From the NCBI RefSeq assembly GCF_003336245.1, contig NZ_QPHM01000001.1, forward strand, positions 2,856,113 through 2,920,112: 64,000 nt of DNA. Reading direction: 5' to 3'. The notes below the pieces were generated by a model that had not been told where the DNA came from, made no database searches, and saw only the letters and a program-made list of their open reading frames with translations. The position numbers and the translations under genes are program-made. This stretch comes from Haloplanus salinus. Its GTDB lineage: Archaea > Halobacteriota > Halobacteria > Halobacteriales > Haloferacaceae. Of this stretch, positions 1-64,000 are shown in pieces; the stretch's first letter is position 1, and the number at the start of each line of letters is the position of its first letter.

Positions 1-764
1 TCGGTCGTCGGATCGGCCCGGAGGACCGTCCGCCCGATGGTCGTGTTCGCCCGGTCGCCCCCGTAGGGGGTGATACCGTCGGACTCGTTCGCGTCGAACA
101 GGACGTAGGCGGAGAATCCACCGAGAACGAGCGTGTCGGTGCCGTCGATCGCGCTCGTGAAGCGTTCGGCCCGCACGCTCGTCTCGTACTCGGCGACGAG
201 TACGTGCTCCCCGTCCGGCATCGGCGACGCCAGCGCGACGAAGGTCTCGTCGCCGTCCGTATACACCAGCGAGAGGATGACGTCGTCGGTGTCCTCGAAG
301 TTGAACCCGACCGTCGACTTCCAGTTGATGTCGGTTACCGACAGCGGTCGACCGACGAACTGCGTGTCGGTGCTGGCGACGATAGGTTCGGTCGTTCCGT
401 CGGAGTCGGTGTGGGGGCTTCGTTCGACGACCGAGAGCGACGCCGTCTCCGGCGAGAGGGCGTCGAGTTCGGTCGTCAGGGTGGCCTGCGTTCGGTCGTC
501 GGCGACCGGCGTCAACCCGTCGTGGTTCGAGAGCGTCCGCACTACCTGTCGTTTGCCGTCGATCCACTGGCCGAGCGCACGCGCTTCGAGTTCGGCGTTC
601 GTCTCCACCGACTGGAGCTGATTGTCACGAACGCGGTCGGAGACCTGAACCACGGTGACCGTCGTCAGCGCCGTGATCACGAGGACGATGAGCAGCGAGA
701 CGCCGAGCAGCTTCAACGCGTAGCGCGAGCGGACGGGGTCGGGAAGGGCGGATTCGAGACTCAT
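1..764 (-). CDS. Halobacterial transducer-like membrane sensor, N-terminal part
   Basis: The frame runs leftward from an ATG at 764 and leaves the window without a stop, so only about 254 N-terminal residues are visible. Residues about 15-42 form a strongly hydrophobic membrane segment (LKLLGVSLLIVLVITAL). A long extracellular-type region follows, with features of a Cache-like sensor (a WIDGKR stretch near residue 67 and a GRPLSVTDI stretch near 138). This layout is usual for haloarchaeal Htr/methyl-accepting transducers or membrane histidine kinases. The HAMP and signalling domains would lie outside the window, so the class is inferred. The long plus-strand frames over the same bases are shadows. 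Confidence 0.7.
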   Translation of the reverse strand, partial: MSLESALPDPVRSRYALKLLGVSLLIVLVITALTTVTVVQVSDRVRDNQLQSVETNAELEARALGQWIDGKRQVVRTLSNHDGLTPVADDRTQATLTTELDALSPETASLSVVERSPHTDSDGTTEPIVASTDTQFVGRPLSVTDINWKSTVGFNFEDTDDVILSLVYTDGDETFVALASPMPDGEHVLVAEYETSVRAERFTSAIDGTDTLVLGGFSAYVLFDANESDGITPYGGDRANTTIGRTVLRADPTT

Positions 765-874
765 CGGTGCGGTTTGGCTCCGATCCCAGTCATATGCGAC
801 CATACCGCACGAGGGTCATAATATCGTCGGTGCTGCGCTCCGTGAGGCGCTGGATCGGCGACGGCACCGGCGGG

Positions 875-909
875 TCGCGGATCGCGGATCGCGGATCGCA
901 GATCGCGGA
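875..909. repeat. Five-unit 7-bp tandem repeat
   Basis: The unit TCGCGGA is repeated five times head to tail, with one substitution in the fourth copy (TCGCAGA). It sits in the gap between the divergent transducer gene and the end of msrA. It has no coding role that I can see. It is a slippage-prone microsatellite. Confidence 0.8.
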
Positions 910-979
910 TCGATCGGCGCTCCCACCGTTACGACGAGTTCGCGGGTGATCCTGACGGGCGCCCGTGTTCGCGGCTGGC

Positions 980-1606
980 TCACTCCGAAACGTGCCGGTC
1001 GGACGCCGGTCGGTCCGTATCGACATCTACAGCATGACCCGCGACGTAGCCGTTCAGTTTTGCCGCGATGGGGGAGTCACGGATCCCCTCGGCGTCGTAC
1101 CCTGCCTCCTCGAAGACGCTCAAGAACGACGATTTCGACCGTAGTCTGTACTTCTGGTGGTAGTCTTCGGCGGGGTAGAACCGCGAGAGTTGTTCGATAC
1201 GCGTCTCGACGCTCTCGGCGGTTTCGCCGACCGCCGAGAGCACGGTTTCGACGGCCGCCCGTCGGGTGTCCGTCGACGCGAATACGACGTTCTGATACTG
1301 CGGTTTCGCTGGTTGCGTCTGTGGATCGTGCTGCCGGAAGACAGCTTCGAGCAAGTCACGGTACGTCACCGCGTCCGGGTCGAAATCGACCTGTAGCACC
1401 TCCGTGTGATCGCCCAGCGAGTGATACGATGGGTCGAGTTTCGTTCCCCCCGCGTATCCGACGCGTGTGCGAACCACGCCGTCGACGGCACCGAACCGCG
1501 CGTCCGGCCCCCAGAAACACCCGAGTCCGAACGTCGCCGTGTCGGTCGTCGCTCTGTCGGCCGCTTGCGCGTCGTAATCGCGGACGAGGGCTGGAGTTAG
1601 CGTCAT
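980..1606 (-). CDS. msrA: Peptide methionine sulfoxide reductase MsrA
   Basis: MsrA reduces methionine-S-sulfoxide in oxidised proteins in the cytosol. The GCFWG active-site motif is present, with the catalytic Cys at about residue 30 when translation starts at 1606. Further family landmarks are GYAGG, a HTEVLQVDFDP stretch, and a YHQKY stretch late in the protein. The frame is open upstream to 1687, but those extra residues are arginine-rich and unlike the family, so the ATG at 1606 is preferred. Length (208 aa) is normal. It reads as a single-gene unit. Confidence 0.92.
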   Translation of the reverse strand: MTLTPALVRDYDAQAADRATTDTATFGLGCFWGPDARFGAVDGVVRTRVGYAGGTKLDPSYHSLGDHTEVLQVDFDPDAVTYRDLLEAVFRQHDPQTQPAKPQYQNVVFASTDTRRAAVETVLSAVGETAESVETRIEQLSRFYPAEDYHQKYRLRSKSSFLSVFEEAGYDAEGIRDSPIAAKLNGYVAGHAVDVDTDRPASDRHVSE

Positions 1607-1922
1607 GGGATTGAACCGTCTGTAGAGTCCGCGGACCGTCCGTCCTGGACTGTGTCGCATCTCACCACGTATTAGCCGTGCACACACTAAGGTTAGGCGC
1701 TAGCCCGTTGCGCGTTAGGGACGGCCCGGTGCATAGAGGGTGCGAGTCGATCGGACAGGGTGACGGGATGCGTACCGAGACGACGGTTACACCGTCGCGG
1801 AAATTCGAAGGGACGGTCCACGGGTTCAGCCGTGGGGCGCCTCCTCGCAGCCGTGTGCGGCCCCGGTTTCGGCGGGCTGTGACGACCCCGGCGCTCTTTA
1901 TCATCGCGGCCGAGAAACGCGT

Positions 1923-2618
1923 ATGAGTTCTGCTCCCGTCGAGACGGTCCTCGTTGCGGGCGCGACCGGCGGAACGGGTCGTGCAGTAATGCGTCTCGCG
2001 CAGTCCCGTGTCGACACGCTCCGGGTGCTGACGCGCTCGTCGGACGCCGCAGCCGACCTTCGCGCCGCGGGTGCCGACGAGGTCATCGTGGCCGACCTTC
2101 TGAATCCGGAGGGCCTGTCGGCGGCCGTCGAGGGCGTCGACGCGGTGCTCAGCGCCGTCGGCACGGCCCCGACGGCCATCCCATCCGGACCGCCGTTCGT
2201 CGACGGCGCCGGGAACCGTGCGCTGGTTGCTGCGGCGGCGGACGCCGGCGTCGACGCGTTCGTCATGGAGTCGGCGGTCGGCGTGGGACCGGAGCCGTCA
2301 AGCCCGCTCGCGACGGCGTTCGACGCGTTCATCGGGCCGCTCCAGGAGGCAAAGGCGGCGGCCGAAGCGGCGATTCGGGACGCCCCGCTACGGCATACGA
2401 TCCTTCGGCCGGGTGTGTTGACGAACGGGAGCCGAACGGATCTGGTCACGGTCGCCGACCCCGGCGCGAAGCTCTGGGGCGTGATCTCGCGCGCGGACGT
2501 GGCCCGACTTATGCTCGCCGCCCCCACGACGCCCGCGGCTCACAACCGGACGTTTGAGGTCGTCTCAAAGCCACGATTCCCGGCGCGTAACGTCTCGATC
2601 GACTGGACACTACCGTGA
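1923..2618 (+). CDS. NAD(P)-binding atypical SDR / NmrA-like oxidoreductase
   Basis: The protein begins with a Rossmann dinucleotide-binding glycine motif (GATGGTG, residues about 13-19). It continues with the pattern of the atypical short-chain dehydrogenases that act as NAD(P)H-binding sensors or epimerase-like enzymes: VDAVLSAVGT, the conserved ESAVGVG region and a late RPGVLTNG. At 231 aa it has the usual size for this group. An AT-rich TTTATC box lies about 25 bases upstream of the ATG, which suits a leaderless transcript. The substrate cannot be told from sequence. Confidence 0.85.
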   Translation: MSSAPVETVLVAGATGGTGRAVMRLAQSRVDTLRVLTRSSDAAADLRAAGADEVIVADLLNPEGLSAAVEGVDAVLSAVGTAPTAIPSGPPFVDGAGNRALVAAAADAGVDAFVMESAVGVGPEPSSPLATAFDAFIGPLQEAKAAAEAAIRDAPLRHTILRPGVLTNGSRTDLVTVADPGAKLWGVISRADVARLMLAAPTTPAAHNRTFEVVSKPRFPARNVSIDWTLP

Positions 2619-2966
2619 TGGAACGCTCGTGCGCGCCGGAAGGGCACCTCGTCGGCCCGCCCGACGGGCGACGGCGCCGCTTGCCGGCGTGGTGATCGCG
2701 ACCCTCTCGGTGGCCGTGTCAGTACCGGGCCGATCGCGCAACTCGCTACGGTCCGGCTTCGCGGGGACGGGCTTCCGCACTGCGAGCGGCGACCGACGCG
2801 ATGCGAGCCGCGGCGTCTCCAACCGCGCAGTAACGCGTCGCCGGAGTGCGACGCGTTCCGAGTGGCTCACGGGTGCGCGACGCTCGGGACTGCCGAGCCG
2901 TCGATCACGTCCGCTCACACGCGGCTAGATCCCTGAATACAAGTCCACTGCGCCCAAACGGGGAGC
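2619..2966. other. Gene-free GC-rich stretch
   Basis: Frames open on both strands here, but they give arginine/serine-rich, low-complexity translations without family resemblance or plausible starts. I see no RNA gene, repeat or insertion sequence. Confidence 0.5.
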
Positions 2967-3296
2967 GTGAGTCACGCCTCGGAATATCGATGCATCGGCT
3001 GCATGGAGGCGACGGTGACGCGTGAGTTCGACGTGTCACATCTGTCCCGAACGTGCCCCGTGTGCGACGAGTTCGGGCGATTCGTCAACACCGTCGTCGT
3101 CGAGCGGTTCAATTCGCTGGCTGCGGACCCGCCGACGCGCCTCCACTGGGACCAACTCGATCGACTGCAGAAGTGGCTGATCGCTGAACGACTCAGCCGC
3201 AAGGACCACTCGATAGACGACATCGAAGTAACGGTCGCCGACGGCGATGACGAGAGTCCCGAGGACGGCGGCATCGACGCCGGCGCCCAAGCGTGA
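2967..3296 (+). CDS. Small zinc-ribbon-like haloarchaeal protein
   Basis: This 109-residue protein starts with GTG. Its N-terminal half has two cysteine pairs (CIGC near residue 9 and CPVC near residue 30), the arrangement of a zinc ribbon. The second half is a predicted helix (WDQLDRLQKWLIAERL) followed by a very acidic tail rich in Asp, Glu and Gly. I do not know a defined function. Similar short proteins in haloarchaea are annotated only as conserved hypotheticals. The next gene is co-directional 56 bases downstream. Confidence 0.7.
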   Translation: MSHASEYRCIGCMEATVTREFDVSHLSRTCPVCDEFGRFVNTVVVERFNSLAADPPTRLHWDQLDRLQKWLIAERLSRKDHSIDDIEVTVADGDDESPEDGGIDAGAQA

Positions 3297-3352
3297 CGTC
3301 CGACCCCGGTTCCGGTAGGTACTCCGCGTAATCCCCCGGCGGATTTATCCCC

Positions 3353-4285
3353 GTGGAACGGCCGTCGTCTCGTGTGCGCGTCGTCTCGCTGCTGCCATCC
3401 GCGACCGAGATATTACACGTCCTCGGGATCGAGCCGGTCGGAATTTCACACAGCTGTGAGTACCCGCCATCGGTTACGGATCGACCGGTCGTGACCAGTA
3501 CCGTCATCGATCACGAGGGGCGGACGAGCGGGGAGATCGACGAGCAGATGCAGTCCGTCGACGGCGCGGTGTACGACGTGGACGGAGCGCAACTGGCAGC
3601 CCTCGACCCGGATCTCGTCGTCACACAGGCGACCTGTGAGGTCTGCGCGGTCGATACGTCGGCCGTTACCGCTGCAATGGACGCCCACGACGTGGCTGCC
3701 GAACTCCTCACGCTCGACCCACATTCGTTCACGGACGTCCTCGACGACGTTCGCCGGCTCGGCGTCGTTACTGGACGGGAATCCGAGGCCGAGGCGTTTT
3801 TGACACGGGCTCGTGACCGGGTAGAGACGGTTCGATCGCGCGTCTCGGGGTGCGGTCGCCCACGAACTGCCGTTCTGGACTGGACGGAGCCACTGCTCCG
3901 GGGTGGACACTGGATCCCGGACCTGATCCGACTCGCCGGCGGTGACGCGGCCTTCCAACCGGATCGGGCTTCCGAGCCGATCACGTGGGCGGAGTTGCGG
4001 GCGTACGATCCCGAACGTCTGGTCGTCGCTCCCTGTGGCTTCTCAGTCTCGCGGGCGACGGCGGCACTCGCGGACCTGCCGACGTACGCCGGGTGGGACG
4101 ACCTGCACGCTGTCCAGTCGGGTCACGTCTTCGCCGCCGACGGGAACGCACTGTTCAATCGCCCCGGACCACGACTGGTTGACTCGCTGGAGGTCCTCGG
4201 CCGCTGCATTCACGCCGATGCGTTCGCTGACCCCGGGACGGAGTGGGTTCGGTCCCTCGACGCTATCGCCGAACTCGGACGGTGA
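3353..4285 (+). CDS. BtuF-like cobalamin-binding (periplasmic-binding fold) protein
   Basis: The product matches the helical-backbone metal/cobalamin-binding family of vitamin B12 uptake (BtuF). It has the opening RVVSLLPSATEILHVLG, the mid-protein ALDPDLVVTQ strand-helix, and the late YAGWDDLHAVQSGHVFAADG region typical of the group. There is no signal peptide or lipobox, so unlike true BtuF it should be cytosolic. Haloarchaea often carry such soluble paralogues, annotated as cobalamin-binding proteins. No BtuC/BtuD partner is adjacent. The start at 3353 is a GTG; residues before RVRVVSLLP are not conserved, so the start could be a few codons later. Confidence 0.82.
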   Translation: MERPSSRVRVVSLLPSATEILHVLGIEPVGISHSCEYPPSVTDRPVVTSTVIDHEGRTSGEIDEQMQSVDGAVYDVDGAQLAALDPDLVVTQATCEVCAVDTSAVTAAMDAHDVAAELLTLDPHSFTDVLDDVRRLGVVTGRESEAEAFLTRARDRVETVRSRVSGCGRPRTAVLDWTEPLLRGGHWIPDLIRLAGGDAAFQPDRASEPITWAELRAYDPERLVVAPCGFSVSRATAALADLPTYAGWDDLHAVQSGHVFAADGNALFNRPGPRLVDSLEVLGRCIHADAFADPGTEWVRSLDAIAELGR

Positions 4286-4799
4286 GTAGACGCTTCCGTG
4301 ACGGGGGTCGTGGCAACAGGGCCGTCACGGCACGACCGGTCCCGTCGTTCTAGGTCGCTCCCGGCTATCACGTCCCCGACGATATGGCTGCGGACTACGT
4401 CGGCAAACCCGAACCGAAACGCCAGACGGAGGCCATCGGGAACGGCGAGGTCCCGCTCACACGCGACCTGATCGCGTTGAAAATAGCCGGGTGACCGATT
4501 TTGGGTGGGCCTCGGACGTCCGGCTCATCTCGGCTCTCGACGTGGAAATCGAGGTAGGCCTCCGGGGGAGTACGCCGGGAACCCCGGTCCCCCGTCTATG
4601 CGATGTTGGCGACGTTCCCGCTCGAAGGGCCGGCCAATCCCGGTGCTCGCGAGCAAGCCACGGTTCACGCAGAGACGATATGGGGGAGCGAGCGTCGCCT
4701 CCGCAGAGACGCTACGAAACCGACGGTTCGTCGGGAAGACGACAAGAGGAGCGAACGCGCGTACACTCGAACCAGCCTCCTCACGGCTCAAGGAGCGGT
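4286..4799. other. Stretch without an intact gene; possible short remnant
   Basis: An ATG at 4384 opens a 36-residue frame (MAADYVGKPEPKRQTEAIG...) ending at 4494. It has good haloarchaeal codon use but no recognisable family, and may be the remnant of a longer gene. The remainder up to the decayed regulator shows no convincing coding frame. Confidence 0.35.
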
Positions 4800-5369
4800 A
4801 CTAACCCGATTGTGCGAGTGGAGCGCCCCGGCGTGGTGCTCACGGAGGCAGTCGCTCACGACCCAACCTCGACGGTCAGGTTGGTGTCGGAGGCCGGAAC
4901 TGCCCCGACATCAGGAACGCCTTCATCGAATCGGGGACGGGAAAGCGGTCTATAGCGTCGCGTATACGGACGAAGCGGATGTTTGCTCACCAGCCAGTTT
5001 GACCGCGAACGGTGTCGTTTTTGAGGTGGAGACCGGTAGCGACGGTTGGATATCTACAGTAGAGATGCCCGAACCAACTTGGCCGGTTTCTGTGAGAGTG
5101 CGCGACGGCACGATACTGACATCGGGTTACTGCGCGTGAACGAATACGACAGTCCGGGGAGTACTGGCGCCGGCTCGACGGACAGCGGACGGGAGTCACT
5201 TCTCGTCGCGTTCGAATCGGGATACTTCGAAGAACCGCGGGACGCAACCCGCGGCGAGATCGCCGCCGAGTCGGACAGCTCTCAACCAACAACCGGTGGT
5301 CTTCGTCCACGTCGAATCGAGCGACTCATCGTCCCATCCTTGGCGGAGAATAGTGAACGGACTGACTAA
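4800..5369 (+). pseudogene. Decayed HTH-10 (bacterio-opsin activator-type) regulator
   Basis: Three pieces of one HTH-10 family regulator can be read in alternating frames. First comes an N-terminal piece (VRVERPGVVLTEAV, frame of 4800). A middle piece follows in another frame, ending near DGWISTVEMPEPTW at about 5085. The C-terminal piece returns to the first frame, with FESGYFEEPRDATRGEIAAE, the diagnostic helix-turn-helix of the family, around 5210-5265. At least two frameshifts separate them and the end of the HTH is degraded, so no full product can be made. The 3' end overlaps the start of the MFS gene. Intact members regulate transcription in haloarchaea. Confidence 0.72.
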
Positions 5370-6588
5370 CGATCGTACGTTCGCCGACGACTCAGTGTGG
5401 CGCGGGGTAACCATCGCGGCCGGTTGGCTACTGCTCTTGTTCGTCGGTGCGTACCTGATCACGCCAGCCAGCCTCCTACCGCTGGTGATGACCGATCTCG
5501 ACATTACGGAAGCCACGGCGGCCGCACTCGTCTCGATGCCACAGGTCGCTGCAACGGTGATTGGTATCCCCGTCGGCATCTATTTAGACCGCGTCGAAAC
5601 CCGCGCGACGGTTCCAGTTGCGGCAACCGTGCTGCTGATCGGCAGTACCGGTGACTGGCTTGCTGCGAGCGGGGGTGCGGTCTCGCTGCTGATCGCCTCG
5701 CGGTTACTTGCTGGCGCCGGGATGTTCGTACTGTGGGTGACCTGTATCAATGTAGCAGCGAGTACGTTTTCATCGACGAGGCGAGCGACGGCCACGTCGG
5801 TGATCATCTCCGGCTATCCGGCGGGATACGCGGCCGGGCATTTGGGTGCGCCACGCGTCGCCACGATTGTGGGGTGGCCCGGGGTATTTCCCGTCTTCGG
5901 CGTCGCGGTGGTGACGATGTCGCTCGCCTTCTACGTCGCTGTCGGGCGTGTACCTCGGCTCCACTCGTCTACGGACCCGATGACGCTACTCGGTTTCAAA
6001 ACGGTGATTCAGAACCGGAACGTGTGGGCGGTCATCGTCGTCACCGTTCTGGGTTACTCACTGTATATGGTGTTCAATTCGTGGATGCCGACGTACATCA
6101 CCCGACAGTTCGGAGTCTCGTTAGCCGAAAGCGGTACGTTCGTCGCGCTGTTTCCTGCCGTCGGGGTTTTCGCCCGGCCGATCGGAGGGTGGCTCTCCGA
6201 CACGGTGTTGAACCAACGGCGACGGCCGGTGTTCGCCGCCTCGTTCGTCGGTGCCACCGTACTCGCGGTCGCGATGTTCTACAGCACGACGATCGCGACG
6301 CTGGTGGCGATACTCGTTCTCGCAGGGGTGTTCGTTCAGCTACAGATCGGACTTATGTACCAGTCGATTCAGGAGTTCGTTGACCCTCGGGCCGCCGGGA
6401 CGGCCGTCTCGCTCGCAAGCGTGGCCGGGTGGCTGGGATCGTTCGTTGCACCCGTCGTGGCCGGCGAACTGGTCGCTACCACCGGGATCTACACCGTCCT
6501 GTTCGCGTTCGCGGTCGGCCTCGGTCTGTCCGGAGGACTCACCGTCTGGCGGATGGCTGAGTCCGGCGAGTCGACAGTGCCGGCCTGA
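5353..6588 (+). CDS. Major facilitator superfamily transporter
   Basis: The protein is about 411 aa with roughly twelve hydrophobic segments. It carries MFS landmarks: YLDRVETRATVPV in the loop after helix 2 (a motif A-like position), GPxG-like turns, and a central cytoplasmic break followed by a second six-helix half (AVIVVTVLGYSLYMVF onwards). The second-half motif GGWLSDTVLNQRRRPV is also present. The frame opens upstream at 5296, but the GTG at 5353 gives a short cytosolic N-terminus before helix 1 and is preferred. The group includes nitrate/nitrite- and CynX-like carriers; the substrate cannot be predicted. It overlaps the tail of the decayed HTH-10 gene. Confidence 0.85.
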   Translation: MNGLTNDRTFADDSVWRGVTIAAGWLLLLFVGAYLITPASLLPLVMTDLDITEATAAALVSMPQVAATVIGIPVGIYLDRVETRATVPVAATVLLIGSTGDWLAASGGAVSLLIASRLLAGAGMFVLWVTCINVAASTFSSTRRATATSVIISGYPAGYAAGHLGAPRVATIVGWPGVFPVFGVAVVTMSLAFYVAVGRVPRLHSSTDPMTLLGFKTVIQNRNVWAVIVVTVLGYSLYMVFNSWMPTYITRQFGVSLAESGTFVALFPAVGVFARPIGGWLSDTVLNQRRRPVFAASFVGATVLAVAMFYSTTIATLVAILVLAGVFVQLQIGLMYQSIQEFVDPRAAGTAVSLASVAGWLGSFVAPVVAGELVATTGIYTVLFAFAVGLGLSGGLTVWRMAESGESTVPA

Positions 6589-7017
6589 CTGCACCCTCTC
6601 CTTCCGGTATGCTATCGATGACGGATACCGTACGAACACGTCGGCCAGCTGTAGTTGCTGATCGCCACTCGTCGTAGCGTAAGCATCGCCGCCGCCGAAT
6701 ACGCGCGCTATGTTCGACACTCCGCCCAAATCGTATCAAAGGCTGAGAACTTCGTCCACGCGAACTGACGGCAGCTGCTGGCCCCTTACCGAGCCGTATC
6801 CATCCACAACTTCCCGGTGCAGGGCACATACCGTCCAGTGATGGTAACTGGGAGACGCCCAACGGACCAATGAGTTGGGATGGCGTGGCACGTGTTGCTG
6901 GTAGCGAACCGCGGGACTGACCAGCCACGATCCGGCATCGGTCGCCCCTCGAACGAGAGCCGGCTAAACCGACGACCACCCGACTGTAGTCGTACGGTTA
7001 CGGATGGGGATTCGGGC
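6589..7017. other. Gene-free stretch left of the integrated element
   Basis: No frame here has a credible translation. The stretch ends exactly where the partial tRNA copy at 7018 begins, so it is the left chromosomal flank of the element. No promoter or repeat stood out. Confidence 0.5.
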
Positions 7018-7044
7018 ATGGGCGCTGCAGGATTTTGAACCCGC
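7018..7044. repeat. Attachment-site copy (attL): duplicate of tRNA-Arg 3' end
   Basis: These 27 bases match the 3' end of the tRNA-Arg gene at 59676-59701 except for one extra T in a T-run (GGATTTTGAACCC here, GGATTTGAACCC in the tRNA). The match covers the 3' acceptor strand, the discriminator and most of the T-arm, the usual crossover zone of tyrosine integrases. The integrase starts 145 bases to the right. This copy is not a functional tRNA. Confidence 0.9.
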
Positions 7045-7189
7045 CCTCTTTTTCCCTCAATCGCCCGACTGCGTCGACCTCAATCGGCAAAAACCGGCAC
7101 AAAAAATAGCGAAGCCGGTAGCCATCCAAGGTAGGCTAAGCGGTGGTCTGTCTGATGACCTTTGCCACTGCCATTCATCAAACCAGACC

Positions 7190-8251
7190 ATGGTAACACG
7201 AGACACACTGGAACCCCTAGAACCATCTGAAGCAGCCGAATTGTACTTAAACAATCGAAAAACCGATGGGGCAGCTGACGGGACCGTCCGAGCCCACCGC
7301 CATCGCCTCGGTCATTTTCTTGAATGGTGTGAAGAACAAGAAATCACCAACCTCAACGACATCACAGGACGAGACCTCCGCTCATTCAAAGTCTGGCGGA
7401 GTGAGAAAGGGTCGATCGCGCGGTCGACACTGAAAAACAGTATGGACACGCTGCGGAAGTTCATGCGGTTCTGTGAGAGTATCGAGGGCGTCCCCAGAGA
7501 CGCCCACATGGCCGTCACGAGCCCAACACTCTCTGAAGACGACGCCAACCACGAAGTGGTACCCTACGAGACCCAAGAGACGATCCTAGAGCGTCTCAAC
7601 CGCTTCCAGTTCGCAAGCTTCGAGCACGTGTTCGCCCATCTGCTTCACGAATGCGGCTTTCGAGTTGGGGCCGTCCGTAGCCTCGATCTGGAGGACTTCC
7701 AATCTGAGCCCGTTGAGCTTCCTGATGGTACTCGGATTGGGCCACACATCGAGACTCATCATCGCCCGGCGACTGACACCCCGTTGAAGAACGGAAAGGA
7801 CTCGGAACGATTGGTTGCTCTCAAAGGGCACAGCGTTGAGATTCTCACCGACTACATCCAACACCAACGTTCCGATTTCCAAGACAAGCACGGCCGAGAC
7901 CCACTACTGGTGAAACCCCGATCGACGACGCGTCCGACCACACAAGCACTGCGAGACATCAGTTACGGACTCACTCGCCCATGTACGTACGGCGAAGAAT
8001 GCCCCCACGATCGCGACCCAGACTCCTGTGAAGCTGCGAGAATGGTCAACTCTGCTTATGACTGCCCGTCGAGCATGTCTCCCCACCCTTGGCGGCGAGC
8101 AGTGATGACACATTGGCGAGCTAATGATGTTCCGATCGATGTGGTCAGTGATCGGTTCGACGTGAGCCCGTCTGTCATCGAGAAGCACTACGACGTACGG
8201 ACAAAGCAAGGGAAAATGGAACAACGCCGGAGGTACTACGACGACTTGTAG
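7190..8251 (+). CDS. Tyrosine recombinase (integrase) of the element
   Basis: This site-specific recombinase should catalyse integration and excision at the tRNA-Arg attachment site. With the ATG at 7190 it has 353 residues. The N-terminal SAM-like core-binding domain covers about residues 10-100. The catalytic domain shows the Arg box (GFRVGA, Arg158), the H-x-x-R box (HPWRR, His299/Arg302), a further His308 and the nucleophile Tyr334 in EKHYD. A Cys/His cluster between residues 265 and 292 is common in haloarchaeal integrases. The frame is open leftward across the attachment repeat to 7004, but those residues are non-coding in character. Confidence 0.93.
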   Translation: MVTRDTLEPLEPSEAAELYLNNRKTDGAADGTVRAHRHRLGHFLEWCEEQEITNLNDITGRDLRSFKVWRSEKGSIARSTLKNSMDTLRKFMRFCESIEGVPRDAHMAVTSPTLSEDDANHEVVPYETQETILERLNRFQFASFEHVFAHLLHECGFRVGAVRSLDLEDFQSEPVELPDGTRIGPHIETHHRPATDTPLKNGKDSERLVALKGHSVEILTDYIQHQRSDFQDKHGRDPLLVKPRSTTRPTTQALRDISYGLTRPCTYGEECPHDRDPDSCEAARMVNSAYDCPSSMSPHPWRRAVMTHWRANDVPIDVVSDRFDVSPSVIEKHYDVRTKQGKMEQRRRYYDDL

Positions 8252-8528
8252 ACCTTCGCTTACACACCTTGAGTGCGGAATAAGGTGGTAAAATATCTTA
8301 TCTTGCGATATTTTGAAACGAGACTGTAGTCGAACTAATAGAGATGTGTGTTAGAAGATCTGTAGAATATTTGAGGATGACAGGTACTGGTTTCTGAATA
8401 TAGAGCATGGATACAGCACGGGATTCATTCGTGTATTATACCGCGTAGTAAAAACAGCCAAATGAATATGTTGGACGACCGATACCGGATCCGACGACTC
8501 GGTGGTGAAGTATCGTGAATTACTCAAT

Positions 8529-9224
8529 CTAAGACTGCTCATCTTCGACCAATTCGGAATAAATGTCATCATCAATAGGTAGATGTTCATTTACCAGCTC
8601 TTCTATTTCCTCAAGTGCATTTTCACAATCGATGAGTATTTCGCTCAGAGTTGGTTGTTCCCGCTGTTTTTGTACAAACTCCGGTGTCTCAACTGGCTTT
8701 TCTTCTAATTCTTTTCCGGAATACTTGTCACTTGTCGGTCGGAATTCTAATGCGGAGTCTGGCTTGTGAATATAATCACCTCTTCGATCCTTTACCTTAT
8801 GTAGCGCGTCGAAGTGATTTGTAGACGGGTCCAATTTGTTGAGTATATCCATCCATTGTTTGTGACTCATCCGCAGATCTTTTTCATTATTATCCCATTC
8901 ATGAGGAGGACCTTCGGGAAACTCTCCGCGTGCCTCTTCCTTTACGTGATCAACTAATTCGTGATCTATTTGCCAACCCCATCTGAGAAATTGAAAAGCA
9001 ACCCCCTCAAAGTAAGTTAGTGTGAGTGAATAGACTTCGACCAATCTAGCCGCGGTCTGAGCTTTGGAAGTAGTGGTCGTGGACTCTGAGACATGAGTTG
9101 AAAGATCGTTTTGAATTTCTTCATTAATCTCGGTTGCTCTCTGCTTGAGCTTGTCATAATAATACATCATCGCGGCATTTCGGAGCTTTAGGTTTTGCTC
9201 CGAAGGCTGTTTTCTATTAGTCAT
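8529..9224 (-). CDS. HEPN-like helical protein, possible RNase
   Basis: I do not recognise a named family for this 231-residue, mostly helical, highly charged protein. It contains a R-x4-H motif (RRGDYIH, Arg148 to His153) late in a helix-rich region. This is the hallmark of HEPN-fold ribonucleases found in many defence and toxin systems. The flanking context (integrase on one side, Mrr-like nuclease on the other) fits a defence role. The gene is low in GC and stands alone, with about 200 AT-rich bases upstream. The HEPN call rests on the motif and helical content only. Confidence 0.5.
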   Translation of the reverse strand: MTNRKQPSEQNLKLRNAAMMYYYDKLKQRATEINEEIQNDLSTHVSESTTTTSKAQTAARLVEVYSLTLTYFEGVAFQFLRWGWQIDHELVDHVKEEARGEFPEGPPHEWDNNEKDLRMSHKQWMDILNKLDPSTNHFDALHKVKDRRGDYIHKPDSALEFRPTSDKYSGKELEEKPVETPEFVQKQREQPTLSEILIDCENALEEIEELVNEHLPIDDDIYSELVEDEQS

Positions 9225-9422
9225 ATCTGTTCCTGCTCTAAAATATTATTCAACATTATAATTATTTTGCTTATTTCACCCCAAACCATACACCACGAAA
9301 TTTCGGAAGCAACTCAACTTTTAATACTATCGAATGATAGGACAAAGTAGGAATATACTATATCAAACAGTATTGCGTTGCTGTTGTTTTGATATAGAGT
9401 TCCTTGGCGCAACGCTGGACAA

Positions 9423-10139
9423 ATGATGTCCATACTCAAGCGACGGAGCAGCGAACCGTCGTCCAGCCTAGCCAAGGGTGTAGCGAAAGAGAAAGAGATC
9501 GCTCAGAACCTGCGGTATCAATACCCGACTGCCACCGTTAAGCGGACATCCCAAACTCGGGATGGTGGCAAAGATATCATTGTAAAAAAGGGAGGAGAGA
9601 CAACTTACATTGAGGTGAAAAACTGGGATCGGCCGATGAGTCTCTACGATCTTCAGAATTATATCAAACTCAGTAAGAACACTACAGCGGGTGTGGAAGT
9701 CCACAACCGTGGCGGGTTCTCAAAGCGTGCACAGAGTGCTGCAAATAGAGCTGATGTTGATCTAACGTCGGAAGAATCCTACAACTCTCCGGACCTAGAA
9801 CAGCGTCTTCGTCGGTGTTGTGTTCGGTACGGAACCAAAACAAGAGTCCGAGGTAGAGTTGCTAATGAGTATGCCGTCGATAAGCTCACTGACGCCGCTA
9901 AATCAAGTGTGCGACTGGTTATGCGCGGAGGAAAACTAGTTGCAGACGCGGCTGTTAGGACGAGTAAGTGGATCGCATCAAGGCTGTCACTGAAAAATCT
10001 CGCCCTTCTCGGGATTTTTGCGCCCCCGTTCTGGCTACTCTGCCGGTATCTGAATGGAGACTACGAACACTGGGATCTTGTGAAAGCAGTCGGGATATTT
10101 TCAATATCAATTATAATATACGATCTCCTTTCAGATTAA
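9423..10139 (+). CDS. Membrane-anchored Mrr-like restriction endonuclease
   Basis: The N-terminal domain (residues about 15-115) has the PD-(D/E)XK layout of Mrr/type IV restriction enzymes: a charged helix (KEKEIAQNL), then DGGKDIIVKK with Asp51, then YIEVKNW with Glu64 and Lys66. The C-terminal part has two hydrophobic segments (about 193-210 and 219-236), so the nuclease is predicted to be held at the membrane. Such soluble-nuclease-plus-helices architecture is known among uncharacterised Mrr-like proteins. It converges with the gene at 10151, leaving only 11 bases. Two ATGs in tandem open the frame; either may be used. Confidence 0.78.
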   Translation: MMSILKRRSSEPSSSLAKGVAKEKEIAQNLRYQYPTATVKRTSQTRDGGKDIIVKKGGETTYIEVKNWDRPMSLYDLQNYIKLSKNTTAGVEVHNRGGFSKRAQSAANRADVDLTSEESYNSPDLEQRLRRCCVRYGTKTRVRGRVANEYAVDKLTDAAKSSVRLVMRGGKLVADAAVRTSKWIASRLSLKNLALLGIFAPPFWLLCRYLNGDYEHWDLVKAVGIFSISIIIYDLLSD

Positions 10140-10150
10140 TCACTCCAAGT

Positions 10151-12247
10151 TCAAATCAGGCGATTGTCGTCCGATACGTCATCTGTGGTCTGTTGCCGGG
10201 GATTCGAAGATTGGACCGTCGCTGCCCGGTCAACTAGCTCGTCTGGATTATGCTTCTTTTCAACGTCGGTCCCACGATCCCATGTGTCGTCACCATCTGG
10301 TCCGACTCTTTGATATCCCCCACCCTCTCCGGGAAGTTCAGACGGTCGCCCGTACCGTATTATACGGAGAGTTCGAAGTAGGTCGAGTCGTTGTATCTCT
10401 GTCATCGTCACCTCAGCGCCTTGTTGTAGCTCTTCTCCGAGGCGAAGGGTGGCTCCAACTCCGTCTACTTCGTGTGTGGCTTCAATATCGAGCGTTAATA
10501 GACGCTCCTTGTTCTCCTCATGGCCGAGTTTGAACTCATAGTTTTCACCGTGTTCCCACCGGAATGTCTCAAGGTCGATATACTGTCCCTGTCCGGGAAC
10601 ACGACCATGTTGAACATGTTCGAGTGATGAGAGAAGAGAGACAAACGTACGAATCTGATCCCCGACAAGGCAGATGTACCCTCCTTCCCATCCGCCTCCT
10701 CCGAAGTGTAGGTCTATCGCATACTCGCCGTCCTTCGTCTTGAAGTCCTGAACGCTCAGTCGGACATAGCCATACTTCGGTTCCCACCGGCCGTGGTCTT
10801 GGCCAGTCACGTACGGTGCGGCAGAGTGGCCGGTCAGGAGGTATGCGCGGGAGGTTGATGCGTTTCTGGATTGCTCTTTCAACGAGTTGCGGGGCTCGTC
10901 CGATTGGGATATGTTGAGTTCAGCAATATCGTGGATGACTGCATCAGTCTCTCGGGGATCGTAGTCCCAGACGACATCTTTACCTGCGTCATCAGTTAGC
11001 GGGTCTCGCCACTCCGACAACACAAAGGGGTAAGTCACATCACTGCCGTTCGGAATCCGTACGTCGCCATAACCGGTCTTGTGAAACCCCGTTCCGTGTT
11101 CGAACCCGTCGTGTTCAAGTTTGAGCGGGCCAGCATCACGGACCTTCGTCACCCGTCCATCTTCATCGACTAGGATAACGCCGACTGACGCCAGATTCTC
11201 ATGCTTCGTGACGAGGTTGATGGATCGCTCCTGAAGTGCTTCCGGGACAGCGAGATAGAGTCTAGAGAAGGAAGCCGTTTCAAGACACTCCGTGAGCTGG
11301 TTGATGACTCTGTTAGATGAAAATGAGCCACGACCCTTCGCCTCTATACCAACGATTGCACCAGAGTCTGTTTCGAGAATCTTTGTAGGGTCCCAGTGCT
11401 CTTCGAACGATACGAGGTCTAGTGGGCGATCAAATCGCTCCGACTCCATAACATTTGGAATGGAGCCTTCCGGTATTCCGCCGAACTCCTCCCAGACCGA
11501 ATGACGAACCCACGGTTCTTCTTCGCGATTGAACACAGGCTTGTTATCACGAGCTAGTGGAGACGGTTCTCGGACAATCTCAGGCTCGCCGATCTCACCG
11601 GGTCTGAGCGCCATCCGGGGGCTCCGAAGATATCCCCCCTGTAACGGGAGCGGCATCTGTATAAGCCCGATAGCCTCTGGCAATACGGACCGGGAGATAT
11701 CGCTAACCCCTGTTTCAATTGAGATTGGCTCCAGTGAGCGTTCAGTTCGCTCTTCGATGTGACGGCGGATGTACGATAGAACAGAATGGCGGCCATCCGA
11801 AAATTCGTAAGAGAGAATTTCACGATCTACGTTCGCCTTGATCTGCTGAAGTACCTCGTCGGTAGTGAATCGTCCTTCCTGTACGCCCGCCCGCAGTTTT
11901 CGGCTCGCTTGGCTGATGACCGGTATTAGGGGCTCTACGTCGTTTGCGTCGATTTTCTTTGCAACCGCTCCTACGGACGGGGATGCGAAGTAGACTGCAT
12001 CGAAGTACCCGCTATCGACGTAGCGCCAGAGTTGCTCGGAAAGTTGTGCGCCCCAAGAAAGCCCGCTCCCTGCCTTTAGTTCAATTCCGATATAACGGCC
12101 GTCGGGCGTCTCGCAAGCGAGATCAATACGACCGTTCCCCGTGTCAACCTCACTATCGACTCGCCAGCCTCGGTCGGTCTCTAACCAGTGCCAAAGCTGC
12201 TCCGTGACAAGTGGTTCGACGAAGTGTACCATAATGCCAGTCGTCAC
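10151..12247 (-). CDS. Large protein with two PD-(D/E)XK-like nuclease sites
   Basis: The 698-residue product has two nuclease-like cores. The first is at residues about 35-60: GRIDLACE (Asp42) and YIGIELKAG (Glu56, Lys58). The second is at about 270-306: RPLDLVSF (Asp277) and IVGIEAKGR (Glu302, Lys304). Each is followed by a helix-rich stretch ending in a hydrophobic strand (AVYFAS, LYLAVP), as expected of the fold. The C-terminal third (about 430-640) has Gly/Trp-rich strands (FGGGGWEGGYICLVGD) that I cannot assign. Translation may start at residue 6 (ATG at 12232). I know no named system for this architecture; a restriction or anti-plasmid role is a guess. Confidence 0.65.
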   Translation of the reverse strand: MTTGIMVHFVEPLVTEQLWHWLETDRGWRVDSEVDTGNGRIDLACETPDGRYIGIELKAGSGLSWGAQLSEQLWRYVDSGYFDAVYFASPSVGAVAKKIDANDVEPLIPVISQASRKLRAGVQEGRFTTDEVLQQIKANVDREILSYEFSDGRHSVLSYIRRHIEERTERSLEPISIETGVSDISRSVLPEAIGLIQMPLPLQGGYLRSPRMALRPGEIGEPEIVREPSPLARDNKPVFNREEEPWVRHSVWEEFGGIPEGSIPNVMESERFDRPLDLVSFEEHWDPTKILETDSGAIVGIEAKGRGSFSSNRVINQLTECLETASFSRLYLAVPEALQERSINLVTKHENLASVGVILVDEDGRVTKVRDAGPLKLEHDGFEHGTGFHKTGYGDVRIPNGSDVTYPFVLSEWRDPLTDDAGKDVVWDYDPRETDAVIHDIAELNISQSDEPRNSLKEQSRNASTSRAYLLTGHSAAPYVTGQDHGRWEPKYGYVRLSVQDFKTKDGEYAIDLHFGGGGWEGGYICLVGDQIRTFVSLLSSLEHVQHGRVPGQGQYIDLETFRWEHGENYEFKLGHEENKERLLTLDIEATHEVDGVGATLRLGEELQQGAEVTMTEIQRLDLLRTLRIIRYGRPSELPGEGGGYQRVGPDGDDTWDRGTDVEKKHNPDELVDRAATVQSSNPRQQTTDDVSDDNRLI

Positions 12248-12583
12248 ATGGTGGGCCCCTAAATGTAACAGTACAGTTGAAATTCGGTCATAGTGCAGAC
12301 TTTGTGCGGTGACTAGGGGCTTCTCATTTTCAGGCGGTGGAGAACCTGCGCGATCTATTCCGCGGAGAATGGTCAGTGGGATCTACCGACAGTGTCTGGG
12401 TGGTAGAGAAATTCCACAACACCCATCCAGACGCTTTCTACGAACGTAACCTCGTCAGTTGTGACTATCAGCTGACTCGATGGGAACTACCGACTATACA
12501 CTGTGTATTCAGCAGAACCCGTTGAATGTGTCTCCAGCAGAGAATTTTAGCAGAGCCATATTAGACACACAGCACAAAGCAAT
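12248..12583. other. Gene-free stretch
   Basis: The only open frame (12337-12525) gives an unremarkable 62-residue translation with no good start context. I see no RNA gene or repeat. It holds the upstream region of the nuclease gene at 12247. Confidence 0.4.
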
Positions 12584-12694
12584 CTACTCATCATCGGCTA
12601 TAAATCGGCTGTGGACCCATTCATGCAGAGACCACCTCCATTTTTTCACTCCGTTGCTTTTGATGTCCGCGTCCTCGAGAGAAGGGTCAGTCAT
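12584..12694 (-). CDS. Very small acidic protein, translationally coupled
   Basis: This 36-residue frame (MTDPSLEDADIKSNGVKKW...) starts inside the last codons of the upstream small gene: the sequence ATGACTGA holds this ATG and the upstream TGA. Such an overlap suggests coupled translation. The product has a Trp/Lys-rich centre and an acidic end. No family is recognised. Confidence 0.5.
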   Translation of the reverse strand: MTDPSLEDADIKSNGVKKWRWSLHEWVHSRFIADDE

Positions 12695-12926
12695 AATCTC
12701 CCCACGACTGAGCCTGATCTCGTAGTTCGCCTCGCTTCACGCGACCCTTCAGATCTCGCTCTTCCCGTACCGTATCGGGAGAGTGGTCCTCACACCACCC
12801 GTAGAGTTCTGGATCTTGGGGGACTACGAGCTGTACTAGATGTATCTTCACGCCATCTTCACCTACGGGGCTCGCACATTCACCACATCGAAGGTCATTC
12901 GGCCAGTCGATATCTGAGTCTATCAT
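12687..12926 (-). CDS. Small zinc-binding haloarchaeal protein
   Basis: This 79-residue protein has an early Cys pair (CGEC) and a later Cys-x-x-His (WCEDH), so a single zinc site is plausible. The centre (KIHLVQLVVPQDPELYG) is hydrophobic and strand-like. Small proteins with this Cys and Cys/His spacing are frequent on haloarchaeal plasmids and proviruses but have no assigned role. It is followed by an overlapping 36-residue gene. Confidence 0.6.
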   Translation of the reverse strand: MIDSDIDWPNDLRCGECASPVGEDGVKIHLVQLVVPQDPELYGWCEDHSPDTVREERDLKGRVKRGELRDQAQSWGDYD

Positions 12927-13110
12927 AATTCCTCTACGTGCTCATCAATCATAAAATGTAAGAATACTGTATTATAACTTGACTGCCCGAATCGACAACT
13001 GCGGTATCTACCGGTGAAATCTCAACTGGAGCATTTAGCGAACCCCTCCGTCATTAATAAGATCAGACCACCACTGCTAATTCGACCTAGGAAATATTTT
13101 GCTTGTGATA

Positions 13111-13491
13111 CTATTGGTTTACTTCTAATCTACCTGACGCCCACTTTGACATCATTTGTTTCATTCCATCCTCTTTCATGTCTTTCCAATCTTCGAACGA
13201 GGTATTGTTTGCGACGTGCTTATCCAATAGTTCCTGCTCAGTTGGATCGTCACTTGATAAAGAGGCAACCATCGGTACTTCTGCTAGTTCAACATCAAAT
13301 TCGATCTCGGGAGGTAAATCATTTACAAACTGATTTAGGGAGCTATATTCAGATTTCTCAGCCAGATAATCTGAATCAAATATATCCCCGAAGGTGACAG
13401 CGTAAGGGTCTTCTTGTAATATATCCATAAGTTCTTCAGGATCTCGGAGATCCAAGCTAAACTCCGCTGAAAGTCTATTATCATCTGACAT
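13111..13491 (-). CDS. Acidic hypothetical protein
   Basis: A 126-residue protein of strongly acidic composition, typical of a halophile's cytosol. It has no transmembrane segment and no metal-binding cysteines. The N-terminal half is rich in Asp/Glu/Leu helices (DPEELMDILQEDPYAV). The C-terminal third is more basic with several Met/Lys (WKDMKEDGMKQMM). I do not recognise a family. It is monocistronic in an AT-rich neighbourhood. Confidence 0.5.
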   Translation of the reverse strand: MSDDNRLSAEFSLDLRDPEELMDILQEDPYAVTFGDIFDSDYLAEKSEYSSLNQFVNDLPPEIEFDVELAEVPMVASLSSDDPTEQELLDKHVANNTSFEDWKDMKEDGMKQMMSKWASGRLEVNQ

Positions 13492-13671
13492 ATGTTTCGA
13501 ACGTGATTATTGCCACTTCAGTTTTTTGCTTCGTAGGATTGAATACTGGATCGCGTTGGAATTCAGCCGAACGCGTAGAAAGGCGTGTGAGCGATAGTTG
13601 AGTTACAATATCGTATATAACTTCCACTCTATACCATCTGTATAATACCGATAAACGAGTCTTACTCGGAG

Positions 13672-13947
13672 ATGGGAAATAAACACCAGACGACAGAAGA
13701 CACGGATAATGTCGCAACAAGAGACGAAGACATCAGTAACCACTCGGTGGGCCCAGTATGCCGAAATAAAGTATCAGGAATGAACGCTTCGGATGTAGTA
13801 CAATGTGATCGATGTGGAATCCACATATCCGAAGATGAGGTTGCGTACTCAGTCGAGTGGTGTGAGGGGTCAACAGAAGGTACGAGTAATCAAAATTCTT
13901 GCTGGCTCTGTACTGAATGTATCTCTGTAATCCCACGGGCACCGTAA
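13672..13947 (+). CDS. Small zinc-ribbon protein
   Basis: The 91-residue product carries two Cys-x2-Cys pairs (CDRCG near residue 45 and CWLCTEC near residue 80) separated by about 35 residues, the spacing of a zinc ribbon. The first 35 residues are hydrophilic and probably disordered. An internal ATG at residue 37 (MNASDVVQCDRCG) is an alternative start that would leave just the ribbon. It could bind nucleic acid or a protein partner. No close family is recognised. Confidence 0.55.
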   Translation: MGNKHQTTEDTDNVATRDEDISNHSVGPVCRNKVSGMNASDVVQCDRCGIHISEDEVAYSVEWCEGSTEGTSNQNSCWLCTECISVIPRAP

Positions 13948-14098
13948 CAGAGTGTCACTGCTAAACGAGATTAATCGGATCCGCTGAAATCGTTAGAGTT
14001 CGCGTTCTGGAGATCCGTTCTTCACTGGTGTTTGTAAATACGATATCAAACTGGCTTCTACGTCGATCGGAAGGCATGTAGAGAATTTCAGCAGCCCA

Positions 14099-14293
14099 CT
14101 ATTCCAAATCATGACATCGGTGGTAATGAAGCGTTTCAGTCACTTCCCGTGCTGACACGACCAAATCACATAGAGGACACTGATACCATTGCCCAGTGAC
14201 TTGAGTATATTCGAGCTTTCCATCGGTGATACGTTGCTGACGGTCAACCATACAGAGAGCTACGTTAAGCAACCCTATTGGTTTAATCCACAC
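14099..14293 (-). CDS. Small C2H2-type zinc-finger-like protein
   Basis: The 64-residue product ends in C-x2-C (CPLC) followed after about 16 residues by H-x3-H (HYHRCH), an arrangement close to a single C2H2 zinc finger. The N-terminal half is short and unremarkable. Proteins of this size and motif are common in haloarchaeal accessory regions. DNA or RNA binding is an inference from the motif alone. Confidence 0.55.
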   Translation of the reverse strand: MWIKPIGLLNVALCMVDRQQRITDGKLEYTQVTGQWYQCPLCDLVVSAREVTETLHYHRCHDLE

Positions 14294-14351
14294 TATTCTA
14301 CTCCGTATAATGTACCTCCACTATATACCGTCAAGCCGTAGATCAGATTGA

Positions 14352-14585
14352 ATGTTAGTTGACGAAACGTGGGAGACTGTGCTGGCAACACTCAAAACAG
14401 AAGGTGAATTCTCTCTTGACGAATTACCGTTTGAGCAAAGCGAATTGGTCGGCGTTTGGAAAATATTGCGTCGTCTTGAAGACAAAAACTGGGTACAACA
14501 AGATGGTGAGCTATGGAAACCCGGGGCCAAGGCACAAATGCTCCTAGAGCTGGATGGCGGCTCGCTAGAAAATGGACAAAACTGA
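14352..14585 (+). CDS. Small winged-helix-like protein
   Basis: This 77-residue protein looks like a single winged-helix unit: ETVLATLKTEGEFSLDEL, then SELVGVWKILRRLEDKNWV, then a wing-like QQDGELWKPG. It overlaps the next gene by 14 bases (the downstream ATG lies in its last codons), so the two are probably translated together. It may be a DNA-binding partner of the downstream protein. The call rests on pattern alone. Confidence 0.55.
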   Translation: MLVDETWETVLATLKTEGEFSLDELPFEQSELVGVWKILRRLEDKNWVQQDGELWKPGAKAQMLLELDGGSLENGQN

Positions 14586-15297
14586 CACCAGCATTTCGGT
14601 AGACCTCCCAGACTGGGCTAAAGACACTCTCAATGCGTCTAACGTGCGATCTATTGAAGATTCAGAAATTCCTCAGTACCTCTGCTTTCGTCGATTTGCG
14701 TCAGATCTTGGATGGCGACACGTTGAGAATACAAATGATGTCTGGCGATCGGTTCCTCCTTCGACGAAGGGGAAGTTGCCCTCTACTATCAGCGATGTAC
14801 TTGTAGAAGCTCTGTCGATCAACTCAGTAAGGCCTGAAGAAGCAAGTGAACAGTGGATCGATGCGTACGAGACTGCTTTTAGTACCAACCAGAGGGTTCT
14901 ATTTCAATCCGAGATTGAGTCCTATGGACAACGATATCTCCAGCACCATGCGTATGTTGCAGAATGCCGGGAGAAGTCTAGCGACAAGGGTCATAGGGAA
15001 GCAACCCCACAAGAAGTAGGTTTAAAACCAGACCCGATACGGGTGGGAGTCGTGATCGTCGGTGAAGATCAACCAAGAGAGTTTTCTGGAAATCCGATTG
15101 AGTTCTTGTATGATATCGCACACAAAAGTGATGACCATCTGCTCTGGGAGCAATATCGAGCAGCAAAAAGAGGGGAGAAAATCCACTCTGTCCCCTTTAT
15201 CCGTGCACTGAATGTTCCGTGTATCGTGCTATCGGATCGACTAGAGAAAGAATACGAACTATTCGTCAATCGAGTGATCGATTACCACGGACAGTGA
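14572..15297 (+). CDS. Hypothetical protein coupled to the winged-helix gene
   Basis: The product has 241 residues. The C-terminal half includes strand-like DPIRVGVVIVGED, a helix with WEQYRAAKRGEK, and a strand-like VPCIVLSDRLEKEYE. The N-terminal half is helical and charged. It has no membrane segment and no metal-binding cluster. I cannot assign a family. Its 14-base overlap with the upstream small winged-helix gene suggests they act together, for example as an antitoxin-like and effector-like pair, but no catalytic motif supports that. Confidence 0.5.
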   Translation: MDKTDTSISVDLPDWAKDTLNASNVRSIEDSEIPQYLCFRRFASDLGWRHVENTNDVWRSVPPSTKGKLPSTISDVLVEALSINSVRPEEASEQWIDAYETAFSTNQRVLFQSEIESYGQRYLQHHAYVAECREKSSDKGHREATPQEVGLKPDPIRVGVVIVGEDQPREFSGNPIEFLYDIAHKSDDHLLWEQYRAAKRGEKIHSVPFIRALNVPCIVLSDRLEKEYELFVNRVIDYHGQ

Positions 15298-15395
15298 TTT
15301 AGACTGAATATTCGATCTCAGTCTAACTCAAATTGGAGTGATGACTACACCAAATTGTAAGTCTCTTACTGGTGGTGCTGATGGTTGATTGGTAT

Positions 15396-15752
15396 TTACG
15401 CCTCCGATAGGTACGTCCGCTTGAGCACCGAGTCGTCATGGACCAACCAGAGCAGTGTGGTCGCTTGCTCAACTGAGGCACTGTCATCTTCACCGTTAAA
15501 TCGATTTTCACAGGACCTCTTTGTGCACTTTGTTAACACCTTAAGCATTCCAATCATGACCTTCTGGTCAGGGTACAGCATGCCACCATCCGAGTACATC
15601 CAACTCTCGATTTCCTCCAGCTGAGCACCTACTTTTTCAAGGGTTTCAATCGTCAGTTCAATCCTCTCTTCATCGGTTGTCTCCATCATTTCTTCATCTA
15701 GTATTTCGGTTATGTCCATCATGCTTTTCTGTGTCTCTCTTTTTTGAGACAC
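15396..15752 (-). CDS. Acidic helical hypothetical protein
   Basis: The 118-residue product is rich in Glu, Met and Asp and predicted to be mostly helical, with a long amphipathic stretch (ERIELTIETLEKVGAQLEEI). There are two Cys near residue 78 (TKCTKRSCENR). No membrane segment or recognised domain is visible. It lies just downstream of the HerA cluster on the same strand, but about 160 AT-rich bases separate it, so it need not belong to that operon. Confidence 0.5.
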   Translation of the reverse strand: MSQKRETQKSMMDITEILDEEMMETTDEERIELTIETLEKVGAQLEEIESWMYSDGGMLYPDQKVMIGMLKVLTKCTKRSCENRFNGEDDSASVEQATTLLWLVHDDSVLKRTYLSEA

Positions 15753-15912
15753 AACTACCGCTAAGATGTATCCGCTGATATACTTTCCTACTCAATTCGA
15801 CAAACAAGCCATATTTTGGCTTAGAAATTTAGATTGTGGTTCTATAATACAGTATTTTACTGTATTGTGTGACTACTATCAATAAGTTTGAGTTCAATAT
15901 TCTGAATTACCG

Positions 15913-17640
15913 CTATAGTAGATCCTCTTCTCCGGTGGATTCTCCTCCACCCATGTCGGCAGATTCGGTTCGGCCCGGCTGCTCATTGCGTTGCTCATGT
16001 GCTTGCTTCCACTGAGAAGTGGCTGGGATACTACCAGCTCCATGGGTTGTGTGGCGCTCTCTGACCTGAATCAGTACGGGGGTATTCATTGCGTCGCCCG
16101 AAACCACTGCTTGTCCCGGGGTTAATCCGGGAAGCTCTCGAAGCACTTCCTCGCCGGCAGCTTCGACACTATTTTTGATCGCATCTTGGTCAGTCGGATT
16201 CTGGATCTGCATCGTTACCTGCGTCCCACATTGGGACAACACGTCTTGATCAATCTTCGAGGGTCGCTGGCTTATTATTCCCAATCCGAATCCGAATTTT
16301 CGGCCTTCAGACGTGACCGTCCGCATAATCTCGAGAGATGGTGCCTCACCAGTCGAGGGGGCAAACCGGTGACCTTCCTCAAAGAGTGCAAATAGCGGTT
16401 GCTCGATGATCTCGCCATCATATCCCTCTTCGTCTCCACGGCCTCGAACTGCTGCCAACCGAGCCTGATACAACCGTCGCAACAGGACGGTTGCGATCAT
16501 TTGCTGGTCGCGACGACCGAGAGTGTCCATTTGGAGGACAGTACATCGGCCGGGAGCTACCAGATCGTCAAGAGGTACATTCACATCGGTCGTGAATAGG
16601 TCGTTCCGCTGAATCGATCGTCGCAACCGCCATTCTAGTGCACCGACACTGGAGTCGTCGTCACCATACTGATCCCGCATCTCCTCAAGTAGGTCATCGA
16701 TCCCCCATGTCCGTGACTCTCGACGTTGCATCGCACGCCATCCGCTATCCAACCGCTCCTGCATCCGATCACTGGGATTATCGAGGATCGACATCACGTC
16801 GCCGACGTTCAATTCAGAGATCCGAATCCGCAGATTCTCCGGTGTAAAGTATTCAACTTCCGGATGGTAGTCATCGCTAGCAAATATTCCGTTGCCACGC
16901 ATCTCAGAAAGAGAACTGTACTCTCCATGAGGGTCAAATACCAGAAGCGATGCCCGAGAATCGGGCATCATCATCTCTTCCATCAGGACACCTGCCGTGT
17001 ACGACTTCCCTGATCCTGTGGAAGCGAGGATAGCGAGGTGAGTGGCCGCGAATTCGTCGATAGGTATGTGAACGTCGACTGCATTCGCCTCCCGGTTAAG
17101 CAGCCAGCCCATGTGCGCGAGGCCTTCTCGTTCCTCCACATTGATGCGACTAAGATCGACCGACCCGTTGGCATCAGTCGCCTCTTGCTCATCGACCCCG
17201 AGGTTCGGCAGTATCGCCTCCAACATCTCGTTAGGAGCGGTCCACAGACGTGTTCCCGGACTCGGGAGCTGGCGAGGGTTCGAGAATGTCTGCATTCCCG
17301 TGTCGTAGAATCCGATGACTGTCGCCTCAAGTCGATACAGATCGATATCATCCGTTGGAACACCAAGCGTTGATGCAACGGCCTCCGGAGCAACGTTCGG
17401 ATCCGCCATGAACGTCTCTGGTAACCCCCTAGCCTGTTCGCGGTTCGTGACCCGTGCGATGACCTCTCTGCCTGTTCCGTCGACTGGGACCGTGTACGAG
17501 ATGAATTCTCCAGTCTTGACAGCCTGATCGTCAGGAGTGACTACGACGAATTCGTTCGGATCGTCACCGGGTCCAGCGACTGTTCCGATGAGCTCTTTTC
17601 CACCGTCTTCCGTGGAGGTTTCCGATCCGAGAGAACTCAT
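15913..17640 (-). CDS. herA: HerA-type hexameric DNA translocase
   Basis: HerA ATPases pump double-stranded DNA and work with NurA during end resection. This 575-residue copy has an N-terminal HAS-barrel-like region (about 15-130), a Walker A motif (ASTGSGKS, residues about 206-213), a Walker B-type region with LFALFEEGHRFAP, and the sensor region GLGIISQRPSKIDQDVLSQC typical of HerA/FtsK relatives. The ATG at 17640 overlaps the upstream stop (ATGA), which decides the start; the longer frame to 17673 is unlikely. It is the last gene of a co-directional cluster with nurA, rad50 and mre11. Confidence 0.9.
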   Translation of the reverse strand: MSSLGSETSTEDGGKELIGTVAGPGDDPNEFVVVTPDDQAVKTGEFISYTVPVDGTGREVIARVTNREQARGLPETFMADPNVAPEAVASTLGVPTDDIDLYRLEATVIGFYDTGMQTFSNPRQLPSPGTRLWTAPNEMLEAILPNLGVDEQEATDANGSVDLSRINVEEREGLAHMGWLLNREANAVDVHIPIDEFAATHLAILASTGSGKSYTAGVLMEEMMMPDSRASLLVFDPHGEYSSLSEMRGNGIFASDDYHPEVEYFTPENLRIRISELNVGDVMSILDNPSDRMQERLDSGWRAMQRRESRTWGIDDLLEEMRDQYGDDDSSVGALEWRLRRSIQRNDLFTTDVNVPLDDLVAPGRCTVLQMDTLGRRDQQMIATVLLRRLYQARLAAVRGRGDEEGYDGEIIEQPLFALFEEGHRFAPSTGEAPSLEIMRTVTSEGRKFGFGLGIISQRPSKIDQDVLSQCGTQVTMQIQNPTDQDAIKNSVEAAGEEVLRELPGLTPGQAVVSGDAMNTPVLIQVRERHTTHGAGSIPATSQWKQAHEQRNEQPGRTESADMGGGESTGEEDLL

Positions 17641-18314
17641 CGCATCACCCCCCGATCCACGGAGGACTGCCAACGCACGTCTTTCTCGACCACATCTAGC
17701 ACCCGCTGATTCGGATCCTCTGGGAACAGTTCGCGGAGTCGCTCCACGATCGAGAGAGTTACCTCCGCTCCAAGTGGACCGGCCACGTCAAGAAGACGCT
17801 CGATGTAAGCAATCTGGAGGCCGTCATCTGGACCTATATGGAAACTTCGTATGATTCGGTCAGGACACTGTTTCACGACATCGTCAACGGCGAGCGTCCA
17901 GCGAGGCATTTCCTGACTCGGGGAGTTGACAGTCCCATCACCAGCTACCTCAGCAGTACCCAGAAGGACAACTCCAGCGAGCGTCGTCCGCTCTTCGACA
18001 TATCCGGGCGTGAATTGAGGTTGATCGCCCTGTGCGAGCCGTGGCCCTGATCGTCCCTGATCCGGGTCAACGAGCTGGGTGTCGTAGATAACTCCCATAA
18101 TGATGTACTCGGTACCATCGATGGTCTTGTGGATGAAGACTGGTTGACCGAAGCCACACTCGTGGGGCTCCGGTGGACGGTCACGGTCTGTTTCGTTGAA
18201 TATCTCAACCGTGTAGTCCATGTGACTGTTTGAATTGACAATGCTTCCGATGGCGAGGCAGTCATCAATAGTGCTTGCCTCGTTTCCGGTGTCGTTTGTA
18301 GATCGTGAACTCAT
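17637..18314 (-). CDS. Unknown partner protein between nurA and herA
   Basis: This 225-residue protein has strand-rich segments (YTVEIFNETDRD, GQPVFIHKTIDGTEYIIMGVIYDTQL, TTLAGVVLLGTAEV) followed by a helical C-terminus (LSIVERLRELFPED). I do not recognise a family. The strand-rich part resembles the beta-barrel that precedes HerA ATPase domains, so it could be a regulatory or adaptor barrel for the HerA ring; that is inference. It overlaps herA (ATGA at 17637-17640) and the small frame upstream in the same way, pointing to tightly coupled expression. Confidence 0.6.
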   Translation of the reverse strand: MSSRSTNDTGNEASTIDDCLAIGSIVNSNSHMDYTVEIFNETDRDRPPEPHECGFGQPVFIHKTIDGTEYIIMGVIYDTQLVDPDQGRSGPRLAQGDQPQFTPGYVEERTTLAGVVLLGTAEVAGDGTVNSPSQEMPRWTLAVDDVVKQCPDRIIRSFHIGPDDGLQIAYIERLLDVAGPLGAEVTLSIVERLRELFPEDPNQRVLDVVEKDVRWQSSVDRGVMR

Positions 18315-18487
18315 GGGTGGTGTATGCTGAATGTGGATGTGACGGCTCCACTACCGAGATCGTGCGAACGGATCTGGTCACCGGGCAAACTCTGACTTAT
18401 GGAAGCTCTATAAGTTGAGCTATCACCGCGATATTCTTCATCTCCGATTATTGCTCCACAACGGTGGTGAGCCCGATTCAGGATCAT
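18311..18487 (-). CDS. Small coupled ORF between nurA and the herA partner
   Basis: A 58-residue frame fills the otherwise empty gap. Its ATG overlaps the nurA stop (ATGATC at 18487) and its TGA overlaps the next ATG (18311-18314). The product (MILNRAHHRCGAIIGDEEYR...) has no family resemblance. The double overlap favours a real, translationally coupled gene, but GC-rich sequence can produce this by chance. Confidence 0.4.
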   Translation of the reverse strand: MILNRAHHRCGAIIGDEEYRGDSSTYRASISQSLPGDQIRSHDLGSGAVTSTFSIHHP

Positions 18488-19758
18488 CGCCTTCTCAACT
18501 CCTTGCTGAGTGCTTTGGCGTTCCACTCGATCGGAACATCGTTCCTTTCGCCCCAGCTCTGGAGGAGTCGGAGGAACTGTTCCCGATCCTGATGATTGAG
18601 GACTGCGTCAGTATCGGCCTGCTGTAGGATTTCTGGGTATCCCCGTCCGACTCCTGCTTCGGCTCGAATCATTGTAAGAGTGTACTCGTAGAGGTTTTTG
18701 TAGCCATCTGGGGCAGTTGTATCCAGAAGCCACCCCGGAAATTCCAGCCTATCTAACCCAGCTCCGGGCGGGACTTTGAGATAGCTGAAGTGAATCTCGT
18801 TTGCGAATCTGTACTTTTGACCCTTGTACGAAGCTTTCAGCGCGTCCACACTGCCATCGCGGCGACACAGGAACGGGATTGTCGCATCTCCCCACGGACT
18901 CATCATTCCGGTGAGTACACGCGCGTCCGGAATGGTCCGGTCACCCCCAAAGTCCTCTTGTAGCAGAAGCCGCGTCATCTTCGAGAGTTCGACAGCGTTT
19001 GTCCCAGCCACGTATCCCACGACCGGTATTTCGTGGTGCTGACTCGCTGCGAGGATTCGACTGACTGCTTCAAGATAGCGTGTTCGAACGGCAGGTCGCT
19101 TCGGGTTGGCAAAGGAGACGACTAGCGGCCCATCATAGAGAACGATCGGTGGATGATCGGACTCATTCGATTTGTAGTCTGCCGCGAGCTCCTCGATTTG
19201 TTCAACGAGCACCGCTGCTTCGTGTTCGTACCGATGTAACCCAACCAACGAGCTATCGACGAATTGATACTCTTCATCGCCTTCCTCCCCACCAGTACGG
19301 GTCACGTCTGTTGGCCCCAACAACTTACCATCGCGTGCTCGTTCGAGCTTCCCTTCTGGTTTGTGGTGATTGAGACACCATGCTGCTTGGACGTACGCAA
19401 GAGGGACGTTGAACTGCGTCGTCGGTGGGATTTCTGACCCGTCAGCCGCCAGCATCGGAACGTCCATCAAAAGCTCACGCGCCCAGTCGTTTACCGCTTC
19501 GTGGCTTTCCCACGCGTCCGACTGCGCGTGGTGATTGATCAGCGAGTCACAACTATCGAACCCATCGACTGGAACCGCTCCGGGGTACGAGTATTGCGAC
19601 AGTTCCGACCGGAGCTCTTCCGCCGTCCCCATCGTTGGAAGGTTTCGGAACGCCTCCTGATATCGTTCGACGAGATCGTCGTCATCTTCGACGTAGGTTC
19701 GAATCGCGTCGATATTCTCATCAAGGGCGGCCGCCACCCCTGCCTTATCCAGCGGCAT
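18484..19758 (-). CDS. nurA: NurA-family nuclease
   Basis: NurA is the nuclease partner of HerA and trims 5' strands at DNA ends for homologous recombination. This 424-residue protein has the family's signature acidic sites: the early ADGSEI strand (Asp106), the central IVLYDGPLVVSFA strand, and the later RFANEIHFSYLKVPPGAG region near the end of the nuclease core. Length suits a haloarchaeal NurA. Its stop overlaps the next small frame and its ATG abuts the rad50 stop, so it lies in the middle of a coupled operon. It is probably a second copy beside the chromosomal resection genes. Confidence 0.85.
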   Translation of the reverse strand: MPLDKAGVAAALDENIDAIRTYVEDDDDLVERYQEAFRNLPTMGTAEELRSELSQYSYPGAVPVDGFDSCDSLINHHAQSDAWESHEAVNDWARELLMDVPMLAADGSEIPPTTQFNVPLAYVQAAWCLNHHKPEGKLERARDGKLLGPTDVTRTGGEEGDEEYQFVDSSLVGLHRYEHEAAVLVEQIEELAADYKSNESDHPPIVLYDGPLVVSFANPKRPAVRTRYLEAVSRILAASQHHEIPVVGYVAGTNAVELSKMTRLLLQEDFGGDRTIPDARVLTGMMSPWGDATIPFLCRRDGSVDALKASYKGQKYRFANEIHFSYLKVPPGAGLDRLEFPGWLLDTTAPDGYKNLYEYTLTMIRAEAGVGRGYPEILQQADTDAVLNHQDREQFLRLLQSWGERNDVPIEWNAKALSKELRRR

Positions 19759-22472
19759 CAGTCACTCACCACTTCAGAGGTTTGCTCTGGCTTCTCGATG
19801 ACGATGCTGTGGTCCGTCATCGTTTCGAACGTCGAGTCGTGACTGATGACGGTGAGCTGTTCAAAGGTGTCGAGCGCGTTCAACTGGTCCACGAGGTTGG
19901 CCTTTTTTTGCTGGTCTAGATTTGCGGTCGGCTCGTCGAGGAATGCGATTCCCAGTCCCGACATCTGCTCGAGGATAGCCAACCGCACTGCAAGTGCTGC
20001 TGCCATCTTTTCCCCGCCCGACAGCGTCGAGAAGGATTTACGGACATCAGCATCTACGACGACGATGTCGTAGTCCGATGTCCACTCAAGTTGCTCCGCG
20101 TTGCGCCCCCGGATCGACCGGAAGATAGAGTTCGCACGAGTGCCAATCCTACTGGTAATTACCTCTCGCATCTTCGGCCCGGCCTTGCGGACGTTTTTCC
20201 GGACCCACTTGGCGAAATTATAGTTGGCCGTGAGGTCGCGTAGCGTTTCAACCTTCTCAGATCGCTCCTCCAGTTTGGCTTCCAAACGCTCGACTTCAGC
20301 GGTGACTTCCTGATGTTGGTCTTCTCTCTCGCTCTTCTGAACTCCGAGTTTTGTTACCTTGTCGTCAAGCGTGTCAGCCCGTTTTTCAAGTTGCTGGTGT
20401 TCCTCAGGGTCGAACTCTTCCTGCCGTTCAGAGAGGTCGTGCTCCAGCTCTCGCTTTTTATCCTCTAGCCCATCAATCTCATCTTGTAGAGTATCGACGG
20501 CTTGTTCTCGCTTTTCTAGCTGTTCTGCCGCTTGCTTGTTCCGCTCGTACTTCTTGTACTCCTCTTCGTGCTTCCCGAGTTTGGTCCTGAGTTGCTCCAG
20601 CTCTTCGTCGACACCCGCGTACTCGGTCAACTCTTCCTCGGTTTGCTCGATCCTCCCGACAGTCTCCTTGATATCTCCCTTGAGTTCCGCTAACTCCTCA
20701 GGAGCGTCGGAGTAATCATCGACACGGGCCTTTGCTTGGTAGTACGCATCTTTCGCATCCTCGAGCGAGGTACGTTCCTCTCGAAGCGCCGGCAGAGTGT
20801 CGACCTCCTCTTCGAGCTGAGTGATTCTCTCATCCTTCTCTTTCCGTTCTCTCTGGATGTCGGCCAGTTCGCGTTCCAGTTCGGCAACCGACTCACGGTG
20901 GATCTCTAATTTCGATACGCGGCCCTCGACTCGTTCAGCTTCTGCTAGCTCTTCTTGTAGTTGTTCGATCTTCTCCTTCAACTTGGAGCGCTCTGATTCA
21001 ATATCTTTCAGCCGAGCCTCCTGCTCCTCGATTCTCTCCTCACGATCTTCCGGATCCAACGATTTCCCACACGTTGGACAGGGAGCATCGGAGTCGGCAT
21101 CCCGCAGAATCGCGAGATGTTCTTCGATGTCTTTCTTTTCGGTTGCGAGCGACTTGCGATCCGCTCGCTTGTCTCCGATCTCATCCCGGAGTTCATCGGC
21201 ATCGGGGGCGTCCTCTGCCTCTTCCTCAATCTCCGCGATGAGTTCTTCTTTTTCTCGAAGTTCTAGTAGGGTCTCGTGTGCCTCATCGTCCAGACCCTCT
21301 ATCTCCCCCTCCAGTCGGTCGACCGTCTTCTGCTCGCCTTCCAGCTCGGATATCTTCTCTCCTAACTCCTCATAACGTTCCTTCTCCTGCCCGTGCTTTT
21401 CGAGGCTCTCTTTGGCCTCTTGATGTTTCTCGGCCTGCTCCTGTAGAGTTTCCTCCCTGTCCTTCAGACGTTGGAGTCTGGCCTCCTGCTCCGAGAGTTG
21501 GTCTTCGAGTGCGTCAAGCTCTTTTTTCCGCTCGCTGAGCACCTCTTCTCTGTCCTTTGCCACCTCGTATTTTTCGTGCCCCTCCGCTGCCTCTTCGCAT
21601 TTCTTGGCTGCCTCACGCGCCTTCGAGAGTTCCGACTTTGCGGTGTCTAGGGCCCCTTCCTTAGCATCGATATCCTGTTCGAGCTTTTCAATATCCGTCT
21701 CTAGCTCCTCAATTCGATCCTTGACGGTGTCTAGCTCGTCGAACTCTTTCTCGACCTCGGTGAGTTCGGATTCCGTCTCCGTAATCTCCGTAGAGATGGA
21801 CTGGATCTGACCTTCTAGCTCGGCTTTCCTCGAGCGTTTGTCCGGAAGACCCTGTATCTCTCCCGTTAGCTTCTGAATCTCTCCCCGAACTTCTTCCTGC
21901 TTTGTCTCGATCGTATCTGGCACCTGCTTCAGAGCGCCCTTGAACGACTCTTCGTAGGCATCGACGCCGAGAAGTTCATCAAAAGTGGATTTCCGGTTGC
22001 GTGGTGTTTGTGCGAAGTCAGACAGGAATCGGGTCTGAGGCACTCCGACACAAGACTTCCAGAGACTCCGTAAGTCGTCCTTGCCGTCCACATCGAACCG
22101 AGCACAGAGCCAATCGATCAAGGCATTCTTCGAATCGATATCCTGACTCACCCACTCGTCGGTCGGCTCGTCATAGCGGGCGACACCATAATTTGAGCGG
22201 CCGGCGGAACGAGTCACTCTGTACACCTCAACATCGTCTTCTTGACCGAATTCGATGACGACCTCAACCGTTCCGGAGGATGCCCCCTCACGAACGAATT
22301 CGTTGTTGTTGAACGGCAGTGAGTCGAAGAGAGCGAAGCCGATTGCTTCCTGTATCGTCGACTTCCCAGAGCCGTTCTCTCCGAGGATAGCCGTGACGCC
22401 CCCCCGTAGGTCGATGCTTGTCCTCTCCCCGTAGGATTTGACGTTTTCTAGAGTGACTTCTTTGATTCTCAC
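19758..22472 (-). CDS. rad50: Rad50-like SMC ATPase
   Basis: Rad50 forms with Mre11 a complex that binds and processes DNA double-strand ends. This 904-residue protein has Walker A GENGSGKST (residues about 32-40), a Q-loop region, long coiled coils on either side of a CPTC zinc hook (Cys465/Cys468), the ABC signature LSGGEKMAAALAVRL and Walker B IAFLDEPTANLD, followed by a D-loop and a switch His in VISHDSTF. All expected parts are present, so it should be active. The ATG overlaps the mre11 stop. The many serine-rich plus-strand frames here are shadows of the coiled coil. Confidence 0.94.
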   Translation of the reverse strand: MRIKEVTLENVKSYGERTSIDLRGGVTAILGENGSGKSTIQEAIGFALFDSLPFNNNEFVREGASSGTVEVVIEFGQEDDVEVYRVTRSAGRSNYGVARYDEPTDEWVSQDIDSKNALIDWLCARFDVDGKDDLRSLWKSCVGVPQTRFLSDFAQTPRNRKSTFDELLGVDAYEESFKGALKQVPDTIETKQEEVRGEIQKLTGEIQGLPDKRSRKAELEGQIQSISTEITETESELTEVEKEFDELDTVKDRIEELETDIEKLEQDIDAKEGALDTAKSELSKAREAAKKCEEAAEGHEKYEVAKDREEVLSERKKELDALEDQLSEQEARLQRLKDREETLQEQAEKHQEAKESLEKHGQEKERYEELGEKISELEGEQKTVDRLEGEIEGLDDEAHETLLELREKEELIAEIEEEAEDAPDADELRDEIGDKRADRKSLATEKKDIEEHLAILRDADSDAPCPTCGKSLDPEDREERIEEQEARLKDIESERSKLKEKIEQLQEELAEAERVEGRVSKLEIHRESVAELERELADIQRERKEKDERITQLEEEVDTLPALREERTSLEDAKDAYYQAKARVDDYSDAPEELAELKGDIKETVGRIEQTEEELTEYAGVDEELEQLRTKLGKHEEEYKKYERNKQAAEQLEKREQAVDTLQDEIDGLEDKKRELEHDLSERQEEFDPEEHQQLEKRADTLDDKVTKLGVQKSEREDQHQEVTAEVERLEAKLEERSEKVETLRDLTANYNFAKWVRKNVRKAGPKMREVITSRIGTRANSIFRSIRGRNAEQLEWTSDYDIVVVDADVRKSFSTLSGGEKMAAALAVRLAILEQMSGLGIAFLDEPTANLDQQKKANLVDQLNALDTFEQLTVISHDSTFETMTDHSIVIEKPEQTSEVVSD

Positions 22473-24010
22473 TGGCGGTCACCTCCGTCTGTACTTGGGA
22501 CCTCTCCAGTCTCGCTTCTGCTCTCCTCAGTAGAATTACGGTCATCTGATGTCTCCCCGGAGACGCCGTTGGCAGGCTCTTGTTGGTCTTCGCTAGCGAA
22601 GGGATCCTCTGGTACATCTATCGACACGCTTTCGGTGGAATTCGAGAACAACTCGCGCCGAAGCTCTGTCACGACATCCGCGATGTCATCCGCCCCTTCA
22701 CCACTCTTCGCCATCCGGTGGGCGTCGCCAAGAAGTGATGCCACCTCTTCAGCATGGTCGCTGTACTGGGACTCTGATGCGATCGTCTCGAAGACACGCT
22801 GTTCGAGTGCTTCCGTTCGCAGCCGCCCGTCCACGAATACTTCGTCATCATCTATCTCGGAGAGAAGTTCCTCGATATCAGCAGACGTGATACGGCTAGT
22901 GTTCGTCTGGACGTAGAGCGCATCGTACGCTTCCTCCGTCCATTCGGCGAGCTCCTCAATTGCGAGGTCGCCTCGATCGAATTGTAACGTTCCCTCGAAT
23001 TGTAGATCGACCATCGGTTGACGGAGCTCCCCACCCTTGGTGAACTCCTCCTCGCGAAGTTCAGCATCAAGCGAGTCGTTCTGTTCATCAATGTGGTCGT
23101 GGAAAGCATCCCGAAGTTCGCCGAACGAATCGTACGGAGTGACATCGAAAGCAGGCGGACTGAAGTACGGGCGTCGACGAGCCTGATGATGCTCAACGCT
23201 ATGTTTGAACGCTCCCGGCCCATCGTACGTGTCTCCCGCAGGAGTGAGTTCGATGGAGTAGTATCCGTGGTTCCAGTCGTCTCGCGCTTCGCGTGTCGAG
23301 TGTGCTTCCGGCGAACCGGGATTGTAAATCCAACCAGCCGAATCGTACCGCTTGTGAATGTGGCCTAGTGCGAGGTAGTCGACGACATCCCTCACCTCAC
23401 GAAGCTCTGTATGTGTGATATTCCCTCCGAGCGACGGAACTTCGTCTTCGATCCCGAAGTGGCTAAGAAGTATCGTATAATCCGGTTCCCCGTATTCTTC
23501 GTTGTTCGACTCGATCCCGTCAGCAATCTTCTCAAGAGCAGTATCTGTCTGAGCGCCTCGCCACTGTAGGCCAAATACCCGAATAGTACCTGACTCGGTC
23601 TCGATATCGTAGAATCCAGCTTTGTCTGTTCGATCTCCATACGGTGTGAAGTCGGCGGTTTCGGGGGTGGAATCTAGATCTGCTTCAAGCAGGACGATGT
23701 GTTCTCGTCGATGGAGATAGTTCAGCCACGTCACGTCCCGTGGTGTGAGGTTCTCATCGTGGTTTCCTCGGGAAACGAGGACGGGAACGTCGTCAGGAAC
23801 CAATTCGAGACCCTTCTCCGCATCTTCGAGGATTTTGGGACGTAGGTCCCGTGAGTGGAACAAGTCTCCGGGAAGCAGAATGGCATCTGGGTCCTGCTTG
23901 AGGATGAGTTTGAGCGTCGCTACGAACGAGTTTGCCATGTCATCCTCACGCTGTTTCAAACCGTATTGTCGGTGGCCAAGATGGATGTCGGCCAGATGTG
24001 CGATGTTCAT
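22469..24010 (-). CDS. mre11: Mre11-like nuclease
   Basis: Mre11 is the metallo-phosphoesterase nuclease of the Rad50 complex. Its motifs are in order: LADIHLGH (Asp8, His10), LPGDLFHS (Asp49), SRGNHDE (Asn83/His84), LLSHFGIED and LALGHIHKR. The 513 residues include a C-terminal capping region and an acidic, low-complexity tail. The stop overlaps the rad50 start (ATGA), as in many archaeal mre11-rad50 pairs. Being on an integrative element beside a PLD-ATPase, HerA and NurA, it is more likely part of a defence-type machine than the housekeeping copy. Confidence 0.93.
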   Translation of the reverse strand: MNIAHLADIHLGHRQYGLKQREDDMANSFVATLKLILKQDPDAILLPGDLFHSRDLRPKILEDAEKGLELVPDDVPVLVSRGNHDENLTPRDVTWLNYLHRREHIVLLEADLDSTPETADFTPYGDRTDKAGFYDIETESGTIRVFGLQWRGAQTDTALEKIADGIESNNEEYGEPDYTILLSHFGIEDEVPSLGGNITHTELREVRDVVDYLALGHIHKRYDSAGWIYNPGSPEAHSTREARDDWNHGYYSIELTPAGDTYDGPGAFKHSVEHHQARRRPYFSPPAFDVTPYDSFGELRDAFHDHIDEQNDSLDAELREEEFTKGGELRQPMVDLQFEGTLQFDRGDLAIEELAEWTEEAYDALYVQTNTSRITSADIEELLSEIDDDEVFVDGRLRTEALEQRVFETIASESQYSDHAEEVASLLGDAHRMAKSGEGADDIADVVTELRRELFSNSTESVSIDVPEDPFASEDQQEPANGVSGETSDDRNSTEESRSETGEVPSTDGGDRQ

Positions 24011-24219
24011 GTCTTTGGATTCGCTTGGATGGCTTCTGGTAGCTTTCCCCTGAGCGAGGCCGCTACTTCGGATCTCTGCGGTAGAGATTTTTGCTGTCCG
24101 TTGGGTTCGTGATCGGCCCGCGTGTTGGGTCGATTACGTATTTTAAAGTGGTGCCACTTAACGACACGCTGACCAAGGCGGAAGTGGTTCGAACCAGAGC
24201 TCACTGGGTTCTGTGACAT
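24007..24219 (-). CDS. Small basic ORF coupled to mre11
   Basis: A 70-residue frame whose TGA overlaps the mre11 ATG. It starts at an ATG 15 bases after the stop of the upstream PLD-ATPase gene; a further ATG at 24243 would overlap that gene. The product (MSQNPVSSGSNHFRLGQR...) is Arg/Lys/Gln-rich, which is unusual for a halophile. It has no recognised domain and could be only a leader for mre11. Confidence 0.35.
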   Translation of the reverse strand: MSQNPVSSGSNHFRLGQRVVKWHHFKIRNRPNTRADHEPNGQQKSLPQRSEVAASLRGKLPEAIQANPKT

Positions 24220-24233
24220 TGCGGCATATGATC

Positions 24234-26294
24234 CTACTTCCATAGTCTGCTCCACCATCCAGCCGACTTTGGTTTGATTCCAGTCCACTCGTAGAATCGT
24301 TCAGGTTGGTCGAACTGGATACGGGTCTTCTGGACTTCAGTGCGGATCGTCGACGGAACTACCTTGTCGTACTTGAACACGGCATACCCGTCGAGGTTTT
24401 CCGAGAAATCTGCGAGCAGGATGTCGTTCTTTTCCTCGATGGTGAAGAGACCCGTCTGGTGGGCCTGTCGCCACTTCCGACGGCCGTGGTCGTAGATACG
24501 CTCGGCGGGCCCATCTTTCGGGAAGTATGCTGGCAACTCCCGGCCTGCGTATTCGTAGAGCTCTCGGAATACCTCGCGCGCGACCGCGAGTTTGTCATCC
24601 TGATCGGGAAGAGTGATCTGCTTCTGGAAGAGCAGGTGAGCGAACCACGGGAAGAGCCGGTTCTGCTCTTTAATTAACCGTGCAGTCTCTTCCCGTTCAT
24701 GCCCTTCTACGTCGAATACGACATCGAATTCGAGCATCTTCATCCGGGTCCGATACTCTGACTTCGGATTCCCGTCATTTGATGTGAATACGAACGTGGG
24801 GAAAGCGACCGACCCATCCCACGCCCCTGTCCAGTAGGTTTTGATAATGTCTCTCTCGACTCTGTCTTTGTCCACGTCATCTACGAGGAAGGGAAACACA
24901 GTATTGGATGAGCGACATCGGTCGATCGCATCTTTCGTGAACTGCTGTCCCTCAACGGGCTCTGCAACGGCTCCGTTCGAAATCAAATTCGCAGCGAATC
25001 GAAGGAACATCCCCTTCCCGGAGTCGTTCTGTCCGTGGATGTAGAGGAAGGGAAGGTCCTTATCCAGTTCAGCTCCATCGCGATTGGCATATTCCTGCGC
25101 GAAGTAGTTCGCGAACGGTGCCCAGAAGACGTAGATGACGGCTTCGTAGAAGTGGGCCATAGTTTCTTCCGGTCGCTTTGCGTCTCCAAACCGGTCGACC
25201 GTCTCTATGTATTCCTCGATATGAGCCAGTGCCTCAGAGACCTCCTTGCTGTCGTCTGGCAAAGCAGCCGTCATTTCGAGTGTGGTATTGTCGAGTTGCA
25301 TCCGGACGATCTTCTTCTCCCGATTTACCCACATTGTCGGGAAGTCGTCATTGAATCGGCGGAGGTAACGATCGAAGCCGGCTGCGGAGCCCCGCAGCTC
25401 CGTTGGCTTGACCGAGACATTGTGTCGTGAAAGAGTCGACTCCGCCTGCTTCACTGGCTCCTCAAGTCCCTGAGGCGAAAGGCGCATCTGCCGATCCTGC
25501 TGGACATCCGTCGCGTCGACATCACCACTCCCATCGGCTTGGAGGGCAACGACTTCTTCCGCTTCTTCGGCGTCGGAAACCACATTGATCCGTCGCACTC
25601 GCTCATCATCCTCATCAAACATCTCTACGATGCGCCGATGGAGGTCTCCGGTCGGATTGTCGGAAGGAACAGTCCCGTCCACCCAGAGATCGTAGACTCG
25701 CTCACGCTCTTCTGGATCTTCCGTCTCAGACAATTGTTCTGTGAGGTCCTTCATGAATAGTTCACACTCCTCACGGTGAGCTTCGTAGAGTCTGTCCGCG
25801 TACTCATCGATAATGGAATCTCCATTAGTGCGGAATACCACGACGAGATTGGTCTGATTCCCCGACCACGCTTGCTTCGAGAGGTTCGGAGAGCCAAAGA
25901 CCACCGTTCGTGACCCATCACGATTCTCCGCGAGGTAGAGTTTGCTGTGGAGCGTGACGCGCTTGTCAAGCGTATATAGATTTAGCTGATCCTCATCCAG
26001 TAGATGAGTCAGATGTTTCGCGAGGTCGAGATCTCCCTGTAAGTCTTTGCGGTATTCTGCCTGTCGGTAGTCCCCGACAACGACCTCCAGATGCTCGAGG
26101 TCGAGGTCATTACTCGCGAATAGCTGATGGATAATCTGGGGAGATTGTGAGTAGGTGACTGCGCGGAGTACACGCGCGTCGCCGAAGTAGTCGACGAACG
26201 TGGGCCACGATTTGACCATCGCGAGTTCGAGGTCGATTGCCACCTCTTCTCCACCCTCTCGCGCCGGGACTGTGATTGGGATCGTGTAATCCAT
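24234..26294 (-). CDS. PLD-superfamily nuclease fused to a P-loop ATPase
   Basis: With the ATG at 26294 the protein has 686 residues. An N-terminal PLD half carries a single H-x-K site (TLHSKLYLAEN, His116/Lys118) followed by GSPNLS (residues 134-139), the usual HKD-type active-site layout; a dimer would complete it. Residues about 420-560 contain a P-loop-like motif (GQNDSGKG) and LVDDVDKD as Walker B, resembling SF3/D5-type helicase-like ATPases. It heads the resection operon. An in-frame GTG at 26387 lies 28 bases from a TATA-like box (26411-26420) and is a real alternative start. PLD nucleases occur in several defence systems. Confidence 0.8.
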   Translation of the reverse strand: MDYTIPITVPAREGGEEVAIDLELAMVKSWPTFVDYFGDARVLRAVTYSQSPQIIHQLFASNDLDLEHLEVVVGDYRQAEYRKDLQGDLDLAKHLTHLLDEDQLNLYTLDKRVTLHSKLYLAENRDGSRTVVFGSPNLSKQAWSGNQTNLVVVFRTNGDSIIDEYADRLYEAHREECELFMKDLTEQLSETEDPEERERVYDLWVDGTVPSDNPTGDLHRRIVEMFDEDDERVRRINVVSDAEEAEEVVALQADGSGDVDATDVQQDRQMRLSPQGLEEPVKQAESTLSRHNVSVKPTELRGSAAGFDRYLRRFNDDFPTMWVNREKKIVRMQLDNTTLEMTAALPDDSKEVSEALAHIEEYIETVDRFGDAKRPEETMAHFYEAVIYVFWAPFANYFAQEYANRDGAELDKDLPFLYIHGQNDSGKGMFLRFAANLISNGAVAEPVEGQQFTKDAIDRCRSSNTVFPFLVDDVDKDRVERDIIKTYWTGAWDGSVAFPTFVFTSNDGNPKSEYRTRMKMLEFDVVFDVEGHEREETARLIKEQNRLFPWFAHLLFQKQITLPDQDDKLAVAREVFRELYEYAGRELPAYFPKDGPAERIYDHGRRKWRQAHQTGLFTIEEKNDILLADFSENLDGYAVFKYDKVVPSTIRTEVQKTRIQFDQPERFYEWTGIKPKSAGWWSRLWK

Positions 26295-26425
26295 GATTTT
26301 TCTCAGCCGGTCAGGATAATCACGGCTACCTGCGAGCCATCCGGTCTTCCAAGCCGGATGAGTGTGTTCACCACCTGACACGGCCACAATACCCTGAAGA
26401 ATGGTTGAGATATTAACAATTATGC

Positions 26426-26457
26426 TGACAGTAACGACGGTGACGACTGTACTGTCA
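26426..26457. promoter_or_regulatory. Candidate operator between divergent promoters
   Basis: A perfect 8-bp inverted repeat (TGACAGTA, 16 bases, TACTGTCA) lies between a minus-strand TATA-like box (ATTGTTAATA, 26411-26420) and a plus-strand one (TAGTATTAAT, 26462-26471). The latter is 28 bases before the regulator ATG. The position suits a site by which the winged-helix regulator controls both itself and the PLD/Mre11/Rad50 operon. Confidence 0.55.
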
Positions 26458-26493
26458 CAATTAGTATTAATGACATGGTAGTGAGTGTAGGGT

Positions 26494-27258
26494 ATGAAAG
26501 ACAATCGAGATCGCGATATGGACGTAATTGAACGAGTTCACATCGCACCTCTGGGATACGAATACGATCGGATCGTCTTACCCATATTGAATCAGAAGGC
26601 AGATCGGGCGATACTCATTGACTACCGTAATGATGAGCAGCGACCACCGTACCACGAACAAGTTCGAGACGATCTCCGGGATGCAAATGTCACCGTTGAA
26701 AACCGTGAGGCGGATATTTTCTCACTCCATGACTCAATCGGAACGGTTGCTCGATTAATTAGAGAGAATTCGAGACACCAAGTCTATGTAAATCTCGCCT
26801 CAGGATCGAAGGTAATGGCGATCGGTGGGATGATCGGCTGTATGGCTGAGGGGGCCACTCCGTATTATGTGAGAGCAGAGGAATACAAGTTCGACGGACA
26901 GGAGCCCCTCTCAAGAGGAATTAAGGAAACCTTCGCACTTCCTGCATATCCGGTAGAGCAGCCAACATCAGAGCACATTCAAATCCTGCGTGCTCTCAGA
27001 GACAACGGTCCTCTTTCGAAGGGAGAGTTGATAGATCTCGGGCAGCACGAATCTCTACCTTTCGTTGAGAAATCAGAGACTGATAGTCGGAGAGGAAAAT
27101 ATCGAACACTGGAAGCCCGAGTCACTGATCCACTTGAACAGAGGGGATACGTCACACTCGAGACTGTTGGGCGAAGAACTCTGGTTGAGATTACTGAGAG
27201 TGGTCAGAGCCATCTCCAAGCTTTTGAATATATGATTGAGGTTAACGAGACGCCCTAA
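26494..27258 (+). CDS. CARF-type winged-helix regulator (HFX_2341/DUF6293-like)
   Basis: The 254-residue protein opens with a CARF/Rossmann-like domain: VHIAPLGYEYDRIVLPIL, a charged AILIDYRND strand, and the diagnostic VYVNLASGSKVMAIGG near residue 108. The second half (about 165-250) is a winged helix (ILRALRDNGPLSKGELIDLG, then an EARVTDPLEQRGYVTLE wing). In haloarchaea this matches HFX_2341-type regulators, relatives of Csa3; CARF domains bind cyclic oligonucleotides or other nucleotides. There is no CRISPR array or cas gene in the window. It diverges from the PLD-ATPase/Mre11/Rad50/NurA/HerA cluster, so it is its likely regulator. Confidence 0.8.
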   Translation: MKDNRDRDMDVIERVHIAPLGYEYDRIVLPILNQKADRAILIDYRNDEQRPPYHEQVRDDLRDANVTVENREADIFSLHDSIGTVARLIRENSRHQVYVNLASGSKVMAIGGMIGCMAEGATPYYVRAEEYKFDGQEPLSRGIKETFALPAYPVEQPTSEHIQILRALRDNGPLSKGELIDLGQHESLPFVEKSETDSRRGKYRTLEARVTDPLEQRGYVTLETVGRRTLVEITESGQSHLQAFEYMIEVNETP

Positions 27259-27430
27259 GCGATTTCAATTTGCTGAATCACTCCTTCCGTGGGAGTATTC
27301 GGAATTAAGGTAGTTCCCCCTCCTGACCGTGATACCTTTATACGGGTGAAACGTAGCTAAATGTACAGTAGAGGCGCTGAAGCGGGAACCGAGGCCCCTT
27401 CGGCAGCGGTGAAATACCAGCTCCCACCAA

Positions 27431-27448
27431 CCTACCAGTGTTGGTAGG
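27431..27448 (+). repeat. Palindromic repeat, copy 1
   Basis: CCTACCAGTGTTGGTAGG has 7-bp self-complementary arms around a 4-base centre. It is the exact reverse complement of the copy at 27627-27644. Confidence 0.85.
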
Positions 27449-27626
27449 GCGGATTAGCGGGAATTTGGTAGTAACTCACCGGTTCAAGCTCACAAAGCAA
27501 GAAATAAAGTCAAAACACAGCCGATCTCTCTCTGTACTACCTTATTAGACTACCTCGGTTAGCCGGGGGTATACCACCCATAGGGGTTCCCCCCGGGGTC
27601 CCACTGCCATTTCACCCCCGAACCCA

Positions 27627-27644
27627 CCTACCAACACTGGTAGG
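27627..27644 (-). repeat. Palindromic repeat, copy 2 (inverted)
   Basis: CCTACCAACACTGGTAGG is the exact reverse complement of copy 1, about 180 bases away. Confidence 0.85.
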
Positions 27645-27653
27645 TTGGATCGC

Positions 27654-27680
27654 TACCAACACCTACCACCGCTGTTGGTA
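27654..27680. repeat. Related inverted repeat, copy 3
   Basis: TACCAACA and TGTTGGTA form perfect 8-bp arms around 11 bases. The arm shares TACCAACA with copy 2, ten bases away. It looks like a diverged or expanded member of the same set. Confidence 0.75.
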
Positions 27681-27820
27681 CTTGCTTGCTCGCAGCGTCA
27701 CTATGCCATGCCCTACACTACCGTACGAAGAGATCGCACCGATGATCCGCTAGTCGTTATCTACTATTCGGAGAGTCTTGAGACAAGTGCTTAGTCGGAC
27801 GACCCTTCCGGACGGATGTA

Positions 27821-28159
27821 ATGTCCGAAGAAAGCAGCTCTGAATTGGATGACTCCGATGAAGCAATTCTTAACGCGCTCTTACGAGCACGAAAAGAGAT
27901 TGAGACAGCACGAGAACTCAGTTACAGCGACTTCCCTGTACGATATCCGCGGGAGATGTATGCGTTGCTCGCTGTTGATGAGTATCTTGAAACTGTGATT
28001 CAATCGGTTGTATTGGAGTCTCCCCCGTTAAGTCCCGCACAAACACCAGAAGAAAATGTTCGTCGTAAACAGTTTGAGCACCTCATTCAGTTCGCAAGGT
28101 CCCATCAGTGGACTGGTACGGTGGACAGCCGTCGTAATCCTCCCGGGTGGGATCGATAG
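27821..28159 (+). CDS. Hypothetical helical protein
   Basis: The 112-residue product is acidic at its N-terminus and then helical (EAILNALLRARKEIETARELS, MYALLAVDEYLETVIQSVV). It has no cysteine cluster or membrane segment. I do not recognise a family. It is the first gene after the palindrome-rich stretch and could be expressed from it. Confidence 0.5.
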   Translation: MSEESSSELDDSDEAILNALLRARKEIETARELSYSDFPVRYPREMYALLAVDEYLETVIQSVVLESPPLSPAQTPEENVRRKQFEHLIQFARSHQWTGTVDSRRNPPGWDR

Positions 28160-28234
28160 AAGTCCTTAACAGGAAGTGTATGATTCGGAATTGGACTCTG
28201 ATATCAAACAGTCGCACAACCAACGTGTAGCAAC

Positions 28235-28684
28235 CTATTCTTCGAAGATCATCGATACCGCTTTTTTGATGGGGCTAGCGTCGACGTTCTCCGGTATCAA
28301 GACGATTAGTCCTGAATTGCGGCCAAAATTCTTCGGTACCATCTTTCGTCCCTTGTCGAGACCAATTGACCGGGCAGGTCCTGTTATCGTTATTTGCATA
28401 CCTTCATCTCCCGAGCTGCGTACCTTCGTAGCAACTGACGCTCCCAATCCGTCCCGGCCCGAAGCGGAGAGAACCGACATAAGCTCCAATAACAGGCCAT
28501 CATCGACCTGTTGTGAAGCCAGTACGAGTACACTGCCAACGCCGACTACTTTCACGTCCGTTCCGACGCTGTAGCCTGCCTTGCGGTAAACTTGCGTATT
28601 CTGGAACGCCAATCCTGCGTCTTTCTCTGGATGACCACTGTTGATGTGTAGCCGCTTGATTCTGTTTGGAGGGCTGAATGCCAT
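28235..28684 (-). CDS. Hypothetical protein with alternating strands
   Basis: This 149-residue protein has a series of beta-like segments (TDVKVVGVGSVLVLAS, MQITITGPAR, SGLIVLIPENVD). It has a small-residue-rich centre (SASGRDGLGASVATKV). The composition is less acidic than most neighbours. No family or catalytic motif is recognised. The opposite-strand frame at 28176-28574 is its shadow. Confidence 0.5.
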   Translation of the reverse strand: MAFSPPNRIKRLHINSGHPEKDAGLAFQNTQVYRKAGYSVGTDVKVVGVGSVLVLASQQVDDGLLLELMSVLSASGRDGLGASVATKVRSSGDEGMQITITGPARSIGLDKGRKMVPKNFGRNSGLIVLIPENVDASPIKKAVSMIFEE

Positions 28685-28777
28685 CTCTTAAAGAGAGATT
28701 GTTAGCGAATTTATACATAGTGCAAGACCAACTGGACCGATCTCACTCGCGCTGGTCAATCCTTCTTACTCGATGGT

Positions 28778-29344
28778 TCACTTAACCTCGAAATTCTTCG
28801 CTCGTTGTTTGAGAGCTGATAGACGATCGTTCGGATCGATTGAAGATAGCGATCCCCCTTCACTCTCTATAGCGGCTTCCAGACGAGCTGTAGACCATTG
28901 CAGCATACTGATGTTCCTGTACACTCTCTCAGAAATGTACGTCTGTAACTGTTCGATTTGTTGCTCTTGGGCGTCAAGTCGTTCTAAGAGCTCATCCATC
29001 TGCGTTGCTAACTCCTCTACGTCACGTGTTTCCCCTTCCGGTTGGTAGTGTCCTCCCTGAAGCAGACCTTTGGTTTCAATCTCCTCATACGCAAGGTCCG
29101 TGAGAATAGCAATCTTTTGCGCAGACTCATTCGGCCCTGTAACATTTCCCTCATCATATTCAATCTTGATCAGATTTTTGTCTTCCAGTGATTGGTACCG
29201 ATACTTAACGTCTGAACGACTTAGACCGGATCTTCGTCGTATCTCGCTCGTCCGCGCTCGTCCCTCTCCATCGTAGACCGCTTGGAGGAATCTCCTCGAT
29301 TTTTTTCTGGATTCTTCGGAACGACCGATGACTACCATGTCCAT
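28778..29344 (-). CDS. Winged-helix DNA-binding protein with coiled-coil tail
   Basis: The first 85 residues form a winged helix (FLQAVYDGEGRARTSEI, then SGLSRSDVKYRYQSLEDKNL, then IKIEYDEGN). From about residue 105 a coiled coil follows (LATQMDELLERLDAQEQQIEQL), which should mediate oligomerisation. Total length is 188 residues. This layout is common in regulators carried by haloarchaeal plasmids and proviruses. An alternative start two codons downstream is possible. It stands alone, so its target is unknown. Confidence 0.7.
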   Translation of the reverse strand: MDMVVIGRSEESRKKSRRFLQAVYDGEGRARTSEIRRRSGLSRSDVKYRYQSLEDKNLIKIEYDEGNVTGPNESAQKIAILTDLAYEEIETKGLLQGGHYQPEGETRDVEELATQMDELLERLDAQEQQIEQLQTYISERVYRNISMLQWSTARLEAAIESEGGSLSSIDPNDRLSALKQRAKNFEVK

Positions 29345-29966
29345 GATAACGTAACTGGACTGCTTTGGTGTACCCGTGATCCAACCGGGGTAAACACCGT
29401 GGTGAACCCTGCGTTATGAATGGTGTATCCGATGGGTTGACACGGGACAATTCGTTTTCCGACTACTCTCTACGGGAGTACCGATCGGAAGATAGTATCA
29501 CAGAGTGTGCTCAGAGTTTATTCTCTTACCCCAGTCTGCTCTTGTGCCTGTACTCAATTGCCCTACTTGCCCCGATGATACTATCTCATATCTCTACTTC
29601 TTATCAACTACCAAGCTTACAGATATTCTACTAATTGGTCTGGGGACCGTTTGTTGGGCTCACGGCCAGCCCGCCTGCTACAAAAACAATATTGCCTCAC
29701 AAAACCGGATTGAGTTCGAGAGAATGTAGTTGTGATGGCTAGCTAATTCATTAGCTCGTAGATTTGACGTATGTACTCTACTGCTGTTGAAGTGTCTATC
29801 TTAGCTTCTCGAATACCACAGTGAACACAGCGGTGTCGGGTACAATCACCTACGAGAAACTCGATCTCGGCTTACTCTCGTTGTATGTGGTTACGACTGA
29901 GGTTGGTTAAGGTTGAAGAAGGGGGGCGAACGTCGATTCTGAAGGAGCTGGAATGGCTCTCAGGAA
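29345..29966. other. Gene-free stretch with a small gene remnant
   Basis: No intact gene is seen. On the minus strand, 29743-29868 reads as the C-terminal end of a small zinc-finger-like protein (HRCVHCGIREAKIDTSTAVE) closed by TAG. An in-frame stop lies just upstream and there is no start codon, so it appears to be a remnant. The rest is AT-rich and featureless. Confidence 0.4.
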
Positions 29967-30320
29967 TTATCCGACTACGTGGCTGCGGAAACGCTCCATA
30001 CCTTCGTTGTGAGTGATGGGGGTCGCCTCATCAACGAGATTCCATCCCTTTTTCGAGTACAGGAACCAAGTTCCGTAAGATGATGGCGCGTACTCATCGA
30101 ATTCGATGATACACTGCTTCTCTTCGCCCTCAAACACGACAGATTCGGTTTCTCCGTACTTCGCCGTCAACTCCTCGAAGTCTTGAAGCGGGGTACCGAA
30201 TGCGCTGATTGTGACGATGCCGGAAGTAGACCAATCATCAGAGATGGTCACTGCCACCGCTCCATCTTCGACTAGGCTGCTCAACAGCGATTCCAATTCT
30301 ATGCTGATAGTATCTTTCAT
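29967..30320 (-). CDS. Hypothetical acidic protein
   Basis: A 117-residue protein with alternating strands and helices: ISIELESLLSSLVEDGAV, GIVTISAFGTPLQDFEEL, KQCIIEFDEYAPSSYGTWFL. It has no recognisable catalytic residues or domain. A fold with two alpha/beta repeats is possible, as in small immunity-type proteins, but this is only a visual impression. Confidence 0.45.
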   Translation of the reverse strand: MKDTISIELESLLSSLVEDGAVAVTISDDWSTSGIVTISAFGTPLQDFEELTAKYGETESVVFEGEEKQCIIEFDEYAPSSYGTWFLYSKKGWNLVDEATPITHNEGMERFRSHVVG

Positions 30321-30480
30321 AGGATACAGCCATACAGAATTTGCGTCCGGCTATATACTATCGTATTGAAATTGATATTTATATTCTAGTTTGAAAGGTA
30401 GCGCAGTCTGTCGATTTTCTAATTTATACTGTATTGTGTGACCACCAAGACACATATAGAATGGTACTATCTAGAGTAAC

Positions 30481-31158
30481 TCAACCGTCGTTAACAGTGC
30501 TTACCCCGTCAGGCTCTGAAATACGAAGTAAGTCCGACACACCGAACACTTCCTCGATAATACCATACACTAGGTTAACATGCTCTCTCTCAGTAAGGTC
30601 AGAATCCACAGCTACAAGGGTGGATATCGAATGCTGGCGAGAGATCTCGACCGCATCTACAAGAATCTCACAATCATGGCCAATATCCAAATCATTCCGG
30701 AGCCGGCGTAGTAACCGATCGTTGCTCTGCTCTGAGAAACACTGATCAATCAATTCGTCTGGCAATTGAACTTGGTACAGTTCAATGTCCTGAAGACAGC
30801 GACGCAGAGTCGACAACTGCTCTCGCTTCTCCATGTCGTACCAACTCATCTGAATATCGTTCCGGAAATGCCGCCGGTCATTAGAACTGACGTGGATATC
30901 TCGCTCACGAGGGTCGTATTCAAAAATCTCACTGTCAGTATCACGAAGGAAAGAAACCACGTCATCGTAGAGGTCGTATCGACGTTCGCAAAGTGCATCA
31001 AACTCCCCGTTGGCCTTCCCACCAATTACCGTATAGAACGACTCGCTATCGATGAGATGCTGGCATCCCCGATCCTCTTCAATATCTCCCGGAAGCTGGG
31101 AATAAACGTAGTTCACCACCACTGAGGTGTCCAGATTGAGCTGGGAAGTTCCGCTCAT
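30481..31158 (-). CDS. PIN-like nuclease
   Basis: The protein opens with an Asp-bearing strand (LNLDTSVVVNYVY, Asp10) as in PIN-domain RNases. It ends with a conserved-looking acidic pair (HDCEILVDAVEI, Asp162/Glu164) and a final strand (TLVAVDSDLTE, Asp185/Asp187). At 225 residues it is longer than a VapC toxin, with a helical insert between. It overlaps the upstream gene by 4 bases (ATGA), so the two are co-translated. Toxin or RNA-cleaving defence effector is a reasonable inference; the fold call rests on motif order. Confidence 0.6.
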   Translation of the reverse strand: MSGTSQLNLDTSVVVNYVYSQLPGDIEEDRGCQHLIDSESFYTVIGGKANGEFDALCERRYDLYDDVVSFLRDTDSEIFEYDPRERDIHVSSNDRRHFRNDIQMSWYDMEKREQLSTLRRCLQDIELYQVQLPDELIDQCFSEQSNDRLLRRLRNDLDIGHDCEILVDAVEISRQHSISTLVAVDSDLTEREHVNLVYGIIEEVFGVSDLLRISEPDGVSTVNDG

Positions 31159-32177
31159 TCAGTCCCCTCTAGAACTTCCCGTGCCATCTCGTGTAGATGC
31201 GCCATCTGCTCTTCGTCTACCCGCTGAGAGTGATACCCAGCTCGTGGATAGAGATCCACACCAGCACATCGCTCACCCAACCGAGAACGCCTCGACAGTA
31301 GTTCTTCATGGAAATTCGTAAAACGGTCTACATGCTCCTCAACAAGGTGGTGCCGATTCGGGCCCTCCGCAGTTTGTGTAGAAATGAACAGCGCCGGGTA
31401 ACGCCAGATACAATAGTAAAAGTACGGCGCGAGATCCTGTAACACAACGTTTTGATCGTTCGATATTGATTCGAGGGTAGTGAGCTGAGCAAACACTTGT
31501 TCCATCACATCTGTTCCTCGAGTGACTAAATCGACTATCTCAGACAACTCACCGATCTGCGAGAGTTCAAGATGTAGGTCGGAGATAAGCAGTCGGAATT
31601 CTTTCTCATCCGACTCAGAGAGCACCCCCTCTTGAGACCCACCACCAAAGTCTGAAAGCGAATGGTTCGTTGTTTCCTGTTCAATTGTTCTATCAAGGGT
31701 CTCGAGATACTCTCGAATATCCGTCGATACGAGATACAAATCAGTGTACTCGTCGGGAGCACATTCTCGGTAAAAGTCGCGGAGGAAATCGAACTTCCCC
31801 GTATACCAGACTTCTCGTAAGTCGTAATTGTCAAAGAAAACTTCGGACGCGAAGTAGTCTCGGTACTGTCGAACGCGATCGCCTTCGCCCTCATCGCGGT
31901 GAATTCCCGCTGTGTTGGAGGTCATTCGTCCGGGCGCGTTATCAGGCTCACCTGCCACCTTGGTGTAGGCACCAGCAAGGTACCAGCTGTAGGTGACCGG
32001 AATGTCGAACTCCTTGATTGCAAAGTAGCAGAGTTTCTCTTGCTCTGTTCGCGTGATATTCCGACCGGGATCGTCAAAAACATCCTCTACGGCAAGTTCA
32101 ACACCACGTAGAAGGGCGTCTGCATAGGGTTCCTCCTCACCATATGGGTTGTTTGATCTCGGTGTGGAGGGAGCCAT
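31155..32177 (-). CDS. Partner of the PIN-like protein, weakly Panacea-like N-terminus
   Basis: With the ATG at 32177 the product has 340 residues; upstream in-frame residues look non-coding. Residues about 25-60 (TRTEQEKLCYFAIKEFDIPV followed by a TYSWYLAG stretch) recall the start of Panacea/SocA-type antitoxins (DUF4065), though the match is weak. The rest is helical and acidic with an aromatic-rich stretch (APYFYYCIWRYPALF). Coupling through an ATGA overlap to a PIN-like gene resembles toxin-antitoxin organisation with the antitoxin first. Confidence 0.5.
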   Translation of the reverse strand: MAPSTPRSNNPYGEEEPYADALLRGVELAVEDVFDDPGRNITRTEQEKLCYFAIKEFDIPVTYSWYLAGAYTKVAGEPDNAPGRMTSNTAGIHRDEGEGDRVRQYRDYFASEVFFDNYDLREVWYTGKFDFLRDFYRECAPDEYTDLYLVSTDIREYLETLDRTIEQETTNHSLSDFGGGSQEGVLSESDEKEFRLLISDLHLELSQIGELSEIVDLVTRGTDVMEQVFAQLTTLESISNDQNVVLQDLAPYFYYCIWRYPALFISTQTAEGPNRHHLVEEHVDRFTNFHEELLSRRSRLGERCAGVDLYPRAGYHSQRVDEEQMAHLHEMAREVLEGTE

Positions 32178-32355
32178 AATCTGGTATTCACGTGATAGAG
32201 TGGATATCTCTTGTGATACTGACTTGCGAGTTCGATACCTGCGGATGAGTGCTAGTTCTATTATGGTATTCAACGGGGATAGTGAAAGATGGTGGCCTCG
32301 GGCTGAAAGTAAAGTTCAACCAGTATATCGCGGCAGGTCTCTTTTAACAGCAATA

Positions 32356-33015
32356 TTAACCCTTCAGTAGCGGGAGTAACTCAGATCGCACCCTCGCCCA
32401 GTTCTCATCGCTTACGCGGGTAGAGGGGTGTATGATACCTGTGAAAATCGGGTCTTTATTTTTGGAGACACAGAGTAGACGAGCGTTTGTACGACGTACC
32501 TTACATTCATCATCAAAACCGAGGTGGGATCTTAATAAATCCCAAGTCGCCATCCCCTCCACAAGTACGGATTTCGGATTGAGTCTCTCAACCATCTCTT
32601 CAACCTTGTCCAACGAAAATTCCTCCATATCTCGTCTCTTACTCCCCGGAATACCCTTCCAGCGATCAATATCTTTTGCGCGGAAGAATATGGCGTTAGA
32701 CTTGACACTCTCAGCTAAGAGTTCGTTATGATCCTTGAGCACTTTTCGCCGCATTCGCCGAGCGATAGTATAGTCACTCGTAAGATATTCGTGGCGCTCA
32801 GGCGGGCTGAAATCCCCATTTGAAAGACGGTCAAGATGATCTCGTTCGAAGTCCTCAGGATCCCCTCCCGGTTGATAGCCGAGAATCAATAATTCTGGCT
32901 TAGCGAAGACGGGACCGTAGAAGACTCGAAATCCTCCTTTCCAGTCTTGATGATTCTGTTTCCAGTAGTTGAATACATCCTCTTCTAGTGACTCTGCCCA
33001 CTTCTCAACGGACAT
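32356..33015 (-). CDS. Uracil-DNA glycosylase-superfamily-like protein
   Basis: The 219-residue protein shows the outline of the UDG fold: a first strand with a Gly/Pro loop (PELLILGYQPGGDPEDF), a middle strand with Asn (SNAIFFRAKD), a strand-helix unit (NPKSVLVEGMATWDLL) and a late GIIHPSTR resembling the HPS motif of UDG active sites. Several UDG-fold families in mobile regions have no proven glycosylase activity. It might excise a base from DNA or RNA, or only bind it. It is monocistronic with an AT-rich upstream region. Confidence 0.6.
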   Translation of the reverse strand: MSVEKWAESLEEDVFNYWKQNHQDWKGGFRVFYGPVFAKPELLILGYQPGGDPEDFERDHLDRLSNGDFSPPERHEYLTSDYTIARRMRRKVLKDHNELLAESVKSNAIFFRAKDIDRWKGIPGSKRRDMEEFSLDKVEEMVERLNPKSVLVEGMATWDLLRSHLGFDDECKVRRTNARLLCVSKNKDPIFTGIIHPSTRVSDENWARVRSELLPLLKG

Positions 33016-33216
33016 ATAATAAACAACTACGATAGCAGTATATAATTAATTGAAATATACTGAACCTATTATAAAAGGCCCATACTAATTGTCTTTGCTT
33101 GAGATCGCCTAGTATTTGGAATTTGATTTAGACGGATCGCAGGAGTAAGCGCCTACCGGTTCCCCATCTGCGAATCTCAAGTCTGTGAGAGAGAAAACAG
33201 AGGCTCTGTTAAACTC

Positions 33217-33441
33217 CTATTCTTCAGTCATATTATCGGCTGAAACAGACGCTCGATAAGAGTTGCGTATTGACTGTAGAAAGTTCTGCCAGTTCGATAG
33301 GGAATTCCGATAACCATGCGAGATACACAGCGCGAATGTGGTACGAACTGAGGCTGATCTACGTGAGAGATCGGCCAGTACAAACGCGGCACTTACCATC
33401 GTGATTTGTAGTTCGACATCTTGGCTCTGGGTTTCTGCCAT
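33217..33441 (-). CDS. Small hypothetical protein
   Basis: A 74-residue frame with an acidic N-terminus and a Ser/Arg-rich helical middle (FVLADLSRRSASVRTTF). It has no domain or metal site. The frame on the opposite strand (33338-33520) is less convincing. It might be a fragment or regulator of the neighbouring DUF2971 gene, which diverges from it. Confidence 0.35.
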   Translation of the reverse strand: MAETQSQDVELQITMVSAAFVLADLSRRSASVRTTFALCISHGYRNSLSNWQNFLQSIRNSYRASVSADNMTEE

Positions 33442-33989
33442 GGGTTACGTTGACTCCTCACCGTTGCTGGATACACCACCGCAAAAGGTTAGGAGCTATG
33501 CGAAGTTGGGAGTATCGTGACCATTATCTACAGATTTCGCCCAATGGAATATTTGATTGACAACGACCCGGATAACGACTACCGCGAGCTTGAGAAGCAA
33601 GAGATGGCACTTTCCTCACCACGATACTTTAACGACCCACTTGAGGGATATCAAGATGTGTTTTGGGAAGGAGACGAAGTCCTGTGGGAGAACCTGCTCC
33701 GACATTATCTGTTGAATCTACATCAGGCCGTCATAACGTGTGCGCTTTCTGATGACAAGGAAACTCTCGATAAATATGCCATAGAACCCAAGCTCACCCG
33801 TGGCGATCTCTCCACAGATGAGCTTCGCCAACAATTCGATACCATCTGTCGATCGTTTTTCGAAGGGAAAGGATTCGAAAGAGTTGCTTCAAGTCTAGCT
33901 TCCCTGCCAGAGCCACTGAAGAGAAACAATCTCAAACAGATCTTGTCGGTCATCCACCGTTCGGCGCTCGAGTCCGTATTAGAGACAAT

Positions 33990-34924
33990 TGCTCTGTTGA
34001 ATCCGCAGAAGGCGGCGGTATAGCGTCGCTCTGAAGGTAGTAGCGAAGCGGAAGAGTCGAATGTGACTACCCTACTCTTCCGCTTCGTTAAGCAAGCCGC
34101 GTCGCTGGCTCAAAAGCGCTGTGCCGCCAGTCAAACGGCGGTGAGTGATCCGACTGGCAACGGATTTCCCGGCTGGAAGCATGTGACGCTCCACTTTTTG
34201 CGGGTTCACATGGACGCGACGTACCGCGAGATCGTGGATTGGGCGAGTGAAATGGATCGCGTTCGTGGGCTGTTACAGCTCGCTCGAACGGCATTTCCCG
34301 CACCCTCAACGCTGTACCGGTCATTTGAGAGGGTGCCCATGTCTGTGTGGCGCGGCTTCCTTCGTGAGTCCGCGACCATCTGCGATCCGGGCTCGCACGG
34401 TGCCATCGATGCCACGTTCTTCGACCGCGAAACGGCATCGAGACACTACCAACACCGCTCGGATCGCCACATACGTACGCTCAAAACGACGGCACTCGTC
34501 GATACGGACTCGTGTGCCATCCTCGATATTCACTGCTCGGCACACTGGCCTCACGACACGCAAACTGGCCGGCGAGTCGCCCTTCGTAACACCGAGAAAA
34601 TCGAGAGTCTCGCCGGCGACAAAGGCTATGACGACCAATCGCTCCGGGACGCCCTCTGGTCAGAGGGCGTCCGGCCCTTGCTGCGTCACCGGCTGTTTGC
34701 TGCGTACGATCACGCCCACAACGCACGGTTGGACAGCGAATTATACGGCCAGCGCTGGATGGCCGAGACCGCCTTTTCGGCCATCAAGCGTCGGTTCGGC
34801 CCCGCTGTCCACCCTCGCGCGTGGTACCGCGAGTTCCGCGAACTCGTGTTGACCGCCGCAGTCTACAACCTCGAACAAGCACTCAAACAGTGACCCCGAC
34901 GCCATCATCGGATTCAACAGAGCA
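33990..34924 (+). mobile_element. IS5-family (ISH1-like) insertion sequence
   Basis: This 935-bp element has perfect 16-bp terminal inverted repeats (TGCTCTGTTGAATCCG on the left, its complement on the right). It is flanked by an 8-bp target-site duplication, GAGACAAT, at 33982-33989 and 34925-34932. It encodes one transposase. Intact ends, intact duplication and an undecayed host gene suggest a recent insertion. Confidence 0.93.
34063..34893 (+). CDS. IS5-family transposase
   Basis: The 276-residue DDE transposase has the first catalytic Asp in GAIDATFFDRE, a second in LAGDKGYDDQ, and the Glu in the C-terminal WMAETAFSAIKRRFG (the Y/R-x-E region of IS5). Length and motif spacing fit the ISH1-like group of haloarchaea. 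It is complete and should be active. It fills nearly the whole IS between its inverted repeats. Confidence 0.93.
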   Translation: MTTLLFRFVKQAASLAQKRCAASQTAVSDPTGNGFPGWKHVTLHFLRVHMDATYREIVDWASEMDRVRGLLQLARTAFPAPSTLYRSFERVPMSVWRGFLRESATICDPGSHGAIDATFFDRETASRHYQHRSDRHIRTLKTTALVDTDSCAILDIHCSAHWPHDTQTGRRVALRNTEKIESLAGDKGYDDQSLRDALWSEGVRPLLRHRLFAAYDHAHNARLDSELYGQRWMAETAFSAIKRRFGPAVHPRAWYREFRELVLTAAVYNLEQALKQ

Positions 34925-35887
34925 GAGACAATGAGATCATCAGGAGTGATTCCAGAAGGGTGGCCTGAGGTTACGAATTCAGGTGGCTCTGAAACCGTGG
35001 AGGGACTGTTAGATGCTATTTCTGCCGCTATGGCTGATGAGAATGAAGAGCTGTTAGAATCAGTGGCATCGCTAGTTGGACCCTTAGAATCACACATATA
35101 CCTACAGCAGACGGCGCACACGGGGGTAGAGAAATTTGAATTACAACATAAGAAATATCACCTTCTGTTCCACTCATTTCCCGACCAGTATATCAGTGAA
35201 ATAACCAACTCACTCATTCACACGAATTGGCACACGTTGTGTTTCGCAAAGGAATGTGCAAGTCCTCCAATGTGGGCTACGTATGCAGACGAACATAGAG
35301 GTGCCGCGTTGATGTTCCGCGCAGACCGCCAAACTGACGGGTCATGGGGCAAGATGAATGTTAAGGAGAGCGCTGCTCCGACAGATTCGGAATCTAATTC
35401 GGGGGAGATTGCTGCACAATTGTATGCCGTTGACTATGAATCTCCACCGCCAGAAGTGGACTTCTTCCGGTTTCTAGGTACGCTCCCGCTCCCTAAACTT
35501 GAGTCAGCGTGGCATTCCACGTCGGATGGAAGGACTAGTCAGATGATCGGTGAAATCGTAGATGATCTAGATGCTTGGCGAGATAACCTTTGGAACCATT
35601 TCCGCAGTATGTCGACGAGAAAGCTGAACAAATGGGAACATGAACAAGAAATTCGTATGGTGCTTCCCGATCTGTTGGAATCAAAAGGGTCTCATCGTAA
35701 GGTCACATATGATATGTCCCAACTTGAAGGAATTGTATTTGGTCTTCGCACTTCACTTGAGGACCGTTTTGAGGTGATGAAGATCATCTCCGAAAACAAC
35801 CAAGATGGTGATTTTTCTCCTGTTGAGTTTTATGAGATGATTTATGACGGCAAGGACTTCAGAAAAGTGAAGCTAAATATGGCCTAG

Positions 35888-36174
35888 TGTTCCTCCGGTA
35901 TTACGTCTCTATGAGTGTGGAATCAAGGATCTACCGATAAGGATGAAAAGAAACAATATCCACTTGCGGGCTACAGCCTCTGTATCTCGCAGGGCGTTCC
36001 AGACAGAAATAGACCATTTCTAGTCTGTAAGTCCTCCATGTTGAGCGCAACCAAATCAAATGTTGTCAGCGACTGAGTTTTCCAACGGGCCATTGCGTGA
36101 GTACCACTTCCACTTCCACTTCCACCGCCCATCCATGGCTCACCCATTTTACACATCTGCCCATTTTCGATACC
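35888..36174. other. Junction region left of the polymerase cassette
   Basis: No gene is visible. The region contains CTCTGTATCTCGCA at 35978-35991, whose exact reverse complement lies at 39376-39389 on the other side of the polymerase cassette. A short run of three CACTTC units occurs near 36109-36126. The compositional switch from AT-rich to GC-rich happens here. Confidence 0.5.
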
Positions 36175-36873
36175 ATGCACACTCGTTCCCGACGACCGAC
36201 CGCCGATCTCCCGGAACTCGTACCCGGCGTCACACTCGTCGACGTCGACGACGATCTCGGTGTCACACCCGTTCAAGCGCTCCTGCTCGATCGAGTGCTC
36301 AGTAGAGATGGCCCGGCGTTCTGGGTCGACGGTGCTAACAGGGCGAACACCACACGGCTCCGCGAACTTGCACCGGCCGACCGTATTCTCGATCGTATCG
36401 AGGTGGCTCGTGGATTCACGGCACATCAGCACACGTCGCTCCTCGATCGACTAGCCGGACGACTGGACGAACAGTCGTTACCGTCGGTCATCGTTGCAAC
36501 TGGGCTCGACGGGATGTACCGGGCTGCCGATGTCAACCGCGAGCTCGCGAAGCAGATGTTCATACGTGCGATCGCGTCAGTTGCCCGTATCGCTCGCGTC
36601 CACGACGTACCGATCGTCGTAACTCGGTGTCACGACGACGACTTCTCCCGGCCGTTGCGCCGCGCTGCTGCGACGCACCTCCAGTGCCGAGCAACAGCCT
36701 TCGGCCCCCGCTTCGAGGACGCAGCGGGCGATACGGAAACGCTCGTCTACCACACTGACGACGGCTGGATGCAGACGACACTTGCGTACTGGCGAGAGGT
36801 CCTTGAACATCGCGCGCGAATGCACGAAGCGTCGACGGTCGAACGCGCAATAGCCTCGCCGAGGGTACAGTGA
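36175..36873 (+). CDS. RecA/RadA-like protein with degenerate ATPase site
   Basis: The product (232 aa from the ATG at 36175) resembles haloarchaeal RecA-like proteins encoded beside PolB. Visible are the FWVDGANRANTTRL segment, the ARGFTAHQHTSLLDRL segment matching the ARAFT-type helix of RadA, a Walker B-like strand (PSVIVATGLDG), and a C-terminal VHDVPIVVTRCHDDDF strand. A proper Walker A (GxxxxGK[ST]) is missing, so ATP hydrolysis is unlikely. A frame extending upstream to 36097 is low complexity. The stop overlaps the next gene's start. It may load or regulate the polymerase; that is inference. Confidence 0.75.
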   Translation: MHTRSRRPTADLPELVPGVTLVDVDDDLGVTPVQALLLDRVLSRDGPAFWVDGANRANTTRLRELAPADRILDRIEVARGFTAHQHTSLLDRLAGRLDEQSLPSVIVATGLDGMYRAADVNRELAKQMFIRAIASVARIARVHDVPIVVTRCHDDDFSRPLRRAAATHLQCRATAFGPRFEDAAGDTETLVYHTDDGWMQTTLAYWREVLEHRARMHEASTVERAIASPRVQ

Positions 36874-37130
36874 TGGGTCGGACGAACCCGACTTATCGGG
36901 ATCAGCTGCGGGAGGTCGAAGAAGAGTGGAGCGAATTTCGCCGGCCCCTGCGTCGGGAGGACCAATTCCGGTTCGACGACTTATTCGTATACGCCCGGAA
37001 TCACGCGGACGCCGCTGGCAACCTCAACCATCCAGATCCGCTGGCACCGGTGTGGATGGCGATCGCACTCGAACAGGAACAGCGGATCGCTGAGCTGGAG
37101 ACGCAGGTCGAAGCGCTCGGCAACGAGTAG
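36873..37130 (+). CDS. Small conserved partner of the polymerase cassette
   Basis: An 85-residue, charged helical protein (YRDQLREVEEEWSEFRRPL, then HADAAGNLNHPDPLAP, then a final helix with ALEQEQRIAELE). Similar proteins occur between RecA-like and PolB genes in haloarchaea without known function. The ATG overlaps the stop of the RecA-like gene and the stop is two bases before the polymerase start, so all three are co-expressed. It may be an adaptor. Confidence 0.7.
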   Translation: MGRTNPTYRDQLREVEEEWSEFRRPLRREDQFRFDDLFVYARNHADAAGNLNHPDPLAPVWMAIALEQEQRIAELETQVEALGNE

Positions 37131-37132
37131 TC

Positions 37133-39319
37133 GTGACTCTCACGCTAGATTATCTTGAGGATGGTCGCGTTGCCACGTGGGCGCTTACAGCGGACGGAGT
37201 CGTTCGCACAATCCACGAGGACTATCGGCCGACGCTCTTCGTTGGAGACGAGGCAAGTGACCTCTATGGACAAGCTGGCGGTCCCGACCCGACACCACCA
37301 CCTCGCGACGGACTCTCAGACGCTCTGACCGAGCTCCAGTCATTCCTCGATGGACAGGAAGCGGTCGCCGAACTAGATGTGGAGGCACACCGTCAGACAT
37401 TCCGGACAGAAGCACGGCCACTCCTCCGCATCGACGCCACGTCGATCGAGGCTGTTCGGACGATCGCGAAGCGGATCCGCCAGTTCGCCAAGCCGGATGT
37501 ATACACCTGCTACAACGTTGATTTCACGCGCCAACTACGATACTGTCTTGAAACAGACACGCCGGCCGGGCCCGACCGCTCGGTCCGTGATCTCCGGACG
37601 CTGCACCTCGAGTTCCCCAGTCATGAATCGGGGATTGAGTCGTTACCGCAACTCACTCTCGAGGACGAGCGGGTTGGGTCATCACCACGCGAAGTTGTCG
37701 CGGGCGTCCAGCAGGCTATCGACAAACACGACCCAGACGTGCTGGTCATGTCGACCGCTGACCTCGTCCCATTACTGTTCGAGGCAGCCGACGCGTATGG
37801 CATCGATCTTGAACTTGGACGGCGACCGGGGTACACCAAACTCGCTAGCGAGTCGACGTACACCTCATACGGGAACGTCGGCCACTCGCCGGCCCGGTAC
37901 GCCGTACCCGGGCGCGTCATCATCGACGAGTCGAACTCATTCTTTTATCACGAATCAGGGCTGGATGGATGCCTCGACCTCGTTGCGCGCTCCGGGTTGC
38001 CGCTGGAAGAGCTCGGATGGGCGTCGATCGGCCGGGTGTTGACGGCCATGCAGATCCGAGAGGCCCTGAGCCGTGACGTGCTCGTTCCATGGCGGGCGTG
38101 GCGCCCCGAACTGTTCAAAATGGCATCAACGCTCGATGACGCCGACCGCGGTGGGACGACCTTCTCCCCCGACGTCGGCGTCCACGAGGACGTTCACGAA
38201 CTCGACTTCGCGTCCTTGTACCCCAACATCATCCGGACGCGAAATATTTCGCCTGAGACCGTTCGATGCGGATGTTGTGATACCGACGATGTGCCGGGGC
38301 TCGAATATTCGATCTGCGAGCGTGACGGGTATTTGCCCGACGTGCTCGGGCCGCTTATCGACGCACGGAGTGACATCAAGGAGGAAATTCCCAATGCAGC
38401 CGGCGATGAGCGGGAGCGGTTGGAAGCTGCCTCCTCAGCCATTAAGTGGATCCTCGTGTCCTGCTTCGGGTATCAGGGATTCAGTAATGCCAAATTCGGA
38501 CGAATTGAGTGCCACGAAGCGATCAACGCCTACGCCCGCGAACTCCTCCTTGACGCGAAGGCTGCGCTGGAAGAAGCTGGGTGGCACGTCGTCCACGGGA
38601 TCGTTGATTCGATCTGGGTAACGCCTGTAGACGATCGCCAGCAGCGTCCGCTAGAAGAGGTTGCTGAGGAAATAACTGAAGCGGCCGGGATCGAGTTGGA
38701 GTACGAGTGCGCATTCGACTGGGTGGCGTTCTGTCCAATGCGAAACTCGGAGTCGGGCGCATTGACCCGGTACTTCGGGAAACGACGTGGAGAAGAGTAT
38801 CCAGAGATTGGACTCGGCGACGCGATCAAGACGCGCGGAATCGAGGGACGACAGCGCTCAACGCCGGCGTGGGTTGAGAATGTCCAGAACGACGCACTCC
38901 GCGTGTTCGACGAGACACGATCTCCGGAGGCGGTGTGTGACGTGCTTCGGCGCCGGCTTCAGGAGTTGCGTGAGGGCGAGGTAGATCCCACCAAACTCGT
39001 CGTCGACAATCGCGTGTCGAAGGACGTGGACGACTACTCAATGGAGACGCTCACTGTGGCCGCACTGAAACGGACGCAGATTGAGGGCGCCGGGGTGGCA
39101 CCGGGGCAGACCGTTCGATACGTTGTCGTTGATGCAGACGCACGCGGCGCTGGACGTGTCCGACTGGAGTTTGAGGATCTCGAACGCTATGATACCGAAT
39201 GGTACGAAGACGCCGCCGTGCGCGCCGCCGAGAGCGTGTTATCCCCTGTAGGGTGGCGCGAAGGGAAAATCAAGCAGTACCTCGCCGGTGCGCGCGACGA
39301 GACATTAGCGGGATATTGA
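37133..39319 (+). CDS. Family B DNA polymerase, PolB2-like
   Basis: This 728-residue polymerase starts with GTG. Polymerase motif A is intact (LDFASLYPNI, Asp358). Motif B reads SSAIKWILVSCFGYQGF. Motif C is HGIVDSIW: only the second Asp (Asp492) of the usual DTD remains. The N-terminal exonuclease region is degenerate (LRTLHLEF where DIE is expected, and STADLVPLL later), so proofreading should be lost. This fits the divergent PolB2-type enzymes of haloarchaea, often plasmid- or island-borne. Translesion or repair synthesis is a possible role. It is GC-rich like the chromosome, unlike the surrounding island. Confidence 0.88.
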   Translation: MTLTLDYLEDGRVATWALTADGVVRTIHEDYRPTLFVGDEASDLYGQAGGPDPTPPPRDGLSDALTELQSFLDGQEAVAELDVEAHRQTFRTEARPLLRIDATSIEAVRTIAKRIRQFAKPDVYTCYNVDFTRQLRYCLETDTPAGPDRSVRDLRTLHLEFPSHESGIESLPQLTLEDERVGSSPREVVAGVQQAIDKHDPDVLVMSTADLVPLLFEAADAYGIDLELGRRPGYTKLASESTYTSYGNVGHSPARYAVPGRVIIDESNSFFYHESGLDGCLDLVARSGLPLEELGWASIGRVLTAMQIREALSRDVLVPWRAWRPELFKMASTLDDADRGGTTFSPDVGVHEDVHELDFASLYPNIIRTRNISPETVRCGCCDTDDVPGLEYSICERDGYLPDVLGPLIDARSDIKEEIPNAAGDERERLEAASSAIKWILVSCFGYQGFSNAKFGRIECHEAINAYARELLLDAKAALEEAGWHVVHGIVDSIWVTPVDDRQQRPLEEVAEEITEAAGIELEYECAFDWVAFCPMRNSESGALTRYFGKRRGEEYPEIGLGDAIKTRGIEGRQRSTPAWVENVQNDALRVFDETRSPEAVCDVLRRRLQELREGEVDPTKLVVDNRVSKDVDDYSMETLTVAALKRTQIEGAGVAPGQTVRYVVVDADARGAGRVRLEFEDLERYDTEWYEDAAVRAAESVLSPVGWREGKIKQYLAGARDETLAGY

Positions 39320-39339
39320 AGACAAATAGCGGAGACCCA

Positions 39340-40115
39340 GCTCTGTTGAAATCTCAAGAACTGATAGGATCGGCGTGCGAGATACAGAGTGTGTGTTTTA
39401 CGGACTCATAGTTCGTTTCGTTTTATTAAACCTGAGCTAGCACGATGTAGGGAGTATTTTCCGAACTCAGTCGCCACCGGTGATAATGTTGAGAAGGTGT
39501 CTCTGAAAAGATGGAGTTCTATCAATAGCGTCATACGCATCCGACCAGTTACTTTTCAGCAGATCTATATCGTTCTTAATGTCAGATTCGTCCATGTCAT
39601 GAGAACGCGCCACATTCTCCAGTTGGTTTTGAGTATATATCGCATGAGAATAAAATGCTAAAACCTTCTCAACTTCATGTTCTGAAAGTAATCCAATTGT
39701 ATCGGCATTATTCTCATACACTGTAGTCTGTAGTAGCAAGTTGGATGCTCCTCGTTTACCGTCAACTTTCGAAAAGTCGTAATCATCAATATTATCCATT
39801 GATTTGAGTTCTGCTCTTAATGAACGCCTGAGATTGTTACGCTGTTTATGTCGTGTGTAGACCTGCCAAGAAAATTGAACTAATGCGCCAAATGCTGCAC
39901 CAGCAAATGCGGCTACTACAGTCAAAATAGAGATGTTGATGGCCATAGAGGCATACTCGGACACTTATCAAAATATTCTTTTTGTCTATGGAACAATCGG
40001 GTGTCGATACGTAGCAATTGCCTGCTGTGATCACGAACGAGTGCCGTGACCGATACGCGCTCTGTATTCAGCACAGCCGCAAGAGCATATCACTTATTTA
40101 AGATTTCAACAGAGC
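39340..40115. mobile_element. Possible non-autonomous element with IS-like ends
   Basis: The left end GCTCTGTTGAAATCT (39340-39354) and right end AGATTTCAACAGAGC (40101-40115) are perfect inverted repeats. Both ends share a second inner match (ATACAGAG near 39382 and its complement near 40061). The first 11 bases equal the ends of the IS at 33990. No transposase lies inside, only a membrane-protein gene, and no matching target duplication was found. A second copy of the right end (GATTTCAATAGAGC) follows at 40132, so nested or decayed copies are likely. Confidence 0.55.
39467..39964 (-). CDS. Membrane-anchored hypothetical protein
   Basis: The 165-residue product has one N-terminal membrane helix (ISILTVVAAFAGAAFGALV, about residues 11-29), then a basic stretch (RHKQRNNLRRSLRAELK) and a cytosolic helical domain. 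No enzymatic motif is seen. An ATG at 39946 is an equally good start just before the membrane helix. It sits inside the possible non-autonomous element and could be passenger cargo. Single-helix proteins with short cytosolic domains are frequent among unexplained defence genes. Confidence 0.55.
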   Translation of the reverse strand: MSEYASMAINISILTVVAAFAGAAFGALVQFSWQVYTRHKQRNNLRRSLRAELKSMDNIDDYDFSKVDGKRGASNLLLQTTVYENNADTIGLLSEHEVEKVLAFYSHAIYTQNQLENVARSHDMDESDIKNDIDLLKSNWSDAYDAIDRTPSFQRHLLNIITGGD

Positions 40116-40189
40116 CAGAGATTCTTTTCTCGATTTCAATAGAGCCTCCTCAACAATTTCAGACTGTCCTATAGTGCTTGAATGGAGTG

Positions 40190-40879
40190 TTACGAGAACT
40201 CTGGACGCTCTGCGTACGCGATCGGATCGCGTGATCCAGCGTTCCGGAACGCTTCGAGCCGGAACGCACACGCGTCACACGTTCCACACGCTGGCTCATC
40301 GTCTCGGTAACACGACCACGTGATTTCGTACGGGACAGCGAGTTCCAACCCACGTTCAGCGATTTCTGTCTTTGACCACTCGACGAACGGCGCCTTCAAC
40401 TCGATATCCGTCTCGGGTTTCGTGCCGACATCGATTACGTTCTGAAAGGCCTCAAAAAAGGCCGGGCGACAGTCAGGGTACCCGGAGAAATCCTCGGAAT
40501 GCGCCCCGATAAATAGCGCCTCCGAATCAGTCGCCTCCGCGTACGATGTCGCCATCGACAACAGATTCGCATTCCGGAAGGGAACGTACGACGTCGGGAT
40601 CTCGTCGTTCTCAAGATCCGCATCAGCCACGTCCATCTCTTCGTCCGTCAGACTCGAAGCACCGATTTGCGAGAGGTGCCCCGTTTCAATATGGAGGAAG
40701 TCAGCTGCACCGACCTCATCAGCGAGTGCTTGTGCGCACTCGAACTCCTTGTCTTCAGTCCGCTGCCCGTACGACGTGTGCAGAAAGTAAGGTTCGTACC
40801 CCTGCTCTATCGCCTCGTATACAGCCGTCGCACTATCCATCCCTCCAGACACCAGAATCACTGCGCTTTCATTACTCAT
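40190..40879 (-). CDS. queC: 7-cyano-7-deazaguanine synthase QueC
   Basis: QueC converts 7-carboxy-7-deazaguanine to preQ0 using ATP and ammonia. The 229-residue protein has the PP-loop SGGMDSATA near the start, the conserved YVPFRNANLLSMA region, and the C-terminal zinc site CYRDDEPACGTCDAC. All key parts are present. It is last in the order queD-queE-small ORF-queC. Its start overlaps the stop of the small ORF (ATGA). In haloarchaea preQ0 normally feeds tRNA archaeosine; here it probably also feeds the DNA-modification operon that begins about 2.3 kb away. Confidence 0.94.
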   Translation of the reverse strand: MSNESAVILVSGGMDSATAVYEAIEQGYEPYFLHTSYGQRTEDKEFECAQALADEVGAADFLHIETGHLSQIGASSLTDEEMDVADADLENDEIPTSYVPFRNANLLSMATSYAEATDSEALFIGAHSEDFSGYPDCRPAFFEAFQNVIDVGTKPETDIELKAPFVEWSKTEIAERGLELAVPYEITWSCYRDDEPACGTCDACAFRLEAFRNAGSRDPIAYAERPEFS

Positions 40880-40995
40880 GTGTTGTCAGTCTCGCTAAAG
40901 CTGTGTTCACTCTGTTCACCGCACTGCGTGCAACGACTCCAATATGGTGTGGGCGTCGCGCTGCTTCGTCCGAGATGTTGGGGTACAGCTCTCAT
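40876..40995 (-). CDS. Small CxxC protein coupled between queE and queC
   Basis: A 39-residue frame (MRAVPQHLGRSSATPTPYW...) fills the queE-queC gap exactly. Its ATG overlaps the queE stop (ATGA at 40992-40995) and its TGA overlaps the queC ATG. It has a Cys-x2-Cys pair (CTQC) followed by acidic residues, enough for half of a zinc ribbon. The precise overlap on both sides argues for a translated, coupled gene; its role is unknown. Confidence 0.55.
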   Translation of the reverse strand: MRAVPQHLGRSSATPTPYWSRCTQCGEQSEHSFSETDNT

Positions 40996-41768
40996 GTACC
41001 CGGTGCGTCATTCCACAGGTCCACGTGTAGCCGTGGCGTGTATCGATACCCGTGCTCCATCGCTAACTCGGCGACTTCACTCCGCGTCCCGTCGAGTTGC
41101 TCACGCGTCATCCCTTCGGGCATCAACAACACGTCATCGTCCGCTACGGCGGTCGCCGTTGCCGCCCGAACCCGATCGAGCAAGTCCGTAATTTCGGGTA
41201 AGTCCGTCTCATCTGTCACGACAAACTTCAGTTGCGTCTCGTACGCGTCAACCATACGGGAAAACGCGTCCATATCGATCCGGTTCTGCTCGTGTTTCTC
41301 CTCCCACTCCCCGTCACCCTTCGGGTCCCGATTTGGCGTCGGTGTACTGCTCGCGAGCTTCGGACTGATACTTGCAAGATCGATCGGTGCATCCCGGTAA
41401 ATCGTCCCGTTCGTCTCCACCGTCGTGTGATACCCCTCTGCAGCCAGTCGCTCTAACAGTTCAACTGACTCCTCGTGGATGAGCGGCTCCCCGCCCGTCA
41501 GCACAACATGGCTAGCCTGCTCGTGCGACTGGACTTCCTCCACGATCGAGTCGACATCGCGCCACGCCCCCGTCGGCTCCCACGACGTATGGTACGAATC
41601 ACAGAACCAACACCGCAGGTTACACCCCGAGGTCCGCACAAACACAGAGGGGACGCCTGCAAGCGTTCCCTCGCCCTGTAGCGAATAGAACACCTCGTTG
41701 ATAGGGAGTCCCTCATCGGTCGCGTCAGCGTCTTTGGTGCGCTCCTCTGTGTCACTAGCAACCGGCAT
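40992..41768 (-). CDS. queE: 7-carboxy-7-deazaguanine synthase QueE
   Basis: QueE is a radical-SAM enzyme that makes 7-carboxy-7-deazaguanine from 6-carboxytetrahydropterin. The 258-residue protein has the N-terminal SLQGEGTLAGVPSVFVR and the radical-SAM cysteine motif (CNLRCWFCDSYHT). It then shows VVLTGGEPLIHEE and TVETNGTIY, all standard for QueE. The start overlaps the queD stop (TGATG). The short N-terminal acidic extension before INEVFYS is typical of halophiles. Confidence 0.94.
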   Translation of the reverse strand: MPVASDTEERTKDADATDEGLPINEVFYSLQGEGTLAGVPSVFVRTSGCNLRCWFCDSYHTSWEPTGAWRDVDSIVEEVQSHEQASHVVLTGGEPLIHEESVELLERLAAEGYHTTVETNGTIYRDAPIDLASISPKLASSTPTPNRDPKGDGEWEEKHEQNRIDMDAFSRMVDAYETQLKFVVTDETDLPEITDLLDRVRAATATAVADDDVLLMPEGMTREQLDGTRSEVAELAMEHGYRYTPRLHVDLWNDAPGT

Positions 41769-42229
41769 CAGTAGGTCGCACAGAGCTCCCCAGTTTCACG
41801 CACCGACACCGACACGTCTGATACGGTATCCGGAAACGTTTCGATCATCCGCTGTTCGAGCAGGATGCTCATCACTTCCGCTGTTGGTGGATGTTCCAAA
41901 ACGATGAGCGCGTCTCCGTCACCCGACGACTCGAAGGCTTCCACGAGCGGATCACCTTCTTCGACGAGGAACCGGTGGTCCCACTCGTCGATCACACCAG
42001 TCACGTCTCCCTTATCAACGACCCACCCATCGTCGGTGAGCTCTCCGGTCACTTCCACAGTAATCTCGTAATTGTGCCCGTGCGGGCGTGCACACTTCCC
42101 ATCGTGGTGGAGGATCCGATGGCCCGAACTGATCCGAATCGGCTTATCCTCACCAATTTGTAGCGTCCGTTGGCCTGCTTGTTGAAGAGGATCCGTCTCG
42201 GATTCTTCTCTCGATAAACTTCGGACCAT
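41768..42229 (-). CDS. queD: 6-carboxytetrahydropterin synthase QueD
   Basis: QueD turns dihydroneopterin triphosphate into 6-carboxytetrahydropterin. The zinc ligands are visible: His in SSGHRI and the pair in RPHGHNYEI. The catalytic later stretch EHPPTAEVMS is present, with the C-terminal VRETGELCATY. The ATG at 42229 is chosen over an upstream one (42271) because a TATA box lies at 42251-42260, inside the longer frame. The transcript would then be leaderless. It is first gene of the que operon. The GTP cyclohydrolase needed upstream in the pathway is not in the window. Confidence 0.92.
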   Translation of the reverse strand: MVRSLSREESETDPLQQAGQRTLQIGEDKPIRISSGHRILHHDGKCARPHGHNYEITVEVTGELTDDGWVVDKGDVTGVIDEWDHRFLVEEGDPLVEAFESSGDGDALIVLEHPPTAEVMSILLEQRMIETFPDTVSDVSVSVRETGELCATY

Positions 42230-42250
42230 ACTGGAAGGATATTCACGGAA

Positions 42251-42260
42251 TATATAAATA
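42251..42260 (-). promoter_or_regulatory. TATA box of the queD operon
   Basis: The plus-strand TATATAAATA (TATTTATATA on the transcribed strand) is centred about 26 bases upstream of the queD ATG at 42229. This is the expected distance for a leaderless haloarchaeal transcript. Confidence 0.7.
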
Positions 42261-42478
42261 TTGAGTTTCACAGCGAATCGTAGTAAATGAACTAATTGAG
42301 AGTATCATAGAATGAGTAGCACGCCAAAGCGCGGAATGAACACTGAGGTGGTTGAGCCTAGCGAGCCTGCAAAATTAATTTCAATGGACTCGTTCTCTAA
42401 TGTTGTGGAAACAATCTGGGAACCACAATTATCACGATGTGGGAAGAGTTCTGTGATACCTCTTAACAAAGTATTATA

Positions 42479-42844
42479 TTATAACTCGATACTCACTTCG
42501 TATGGTATTTTCACAGTATCCTTACCTAGTGAAAGTGCTTTGTGGGTAATTCCATCTTTGTCTTGAACAATCATTGTGGTTGATCGATCTTTCATCCGGA
42601 AGATCCCATAGTGGGTGTAGGTATCTGTGTTGAGTGCCTGAAGATCAACAGGAGGTGAATCTTCTAGTGAACCTATTTCAGTTACTTTACCTTTTTCTAT
42701 GGATTCCTTTTGGCTTTTATGAAATTTTAGCGTATACAGTATCTCTCCAGATTTTCCATCTCGCTGTCTTTCTTCAGGGTTCCTATTAGAATCAATCTTG
42801 GTTAGAGATAGGTTGGGTTCTTGCTGATTATCTTTTTTGCTCAT
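42479..42844 (-). CDS. Hypothetical protein between the que and dpd operons
   Basis: A 121-residue, hydrophilic and basic/acidic mixed protein. The N-terminal third looks disordered (KKDNQQEPNLSLTK). Then come strand-like segments (EILYTLKFHKSQKES, YTHYGIFRMKDRSTTMIVQD). No family is recognised. It is transcribed away from the dpd operon, with which it shares the AT-rich intergenic region. The ATG at 42844 is favoured over 42856 because its first residues are hydrophilic; either is possible. Confidence 0.5.
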   Translation of the reverse strand: MSKKDNQQEPNLSLTKIDSNRNPEERQRDGKSGEILYTLKFHKSQKESIEKGKVTEIGSLEDSPPVDLQALNTDTYTHYGIFRMKDRSTTMIVQDKDGITHKALSLGKDTVKIPYEVSIEL

Positions 42845-42856
42845 TATCTGTATCAC

Positions 42857-43161
42857 TATTGGAATGTATTAATAATCTCGGGAGGGCGGTTGGGGGGTCG
42901 TCCTCTGGTCAGTAATTGAATTATGTCAACCACATTTATTAATCTAGTTACGTTTCAATAGTTCAGATTCCACATACTGAATGTTACCACTAAATTGCAT
43001 TAGCTATAATGACAAAAGCTTTATTTAAAAATTAGTAAAAGATTTCGATAGGTTAGTTTTATCACAGTCTAGTTTGAGCATATTAGATAGAAAGAGACAC
43101 TTCGTGATGCACACTACGTCGTGTAATTCACGCACCATGTCATAACCTCCAGTGATAAACC
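42857..43161. other. AT-rich upstream region of the dpd-like operon
   Basis: No gene is seen in these 305 bases. They should contain the promoter of the eight-gene operon starting at 43162. Apart from the imperfect palindrome described separately, only A/T runs stand out. Confidence 0.5.
43103..43132. promoter_or_regulatory. Imperfect palindrome upstream of queF
   Basis: CGTGATGCAC and GTGTAATTCACG form a gapped, imperfect inverted repeat 30 bases before the queF ATG. It is placed where a repressor or activator of the operon could bind. No clear TATA box lies between it and the start. Confidence 0.35.
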
Positions 43162-43590
43162 ATGAATTCGCCTAACCCGGACATCTTGGACGTGATCGAG
43201 AACGAGTATCCTGACAGAAAAACAAAGCTCGAACTTGCTGCTCCTGAATTTTCATGCTTATGTCCTGAAAAACCAAGTCAACCAGATTTTGCAACGATAT
43301 TTATCGAATACGTTCCTGCCGATCATATTGTCGAACTCAAATCGCTTAAACTCTATCTCACATCATATCGAGATGTCGAGATATACCATGAAGCTGCGAC
43401 AAACCAGATCTTAGATCACCTTACAAACTGTATCTCTCCACACTGGATGCGCATTACTGCGCAGTTCAATACCCGAGGAGGGATCACAACCGATGTCGTT
43501 GTGGAATCTGGCGAACTTGATGAGGATAAAATTCCAAGTAGCAACGCGACTCGAAAAGAGAATCTCGGGAGAATTCCTTCAGAAAAATGA
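43162..43590 (+). CDS. queF: QueF-type 7-cyano-7-deazaguanine reductase
   Basis: QueF reduces the nitrile of preQ0 to the aminomethyl group of preQ1 with NADPH. The 142-residue protein has the catalytic Cys34 (FSCLCP), Asp42 (QPDFATIFIEY) and the NADPH-binding motif ELKSLKLY (58-65). It also has YHEAATNQILDHL and FNTRGGIT. Retention of the NADPH motif separates it from archaeal QueF-like amidinotransferases that make archaeosine. Haloarchaea do not use preQ1 in tRNA, so another use is expected. It overlaps the dpdA-like gene by 4 bases (ATGA) and opens the operon. Confidence 0.88.
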   Translation: MNSPNPDILDVIENEYPDRKTKLELAAPEFSCLCPEKPSQPDFATIFIEYVPADHIVELKSLKLYLTSYRDVEIYHEAATNQILDHLTNCISPHWMRITAQFNTRGGITTDVVVESGELDEDKIPSSNATRKENLGRIPSEK

Positions 43591-44621
43591 CGCTCACATT
43601 CTATGCCGGGATGAATATCTCACCGAGCTCAATGCGGAAGCTCTTTGCTCGGCTTCAGAATGAACATCCTACTCTGGCACCGTTAGAGAACATCATTTTT
43701 ACGCCGATTGCTCATGGCAACGGAACGCATAGTGAGATCGAGTCTCTAAGTAAAGAACTCGATCTCAATCTCATGTTCGATTCAGGCGGATACGAGGTAC
43801 AGGTCGGTAACAAGACGTTCGATGAACTCTATGAATATCTTTTAGAGTATTATGATGAGAACAGGTGGGGACAACGATATGTCCTCCCGGATAACGTTCC
43901 GATGAGCGACGATGACGTTCAGACGGTTCAAGAGAAAGTTGATGAAACAATTAGTGCGACTCGAATGTGTTTCCGCCGTTTACCTGAGGATGTGAGAGAA
44001 GACTCATTAGCTGTCATCCAAGGCCACACACGCGAGCAAATCTCTCGGTGTATTGATGAATACAAGGAGCTTGATGGGCTAACAAAAGTTGGATTCGGTA
44101 GCTTTGCAACTGGGGGTGTGAATGGGGGCGTCAATATGATCACATCAGAGGCATTCAAGAATCTCCGGTGGGCAACCGAACTTGCACATGAACATGGACT
44201 TTCAGTCCATGCGTTTGGTGTCGGTGGTCCTACGAGCATTCCGTTGTTGTATGAGGCTGGCGTCGACAGCTTCGATACCACGAGCTGGATGCGAACAAGC
44301 GGATACGGAAATGTGTATTTCCCGTTTAAAGGCCGCCTTAACGCATCTCATAGAAAGCACCGCAGTGGGAATGTTCTGACGAGACAGGAACTTCCTCACT
44401 TGAAAGCAGAGACCGATCATAGCTGTGCCTTCTGCGAAGATATATCTCGCTTGAGTAACAACCGGTGGGACCGGATTCTGCACAACCTCATCGTCACGCA
44501 CGAGGTTGTTGAACGGATTGATGATATGACTCAGCAGGAGGTCATCGATTTGATGGACCAATCTTCCCGGTATCGAAAACGGTTGGAAAATATCACGCCC
44601 CGAAAGGAGGTGAGTCTCTAA
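43587..44621 (+). CDS. dpdA: DpdA-like DNA 7-deazaguanine transglycosylase
   Basis: DpdA is a relative of tRNA-guanine transglycosylase that exchanges guanine in DNA for a 7-deazaguanine. This 344-residue protein has FDSGGYE (Asp65, the general acid/base site), GFGSFATGGV in the base-binding region, GVDSFDTTSW with the probable nucleophile Asp230, and zinc ligands CAFC (Cys280/283) with His299. Its compact size, the SFDTTSW variant and the absence of an RNA-binding PUA domain fit DpdA rather than archaeal tRNA transglycosylase. It follows queF with a 4-base overlap. Whether it needs a partner for DNA opening is unknown. Confidence 0.85.
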   Translation: MTLTFYAGMNISPSSMRKLFARLQNEHPTLAPLENIIFTPIAHGNGTHSEIESLSKELDLNLMFDSGGYEVQVGNKTFDELYEYLLEYYDENRWGQRYVLPDNVPMSDDDVQTVQEKVDETISATRMCFRRLPEDVREDSLAVIQGHTREQISRCIDEYKELDGLTKVGFGSFATGGVNGGVNMITSEAFKNLRWATELAHEHGLSVHAFGVGGPTSIPLLYEAGVDSFDTTSWMRTSGYGNVYFPFKGRLNASHRKHRSGNVLTRQELPHLKAETDHSCAFCEDISRLSNNRWDRILHNLIVTHEVVERIDDMTQQEVIDLMDQSSRYRKRLENITPRKEVSL

Positions 44622-44627
44622 ATAACC

Positions 44628-45479
44628 ATGTCGTCAACAAAACTCCACATTGAAGGGGGGACTGGCCGCCCTGATGCAATCAAATCATATCTCGATCTGA
44701 TCGATAGACGTGAGTACGATTCTGCTAATGCCGTTATGGAGGACGCGTATGTCGAATTCAATCTTACTCGTCCAAACAAAACGGACCGTGAGGTAGATAC
44801 AAAAGGAATGTTGACGACCCTCACGAAGTTGGGACTGGTTAAAGACGACAATCGTCAGCAGCTCACTGAACTAGGAGAGGAATTTATTGATGTGATAATT
44901 TACAACGAGGATGCTTTTTTTGCCCTATTCCATCTTCTATATTCGACGGCATATTATCGCAATCCGAGCAGCAAAACGGGTATCTCATGGTCCTATTACC
45001 AGATTTCGGATGCCTACCGTCGTAGAGCACCGACAAACTTCGCTGACGCACGCCAAGAGGTGATAGAAGAAGTTATGGAGAAAGCAGATCGGATGGACTC
45101 GCCAATATTTGATGACCCCGGTCCACTAAGCAAAAGAAGCCTCAATAGTTACAGACGATTCATTGAGAAACTTGATCCTCCTGTGTTGGAGGATGGAACG
45201 TTTGATCTCCGTTCATTTGCACAGACTGAACTGGTTATTGGCGCAGTTGATTCTCTGTATCGGAGCGATATTATTTTCAAAAGTCTACGGTACGGAGATC
45301 GTCTAGAATTGTCAGAGGAGTCTAAAGAATTCCTAAGTACGGTCCTTCTGGTACACGAAGATGATCTCCCCGAGTTATTGGAGCACACGGCTTCGATGGA
45401 TGGCAGATTGTCGATTGAGTCTGACTACTCTATCAGAATACGGCTTACAGAAGGGGTGAATATCGATGACCTCGCCTGA
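44628..45479 (+). CDS. Dpd-operon winged-helix protein, possibly DpdG-like
   Basis: This 283-residue protein contains a winged-helix-like segment (GMLTTLTKLGLVKDDNRQQL followed by TELGEEF, about residues 60-90). After it comes a helical middle rich in aromatic residues (FFALFHLLYSTAYYR). The C-terminal third is less ordered. By position next to a dpdA gene and before a large ATPase it corresponds to DpdG of the bacterial Dpd islands, but I cannot confirm the family from motifs. It starts 6 bases after dpdA and overlaps the next gene by 14 bases, so it is part of the same transcript. Confidence 0.6.
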   Translation: MSSTKLHIEGGTGRPDAIKSYLDLIDRREYDSANAVMEDAYVEFNLTRPNKTDREVDTKGMLTTLTKLGLVKDDNRQQLTELGEEFIDVIIYNEDAFFALFHLLYSTAYYRNPSSKTGISWSYYQISDAYRRRAPTNFADARQEVIEEVMEKADRMDSPIFDDPGPLSKRSLNSYRRFIEKLDPPVLEDGTFDLRSFAQTELVIGAVDSLYRSDIIFKSLRYGDRLELSEESKEFLSTVLLVHEDDLPELLEHTASMDGRLSIESDYSIRIRLTEGVNIDDLA

Positions 45480-45984
45480 GGCAGATCTCCTCACACGGAT
45501 GAACACCCTCAAGCAAGTCGACATTAAGCAACATCTCACATCGACACAGAAGGGTGCGCTCGAAGAAATCAGACAACACCGTGAGAACGGAGAACCGTTC
45601 ATCAATCTCCATGGTCCGAGAAACAGCGGGAAGACGTTCCTCTGTTGGGCACTTCGGGAGCACGGCTGGAAATACCAGCAGGCGCACTTCCAACGGGTAA
45701 CTGAACCGGATGTGACCGCGGTAGTATACGACCACGGAAAACCGGACCGTTCGACTACCCGTCAGTTACGTAATAACGTGGACCTGAGTGGACTCTCTAA
45801 CGTGGTGTACGTTACAAAATCACCCGCTAAGGAGGTCTATCCCCGGGTTCACCTTTCAGTCGACGAACCGCATTATCAATCGGTAGCTGCCAACTGGGAC
45901 ACATTGGGCCTCGACACAGCGAACCTCCCGAGTGTCGATGCCACTGTCAACACCAATACCAACACCAACCAAAACAATGAGTGA
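45466..45984 (+). CDS. Small P-loop ATPase of the dpd-like operon
   Basis: A 172-residue protein with a Walker A motif (HGPRNSGKT, about residues 49-57) and a strand VTAVVYDHG as possible Walker B; a third strand is LSNVVYVTKSP. The C-terminus is a Thr/Asn-rich tail. Its small size recalls the BrxF-type ATPase encoded beside BrxC in type 3 BREX, though sequence similarity cannot be claimed here. It is overlapped at both ends by its neighbours, so it should be co-translated with the large ATPase. Confidence 0.65.
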   Translation: MTSPEADLLTRMNTLKQVDIKQHLTSTQKGALEEIRQHRENGEPFINLHGPRNSGKTFLCWALREHGWKYQQAHFQRVTEPDVTAVVYDHGKPDRSTTRQLRNNVDLSGLSNVVYVTKSPAKEVYPRVHLSVDEPHYQSVAANWDTLGLDTANLPSVDATVNTNTNTNQNNE

Positions 45985-48900
45985 AGCAACACCGTCATCA
46001 AACACAGACGAACTGCTCGACCTGATCAGAAAAGACGAGGGGATTATCTCCACTCACACGGCAAGTGACCTTGAGACCTCTGCTGAATCTGTTGAAGAAA
46101 AATATCGGACGTATGCAGAGACACATATTTCGCTTGGGGATACGAGTGGGTTTGAGCAGAAGGTATACGACTCCCTCACAGAGAATGAAAAACCCACGAA
46201 AGGCTATCTCTACGGGCCGTTTGGTTATGGGAAGACGAGCACGTCGGTGAGTATTTGGCACAAGTTAAATCAAAACGAGATTATCGCTGTTCCCCCGTTT
46301 ACTGTCAGCTCATTCTCGTCGATAATGCGTGCGACATACGGGTGGATGCATTATAAACTGCGAACTGAGGCCCCGCCTTATGTGGATGAGTTGGAAAATA
46401 TACGCGAGTCGTATCTAGAAAAAGAGATTCGTAGTTATGCTGAAGAAAAGAAAGATGCCCACGATGTCGGGGTGGATAAATTGGTCACAATGTTTGAGGA
46501 GATGGAACGGACTGGTGAACTTGACCTCAGCATTAATGCGGATACTCTAATTGACTTCTTTGATGAGTGTACGAAACTAGCCACCGATGCTGGTTTCGAG
46601 GGGCTCGTGGTTCTTGGGGATGAGCTTCAACAGTACTTCAAGAGCGCGGATAACAGGCAGGACGCAGAAGCAAACTTCCGTGACCTGATCTGGGATATCC
46701 ATTCCGGAGCCCAGATAGATAGTGAATTTGGGTTCTTCGTCTCAATGCCTGCTCAAACAAAGAGTAGTCTGGATACACGCGCAGGGGACGTTCTCAACCG
46801 ATTAGAGAGCGACAACCTGATGCTTAATCTAGAAAATGTCTACGGGCAAGACTTCCCCGCTGAACTGTGGAATGAGTACGCTTCACGGTTTGAGTTTGGA
46901 GACCAACAGCATGACGTGATTACTGCTCATGCTCTCAACGCAATCGGGCAGATTTGTTCTCGGCCAGAACTCAGTAATGGCCCTCGAACAGTTATCGATA
47001 TCTTCCGAATCGCACTCCTAAATTACCAAACTAGCCGTGACCCGTTTACCGCACTTGATCTTGCAGAGGCATTCTATAATGGCGAAGTTCGTTTTCAGGG
47101 AAGTTCGACTATCATCCAATCGGCTATTGGAGATGCCCTCGATCACTCTTCAGTCGCCACTGAAGAGCAAAAGACGTTCATCATGCTCTGTGCGGTTTTC
47201 CCTGAACAGGGGATTCCTGAAGTTGTTGTAGAAGAGTATGAACTTCTTGATGCGCGGAGACATCTTTCAAAAAAGCTCCATGGAGAAGTTATCAAAGTCA
47301 TCGATGAAGGATATACACTCATCGATGTTACACGAAGCGATGGGCCACAAGACGTTGTGCGAGAGTTGATTCGTGACTTCTGGAGTGAATACGATACGGA
47401 TCACCCCAACGCAGAATACGCTCATAATGCACTAGCAAACCGTCTTGTTGGCGGAGAGATCTTCGAACCCCAACGCGGGAAGCTGGAGGGTTGGGGCGTT
47501 GGTGACGGTCTCGACAAGGAGGCACCACAAGTCTACAGAAGGCATGGGATGATCGGTACCTTTGATCCAAACTATCCCAAGCGGAGTGCGACGATTTCGG
47601 TAACCGACCCGGCTCACGAGGAGAGTGTCGTTGGGTCGGCTAATATTGGACCCGCTGAAGCCGATAATGATATCGCGTTCAATTTCGTCCTCGGATGGGA
47701 GAAGGCTGATGAAACGGTTGATCCGCACATCCGGCGGGACTCTTCGCGGGAATACACGTTCATGCTGAATGGGCGCAAGACGTTCGAGGAACTGCCAAAT
47801 GGGATCGAATTCCTCCGAGACGCGATGGACCCAAAAGCAGTCAATCCGTTCCTGATGTTGGCTTTAGTCGATTATCTCGATACTACTGATAGAGAACTTG
47901 ACCCGCAGCAAAAGCAACGAATCGATTCATTCCAGAATAGCCTCCTCAAACAGGCCATTCAAACGCTATTCGGAGAAGAATTAATTGAGAACGCTCCATT
48001 CGAGATTCGCCGTGCAGGGAAAATGGCGGTCAGTATGGTATTTAGTGAAGCGATGGAAGATCTCTATCCTGATTATAGCACACTCATCACTAGTACACAG
48101 TATGAATCGGTAATGGGCGATTATTTGGACTTCTTAGACTCCTTACAAACCGTGTCGCTCTGTCGCGGGATAGAGACTCTCAAAGAGCCCAAGGATGAGG
48201 TAGCCCAGAGATTTGGTCTCAAGAACACGTCTCCCTTCGATGGACGTATTAAAAAACACTACTCTGACATTCTCACTGTCGAAAACTCAGATAAGAACGA
48301 ATATGAGGTACGATCGACACTACACCCGTTCGAACAGTTTATTGTAGATGAATTGGAGTCGGAAGACCGAGAAGAATTCCCGCTTGAAGAGATCAACCAA
48401 ATCGGGTATAACAAGGGGTACAAAACAGAAGAGCTGGACCTCATATTTGAATTCCTCTCCCGTCGGCGTATTGTTGGATTAAACGAGAATGACTCTCTAA
48501 TCCTGCTTGAAACCGACTATTCGATTGCACAAGTGGAGGAGGTTCTTAGTACTGGGCGAGACCTACTGACTAAAGTTGAGAAACTAGATCAAGATGAGGT
48601 TCCTGATGGTGTAGAAACTGCCTTTAACGAAGTTGAAGAAATTCTTGAGGAGACGAATCCAGAAGATGGAGAACGCCTAGAGACGCTATATTATCATGCA
48701 AAAGAACAGGTGGAAAAACTAGAGCAACGGGGAGAAATACTCTACACTCGCCATCACCAAGCCTGTCAAGATCTCAAGGATCGGATCGAAAGAAAGTCAC
48801 GTCAGGTTGTGCCAAACCACCTTGACAACACAATTGAAGGTGGTGTCCAATTCGTTGGAGGGGTTAACGACGCGCGTGCGTCTATTCGTGGCGAGTATAC

Positions 48901-49945
48901 TGATATCAATAATAAACTAACTGAAGCAGCTTCTGAGTTGGAGAACACCCTTGAGACTCAAGCTGGAAAAGGGATTGACGGCGCAGTAGAACTATCTGAG
49001 AAACAAAAAGAGGCTGAATCAGAATTAGATTCGGTTGAGAAGGAAGTTGAAAAGCTCGAAGAAGACGCCGAAAAGCTCAAAGATTGGAAAGCGTTCACGG
49101 CACAGGTTGCAGGGGTCAAAGAGGAAATTACGGACTACGCAAGGACGTTCGATGAGGATTCAGTAGATGAAGAAGATGAGATCAACCGATTTATTTCGCA
49201 AATATCGGAACGGTTTGCTGAAGATCCGGTCGGTGCTCTTGATAACCTAGAAGGATTTAAAGAGAATCTGAACCGGATTGAGAGTCAGTACAAGAGCAAG
49301 CGAAAGGAGCATCAGAAGGTCTTCGATGAGAAGCGAGAACTGCTCAAGGAGATTCTGCAAGAGGCAACTGACGGGAAAGCACGGGGGCTCCGTTCAGCCA
49401 ATTTCAGCATTCGGAACCCAGAAGAATCTCGTCGAAATCTGCTAGAGGAATTTAAGGACACATATAAAAAGAGCGTATTAGAACGAGCAGAAGAAAACAT
49501 CGAGGATGCTCGTCGTGAAATCGAGTACGCTCGCGTCGTTGGAATAAAAGAGACAGTCGATGCCAATCCTAAGGACGTTGAAGAAGGGATACTAACGGCA
49601 GAATCCACGCTCCAATCACTTCGGTCCGAGCTTGACCAATTCTCCTTTACAGATATTGGTAATGAAACCAACCTTGGAACTGGAGGAAGTGATCTCCTTG
49701 ATACAACCGACGATATCAACGAGGATGCAAAGGAATTCAGGTATGAACAGGAGCCAGATGGGGAGGCTGTCGAAGAGACGCTAGACCGAATCATGGACCA
49801 CCGCCGAGTGGATTTCAAAGACCTTCTCATGGAATATCACGATGATGGAGACACAGTTGATCCGGAAGAGTTGTTGGACCGTATTCAGCGACTCTTCGTT
49901 CTCAACCAGATTGACATAGAAATCTCACAGCGACGGGGGCGCTAA
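45977..49945 (+). CDS. Very large BrxC/PglY-like P-loop ATPase
   Basis: The ATG at 45977 overlaps the previous stop and gives 1,322 residues. The N-terminal ATPase has GYLYGPFGYGKTS (Lys86 in the P-loop), AVPPFTVSSFSS, ATYGWMHYKL, and Walker B GLVVLGDELQQYF. This combination is characteristic of the BREX ATPases BrxC/PglY. A middle domain has winged-helix-like parts, and residues about 870-1,250 are long coiled coils (EKQKEAESELDSVEKEVEKL). In Dpd islands the large ATPase DpdH occupies a similar place. It probably assembles on DNA and works with the PglZ-like protein encoded next. Confidence 0.82.
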   Translation: MSEATPSSNTDELLDLIRKDEGIISTHTASDLETSAESVEEKYRTYAETHISLGDTSGFEQKVYDSLTENEKPTKGYLYGPFGYGKTSTSVSIWHKLNQNEIIAVPPFTVSSFSSIMRATYGWMHYKLRTEAPPYVDELENIRESYLEKEIRSYAEEKKDAHDVGVDKLVTMFEEMERTGELDLSINADTLIDFFDECTKLATDAGFEGLVVLGDELQQYFKSADNRQDAEANFRDLIWDIHSGAQIDSEFGFFVSMPAQTKSSLDTRAGDVLNRLESDNLMLNLENVYGQDFPAELWNEYASRFEFGDQQHDVITAHALNAIGQICSRPELSNGPRTVIDIFRIALLNYQTSRDPFTALDLAEAFYNGEVRFQGSSTIIQSAIGDALDHSSVATEEQKTFIMLCAVFPEQGIPEVVVEEYELLDARRHLSKKLHGEVIKVIDEGYTLIDVTRSDGPQDVVRELIRDFWSEYDTDHPNAEYAHNALANRLVGGEIFEPQRGKLEGWGVGDGLDKEAPQVYRRHGMIGTFDPNYPKRSATISVTDPAHEESVVGSANIGPAEADNDIAFNFVLGWEKADETVDPHIRRDSSREYTFMLNGRKTFEELPNGIEFLRDAMDPKAVNPFLMLALVDYLDTTDRELDPQQKQRIDSFQNSLLKQAIQTLFGEELIENAPFEIRRAGKMAVSMVFSEAMEDLYPDYSTLITSTQYESVMGDYLDFLDSLQTVSLCRGIETLKEPKDEVAQRFGLKNTSPFDGRIKKHYSDILTVENSDKNEYEVRSTLHPFEQFIVDELESEDREEFPLEEINQIGYNKGYKTEELDLIFEFLSRRRIVGLNENDSLILLETDYSIAQVEEVLSTGRDLLTKVEKLDQDEVPDGVETAFNEVEEILEETNPEDGERLETLYYHAKEQVEKLEQRGEILYTRHHQACQDLKDRIERKSRQVVPNHLDNTIEGGVQFVGGVNDARASIRGEYTDINNKLTEAASELENTLETQAGKGIDGAVELSEKQKEAESELDSVEKEVEKLEEDAEKLKDWKAFTAQVAGVKEEITDYARTFDEDSVDEEDEINRFISQISERFAEDPVGALDNLEGFKENLNRIESQYKSKRKEHQKVFDEKRELLKEILQEATDGKARGLRSANFSIRNPEESRRNLLEEFKDTYKKSVLERAEENIEDARREIEYARVVGIKETVDANPKDVEEGILTAESTLQSLRSELDQFSFTDIGNETNLGTGGSDLLDTTDDINEDAKEFRYEQEPDGEAVEETLDRIMDHRRVDFKDLLMEYHDDGDTVDPEELLDRIQRLFVLNQIDIEISQRRGR

Positions 49946-49955
49946 TCACGAACCG

Positions 49956-51071
49956 ATGGCATACTTTGAGGAAATCAAGGAACGTGCTCATCAACACCCG
50001 GTCATAGTCTCTCTACCAAAGCTAGCTCAATTCTATCTTGAGGAGTTCAACATATACTCCTCTGTCGATGACTTTGAGACGGATCTTTATGATCCAGACC
50101 ATCTTTTCCAGAACGATGTTATCATCGACGCTGACGAACACCACCCTGATTTTGCTAGGTTATCGTGCGATGAAGAGACGGTAAAACCACGATTGAATAC
50201 GGTCGTGGATTGGGCTACAAATACTGACTATCAGCGACTAAAAAACGAATTGCTGGTCCAGTCCCAAATCAAAGAACATATTTTAGATTCTGTTTCTTCG
50301 GAAGACCTAGTTATATTGATCATCGTTGATGGTCTCTCGTTTGAATCAGTACGGGGGACAGCTGTGGACGCAAAACCCGTTTTCGTTGATGGGATCTCGA
50401 CCACGGAACCCGGGTATCGTCGAGTAATATACGGCGAAGGTCAATACTCACCCACTTCTGTATATGCGGACCTCCTAGATGCGAAGAGATTCTATAATGA
50501 TCTCGCCTTTACATATTGGGAACGGGGTGGCGAAGATCTTTCCACTGACCTTCACTCCTCCATGAGTAGCGTGACCCGGATCAGTAGTTTTACTCAAGTG
50601 GTCGATGATCTCCGCGAGGAGTATCCACTAGAAGAGAAAACGTTCGTTCAAATCACGCGCATGGGACTTGATCAGGACTCTCATAACAGAAAAGAAGAAC
50701 CAAATAAGTCTGCAGTTGTTCAGGACATACTCGATGACCTCGGAAAGATTCATGAAACTGCGAACAAGCTTTCAGACCAGTTCCGAATTTTCCTTACAGC
50801 TGACCACGGAATTCTGTGGAGGGATCAGCTACCTCCTGAACCCTCTATTGTTTGTGAGGACTACCACCCACATGCCCGATTCGTAGAGGGAGGAATAAGC
50901 ATCAAGGAGGGTAGAACAATTTTTGACAGAAATGGGACCAAGACGACTGGTCTTGGCTATCCACATCTAACGAGAAAATTGGCAAATACTGAGTGGGGAG
51001 TCCACGGAGGGTTCTCATACTATGAATCCATAGTTCCACTCATCGAAGTCACCGAGGACGATACACTATGA
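49956..51071 (+). CDS. PglZ-like alkaline-phosphatase-superfamily protein
   Basis: The 371-residue product has PglZ landmarks: LVILIIVDGLSFESVRG with the metal-binding Asp125 and following Ser, a central ITRMGLDQDSH region, FLTADHGILWRD, and the C-terminal WGVHGGFSYYESIVPLIEV in which HGG and the E-x-x-x-P pattern match PglZ. In BREX, PglZ is a core component with nuclease or phosphatase-type metal chemistry. It is short, lacking the N-terminal domains of BREX PglZ. It lies 10 bases after the large ATPase and overlaps the HerA-like gene, so ATPase, PglZ and HerA form one unit. Confidence 0.82.
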   Translation: MAYFEEIKERAHQHPVIVSLPKLAQFYLEEFNIYSSVDDFETDLYDPDHLFQNDVIIDADEHHPDFARLSCDEETVKPRLNTVVDWATNTDYQRLKNELLVQSQIKEHILDSVSSEDLVILIIVDGLSFESVRGTAVDAKPVFVDGISTTEPGYRRVIYGEGQYSPTSVYADLLDAKRFYNDLAFTYWERGGEDLSTDLHSSMSSVTRISSFTQVVDDLREEYPLEEKTFVQITRMGLDQDSHNRKEEPNKSAVVQDILDDLGKIHETANKLSDQFRIFLTADHGILWRDQLPPEPSIVCEDYHPHARFVEGGISIKEGRTIFDRNGTKTTGLGYPHLTRKLANTEWGVHGGFSYYESIVPLIEVTEDDTL

Positions 51072-52231
51072 AACTGTACATTGGGCAAGAAATCGAGGAT
51101 AAGGAGGACGTGTACATCGACGCATCGAGCGCGCGTTCGATACTCGCGTGTGGAAAGCGCGGAACGGGTAAAAGCTACACACTCGGAAATGTAGTAGAAG
51201 AGATACACACAGAGACCGACGACATAGTACCCCTCGTTATTGACCCGATGGGTATCTATTGGACGATGGCTGAAGAGAATGATGACCAACGAGACCTACT
51301 TTGGGACTGGGGAGTTACTGAACAAGGATTCCCAGTAAATCTTCTCGTGCCCGGAGATCCTGCGGATCGATATGGTGATGATATCGTCCGTGAATTTCGG
51401 TCCCGCGGCATCGATCTGAATCCACTCCTGCTCAATCCATCAGACATGACCCCTGATGGTTGGTGTGAACTATTCGATCTCAATATTAACAAACCGATGG
51501 GAATCACTCTCTATCGTGCCATAAGAGAGCTTAATGAGGATGATACCCCGTTCTATCTTCCTGATATTATCAACAAAGTCGAGATGGATGGATCATCATC
51601 TGACCGCACGAAAGAGGCCCTTCTCAACCGGTTAGAGATGGCCCGTGATTGGGATATTTTCGCAGACGAGTACCAAGACGTGTGGAAGACATTCGATGAA
51701 AATCGGATCAACGTTCTCGATGTGAGTGTTCTTGACCCGGGACAGTACGGATTACGCAATTTGGTGGTTGATGTTCTAGGGAAGGAACTCTTCAGACAAC
51801 GGCAAGATGCTCGCCGTCGTGAAGAAATGGGACTGCGAGTTGAAATTCCGAAGGTGTGGCTGTTCATCGATGAAGCTCACAACTTTGTTCCGAGCGGCTC
51901 ATCGTCTTTGGCGAAAGATATGCTAATCCGGTGGGTGAAAGAAGGCCGCCAGCCCGGCCTCTCGATCGTCGTTGCCAGTCAACAACCCTCTGCAATCGAT
52001 AGCGAAGTCCTCTCACAGTGCGATATTACTCTCTGTCATAAGATCACCACGAAAGAGGACATTAGATCTCTGGACAAGCTGAGTCAAGATTACATGGGGA
52101 GTAATCTGAAAACGTACGTTAGACAGATAGATAATGTTGGCGAGGCCGTTTTTGTTGATGACGATGAAGAGACCGTTCAAATGGTGAAGATTCGCCCCCG
52201 GAAGAGTCAGCATGGGGGTGGCGAAGCTTGA
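51068..52231 (+). CDS. HerA-like DNA translocase of the dpd-like operon
   Basis: A 387-residue HerA/FtsK-type ATPase with Walker A CGKRGTGKS (about residues 32-40), a strand IVPLVIDPMG, Walker B VWLFIDEAHNFVP and the VASQQPSAIDSEVLSQCD sensor segment. It lacks an N-terminal HAS barrel, so it is unlike the HerA at 15913 and shares little sequence with it beyond the core. Single-domain HerA ATPases act with nucleases in many defence systems. It overlaps its neighbours at both ends (4 bases each), which ties it to the PglZ-like and GNAT genes. Confidence 0.85.
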   Translation: MKLYIGQEIEDKEDVYIDASSARSILACGKRGTGKSYTLGNVVEEIHTETDDIVPLVIDPMGIYWTMAEENDDQRDLLWDWGVTEQGFPVNLLVPGDPADRYGDDIVREFRSRGIDLNPLLLNPSDMTPDGWCELFDLNINKPMGITLYRAIRELNEDDTPFYLPDIINKVEMDGSSSDRTKEALLNRLEMARDWDIFADEYQDVWKTFDENRINVLDVSVLDPGQYGLRNLVVDVLGKELFRQRQDARRREEMGLRVEIPKVWLFIDEAHNFVPSGSSSLAKDMLIRWVKEGRQPGLSIVVASQQPSAIDSEVLSQCDITLCHKITTKEDIRSLDKLSQDYMGSNLKTYVRQIDNVGEAVFVDDDEETVQMVKIRPRKSQHGGGEA

Positions 52232-52713
52232 AATCGAAGCTGAAAAAAACCGTTCTCCCAGTCCAACCCGCATTATCAATCGATGACGTTGAAGCGATCA
52301 ACGACTTTTTTAATTCGCCTGAAATCAAGAATGAACTTCATTGGTTTACATACCGAGATACATTAGAGAGAGCGTTTGAGAGAGACGACAGAAAGCTCTA
52401 CTACGTAAAAGAGAAATCTGGGACACTTATTGGTGCGTTGATGGTATGGTGTGAATCCAGAGTCTTGGAGGAAGGGGAGGCACAAATACGTCTTGTTGCT
52501 GTTTCCAAAGTTGCCCGTGGTGCAGGAATTGGACGGTATCTATGTGAAGAGGCAGAAGAATTTGCTCAGGAGTTCAAAAAAGAACAAATGATAGCAGATG
52601 TAGTAAAGGGGTCACCTGCTGTGGGATTTTGGAAATCGATTGGCTACGAAGTACAATCTGAGTGGGAAACAAAGAAAGGAACACCAATGTTAACAGTCGA
52701 GAAGTCGATATAA
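52228..52713 (+). CDS. GNAT acetyltransferase ending the dpd-like operon
   Basis: A 161-residue GNAT protein beginning with TTG inside the previous stop. The acetyl-CoA-binding motif A is clear (RLVAVSKVARGAGIGRYLC), followed by the typical C-terminal GSPAVGFWKSIGYEVQSEW. GNAT enzymes acylate amines. Because QueF and DpdA in the same operon should place a primary amine (preQ1) in DNA, this enzyme might acylate that amine or a protein of the complex; this is inference from context. It could also be an unrelated passenger. Confidence 0.85.
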   Translation: MKSKLKKTVLPVQPALSIDDVEAINDFFNSPEIKNELHWFTYRDTLERAFERDDRKLYYVKEKSGTLIGALMVWCESRVLEEGEAQIRLVAVSKVARGAGIGRYLCEEAEEFAQEFKKEQMIADVVKGSPAVGFWKSIGYEVQSEWETKKGTPMLTVEKSI

Positions 52714-52986
52714 CCATCAATTATATCAAATTTCATTACTTCATATTCATTCCCACAGGGAATTACAGAGTACTGTTATTCCGTTTGATAACTGTACATT
52801 CAAATAAATTCGGCTATGTGGAAATCATATTTTCTCGATATTTTTCTTCCCAGAATAGTCGTTAGACAGGTTGGGGACTGATAGTTAGAGAATTCACCAG
52901 TTTCGATGGATGATTATGTAAGCGTGCTGTACACACTGTACAATTCAGCCATGGAAGTTGGGGTTGTGCGTAAACGGTCGTAATGA

Positions 52987-53319
52987 TTTGAACAGGGCGA
53001 GTAGGATCTGGCCTACGTGCTGACCGACCACGGATTCGTCTTGCTCCCGGACAACGCCTCGTCGGAGAAAATTTCACGGCCGACGGAGGCGTCCGACTCC
53101 GGTCGACGATGGATCGCCGGAGAGGATGTAGACGAGGACTCTCTCGGCGTGCTACTCGGCCCTAGCACCCGACTGGGCTATCTCGATGCCAACATCAGCG
53201 TCCTTACGAGCCCACTCAAGCGGTTCAGAAAGCAGGGTCTCGGTGATGCACGGTTCTATCACGGTGGACTGCTACCACAGGAGTTCGTGCTCGACTTCAT
53301 CAGCATCACACAGGGGTAA
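52987..53319 (+). pseudogene. C-terminal fragment of a second PglZ-like gene
   Basis: The frame reads DLAYVLTDHGFVLLPDN and ends FYHGGLLPQEFVLDFISI, the metal-binding DHGF and the terminal HGG-x4-E segment of PglZ proteins. Just upstream an in-frame TAG follows EQGE and further stops close the frame. No start or N-terminal domain is present. It is GC-richer than the intact PglZ-like gene at 49956 and is not a recent copy of it. It probably marks a lost BREX-type locus. Confidence 0.68.
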
Positions 53320-53348
53320 ACACCGCTACGTCGGTAACTAATACACGC

Positions 53349-54629
53349 TCAATCTTCGCGGACGTTCTCCGTGGCCTCGGTAAGGATCTCGTCGACAACA
53401 TCCGCGAGGGGTTGATGCTCTGCAAATGCTATTGTGAGCGTCTCGAAGTAACTCTCAGGGAGGTTAGACTGATCGACGTTGTACGTCTTCTGCGTGTAGT
53501 TCTTCTTCTGTCCCTTATTCGTAATTCCGGCGTCATCGAGGATCGGATCAAGACGGTTTTGCCACCGATCGGTGTTGTAGAGGCGATTGAATTCGTCTCG
53601 TAATCCCACTCTTGTCGGACTACGGAGTATGAATGTGAGTTTTCCGCGACTGAACGACTCCTCGTTCCGAATGAGGTGGACGAAGTGCAACCGGAACCCG
53701 GTCTGGCCGTGAGTATCCGTACGATCTATAGTGGGTTCGAGGTTATCGTCATCGAGGTACCAGCCGTCTTTGAACAAACAGCCCCACTTTCCGTGATCTG
53801 GACGGGTGTGCCACTCGTCCGTCCATAGCTCCTCGTCCACGTGACTTTTGAACAGTTCTGGCCAGTCCTCGATTGCTCGCTCTCGAAGAGATTCCGCAGC
53901 ATCGAGCAGCGTGTCGATGTCGTTTCGATACTCCCCGAGCAACTGGACTTTCTCCTTCTGTATCTTCGTGAAATCGTCGTCTTCCATATTGGTCACCTGA
54001 GTTATCGTCGATAGGAACTCCCGCAGTTGGCTGACGCTCCGTTCCGGGTAGCGACCGTGTGAGCGTTCGAGTACCGTCTCGAAGCTCTCGACAACGTGCC
54101 GCCAATACAGATCACCGAACTCGCTCGCGTTGGAATTGGGTGCGTACTTTTTCGAGAGAAATACGTAGTGGTGGCCATCGTCGGAGTACGTCGCCTTCTC
54201 CTCGCTTCCGAGATGAGTGTCTTCGACGTATCGAGTCGTCTGTTGGTTTCCTTCTGTCGAGTCGACTTTTGATTCTATACAGAGAAACCAATCACCCGGA
54301 ACGCGGAGTACCACGTCGGGGCGGTTATTGCCGGGCGACGTGACTTCGGTTTCGACCTCGATATTTTCGAGATGACGATGGTAGTACCCGAATGAGGGAT
54401 CGGCCTCCTGTTGTATTATGTCCAAGAAACTTCTCAGAAGATCGATGCCGAAGCCGTGTGGCTGATCGGGATCAAGGAAATACGCCAAAAGTGTATTCCA
54501 AGTCTGTTCCGATCTCGCTGATCCGAGAATGCGGAGTGTCGACTTCGGTGGCTCGGACACAACAGGCAGCGCGTCAAGCGAGGTTCGGAGTTCACGAAAC
54601 CGCTCCTCTAGTTCTCCGATCGTCGCCAT
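53349..54629 (-). CDS. PD-(D/E)XK nuclease-family protein
   Basis: The 426-residue protein (ATG at 54629; upstream codons look non-coding) has a helical N-terminus typical of this family (SARSEQTWNTLLAYFLDPDQ). A nuclease core follows: RPDVVLRV with Asp105, then WFLCIESKVDS with Glu119 and Lys121, then a helix EGNQQTTRYVED. The C-terminal 200 residues contain a region rich in aromatic residues and strands (GLRDEFNRLYN, WQNRLDPILDD). It diverges from the broken helicase. The role is probably restriction of foreign DNA; whether it belonged with the helicase and PglZ fragment is unknown. Confidence 0.78.
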   Translation of the reverse strand: MATIGELEERFRELRTSLDALPVVSEPPKSTLRILGSARSEQTWNTLLAYFLDPDQPHGFGIDLLRSFLDIIQQEADPSFGYYHRHLENIEVETEVTSPGNNRPDVVLRVPGDWFLCIESKVDSTEGNQQTTRYVEDTHLGSEEKATYSDDGHHYVFLSKKYAPNSNASEFGDLYWRHVVESFETVLERSHGRYPERSVSQLREFLSTITQVTNMEDDDFTKIQKEKVQLLGEYRNDIDTLLDAAESLRERAIEDWPELFKSHVDEELWTDEWHTRPDHGKWGCLFKDGWYLDDDNLEPTIDRTDTHGQTGFRLHFVHLIRNEESFSRGKLTFILRSPTRVGLRDEFNRLYNTDRWQNRLDPILDDAGITNKGQKKNYTQKTYNVDQSNLPESYFETLTIAFAEHQPLADVVDEILTEATENVRED

Positions 54630-54780
54630 TACAACACAGTTAGAGCGAACTGACATAAATCTACGACTGGAACAAACCAGTGGAGACCGAGCCACACTAC
54701 AGATCGGTATGGCCGGGGACTACCGAACGCGACTCACTAACATTCAAGACGACATCAACCGTTGCCACCAGTATCAGTTG

Positions 54781-57699
54781 ATGACGAGCTCTCCACAATA
54801 TTCTCCCGGTCAGCGGGTGATTCTCAACGGTACTCCTGCGGAGGTGATTCAAACTCGTACTGTCGGTGACATCGAATATCTTCGAGCGTATCTCGAAGGA
54901 GAGGGCGTCAAGACGGTCTGCCTTGATGACATCGACATCAAACCTGCCCAGAGTGGTCTTGAGAGGATTCCCGATCTGCAAATTGGCTCTCTCCATCCAG
55001 ACCACGATGCGGTCTCCGCGCAGTGGTTCGATCTCCACACGCAAGCGACGAAACTCAAACTCGCTCACGAGCAAGGATAACTCCAGAGCATCTCGAACTC
55101 GCTCGTTCGACTGGAGCCCTACCAGCTCGACGCCGTGAACTGGATGATGCAGAAACTCCGCCAACGAGCGCTCATCGGAGACGACGTTGGGCTCGGAAAA
55201 ACGATAGAGGCTGGACTTATCCTCAAGGAACTTGCCGCCCGGAATCGTGCCGACCGCGTCCTGTTCGTCGTTCCTGCTCATCTTCAGAAAAAATGGATCC
55301 GAGATATGGACCGCTTCTTCGATATCGATCTCACCGTCGCAGACCGGGCGTGGGTCGACGGTGAGCGCCGTCGACTCGGCGAGGAGGCTAATATCTGGAA
55401 CTAAGACCAGCAACAGCTGGTCACCAGCATGGCGTTCTTACGACAAGACGAGTTCCGGCCCGCACTCCGGGACGCGTTCTGGGATATCGTCGTGGTCGAC
55501 GAGGCACACAAGGTCGCAAAGCGAGGAGAATCTCCAAGCAAGACGGTAAAGATGATTGATACAGTCACGGGGAACTCCGACTCGTTACTGCTTATCAGTG
55601 CGACGCCCCACGACGGGAAGGGCGAGGCCTTCCGCTCACTCGTGGAGTATATTGATCCGTTCCTCGTCGCCGAGAACCGGGAACTCTCACAGGAAACGGT
55701 CGACCGTGTAATGATTCGTCGTGGGAAGATCGACATCTACAACGAGGATGGTGAACGCGTCTTCCCAGACCGGGAGGTCAACTCGGTATCGGTCTCGATG
55801 ACGCACGACGAGCGCAGCTCTACCGCACGGTCACCGACTACGTGAAAAAACGTCTACAACCGATCGGAGAAGTTGAACGAACCCGCGGTCGGGTTCGCGA
55901 TGGCGCTCATGCAGAAACGTCTCGTGAGCAGCGTCGGCGCGATTCACGCGACGCTCCGTCGACGATTGGACGACCTTCTCGACGAAGAGGTGGAAACTGA
56001 CGACCTCTCCGAGGAAGCACGAGCCTACCTTGATGGCGAGGACCTAGACGAAGACGATAAACAATACGCAGAAGACGAGATCGCCGGCCTGACTGTCACC
56101 AGCACTGACGAACAGCTCCAAGAGGAGATCGATACACTCCGCGATCTCGTCTCACTAGCGGAGGATTTGCCGGTCGACTCCAAAGCGCAGAAAGTCAGGC
56201 GATTCATCTCCCAGCTCCTCGAGGAACAACCAGACGAGAAGCTCCTGTTGTTCACGGAGTATCGAGACACGCTCGACTATCTCCTCGACTTTGTACAGGA
56301 TGAGCCGTGGGCCGACGAGATTCTCGTGATTCACGGCGACGTGGACAAGGACGAACGGACGCGGATCGAAGACGAGTTCAATCACGGTCAGTCGCGACTC
56401 CTATTCGCGACCGATGCTGCGAGTGAAGGGATCGATCTACAAAACAGCTGTCACATCATGGCCAACTACGAGCTCCCGTGGAATCCGAATCGGCTCGAAC
56501 AGCGGATCGGACGCATCCATCGCTACGGACAGGAGGAGGAAGTCAAGGTCTGGAACTTCCTCTTCGACGACACTCGCGAGAGCGAGATCTTCGAGATGCT
56601 CCAAACCAAGGTCGAGGAGATTCGTTCCCAGCTCGGAAACACGGCGGACGTACTCGGCATCCTCGACGACATTGATGTGGACTCGCTTATCATGGAGTCT
56701 ATCGAAAACGACGAACCACCGAGTGCAACCAAAGCGGAACTCGAAGAGATGATCGAGGAGCGTCAGCGCACGCTTGAGGAATGGTACGAACGAAGTCTCG
56801 TCGATACGAACACGTTCGACGCGGAGAGCCGCCGACAGATTCAGGAGGTCGTCGACGAGTCAGAGGACGTTTACGGTAGCGAGGGCGACATTCGCGAGTT
56901 CTTTGAGCGAGCAGTCGAAGCCTTCGGAGGTGAATTTGAGAAGCGTGGCACCAATCTCTATCAAGCCGAGTTACCGGACGGAATCAATTCACCCGGCCAA
57001 AATGCGACTTTCGGCCCGTTCACGTTCGATCGCGACTTCGCGATGGATCACGAGGACATAACCTACCTTGCTCCCGACACCGATATCCTGCAACGGCTCA
57101 TGGCACGCGTGTTGGAGGACGAGCGCGGTGAGATCGGACTCAAACTGTTACCGTTCATTGACACACCGGGGATTACCTACAACTATCGCGTAGCGTTTGA
57201 GGACGGTACTGGCGATGTGATTCGTGAGGAGACCGTTCCCGTCTTCGTCGACGCTGCACAAGAGGACGCCCAACAGGCGCTTGGCCAACGTGTTATTGAG
57301 GGCGACTCCGTAGCAGCAAAGCCCGATGTCGAAGATCTTCGAACGGTACTCGACGCTCAAAGCGACTTACGGACGGCTGCTGATCGCTATGTGAGCGTGC
57401 GGGTCAACGAGATCAAGAACTATCTTCAGGAGAAGCGTCACGAGGAGACCGCTCGAGAACTGGAGAACCTTGACGAATACGCACAAGCGGTACGGGAACG
57501 GATCGAGACCTTCATCGAGGAATACCAGCGCAAGGCTGAGGCAGGTTCAGACATGAATATCGCGATTCGTGGTCAGGAAGAGCGTCTCAAGAAGCTCGAA
57601 TCCCGAATCGAGCGGAGGCGGGAGGACCTGCGACAGCGCGAACAAATCATCTCGTTAGCTCCAGAAGTGGAAAATTATTGTTTCACACTCTCTCTGTGA
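54781..57699 (+). pseudogene. Broken SNF2/RapA-like helicase
   Basis: One reading frame spans about 970 codons. An N-terminal SPGQRVILNGTPAEVIQTR domain precedes motif I DDVGLGKTIEAG, DEAH-type VVVDEAHKVAKRG and SATPHDGKGEA. The C-terminal helicase half has LLLFTEYRDTLDYLL, ATDAASEGIDLQ and QRIGRIHRYGQ, followed by a coiled-coil tail. It is interrupted by in-frame TAA codons at 55078 and 55402. Two compensating single-base shifts occur between about 55806 and 55852, the second in a run of six A. Apart from these the sequence is well preserved, so decay is recent, or the breaks are sequencing errors. BrxHII or DrmD-type helicases are possible relatives. Confidence 0.82.
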
Positions 57700-57756
57700 C
57701 ATATTCAAGATTTGAATATGTTTAAGAAATAAAATAATAGTTGGGGAGATTCTTTC

Positions 57757-58389
57757 TCAGAAGAACGCTTTCGGGTCGTCCGCAAACTCTTCTACCGCTT
57801 CGAATAACGATTCATTGTCATCGAAATAGATGTCTGTTCTGTTGAGTATTTTGGCTTCTTCGTAATATCTATTCACCGGCTCATTCTCATAGACTTCTAT
57901 AAGCCAATTATCTTGAAAACGACTAATGTAAGCGCTGACAGTGCCATTTTGCAAATCAACTGATCTGACTTTTCCCCACCATCCGACATTGTCAAGCTGA
58001 ATTCCAAGCTTTTCGTCACTACGTCGGTAGATCTCGTCAACCACACTCGACTTGATAGGACCAAGTAGAGTTTCTGGATCACTCAATGCAATTTTGAGCT
58101 CTTTAATAGAGTCTTCTTTCGACCTAAATTCACCCGATATCTTGTCATCTCCCTGTTTAACAGATATAAGCGTGAACCAGTCACCATGGGATTCAGGTTC
58201 CCAATCGTATATTCTAGCTTTAATCGAGACATCATCTCGATTCCATGTGATTAGACAAGATTTGTAGGTGGATTCAGATATATTTGGTACTGTTACTACT
58301 ACATCCTCAATATTAACATCCCACTCCCAAGAAGAGTCCCCACGGGTTATCTCCTGCGCGTATTCTTCAAATTCTTCTTTAGCATTCAT
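57757..58389 (-). CDS. Hypothetical protein
   Basis: A 210-residue acidic protein with strand-helix alternation (IEDVVVTVPNISEST, CLITWNRDDVSIKARIYDW, WFTLISVKQGDD) and an acidic helical C-terminus (NESLFEAVEEFADDPKAFF). No motif or family is recognised. It stands alone in an AT-rich area near the right end of the element and has a TATA-like AT-rich upstream region. Confidence 0.5.
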   Translation of the reverse strand: MNAKEEFEEYAQEITRGDSSWEWDVNIEDVVVTVPNISESTYKSCLITWNRDDVSIKARIYDWEPESHGDWFTLISVKQGDDKISGEFRSKEDSIKELKIALSDPETLLGPIKSSVVDEIYRRSDEKLGIQLDNVGWWGKVRSVDLQNGTVSAYISRFQDNWLIEVYENEPVNRYYEEAKILNRTDIYFDDNESLFEAVEEFADDPKAFF

Positions 58390-58652
58390 TGTTTATTCTC
58401 CGAGAGATGTCTTCTCTAGTACGGTCTGAGGGATCTCTCGTCTGTACTTGTTCAGAAGTTACGTCCGGATATATATTACACGGTTATTAATCGAAATATA
58501 GTTGATCCACAATACAGTAGCGAGCTTTGTTGAATGCTTCATTCATAATAATAAACCATATTGTAATTAGTAACTGAAGACTATGTACTGATTACAAACT
58601 CATAATCTGTTTTGTCTGTAGTATTATTGGTGTACAGCAACTACGGAGTCAC

Positions 58653-59165
58653 ATGACTGAGATTCCGGGAACCAAACAATGGAAACAACACCAAAGTGCG
58701 TTTGACCGAGTCCGCTCTATCATCGCTATAGTGTCCGAGCCCAAGTCAGCTGACTGGGTTGCAGAGCAGGCCCATCTTACGGAGAATACCACTCGTGACC
58801 ACCTTCAGCGTCTCGTGGAAATGAATGTAATCCAGATAATTCCCGGTGAAACTGCTACCCAGTACGTATCTGATCCGCTCTACACACGAATGCAGGCTCT
58901 CCGTGATCTTCTGGACGGGCACGATCGCGACGACCTAAATGAACTCCGTGGCGATCTACAAGAACGAGTCGAGGAATGGCAAACCGAATATGACGCTGAC
59001 TCACCGAGCGAACTTCGTGAGCTGGCAGCACATTTCGACACTGCTGCGGAGACACGAGAGATACGACGGGCTGCGAACGACTGGGACATCATTGAATATC
59101 GACTCCACCTCGTCGAAGATGCTATCGAAAACTACTCTGACTACGCTGGAAGCACTCCAGTCTGA
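58653..59165 (+). CDS. Winged-helix regulator, DUF7342-like
   Basis: The 170-residue protein has an N-terminal winged helix (SAFDRVRSIIAIVSEPKSAD, WVAEQAHLTENTTRDHLQRL, VEMNVIQIIPGETATQYVSD) and a long C-terminal coiled coil (LNELRGDLQERVEEWQTEYD). This layout matches haloarchaeal winged-helix proteins of the DUF7342 type, usually paired with a small second gene. Here the partner follows after 5 bases but is frameshifted. The pair lies beside the tRNA end of the element. Confidence 0.72.
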   Translation: MTEIPGTKQWKQHQSAFDRVRSIIAIVSEPKSADWVAEQAHLTENTTRDHLQRLVEMNVIQIIPGETATQYVSDPLYTRMQALRDLLDGHDRDDLNELRGDLQERVEEWQTEYDADSPSELRELAAHFDTAAETREIRRAANDWDIIEYRLHLVEDAIENYSDYAGSTPV

Positions 59166-59170
59166 CGCGG

Positions 59171-59430
59171 ATGTTCCCTTTTGACGGCAACTACGACCCC
59201 GAACAGGTATCTCACACAGTTTTGCTCGAACTACGACGTACCGTTGACCGACATACTGCCGTTCAACACGCAAGTGGGGAGCCCCGGGTCAGTTCACTCG
59301 TGTCGTTGCGAGACTTGACTCGACTATCCTCGGTAGTAGAGATCACGAGGCAATACAGACAATTCGCTGGTGCGCAGGTGAGACTGATGACGTGAAGTCA
59401 GAATTTGCGTTCAATTATAACGTCTCGAAT
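59171..59430 (+). pseudogene. Frameshifted partner of the DUF7342-like gene
   Basis: The first frame reads MFPFDGNYDPEQVSHTVLLE and ELRRTVDRHTAVQHA, the start of the small protein usually found after this regulator. Near 59335 the coding potential moves to the next frame (DHEAIQTIRWCAGETDDVKS), where the expected C-terminus continues and then runs into non-coding sequence. A one-base shift has therefore broken it, and its natural end appears lost near the element boundary. Confidence 0.6.
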
Positions 59431-59616
59431 GGATTTGATCAAGGACAAAGAGTCGAATCATCGAGTTTTCTTTCTTGTATAACTTTATTAATAACATATA
59501 AATATTTGATTGGGGTAAAAACGTGGATTTAACACAGTCTCGATTTGATATTCTGGAGAGTGGCAGAAGGCAAAGGGGTCCATCCCGTGACGGGTTGGAA
59601 TCCAGACCATGTTTGC

Positions 59617-59640
59617 GGGGGTCCTTTATATAGAACCCCC
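59617..59640. repeat. GC-rich inverted repeat downstream of the tRNA
   Basis: GGGGGT and ACCCCC form 6-bp arms around a 12-base AT-rich loop. It lies about 37 bases beyond the tRNA 3' end, inside the element. It might be a transcription stop or a recombinase-accessory site; nothing else distinguishes these. Confidence 0.4.
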
Positions 59641-59675
59641 TGCCGTCGTGCGAATCTGAATTGTGGTAAAGAAGG

Positions 59676-59701
59676 ATGGGCGCTGCAGGATTTGAACCCG
59701 C
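59676..59701. repeat. Attachment-site copy (attR) within tRNA-Arg
   Basis: These 26 bases are the 3' end of the tRNA gene and match 7018-7044 except for one T. Crossover within this block leaves the tRNA intact and places the element downstream of its 3' end. Confidence 0.9.
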
Positions 59702-59751
59702 GACAATCTGGTCCGAAGCCAGACACTCTGTCCAGGCTGAGCTAAGCGCCC
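59677..59751 (-). tRNA. tRNA-Arg (anticodon TCG)
   Basis: On the minus strand the sequence folds as a complete cloverleaf: acceptor GGGCGCT/AGCGCCC, D-arm GCTC...GAGT region, anticodon arm TCTGG-CTTCGGA-CCAGA, variable TTGTC, T-arm GCGGG-TTCAAAT-CCTGC, discriminator A. The 7-base loop gives anticodon TCG (Arg, CGA/CGN codons). No intron and no encoded CCA. It is the integration target of the element. Confidence 0.96.
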
Positions 59752-59911
59752 CGTCACCCGTATTCGAACGCCCGCCGGTCATAAAGTAACCGATTCGCCC
59801 TACCGCCGCGGTGCCGTACGGCCCGCTCCACCGGCGTTACGACGGGCGGTCACCGGTCGACCGGACGCTCGAAACAGAACCCTTACTTCCACACCGCCGC
59901 CAGCGTCGAGC

Positions 59912-60844
59912 ATGGCAGAGGTCGAGAGATGGGGCGGGGCGGCGCTCGTCGCCGAAGACGTTCGTAAGCGCTACGGCGACACCGTGGCGCTCGACGGCGT
60001 GTCGCTCTCGATTCCGGCGGGCGAGGTGTTCGGACTCGTCGGGCCGAACGGCGCGGGGAAGACGACGCTCGTCCGCACGCTGACGGGGACGACTCGGTGT
60101 GAGGGTTCGATCGGGATCCTGGGATCGGCACCGGGCGCCGTCGACGCTCACCGTGTCGGTCTCCTGCCCCAGTCGTTCAACCCGGCGGACCGCCTCACGG
60201 CGCGGGAGCTGATCGCCTACTACGCCGGTCTCTACGACGAGGCTCGCCCCGTCGACGCCGTCCTCGACGACGTGGGTCTCGCCGACGACGCCGACACGTG
60301 GTACGAGAACCTCTCGGGGGGACAGCAGCGTCGGGCCTGCGTGGGGACGGCGCTCGTCAACGATCCCGACGTGCTCTTTCTGGACGAGCCGACGACCGGC
60401 ATCGATCCGGCTGGTCGGCGGTCGCTCTGGTCACTGATCGACGGTCTCGCGGCCGGCGGGACGACCGTCCTGCTCACCAGTCACTCGATGGCCGAAGTGG
60501 AGCGCCTCGCGGACCGCGTCGGTCTCCTTCGTGACGGGTCCCTCGTCGCCGTCGGCTCGCCGGACGAGTTGATCGTCGAGCACGGCGGCGACAGTCACCT
60601 GCTCCTCGACGCGCCGAGCGTCGACCCCGCGGCCGTCTCGGCCGCGCTCGACGCCGAGGTGACCGCACGCGACGGCCGACTCGTGGTTCGGAACGTCGCG
60701 CTCGCGGACGTGGGCGCAATAGTCGCGGACTTGGAGGCCGCGGGCGTCGACTTCGACTCCTTCACGTGGGCCGAACCGAGTCTCGAAGACGTGTACCTCC
60801 AACTGACCGGCGAGGCGATGGACGACGGGAGGGTAGGCCGATGA
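59912..60844 (+). CDS. ABC transporter ATP-binding protein
   Basis: The 310-residue ATPase has Walker A GLVGPNGAGKTT (about residues 40-50), a Q-loop LLPQSF, the signature ENLSGGQQRRA, Walker B VLFLDEPTTGID and the switch HSM. The C-terminal extension of about 90 residues is typical of ABC-2 exporters (drug or polysaccharide type). The next gene, a permease, overlaps it by 4 bases (ATGA), so both form one exporter. A starting ATG 30 residues nearer the core is possible but 59912 gives the usual length. Confidence 0.93.
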   Translation: MAEVERWGGAALVAEDVRKRYGDTVALDGVSLSIPAGEVFGLVGPNGAGKTTLVRTLTGTTRCEGSIGILGSAPGAVDAHRVGLLPQSFNPADRLTARELIAYYAGLYDEARPVDAVLDDVGLADDADTWYENLSGGQQRRACVGTALVNDPDVLFLDEPTTGIDPAGRRSLWSLIDGLAAGGTTVLLTSHSMAEVERLADRVGLLRDGSLVAVGSPDELIVEHGGDSHLLLDAPSVDPAAVSAALDAEVTARDGRLVVRNVALADVGAIVADLEAAGVDFDSFTWAEPSLEDVYLQLTGEAMDDGRVGR

Positions 60845-61593
60845 GCCGCGTCCGCCGCATCCGGGCGGCGTTCGTGGCCGCTCTGCTGGCGTTCACCCGC
60901 CGGAAAACGGCCGTCTTCTTCACGTTTTTCTTCCCGATCCTGATCATCCTGATCTTCGGGGCGCTGGTACAGACACAGCCCACGGGTGGCGGCCTCTTCG
61001 CCCGGCCGCCGGCGTACTACATTCCGGGCTATCTCGGCGTCGTGGTGGTGTTCACGCCGCTATCGCGGGTCGGGAGCACCATCGCCCGCCACCGCGACGG
61101 CAACCGCTTCGAGAAGCTAGCGACGACGCCGCTCCGGCGCTGGGAGTGGCTGTTGGCACACACCCTCGTCAACGTCGCCATCATCGGCCTCGCGGCCCTG
61201 CTTCTGTTCGCCTTGGTCCTCCTCGTGACGGGCGCGAGCGTAATCGTCGGACCCGGCCTCCTCGCCCTCGCGCCGCTGGTGGTCGCCGGCGTCGCGTTGT
61301 TCTGTGGGTTGGGATCGATCATCGGTCGCGTCGCCGACTCGCAGGACGGCGTCATCGCCGCGAGCAACGCCGTCGCGTTCCCCGTCTGGGTGCTCTCGGA
61401 GACGTTCGTCCCGCCCGGGATGCTGCCGGCGTGGTTCAGGTCGGTGACGACGCTCTCGCCGCTGACGTACTTCTCCCGCGGCGTCCGCGCGGCCACTTCG
61501 GGCGCCGACCCGACCGTCGCCCTCCTCGTCCTCGCGGCCGTCGCACTCGCGTTCTTCGTCGCCGGCGCCCTCGCGGTGCCGAACACGGAGTAG
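60841..61593 (+). CDS. ABC-2 type permease
   Basis: The 250-residue protein has six hydrophobic segments (first around FFTFFFPILIILIFGALV), then a periplasmic loop with PAYYIPGYLG. The C-terminal FPVWVLSETFVPPGMLPAWF followed by LSPLTYFSRGVR segment is characteristic of ABC-2 permeases. The ATG at 60841 overlaps the stop of the ATP-binding gene. The substrate is unknown. The long arginine-rich frame on the same strand (61146-62600) is not coding. Confidence 0.9.
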   Translation: MSRVRRIRAAFVAALLAFTRRKTAVFFTFFFPILIILIFGALVQTQPTGGGLFARPPAYYIPGYLGVVVVFTPLSRVGSTIARHRDGNRFEKLATTPLRRWEWLLAHTLVNVAIIGLAALLLFALVLLVTGASVIVGPGLLALAPLVVAGVALFCGLGSIIGRVADSQDGVIAASNAVAFPVWVLSETFVPPGMLPAWFRSVTTLSPLTYFSRGVRAATSGADPTVALLVLAAVALAFFVAGALAVPNTE

Positions 61594-61598
61594 CTGCG

Positions 61599-63200
61599 TT
61601 ACGCGGCGTCGTTCGTCGTGGACCCGTCGGCGTCGCTCTCTGTGGGGACCGGTTCCTCCGCGTCGGCCACGTCGGCCGCGTCGGCCGCGTCGGCCACGTC
61701 GGCCGCGTCGGCCGCGTCGGCCACGTCGGCCGCGTCGGCCCACCCCCGCCGCGCCGCGAGCGACTCCCGAAGTCGCGTCGCGAGCGTCGCTCGCAGGTCG
61801 TCGGCGTCGGCGTCGGCCACGTCGACGGCGGCGGCGTCGCTACCGACGAGCGAGAGGGATCCCGCGGTGTCGGCGGTGACGGTCGCCACGCTCCACCGCC
61901 GCTGGAAGGGCGTCCGCGAGTCGATGACCGTCTGTATGCGGTAGTACGGCACCACCTTGATCCGTCGGCGAAGGAAGCCGTTGCGCGTGGCCAAGTGACG
62001 CTCGCCGAGCCAGTAGCCGCGGTGGCGCCACTTGAGGTGGGCGGCGACCGGCGCGAGGAGCGCGAGCGGGACTGGCGCGTAGGGCGGCCACGGGAGCACC
62101 CCCGCTGTGACGGCCTCGACGCCGTACAGAAGCGCCGTGAGGCCCCCGAGCACGAGGAGATAGCGGACGGCATAGCGGCGACGGACGCGTTTCGGCGGCC
62201 GGCGGAAGTCGGGCGTACCGAACGACTCGATCCGGTTCGCGAGGGCGAACACCCGGTCCCGGCGGGCGAGAGGGACGGCCGCCTCCGAGCCGCTCTCGCC
62301 GCTCCCGGGGGCGTACCCCGCCGTCTCGATCCGGAGCGACGCGAAGCCGAAGTACCGCTTCAGCGGGTCGTCGACGACGGTCAGCGTCTGGACCTTATCG
62401 AGCGGGATGGAGCCGTCGTACCGCCGCAACAGCCCGCGTTCGTACTGGAGTTCGTCCCCGACCTGCGTCAGCCGGAACCCGTAGTAGTTGAGGATGGCCG
62501 CCGCCGCGCCGGCGCCCCACGAGACGAGGAGGACGGCGAGGGCGACGGCGACGACGCCGACGGCGACGACGGCGATTCCCGCCCCCGACGGGACGACTGA
62601 CGACACCGCGGGGACGCTCCCCGAGACGAGAACGAAGAGGAGGCCCGGAATCCGCACGTCAAAGGAGAGGGCGCCGACGAGCGCGAGTTCGCGCGACGTG
62701 AGCGCGAACAGTTCGTCGGCCGGGGGTTCGGGCTCACCCTCTTCGCTCCCCTCGACGCCGCGTTTCAAGCGCCCGATTTCGCGCTGAAGGCGTTTGGCCT
62801 CCTCGAAGTCGACGAAGCGGAGCGAGGCCTCCGTCTCGCTCCCGCCGGCCGTCTCGAAGTCGACCGCTGCGATATCGAGAAACCGCTGGACGACGTTCCG
62901 GCTGATGTCGACGTTCTGGACCCGGCGAATGGGGATCTCGCGGTTCCGGCGCGAGATCACCCCCGAGCGGATGTCGAGCGTCTCGGCGCCTAAGTCGTAC
63001 TCGAACCGCTGGTAGTAGGCCACCTCGTACGCGATCAGCGCGAGGAGTGCGAGGCCGACGAGGGCGACGCCGACGACGCCGCCCGCCGGGCCAAACGCCG
63101 CCGACGCCCCCGAGGAGAGGACGACGGCGGTGAAGACGATGCTGCCCCCGCGCTCGACGACGCGATACGGGACCGAGAGCGGCGAGAGCGTCCGAGTCAT
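61599..63200 (-). CDS. PH-domain (bPH2/YdbT-like) membrane protein
   Basis: The 533-residue protein has three bPH2 units, recognised by repeated patterns (TLDIRSGVISRRNREIPIRR, LQYERGLLRRYDGSIPLDKV, LATRNGFLRRRIKVVPYYRI), separated by pairs of hydrophobic segments. This is the YdbT architecture. The C-terminal tail is low complexity (ADAADVADAADAADVADA), from a 9-bp DNA repeat. It lies 37 bases downstream of a smaller PH protein (YdbS-like), with which it forms the usual pair. The molecular function of the pair is unknown. Confidence 0.88.
   Translation of the reverse strand: MTRTLSPLSVPYRVVERGGSIVFTAVVLSSGASAAFGPAGGVVGVALVGLALLALIAYEVAYYQRFEYDLGAETLDIRSGVISRRNREIPIRRVQNVDISRNVVQRFLDIAAVDFETAGGSETEASLRFVDFEEAKRLQREIGRLKRGVEGSEEGEPEPPADELFALTSRELALVGALSFDVRIPGLLFVLVSGSVPAVSSVVPSGAGIAVVAVGVVAVALAVLLVSWGAGAAAAILNYYGFRLTQVGDELQYERGLLRRYDGSIPLDKVQTLTVVDDPLKRYFGFASLRIETAGYAPGSGESGSEAAVPLARRDRVFALANRIESFGTPDFRRPPKRVRRRYAVRYLLVLGGLTALLYGVEAVTAGVLPWPPYAPVPLALLAPVAAHLKWRHRGYWLGERHLATRNGFLRRRIKVVPYYRIQTVIDSRTPFQRRWSVATVTADTAGSLSLVGSDAAAVDVADADADDLRATLATRLRESLAARRGWADAADVADAADAADVADAADAADVADAEEPVPTESDADGSTTNDAA
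61663..61740. repeat. 9-bp tandem repeat in the PH-protein tail
   Basis: The unit GTCGGCCGC (or GTCGGCCAC) is repeated eight to nine times in frame, encoding the Ala-Asp-Ala/Val repeats near the C-terminus on the minus strand. It should vary in copy number between relatives. Confidence 0.85.
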
Positions 63201-63237
63201 CGGTGTCGTCTCGACCCGCGGCGCCGGAGCGGTCGTT

Positions 63238-63699
63238 TCATACCGCGTCCTCGCCCTCGGCGCGGATGGCGAGTCGCTTCAGCCGTTCCCGCAGGTCGTC
63301 GGCACCGGCGGGCGTCAGCCCCGGTACCGTCACGTCCGCGCCGCGGGAGCCGGCGGTGTAAACGACGGTGCTCGCGAGGCCGATCAGCCGCTCGGCCGGA
63401 CCGCGCGAGGAGTCGACGTGTTGGATGCGGACGAACGGGACGACGGTCCGCACACGGGTGAAGACGCCGCGTTCGAGATAGAGGGCGTCGTCCCGTACCT
63501 CGTATCGCCAGACCCGATACCGGAGGAGCGCGGCCCCGACGCCGACGAGGAGGAAGACGGCGAAGACGGCGACCGGCACCCACGCGGGCAGGGAGAGGGC
63601 GAATCGGCCCACCGCGAAGACGACGAGGCCGAGGACGGTGGCCGTGATGGCGGCCTGGACCGCCCAGACGACGCGAACCCGTGGGTGGAGCCGGTTCAT
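63238..63699 (-). CDS. Small PH-domain (bPH2/YdbS-like) membrane protein
   Basis: The 153-residue protein (ATG at 63699) has two membrane segments (VVWAVQAAITATVLGLVVF and VPVAVFAVFLLVGVGAALL) and one bPH2 unit (YEVRDDALYLERGVFTRVRT, then VVPFVRIQHVDSSRG). It precedes the larger three-unit PH protein on the same strand, the standard YdbS-YdbT order. An ATG six codons upstream exists but adds only a basic leader. Confidence 0.87.
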   Translation of the reverse strand: MNRLHPRVRVVWAVQAAITATVLGLVVFAVGRFALSLPAWVPVAVFAVFLLVGVGAALLRYRVWRYEVRDDALYLERGVFTRVRTVVPFVRIQHVDSSRGPAERLIGLASTVVYTAGSRGADVTVPGLTPAGADDLRERLKRLAIRAEGEDAV

Positions 63700-63864
63700 C
63701 GTCTCCCCCCGCCGCAACGGTCGAACATACTAACGGCTTCCGGTCGGCGATTCAAATAGGTGCCGGGCACGGTGTGTCGGCCCGTGCGATCGACCGGACC
63801 CGCGTCCCGACGGGTTACCGAGACGGCACGGCGAGCCACCCGCGACGACGGACGAGACGCCGGA

Positions 63865-64000
63865 TCACAGCGCGTCGAGCAACGCGTCTACGTCTCCGGC
63901 GGTGTTGAAGACGTGGACCGACGCCCGCACCGCGTCGGGATACGGCAGCGAGCGGACGTGAACGCCTTCGTCGGCGAGACGCTCGACCAGTCCCGCGGGG
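63865..64000 (-). CDS. Class V aminotransferase, C-terminal end
   Basis: Only the last 44 residues are in the window. They read ADEGVHVRSLPYPDAVRASV and HVFNTAGDVDALLDAL, matching the C-terminal domain of class V aminotransferases (cysteine desulfurase-like), where R-x-S-x-x-x-(F/Y)-N-T-x-x-D is conserved. The active-site lysine and the exact enzyme type lie beyond the edge. Confidence 0.7.
   Translation of the reverse strand, partial: PAGLVERLADEGVHVRSLPYPDAVRASVHVFNTAGDVDALLDAL

Follow-up and report, generated by a model that had tools for sequence, protein, structure and literature searches.

An AgaP-type PLD nuclease linked to a mobile DNA-end-resection cassette: a putative defence system of haloarchaea

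In the 64,000-nucleotide stretch of Haloplanus salinus DNA analysed here (the window), an integrative element carries a PLD nuclease-ATPase resembling AgaP next to Mre11, Rad50, NurA, a HAS-barrel protein and HerA. From this association we propose that these genes encode a mobile anti-plasmid or anti-virus system, in which an AgaP-type PLD effector would be joined to a complete DNA-end-resection engine; we put the probability of this reading at slightly below 0.6. If it is true, the universal repair machine made of Mre11-Rad50 and NurA-HerA has been turned into a mobile defence weapon, and two questions become testable, namely how archaeal Argonautes come by their guide strands and by what means an AgaP-like nuclease distinguishes plasmid from chromosome.

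Gene content and organization of the locus

The genes lie on the minus strand in the order PLD-ATPase, Mre11, Rad50, NurA, a 225-aa protein and HerA, and a CARF-winged-helix gene diverges from them. The PLD nuclease with its C-terminal P-loop ATPase (24234..26294, minus strand, 686 aa; PLDc_2 1e-5, NgoFVII PLD 7e-4) probably starts at the ATG at 26294 and has intact HSK at residues 116-118 (HxK), GSPN at 134 (GSxN) and Walker A GQNDSGKG at 421; its AF2 model (pLDDT 51) was too poor for a fold search. Mre11 (22469..24010, minus strand, 513 aa; Metallophos 1e-16, PDB Mre11 2e-19) possesses the motifs DxHxG, GDLFH, GNHD and GHxH. Rad50 (19758..22472, minus strand, 904 aa; AAA_15 4e-22), whose GTG start overlaps the Mre11 stop, shows intact Walker A and B, LSGGE and the CxxC zinc hook, and NurA (18484..19758, minus strand, 424 aa; PF09376 3e-24) contains the invariant DGS and DG motifs. 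The hexameric DNA translocase HerA (15913..17673, minus strand; DUF87 7e-37) measures 586 aa from a TTG, but the ATG at 17640 (575 aa) is the likelier start. Its nearest solved structure in a PDB search was the Thermococcus HerA-NurA 9x1l (2e-37), and the profiles of NurA and PLD gave no match in a PDB sequence search. The Mre11-Rad50, Rad50-NurA and HAS-HerA junctions overlap by a few nucleotides; between PLD and Mre11 there is a gap of about 220 nt, and a single transcript is putative. The original prediction of a DNA-end-resection set with intact catalytic motifs, headed by a PLD protein and diverging from a CARF-winged-helix gene, agrees with these data, every gene that it named being found with its motifs intact.

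The 225-aa protein (17637..18314, minus strand) had no Pfam match. Its AlphaFold2 model, with a pLDDT of 81, retrieved 45 Foldseek matches at E<=0.001, all HerA-type hexameric ATPases and nearly all of them HerA proper, and according to this model the protein is a free-standing HerA-like HAS barrel followed by C-terminal helices. The gene had not figured in the original description of the locus.

Parts of this set resemble defence systems already known. In SIR2-HerA (Nezha) and DUF4297-HerA, compared here at HerA only, a HerA hexamer is the motor of a nuclease-type defence and the HAS barrel matches structurally; the partner there is SIR2 or DUF4297, whereas the window set has NurA and Mre11-Rad50 instead. 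Lamassu (LmuB/LmuC) uses a Rad50/SMC-type sensor ATPase, and the window Rad50 matches the PADLOC LmuB model (4.5e-42); however, only Rad50 resembles LmuB, the window set having in addition a full Mre11 nuclease, NurA and HerA, and the ten proteins scanned gave no PADLOC match to the effector LmuA.

Location on an integrative element

The location on an integrative element, as originally proposed, is supported by three features. A tyrosine integrase (7004..8251, plus strand; Phage_int_SAM_1 1e-9) lies at one side together with a copy of the tRNA-Arg 3'-end, the left attachment site (7018..7044, plus strand; 27 columns with one gap, 96%), and this copy faces the intact tRNA-Arg(tcg) that forms the right attachment site (59677..59751, minus strand). 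The GC content is mostly 42-60% inside the element (about 6 to 60 kb) and 64-71% outside. This is a classic tRNA-Arg integration of an element of about 52.7 kb, which also encodes BREX-like genes and a B-family DNA polymerase.

The original proposal would have been refuted if these were the housekeeping copies of the host, but a search of the same 3.55 Mb genome showed that they are not. A separate rad50 is present at C1:710685-713291, only 27% identical to that of the element, with mre11 adjoining it at 714245, and a further NurA is encoded at 2765705. We therefore rejected the possibility that the genes of the element are the housekeeping mre11-rad50 and nurA.

Genes for recombination are common in viruses and plasmids, and this, together with the polymerase and the integrase, would suit the idea that the genes serve the element itself, in its replication, recombination, excision or transfer, or in attacking the DNA of the host or of a competitor. 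We regard this as very improbable, since no relative was detected in 2.9 million viral contigs and the cassette is carried by plasmids as well as by long chromosomal contigs, in surroundings that are unrelated.

Distribution of the Mre11-Rad50-NurA-HAS-HerA cassette

The cassette was found in 40 of the 394 sampled genomes of Halobacteria (about 10%), a count of genomes with full or partial relatives of the window NurA from which one weak match was left out. Against genome contigs, the NurA alignment gave matches and the PLD alone none. In the 39 loci that were fetched the order is always Mre11-Rad50-NurA-HAS-HerA, except at contig ends or where gene calling failed, and the HAS-barrel gene was called in 37 of them. 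This conservation of order across the genomes bearing NurA is far beyond chance, and the earlier expectation that the gene set is kept together elsewhere holds. Hosts include plasmids of Halobaculum marinum and Natrinema zhouii, members of Halorubrum, Natronomonas, Halococcus and Halopiger, and a Diapherotrites MAG. Three cyanobacterial loci (L137-L139) were rejected as cassettes because only NurA matches there.

The motifs are kept almost without exception: Rad50 in 39/39, the HerA Walker motifs in 37/37, Mre11 in 38/39 (the exception is the second half of a split gene) and each of the two NurA motifs in 38/39. Retention of all catalytic motifs would also be expected if the cassette were an accessory repair machine, a second end-resection apparatus helping the host or the element to mend breaks, with the PLD protein as an unrelated neighbour. 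In thermophilic archaea mre11-rad50-nurA-herA is indeed a housekeeping repair operon (PMC7776575). The four enzyme families are the same, all four are on one strand in the window and their order is kept in the other loci; the haloarchaeal set differs in being accessory, mobile and linked to PLD and Argonaute, and it has an extra stand-alone HAS-barrel gene with respect to both the thermophile operon and the bacterial HerA-NurA. A Chloroflexi MAG with all five cassette genes amid ordinary metabolic genes points in the same direction as the operon, and from this MAG we conclude that the cassette probably predates its use in defence and is not itself defence-specific. However, a role in repair fits poorly with a patchy distribution, with a location on plasmids and integrative elements where defence genes lie nearby (the neighbours include GmrSD and also, as read from the sequences, McrBC, OLD and SNF2-Eco57I genes) and with the repeated linkage to AgaP-type PLD proteins and Argonaute described below, and we consider it fairly unlikely.

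Relationship with AgaP and the APAP system

A tblastn search of plasmids with the window PLD returned 19 records, among them NC_019963.1 of Natrinema pellirubrum DSM 15624, whose PLD is 35.5% identical to it. We take this PLD to be the AgaP gene tested previously, because the match lies on a plasmid of the strain whose AgaP was studied. AgaP is toxic alone, needs HxK and GSxN, and restricts plasmids together with Argonaute (PMC11442185, Cheng et al. 2024); its authors noted an adjoining helicase, with no discussion of resection. In the APAP system, composed of a haloarchaeal long-A Argonaute and the AgaP PLD, the nuclease is thus homologous to that of the window, which has the same HxK/GSxN catalytic residues. 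The window locus, in contrast, has no Argonaute but Mre11-Rad50-NurA-HAS-HerA, none of which is mentioned in PMC11442185. Since Argonaute was looked for and is absent, with no Piwi gene in the locus and no PF02171 match in the genome, the window system stands outside APAP, although it probably works in a related manner.

The phylogeny of the PLD proteins (n=40) places the window PLD in a clade with those of the genome G336 and of H. marinum, all accompanied by the cassette and none by Argonaute. This clade is sister to PLDs adjacent to Argonaute with a support of 96, in a tree obtained by a quick search whose deep joins are unreliable, and on its supported branches the association with the cassette changed at least 5 times. 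The window PLD is 67% identical to the Argonaute-adjacent PLD of Natrinema zhouii. It follows from the sister relationship that partners have been exchanged.

Association of PLD proteins and Argonautes with resection engines

A PLD of this family lies within 15 kb (<=15 kb) of the cassette in 18 of 40 loci, against 0.24 expected under random placement, and the two co-occur in genomes with an odds ratio of 10 (P=6e-11). None of these values is corrected for common descent of the loci or for the tendency of defence genes to gather in islands, which inflates measures of linkage. More telling than the statistics is that the association recurs with different engines. In one contiguous locus (L100) the order is Argonaute-PLD-Mre11-Rad50-NurA-HAS-HerA. 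Two others (L149, L150) read Mre11-Rad50-NurA-HerA-PLD-Argonaute and are no more than about 25% identical to the set of the window; their divergent type of Mre11 clusters with the housekeeping lineage, and this second Mre11-Rad50-NurA-HerA set was therefore assembled independently. In a third arrangement (L028, L144-L147), the genes after Argonaute-PLD encode a PD-(D/E)XK nuclease and also a UvrD-PD-(D/E)XK (RecB-like) helicase-nuclease. The Argonautes of these loci keep conserved acidic PIWI columns, fitting a DEDX tetrad.

At the genome level the association between cassette and Argonaute was not significant (6/40, P=0.36). The first PF02171 search had missed the Argonautes of four genomes (G096, G151, G225, G376), which were found by tblastn, although the copy in a record matching the first of these (L118) does give a Pfam match. 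A Piwi label on another gene (L095_2) was judged spurious by inspection of the sequence and excluded from the counts.

No PLD is in range of 22 of the 40 cassettes, and most cassettes are without Argonaute, suggesting that the engine may act on its own or have other partners. One could hypothesize that the PLD effector and the resection cassette are two separate defence modules that share islands and do not cooperate, as would also agree with the spacing between PLD and Mre11 and with the variable position of the PLD, which lies upstream of the cassette, downstream of it or in divergent orientation. This appears quite unlikely, as the linkage to PLD is far above expectation and spans deeply different PLD subclades, and as the independently assembled Mre11-Rad50-NurA-HerA set directly adjoins PLD and Argonaute.

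The association of cassette and PLD is real and recurrent, and it is undescribed in the literature searched: among openly accessible journal papers, none joins Argonaute or AgaP with NurA, HerA or Mre11 in one system. A broader proposal, which we advance tentatively and with somewhat less than even odds, is that these loci represent a modular class of haloarchaeal defence, in which an AgaP-type PLD, with or without Argonaute, would be coupled to one of three interchangeable end-resection engines, i.e. Mre11-Rad50-NurA-HAS-HerA, the separately assembled Mre11-Rad50-NurA-HerA and the RecB-like set. Resection of foreign ends would be the shared principle, destroying the invader and, with Argonaute, making guides.

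Proposed mode of action

In the defence system that we favour for the window, the details of which we hold with less confidence than the function itself, Rad50-Mre11 would hold and trim the exposed DNA ends of invaders, such as linear viral genomes and broken or replicating plasmids. A HerA hexamer, together with NurA, could then pump and degrade the duplex, with the free HAS-barrel protein as a possible adaptor that may fit HerA to its partners. The PLD-ATPase may cut the invader and so offer new ends to the engine; presumably its partners keep it in check, as Argonaute does with AgaP.

In loci that have an Argonaute, the engine may in addition be the source of its single-stranded guides, by analogy with RecBCD and the bacterial pAgos. 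RecBCD alters the guide pattern of these pAgos, even if it is not strictly required (PMC10269773). That Argonaute-PLD is repeatedly paired with resection engines, of three different kinds, suggests that this shaping of the guide pool has a counterpart in archaea, and the Argonaute-less version found in the window separates the engine from the guide.

The divergent CARF-winged-helix gene

The divergent gene (26494..27258, plus strand) encodes a CARF-Rossmann and winged-helix regulator of the HFX_2341/DUF6293 family (PF19810 1e-39, PF22665 5e-27; PADLOC CARF3 1.5e-86). It is intact in only 2 of the 40 cassette loci, the window and G336, and a remnant of 37 aa precedes the PLD of Halobaculum marinum. 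The host genome, in which two more DUF6293 paralogues are present elsewhere, gave no match to Cas1, to the Cas10 palm (PF22335) or to SMODS cyclases, so that a source of cyclic oligoadenylate is not evident, although other, unrecognised cyclases are possible. The original proposal that the operon is switched by a nucleotide signal is not favoured by these observations.

Among the relatives of this gene HFX_2341 is the best studied; it acts as a global repressor and is present in species without CRISPR as well (PMC11434293). It belongs to the same CARF and winged-helix family, but it is a vertically inherited global regulator, whereas the window gene is part of a mobile element and adjoins the system. 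Probably its product represses the promoters of the locus until it is relieved. Between the PLD and CARF genes we found an imperfect inverted repeat of 22 nt (26412..26471, 77% complementary), a candidate operator; the stretch is largely conserved in G336, where no inverted repeat was reported. A conserved intergenic stretch with such a repeat would fit local transcriptional control. In other loci, genes of AAA-HTH type are found beside Argonaute in a similarly divergent position.

Genes accompanying the cassette and the Argonaute-PLD operons

The window encodes a 698-aa protein (10151-12247) with weak PD-(D/E)XK matches, and it is possible that this protein is a further component of the system. 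Across all the fetched loci its relatives (40-50%) always lie near a PLD of the AgaP-like nuclease-ATPase family: in L100, where Argonaute and PLD precede the Mre11-Rad50-NurA-HAS-HerA cassette, a relative directly follows HerA, while in L027, L142 and L143 it is located upstream of Argonaute-PLD. No relative was found in the fetched surroundings of G336, a haloarchaeal genome with cassette, PLD and intact CARF gene. Among plasmids, relatives are present in 11 records, the majority of them without a PLD of this family.

The cassette of four loci (L077, L080, L081 and L083) adjoins a recurrent set, with a divergent Argonaute, in which c8 is an AAA-wHTH protein, c6 an unknown protein of 238 aa and c12 a DUF2797 protein. 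c8 and c6 are also found, together with an unknown 762-aa protein (c24), ahead of Mre11 and co-directional with it in L092 and L097.

In L028, L144-L147 and L159, the genes downstream of the Argonaute-PLD operon resemble AddAB/RecBCD: one is annotated as UvrD but has no match in Pfam, one encodes a PD-(D/E)XK nuclease and one a UvrD-PD-(D/E)XK fusion. In L159 Argonaute is reduced to a fragment, with PLD and helicases retained. A SIR2-HerA type pair (SIR2 family protein and ATP-binding protein) lies near the Natrinema zhouii Argonaute-PLD operon (L027; NZ_CP084884, 3228-6189).

Since the order Mre11-Rad50-NurA-HAS-HerA is complete in a Chloroflexi MAG (L140, 5894-13523), the gene for the stand-alone HAS barrel may have belonged to the cassette for a long time, and its product may partner HerA-NurA in general.

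Defence-like and other genes of the window element

Besides the cassette, the element carries further defence-like genes (36097-57699). QueC (40190-40879) is accompanied by a QueE-like radical-SAM gene (40992-41768) and, at 43587-44621, by a TGT/DpdA-like gene, a combination that suggests 7-deazaguanine DNA modification. The defence-like genes also include a BrxC-like, PglZ-like and HerA-like trio (45932-52231), a PDC-S26-type PD-(D/E)XK nuclease (53349-54695) and a BrxHII helicase missing its N-terminal third (55873-57699). A 728-aa B-family DNA polymerase (37133-39319) is encoded on the element as well.
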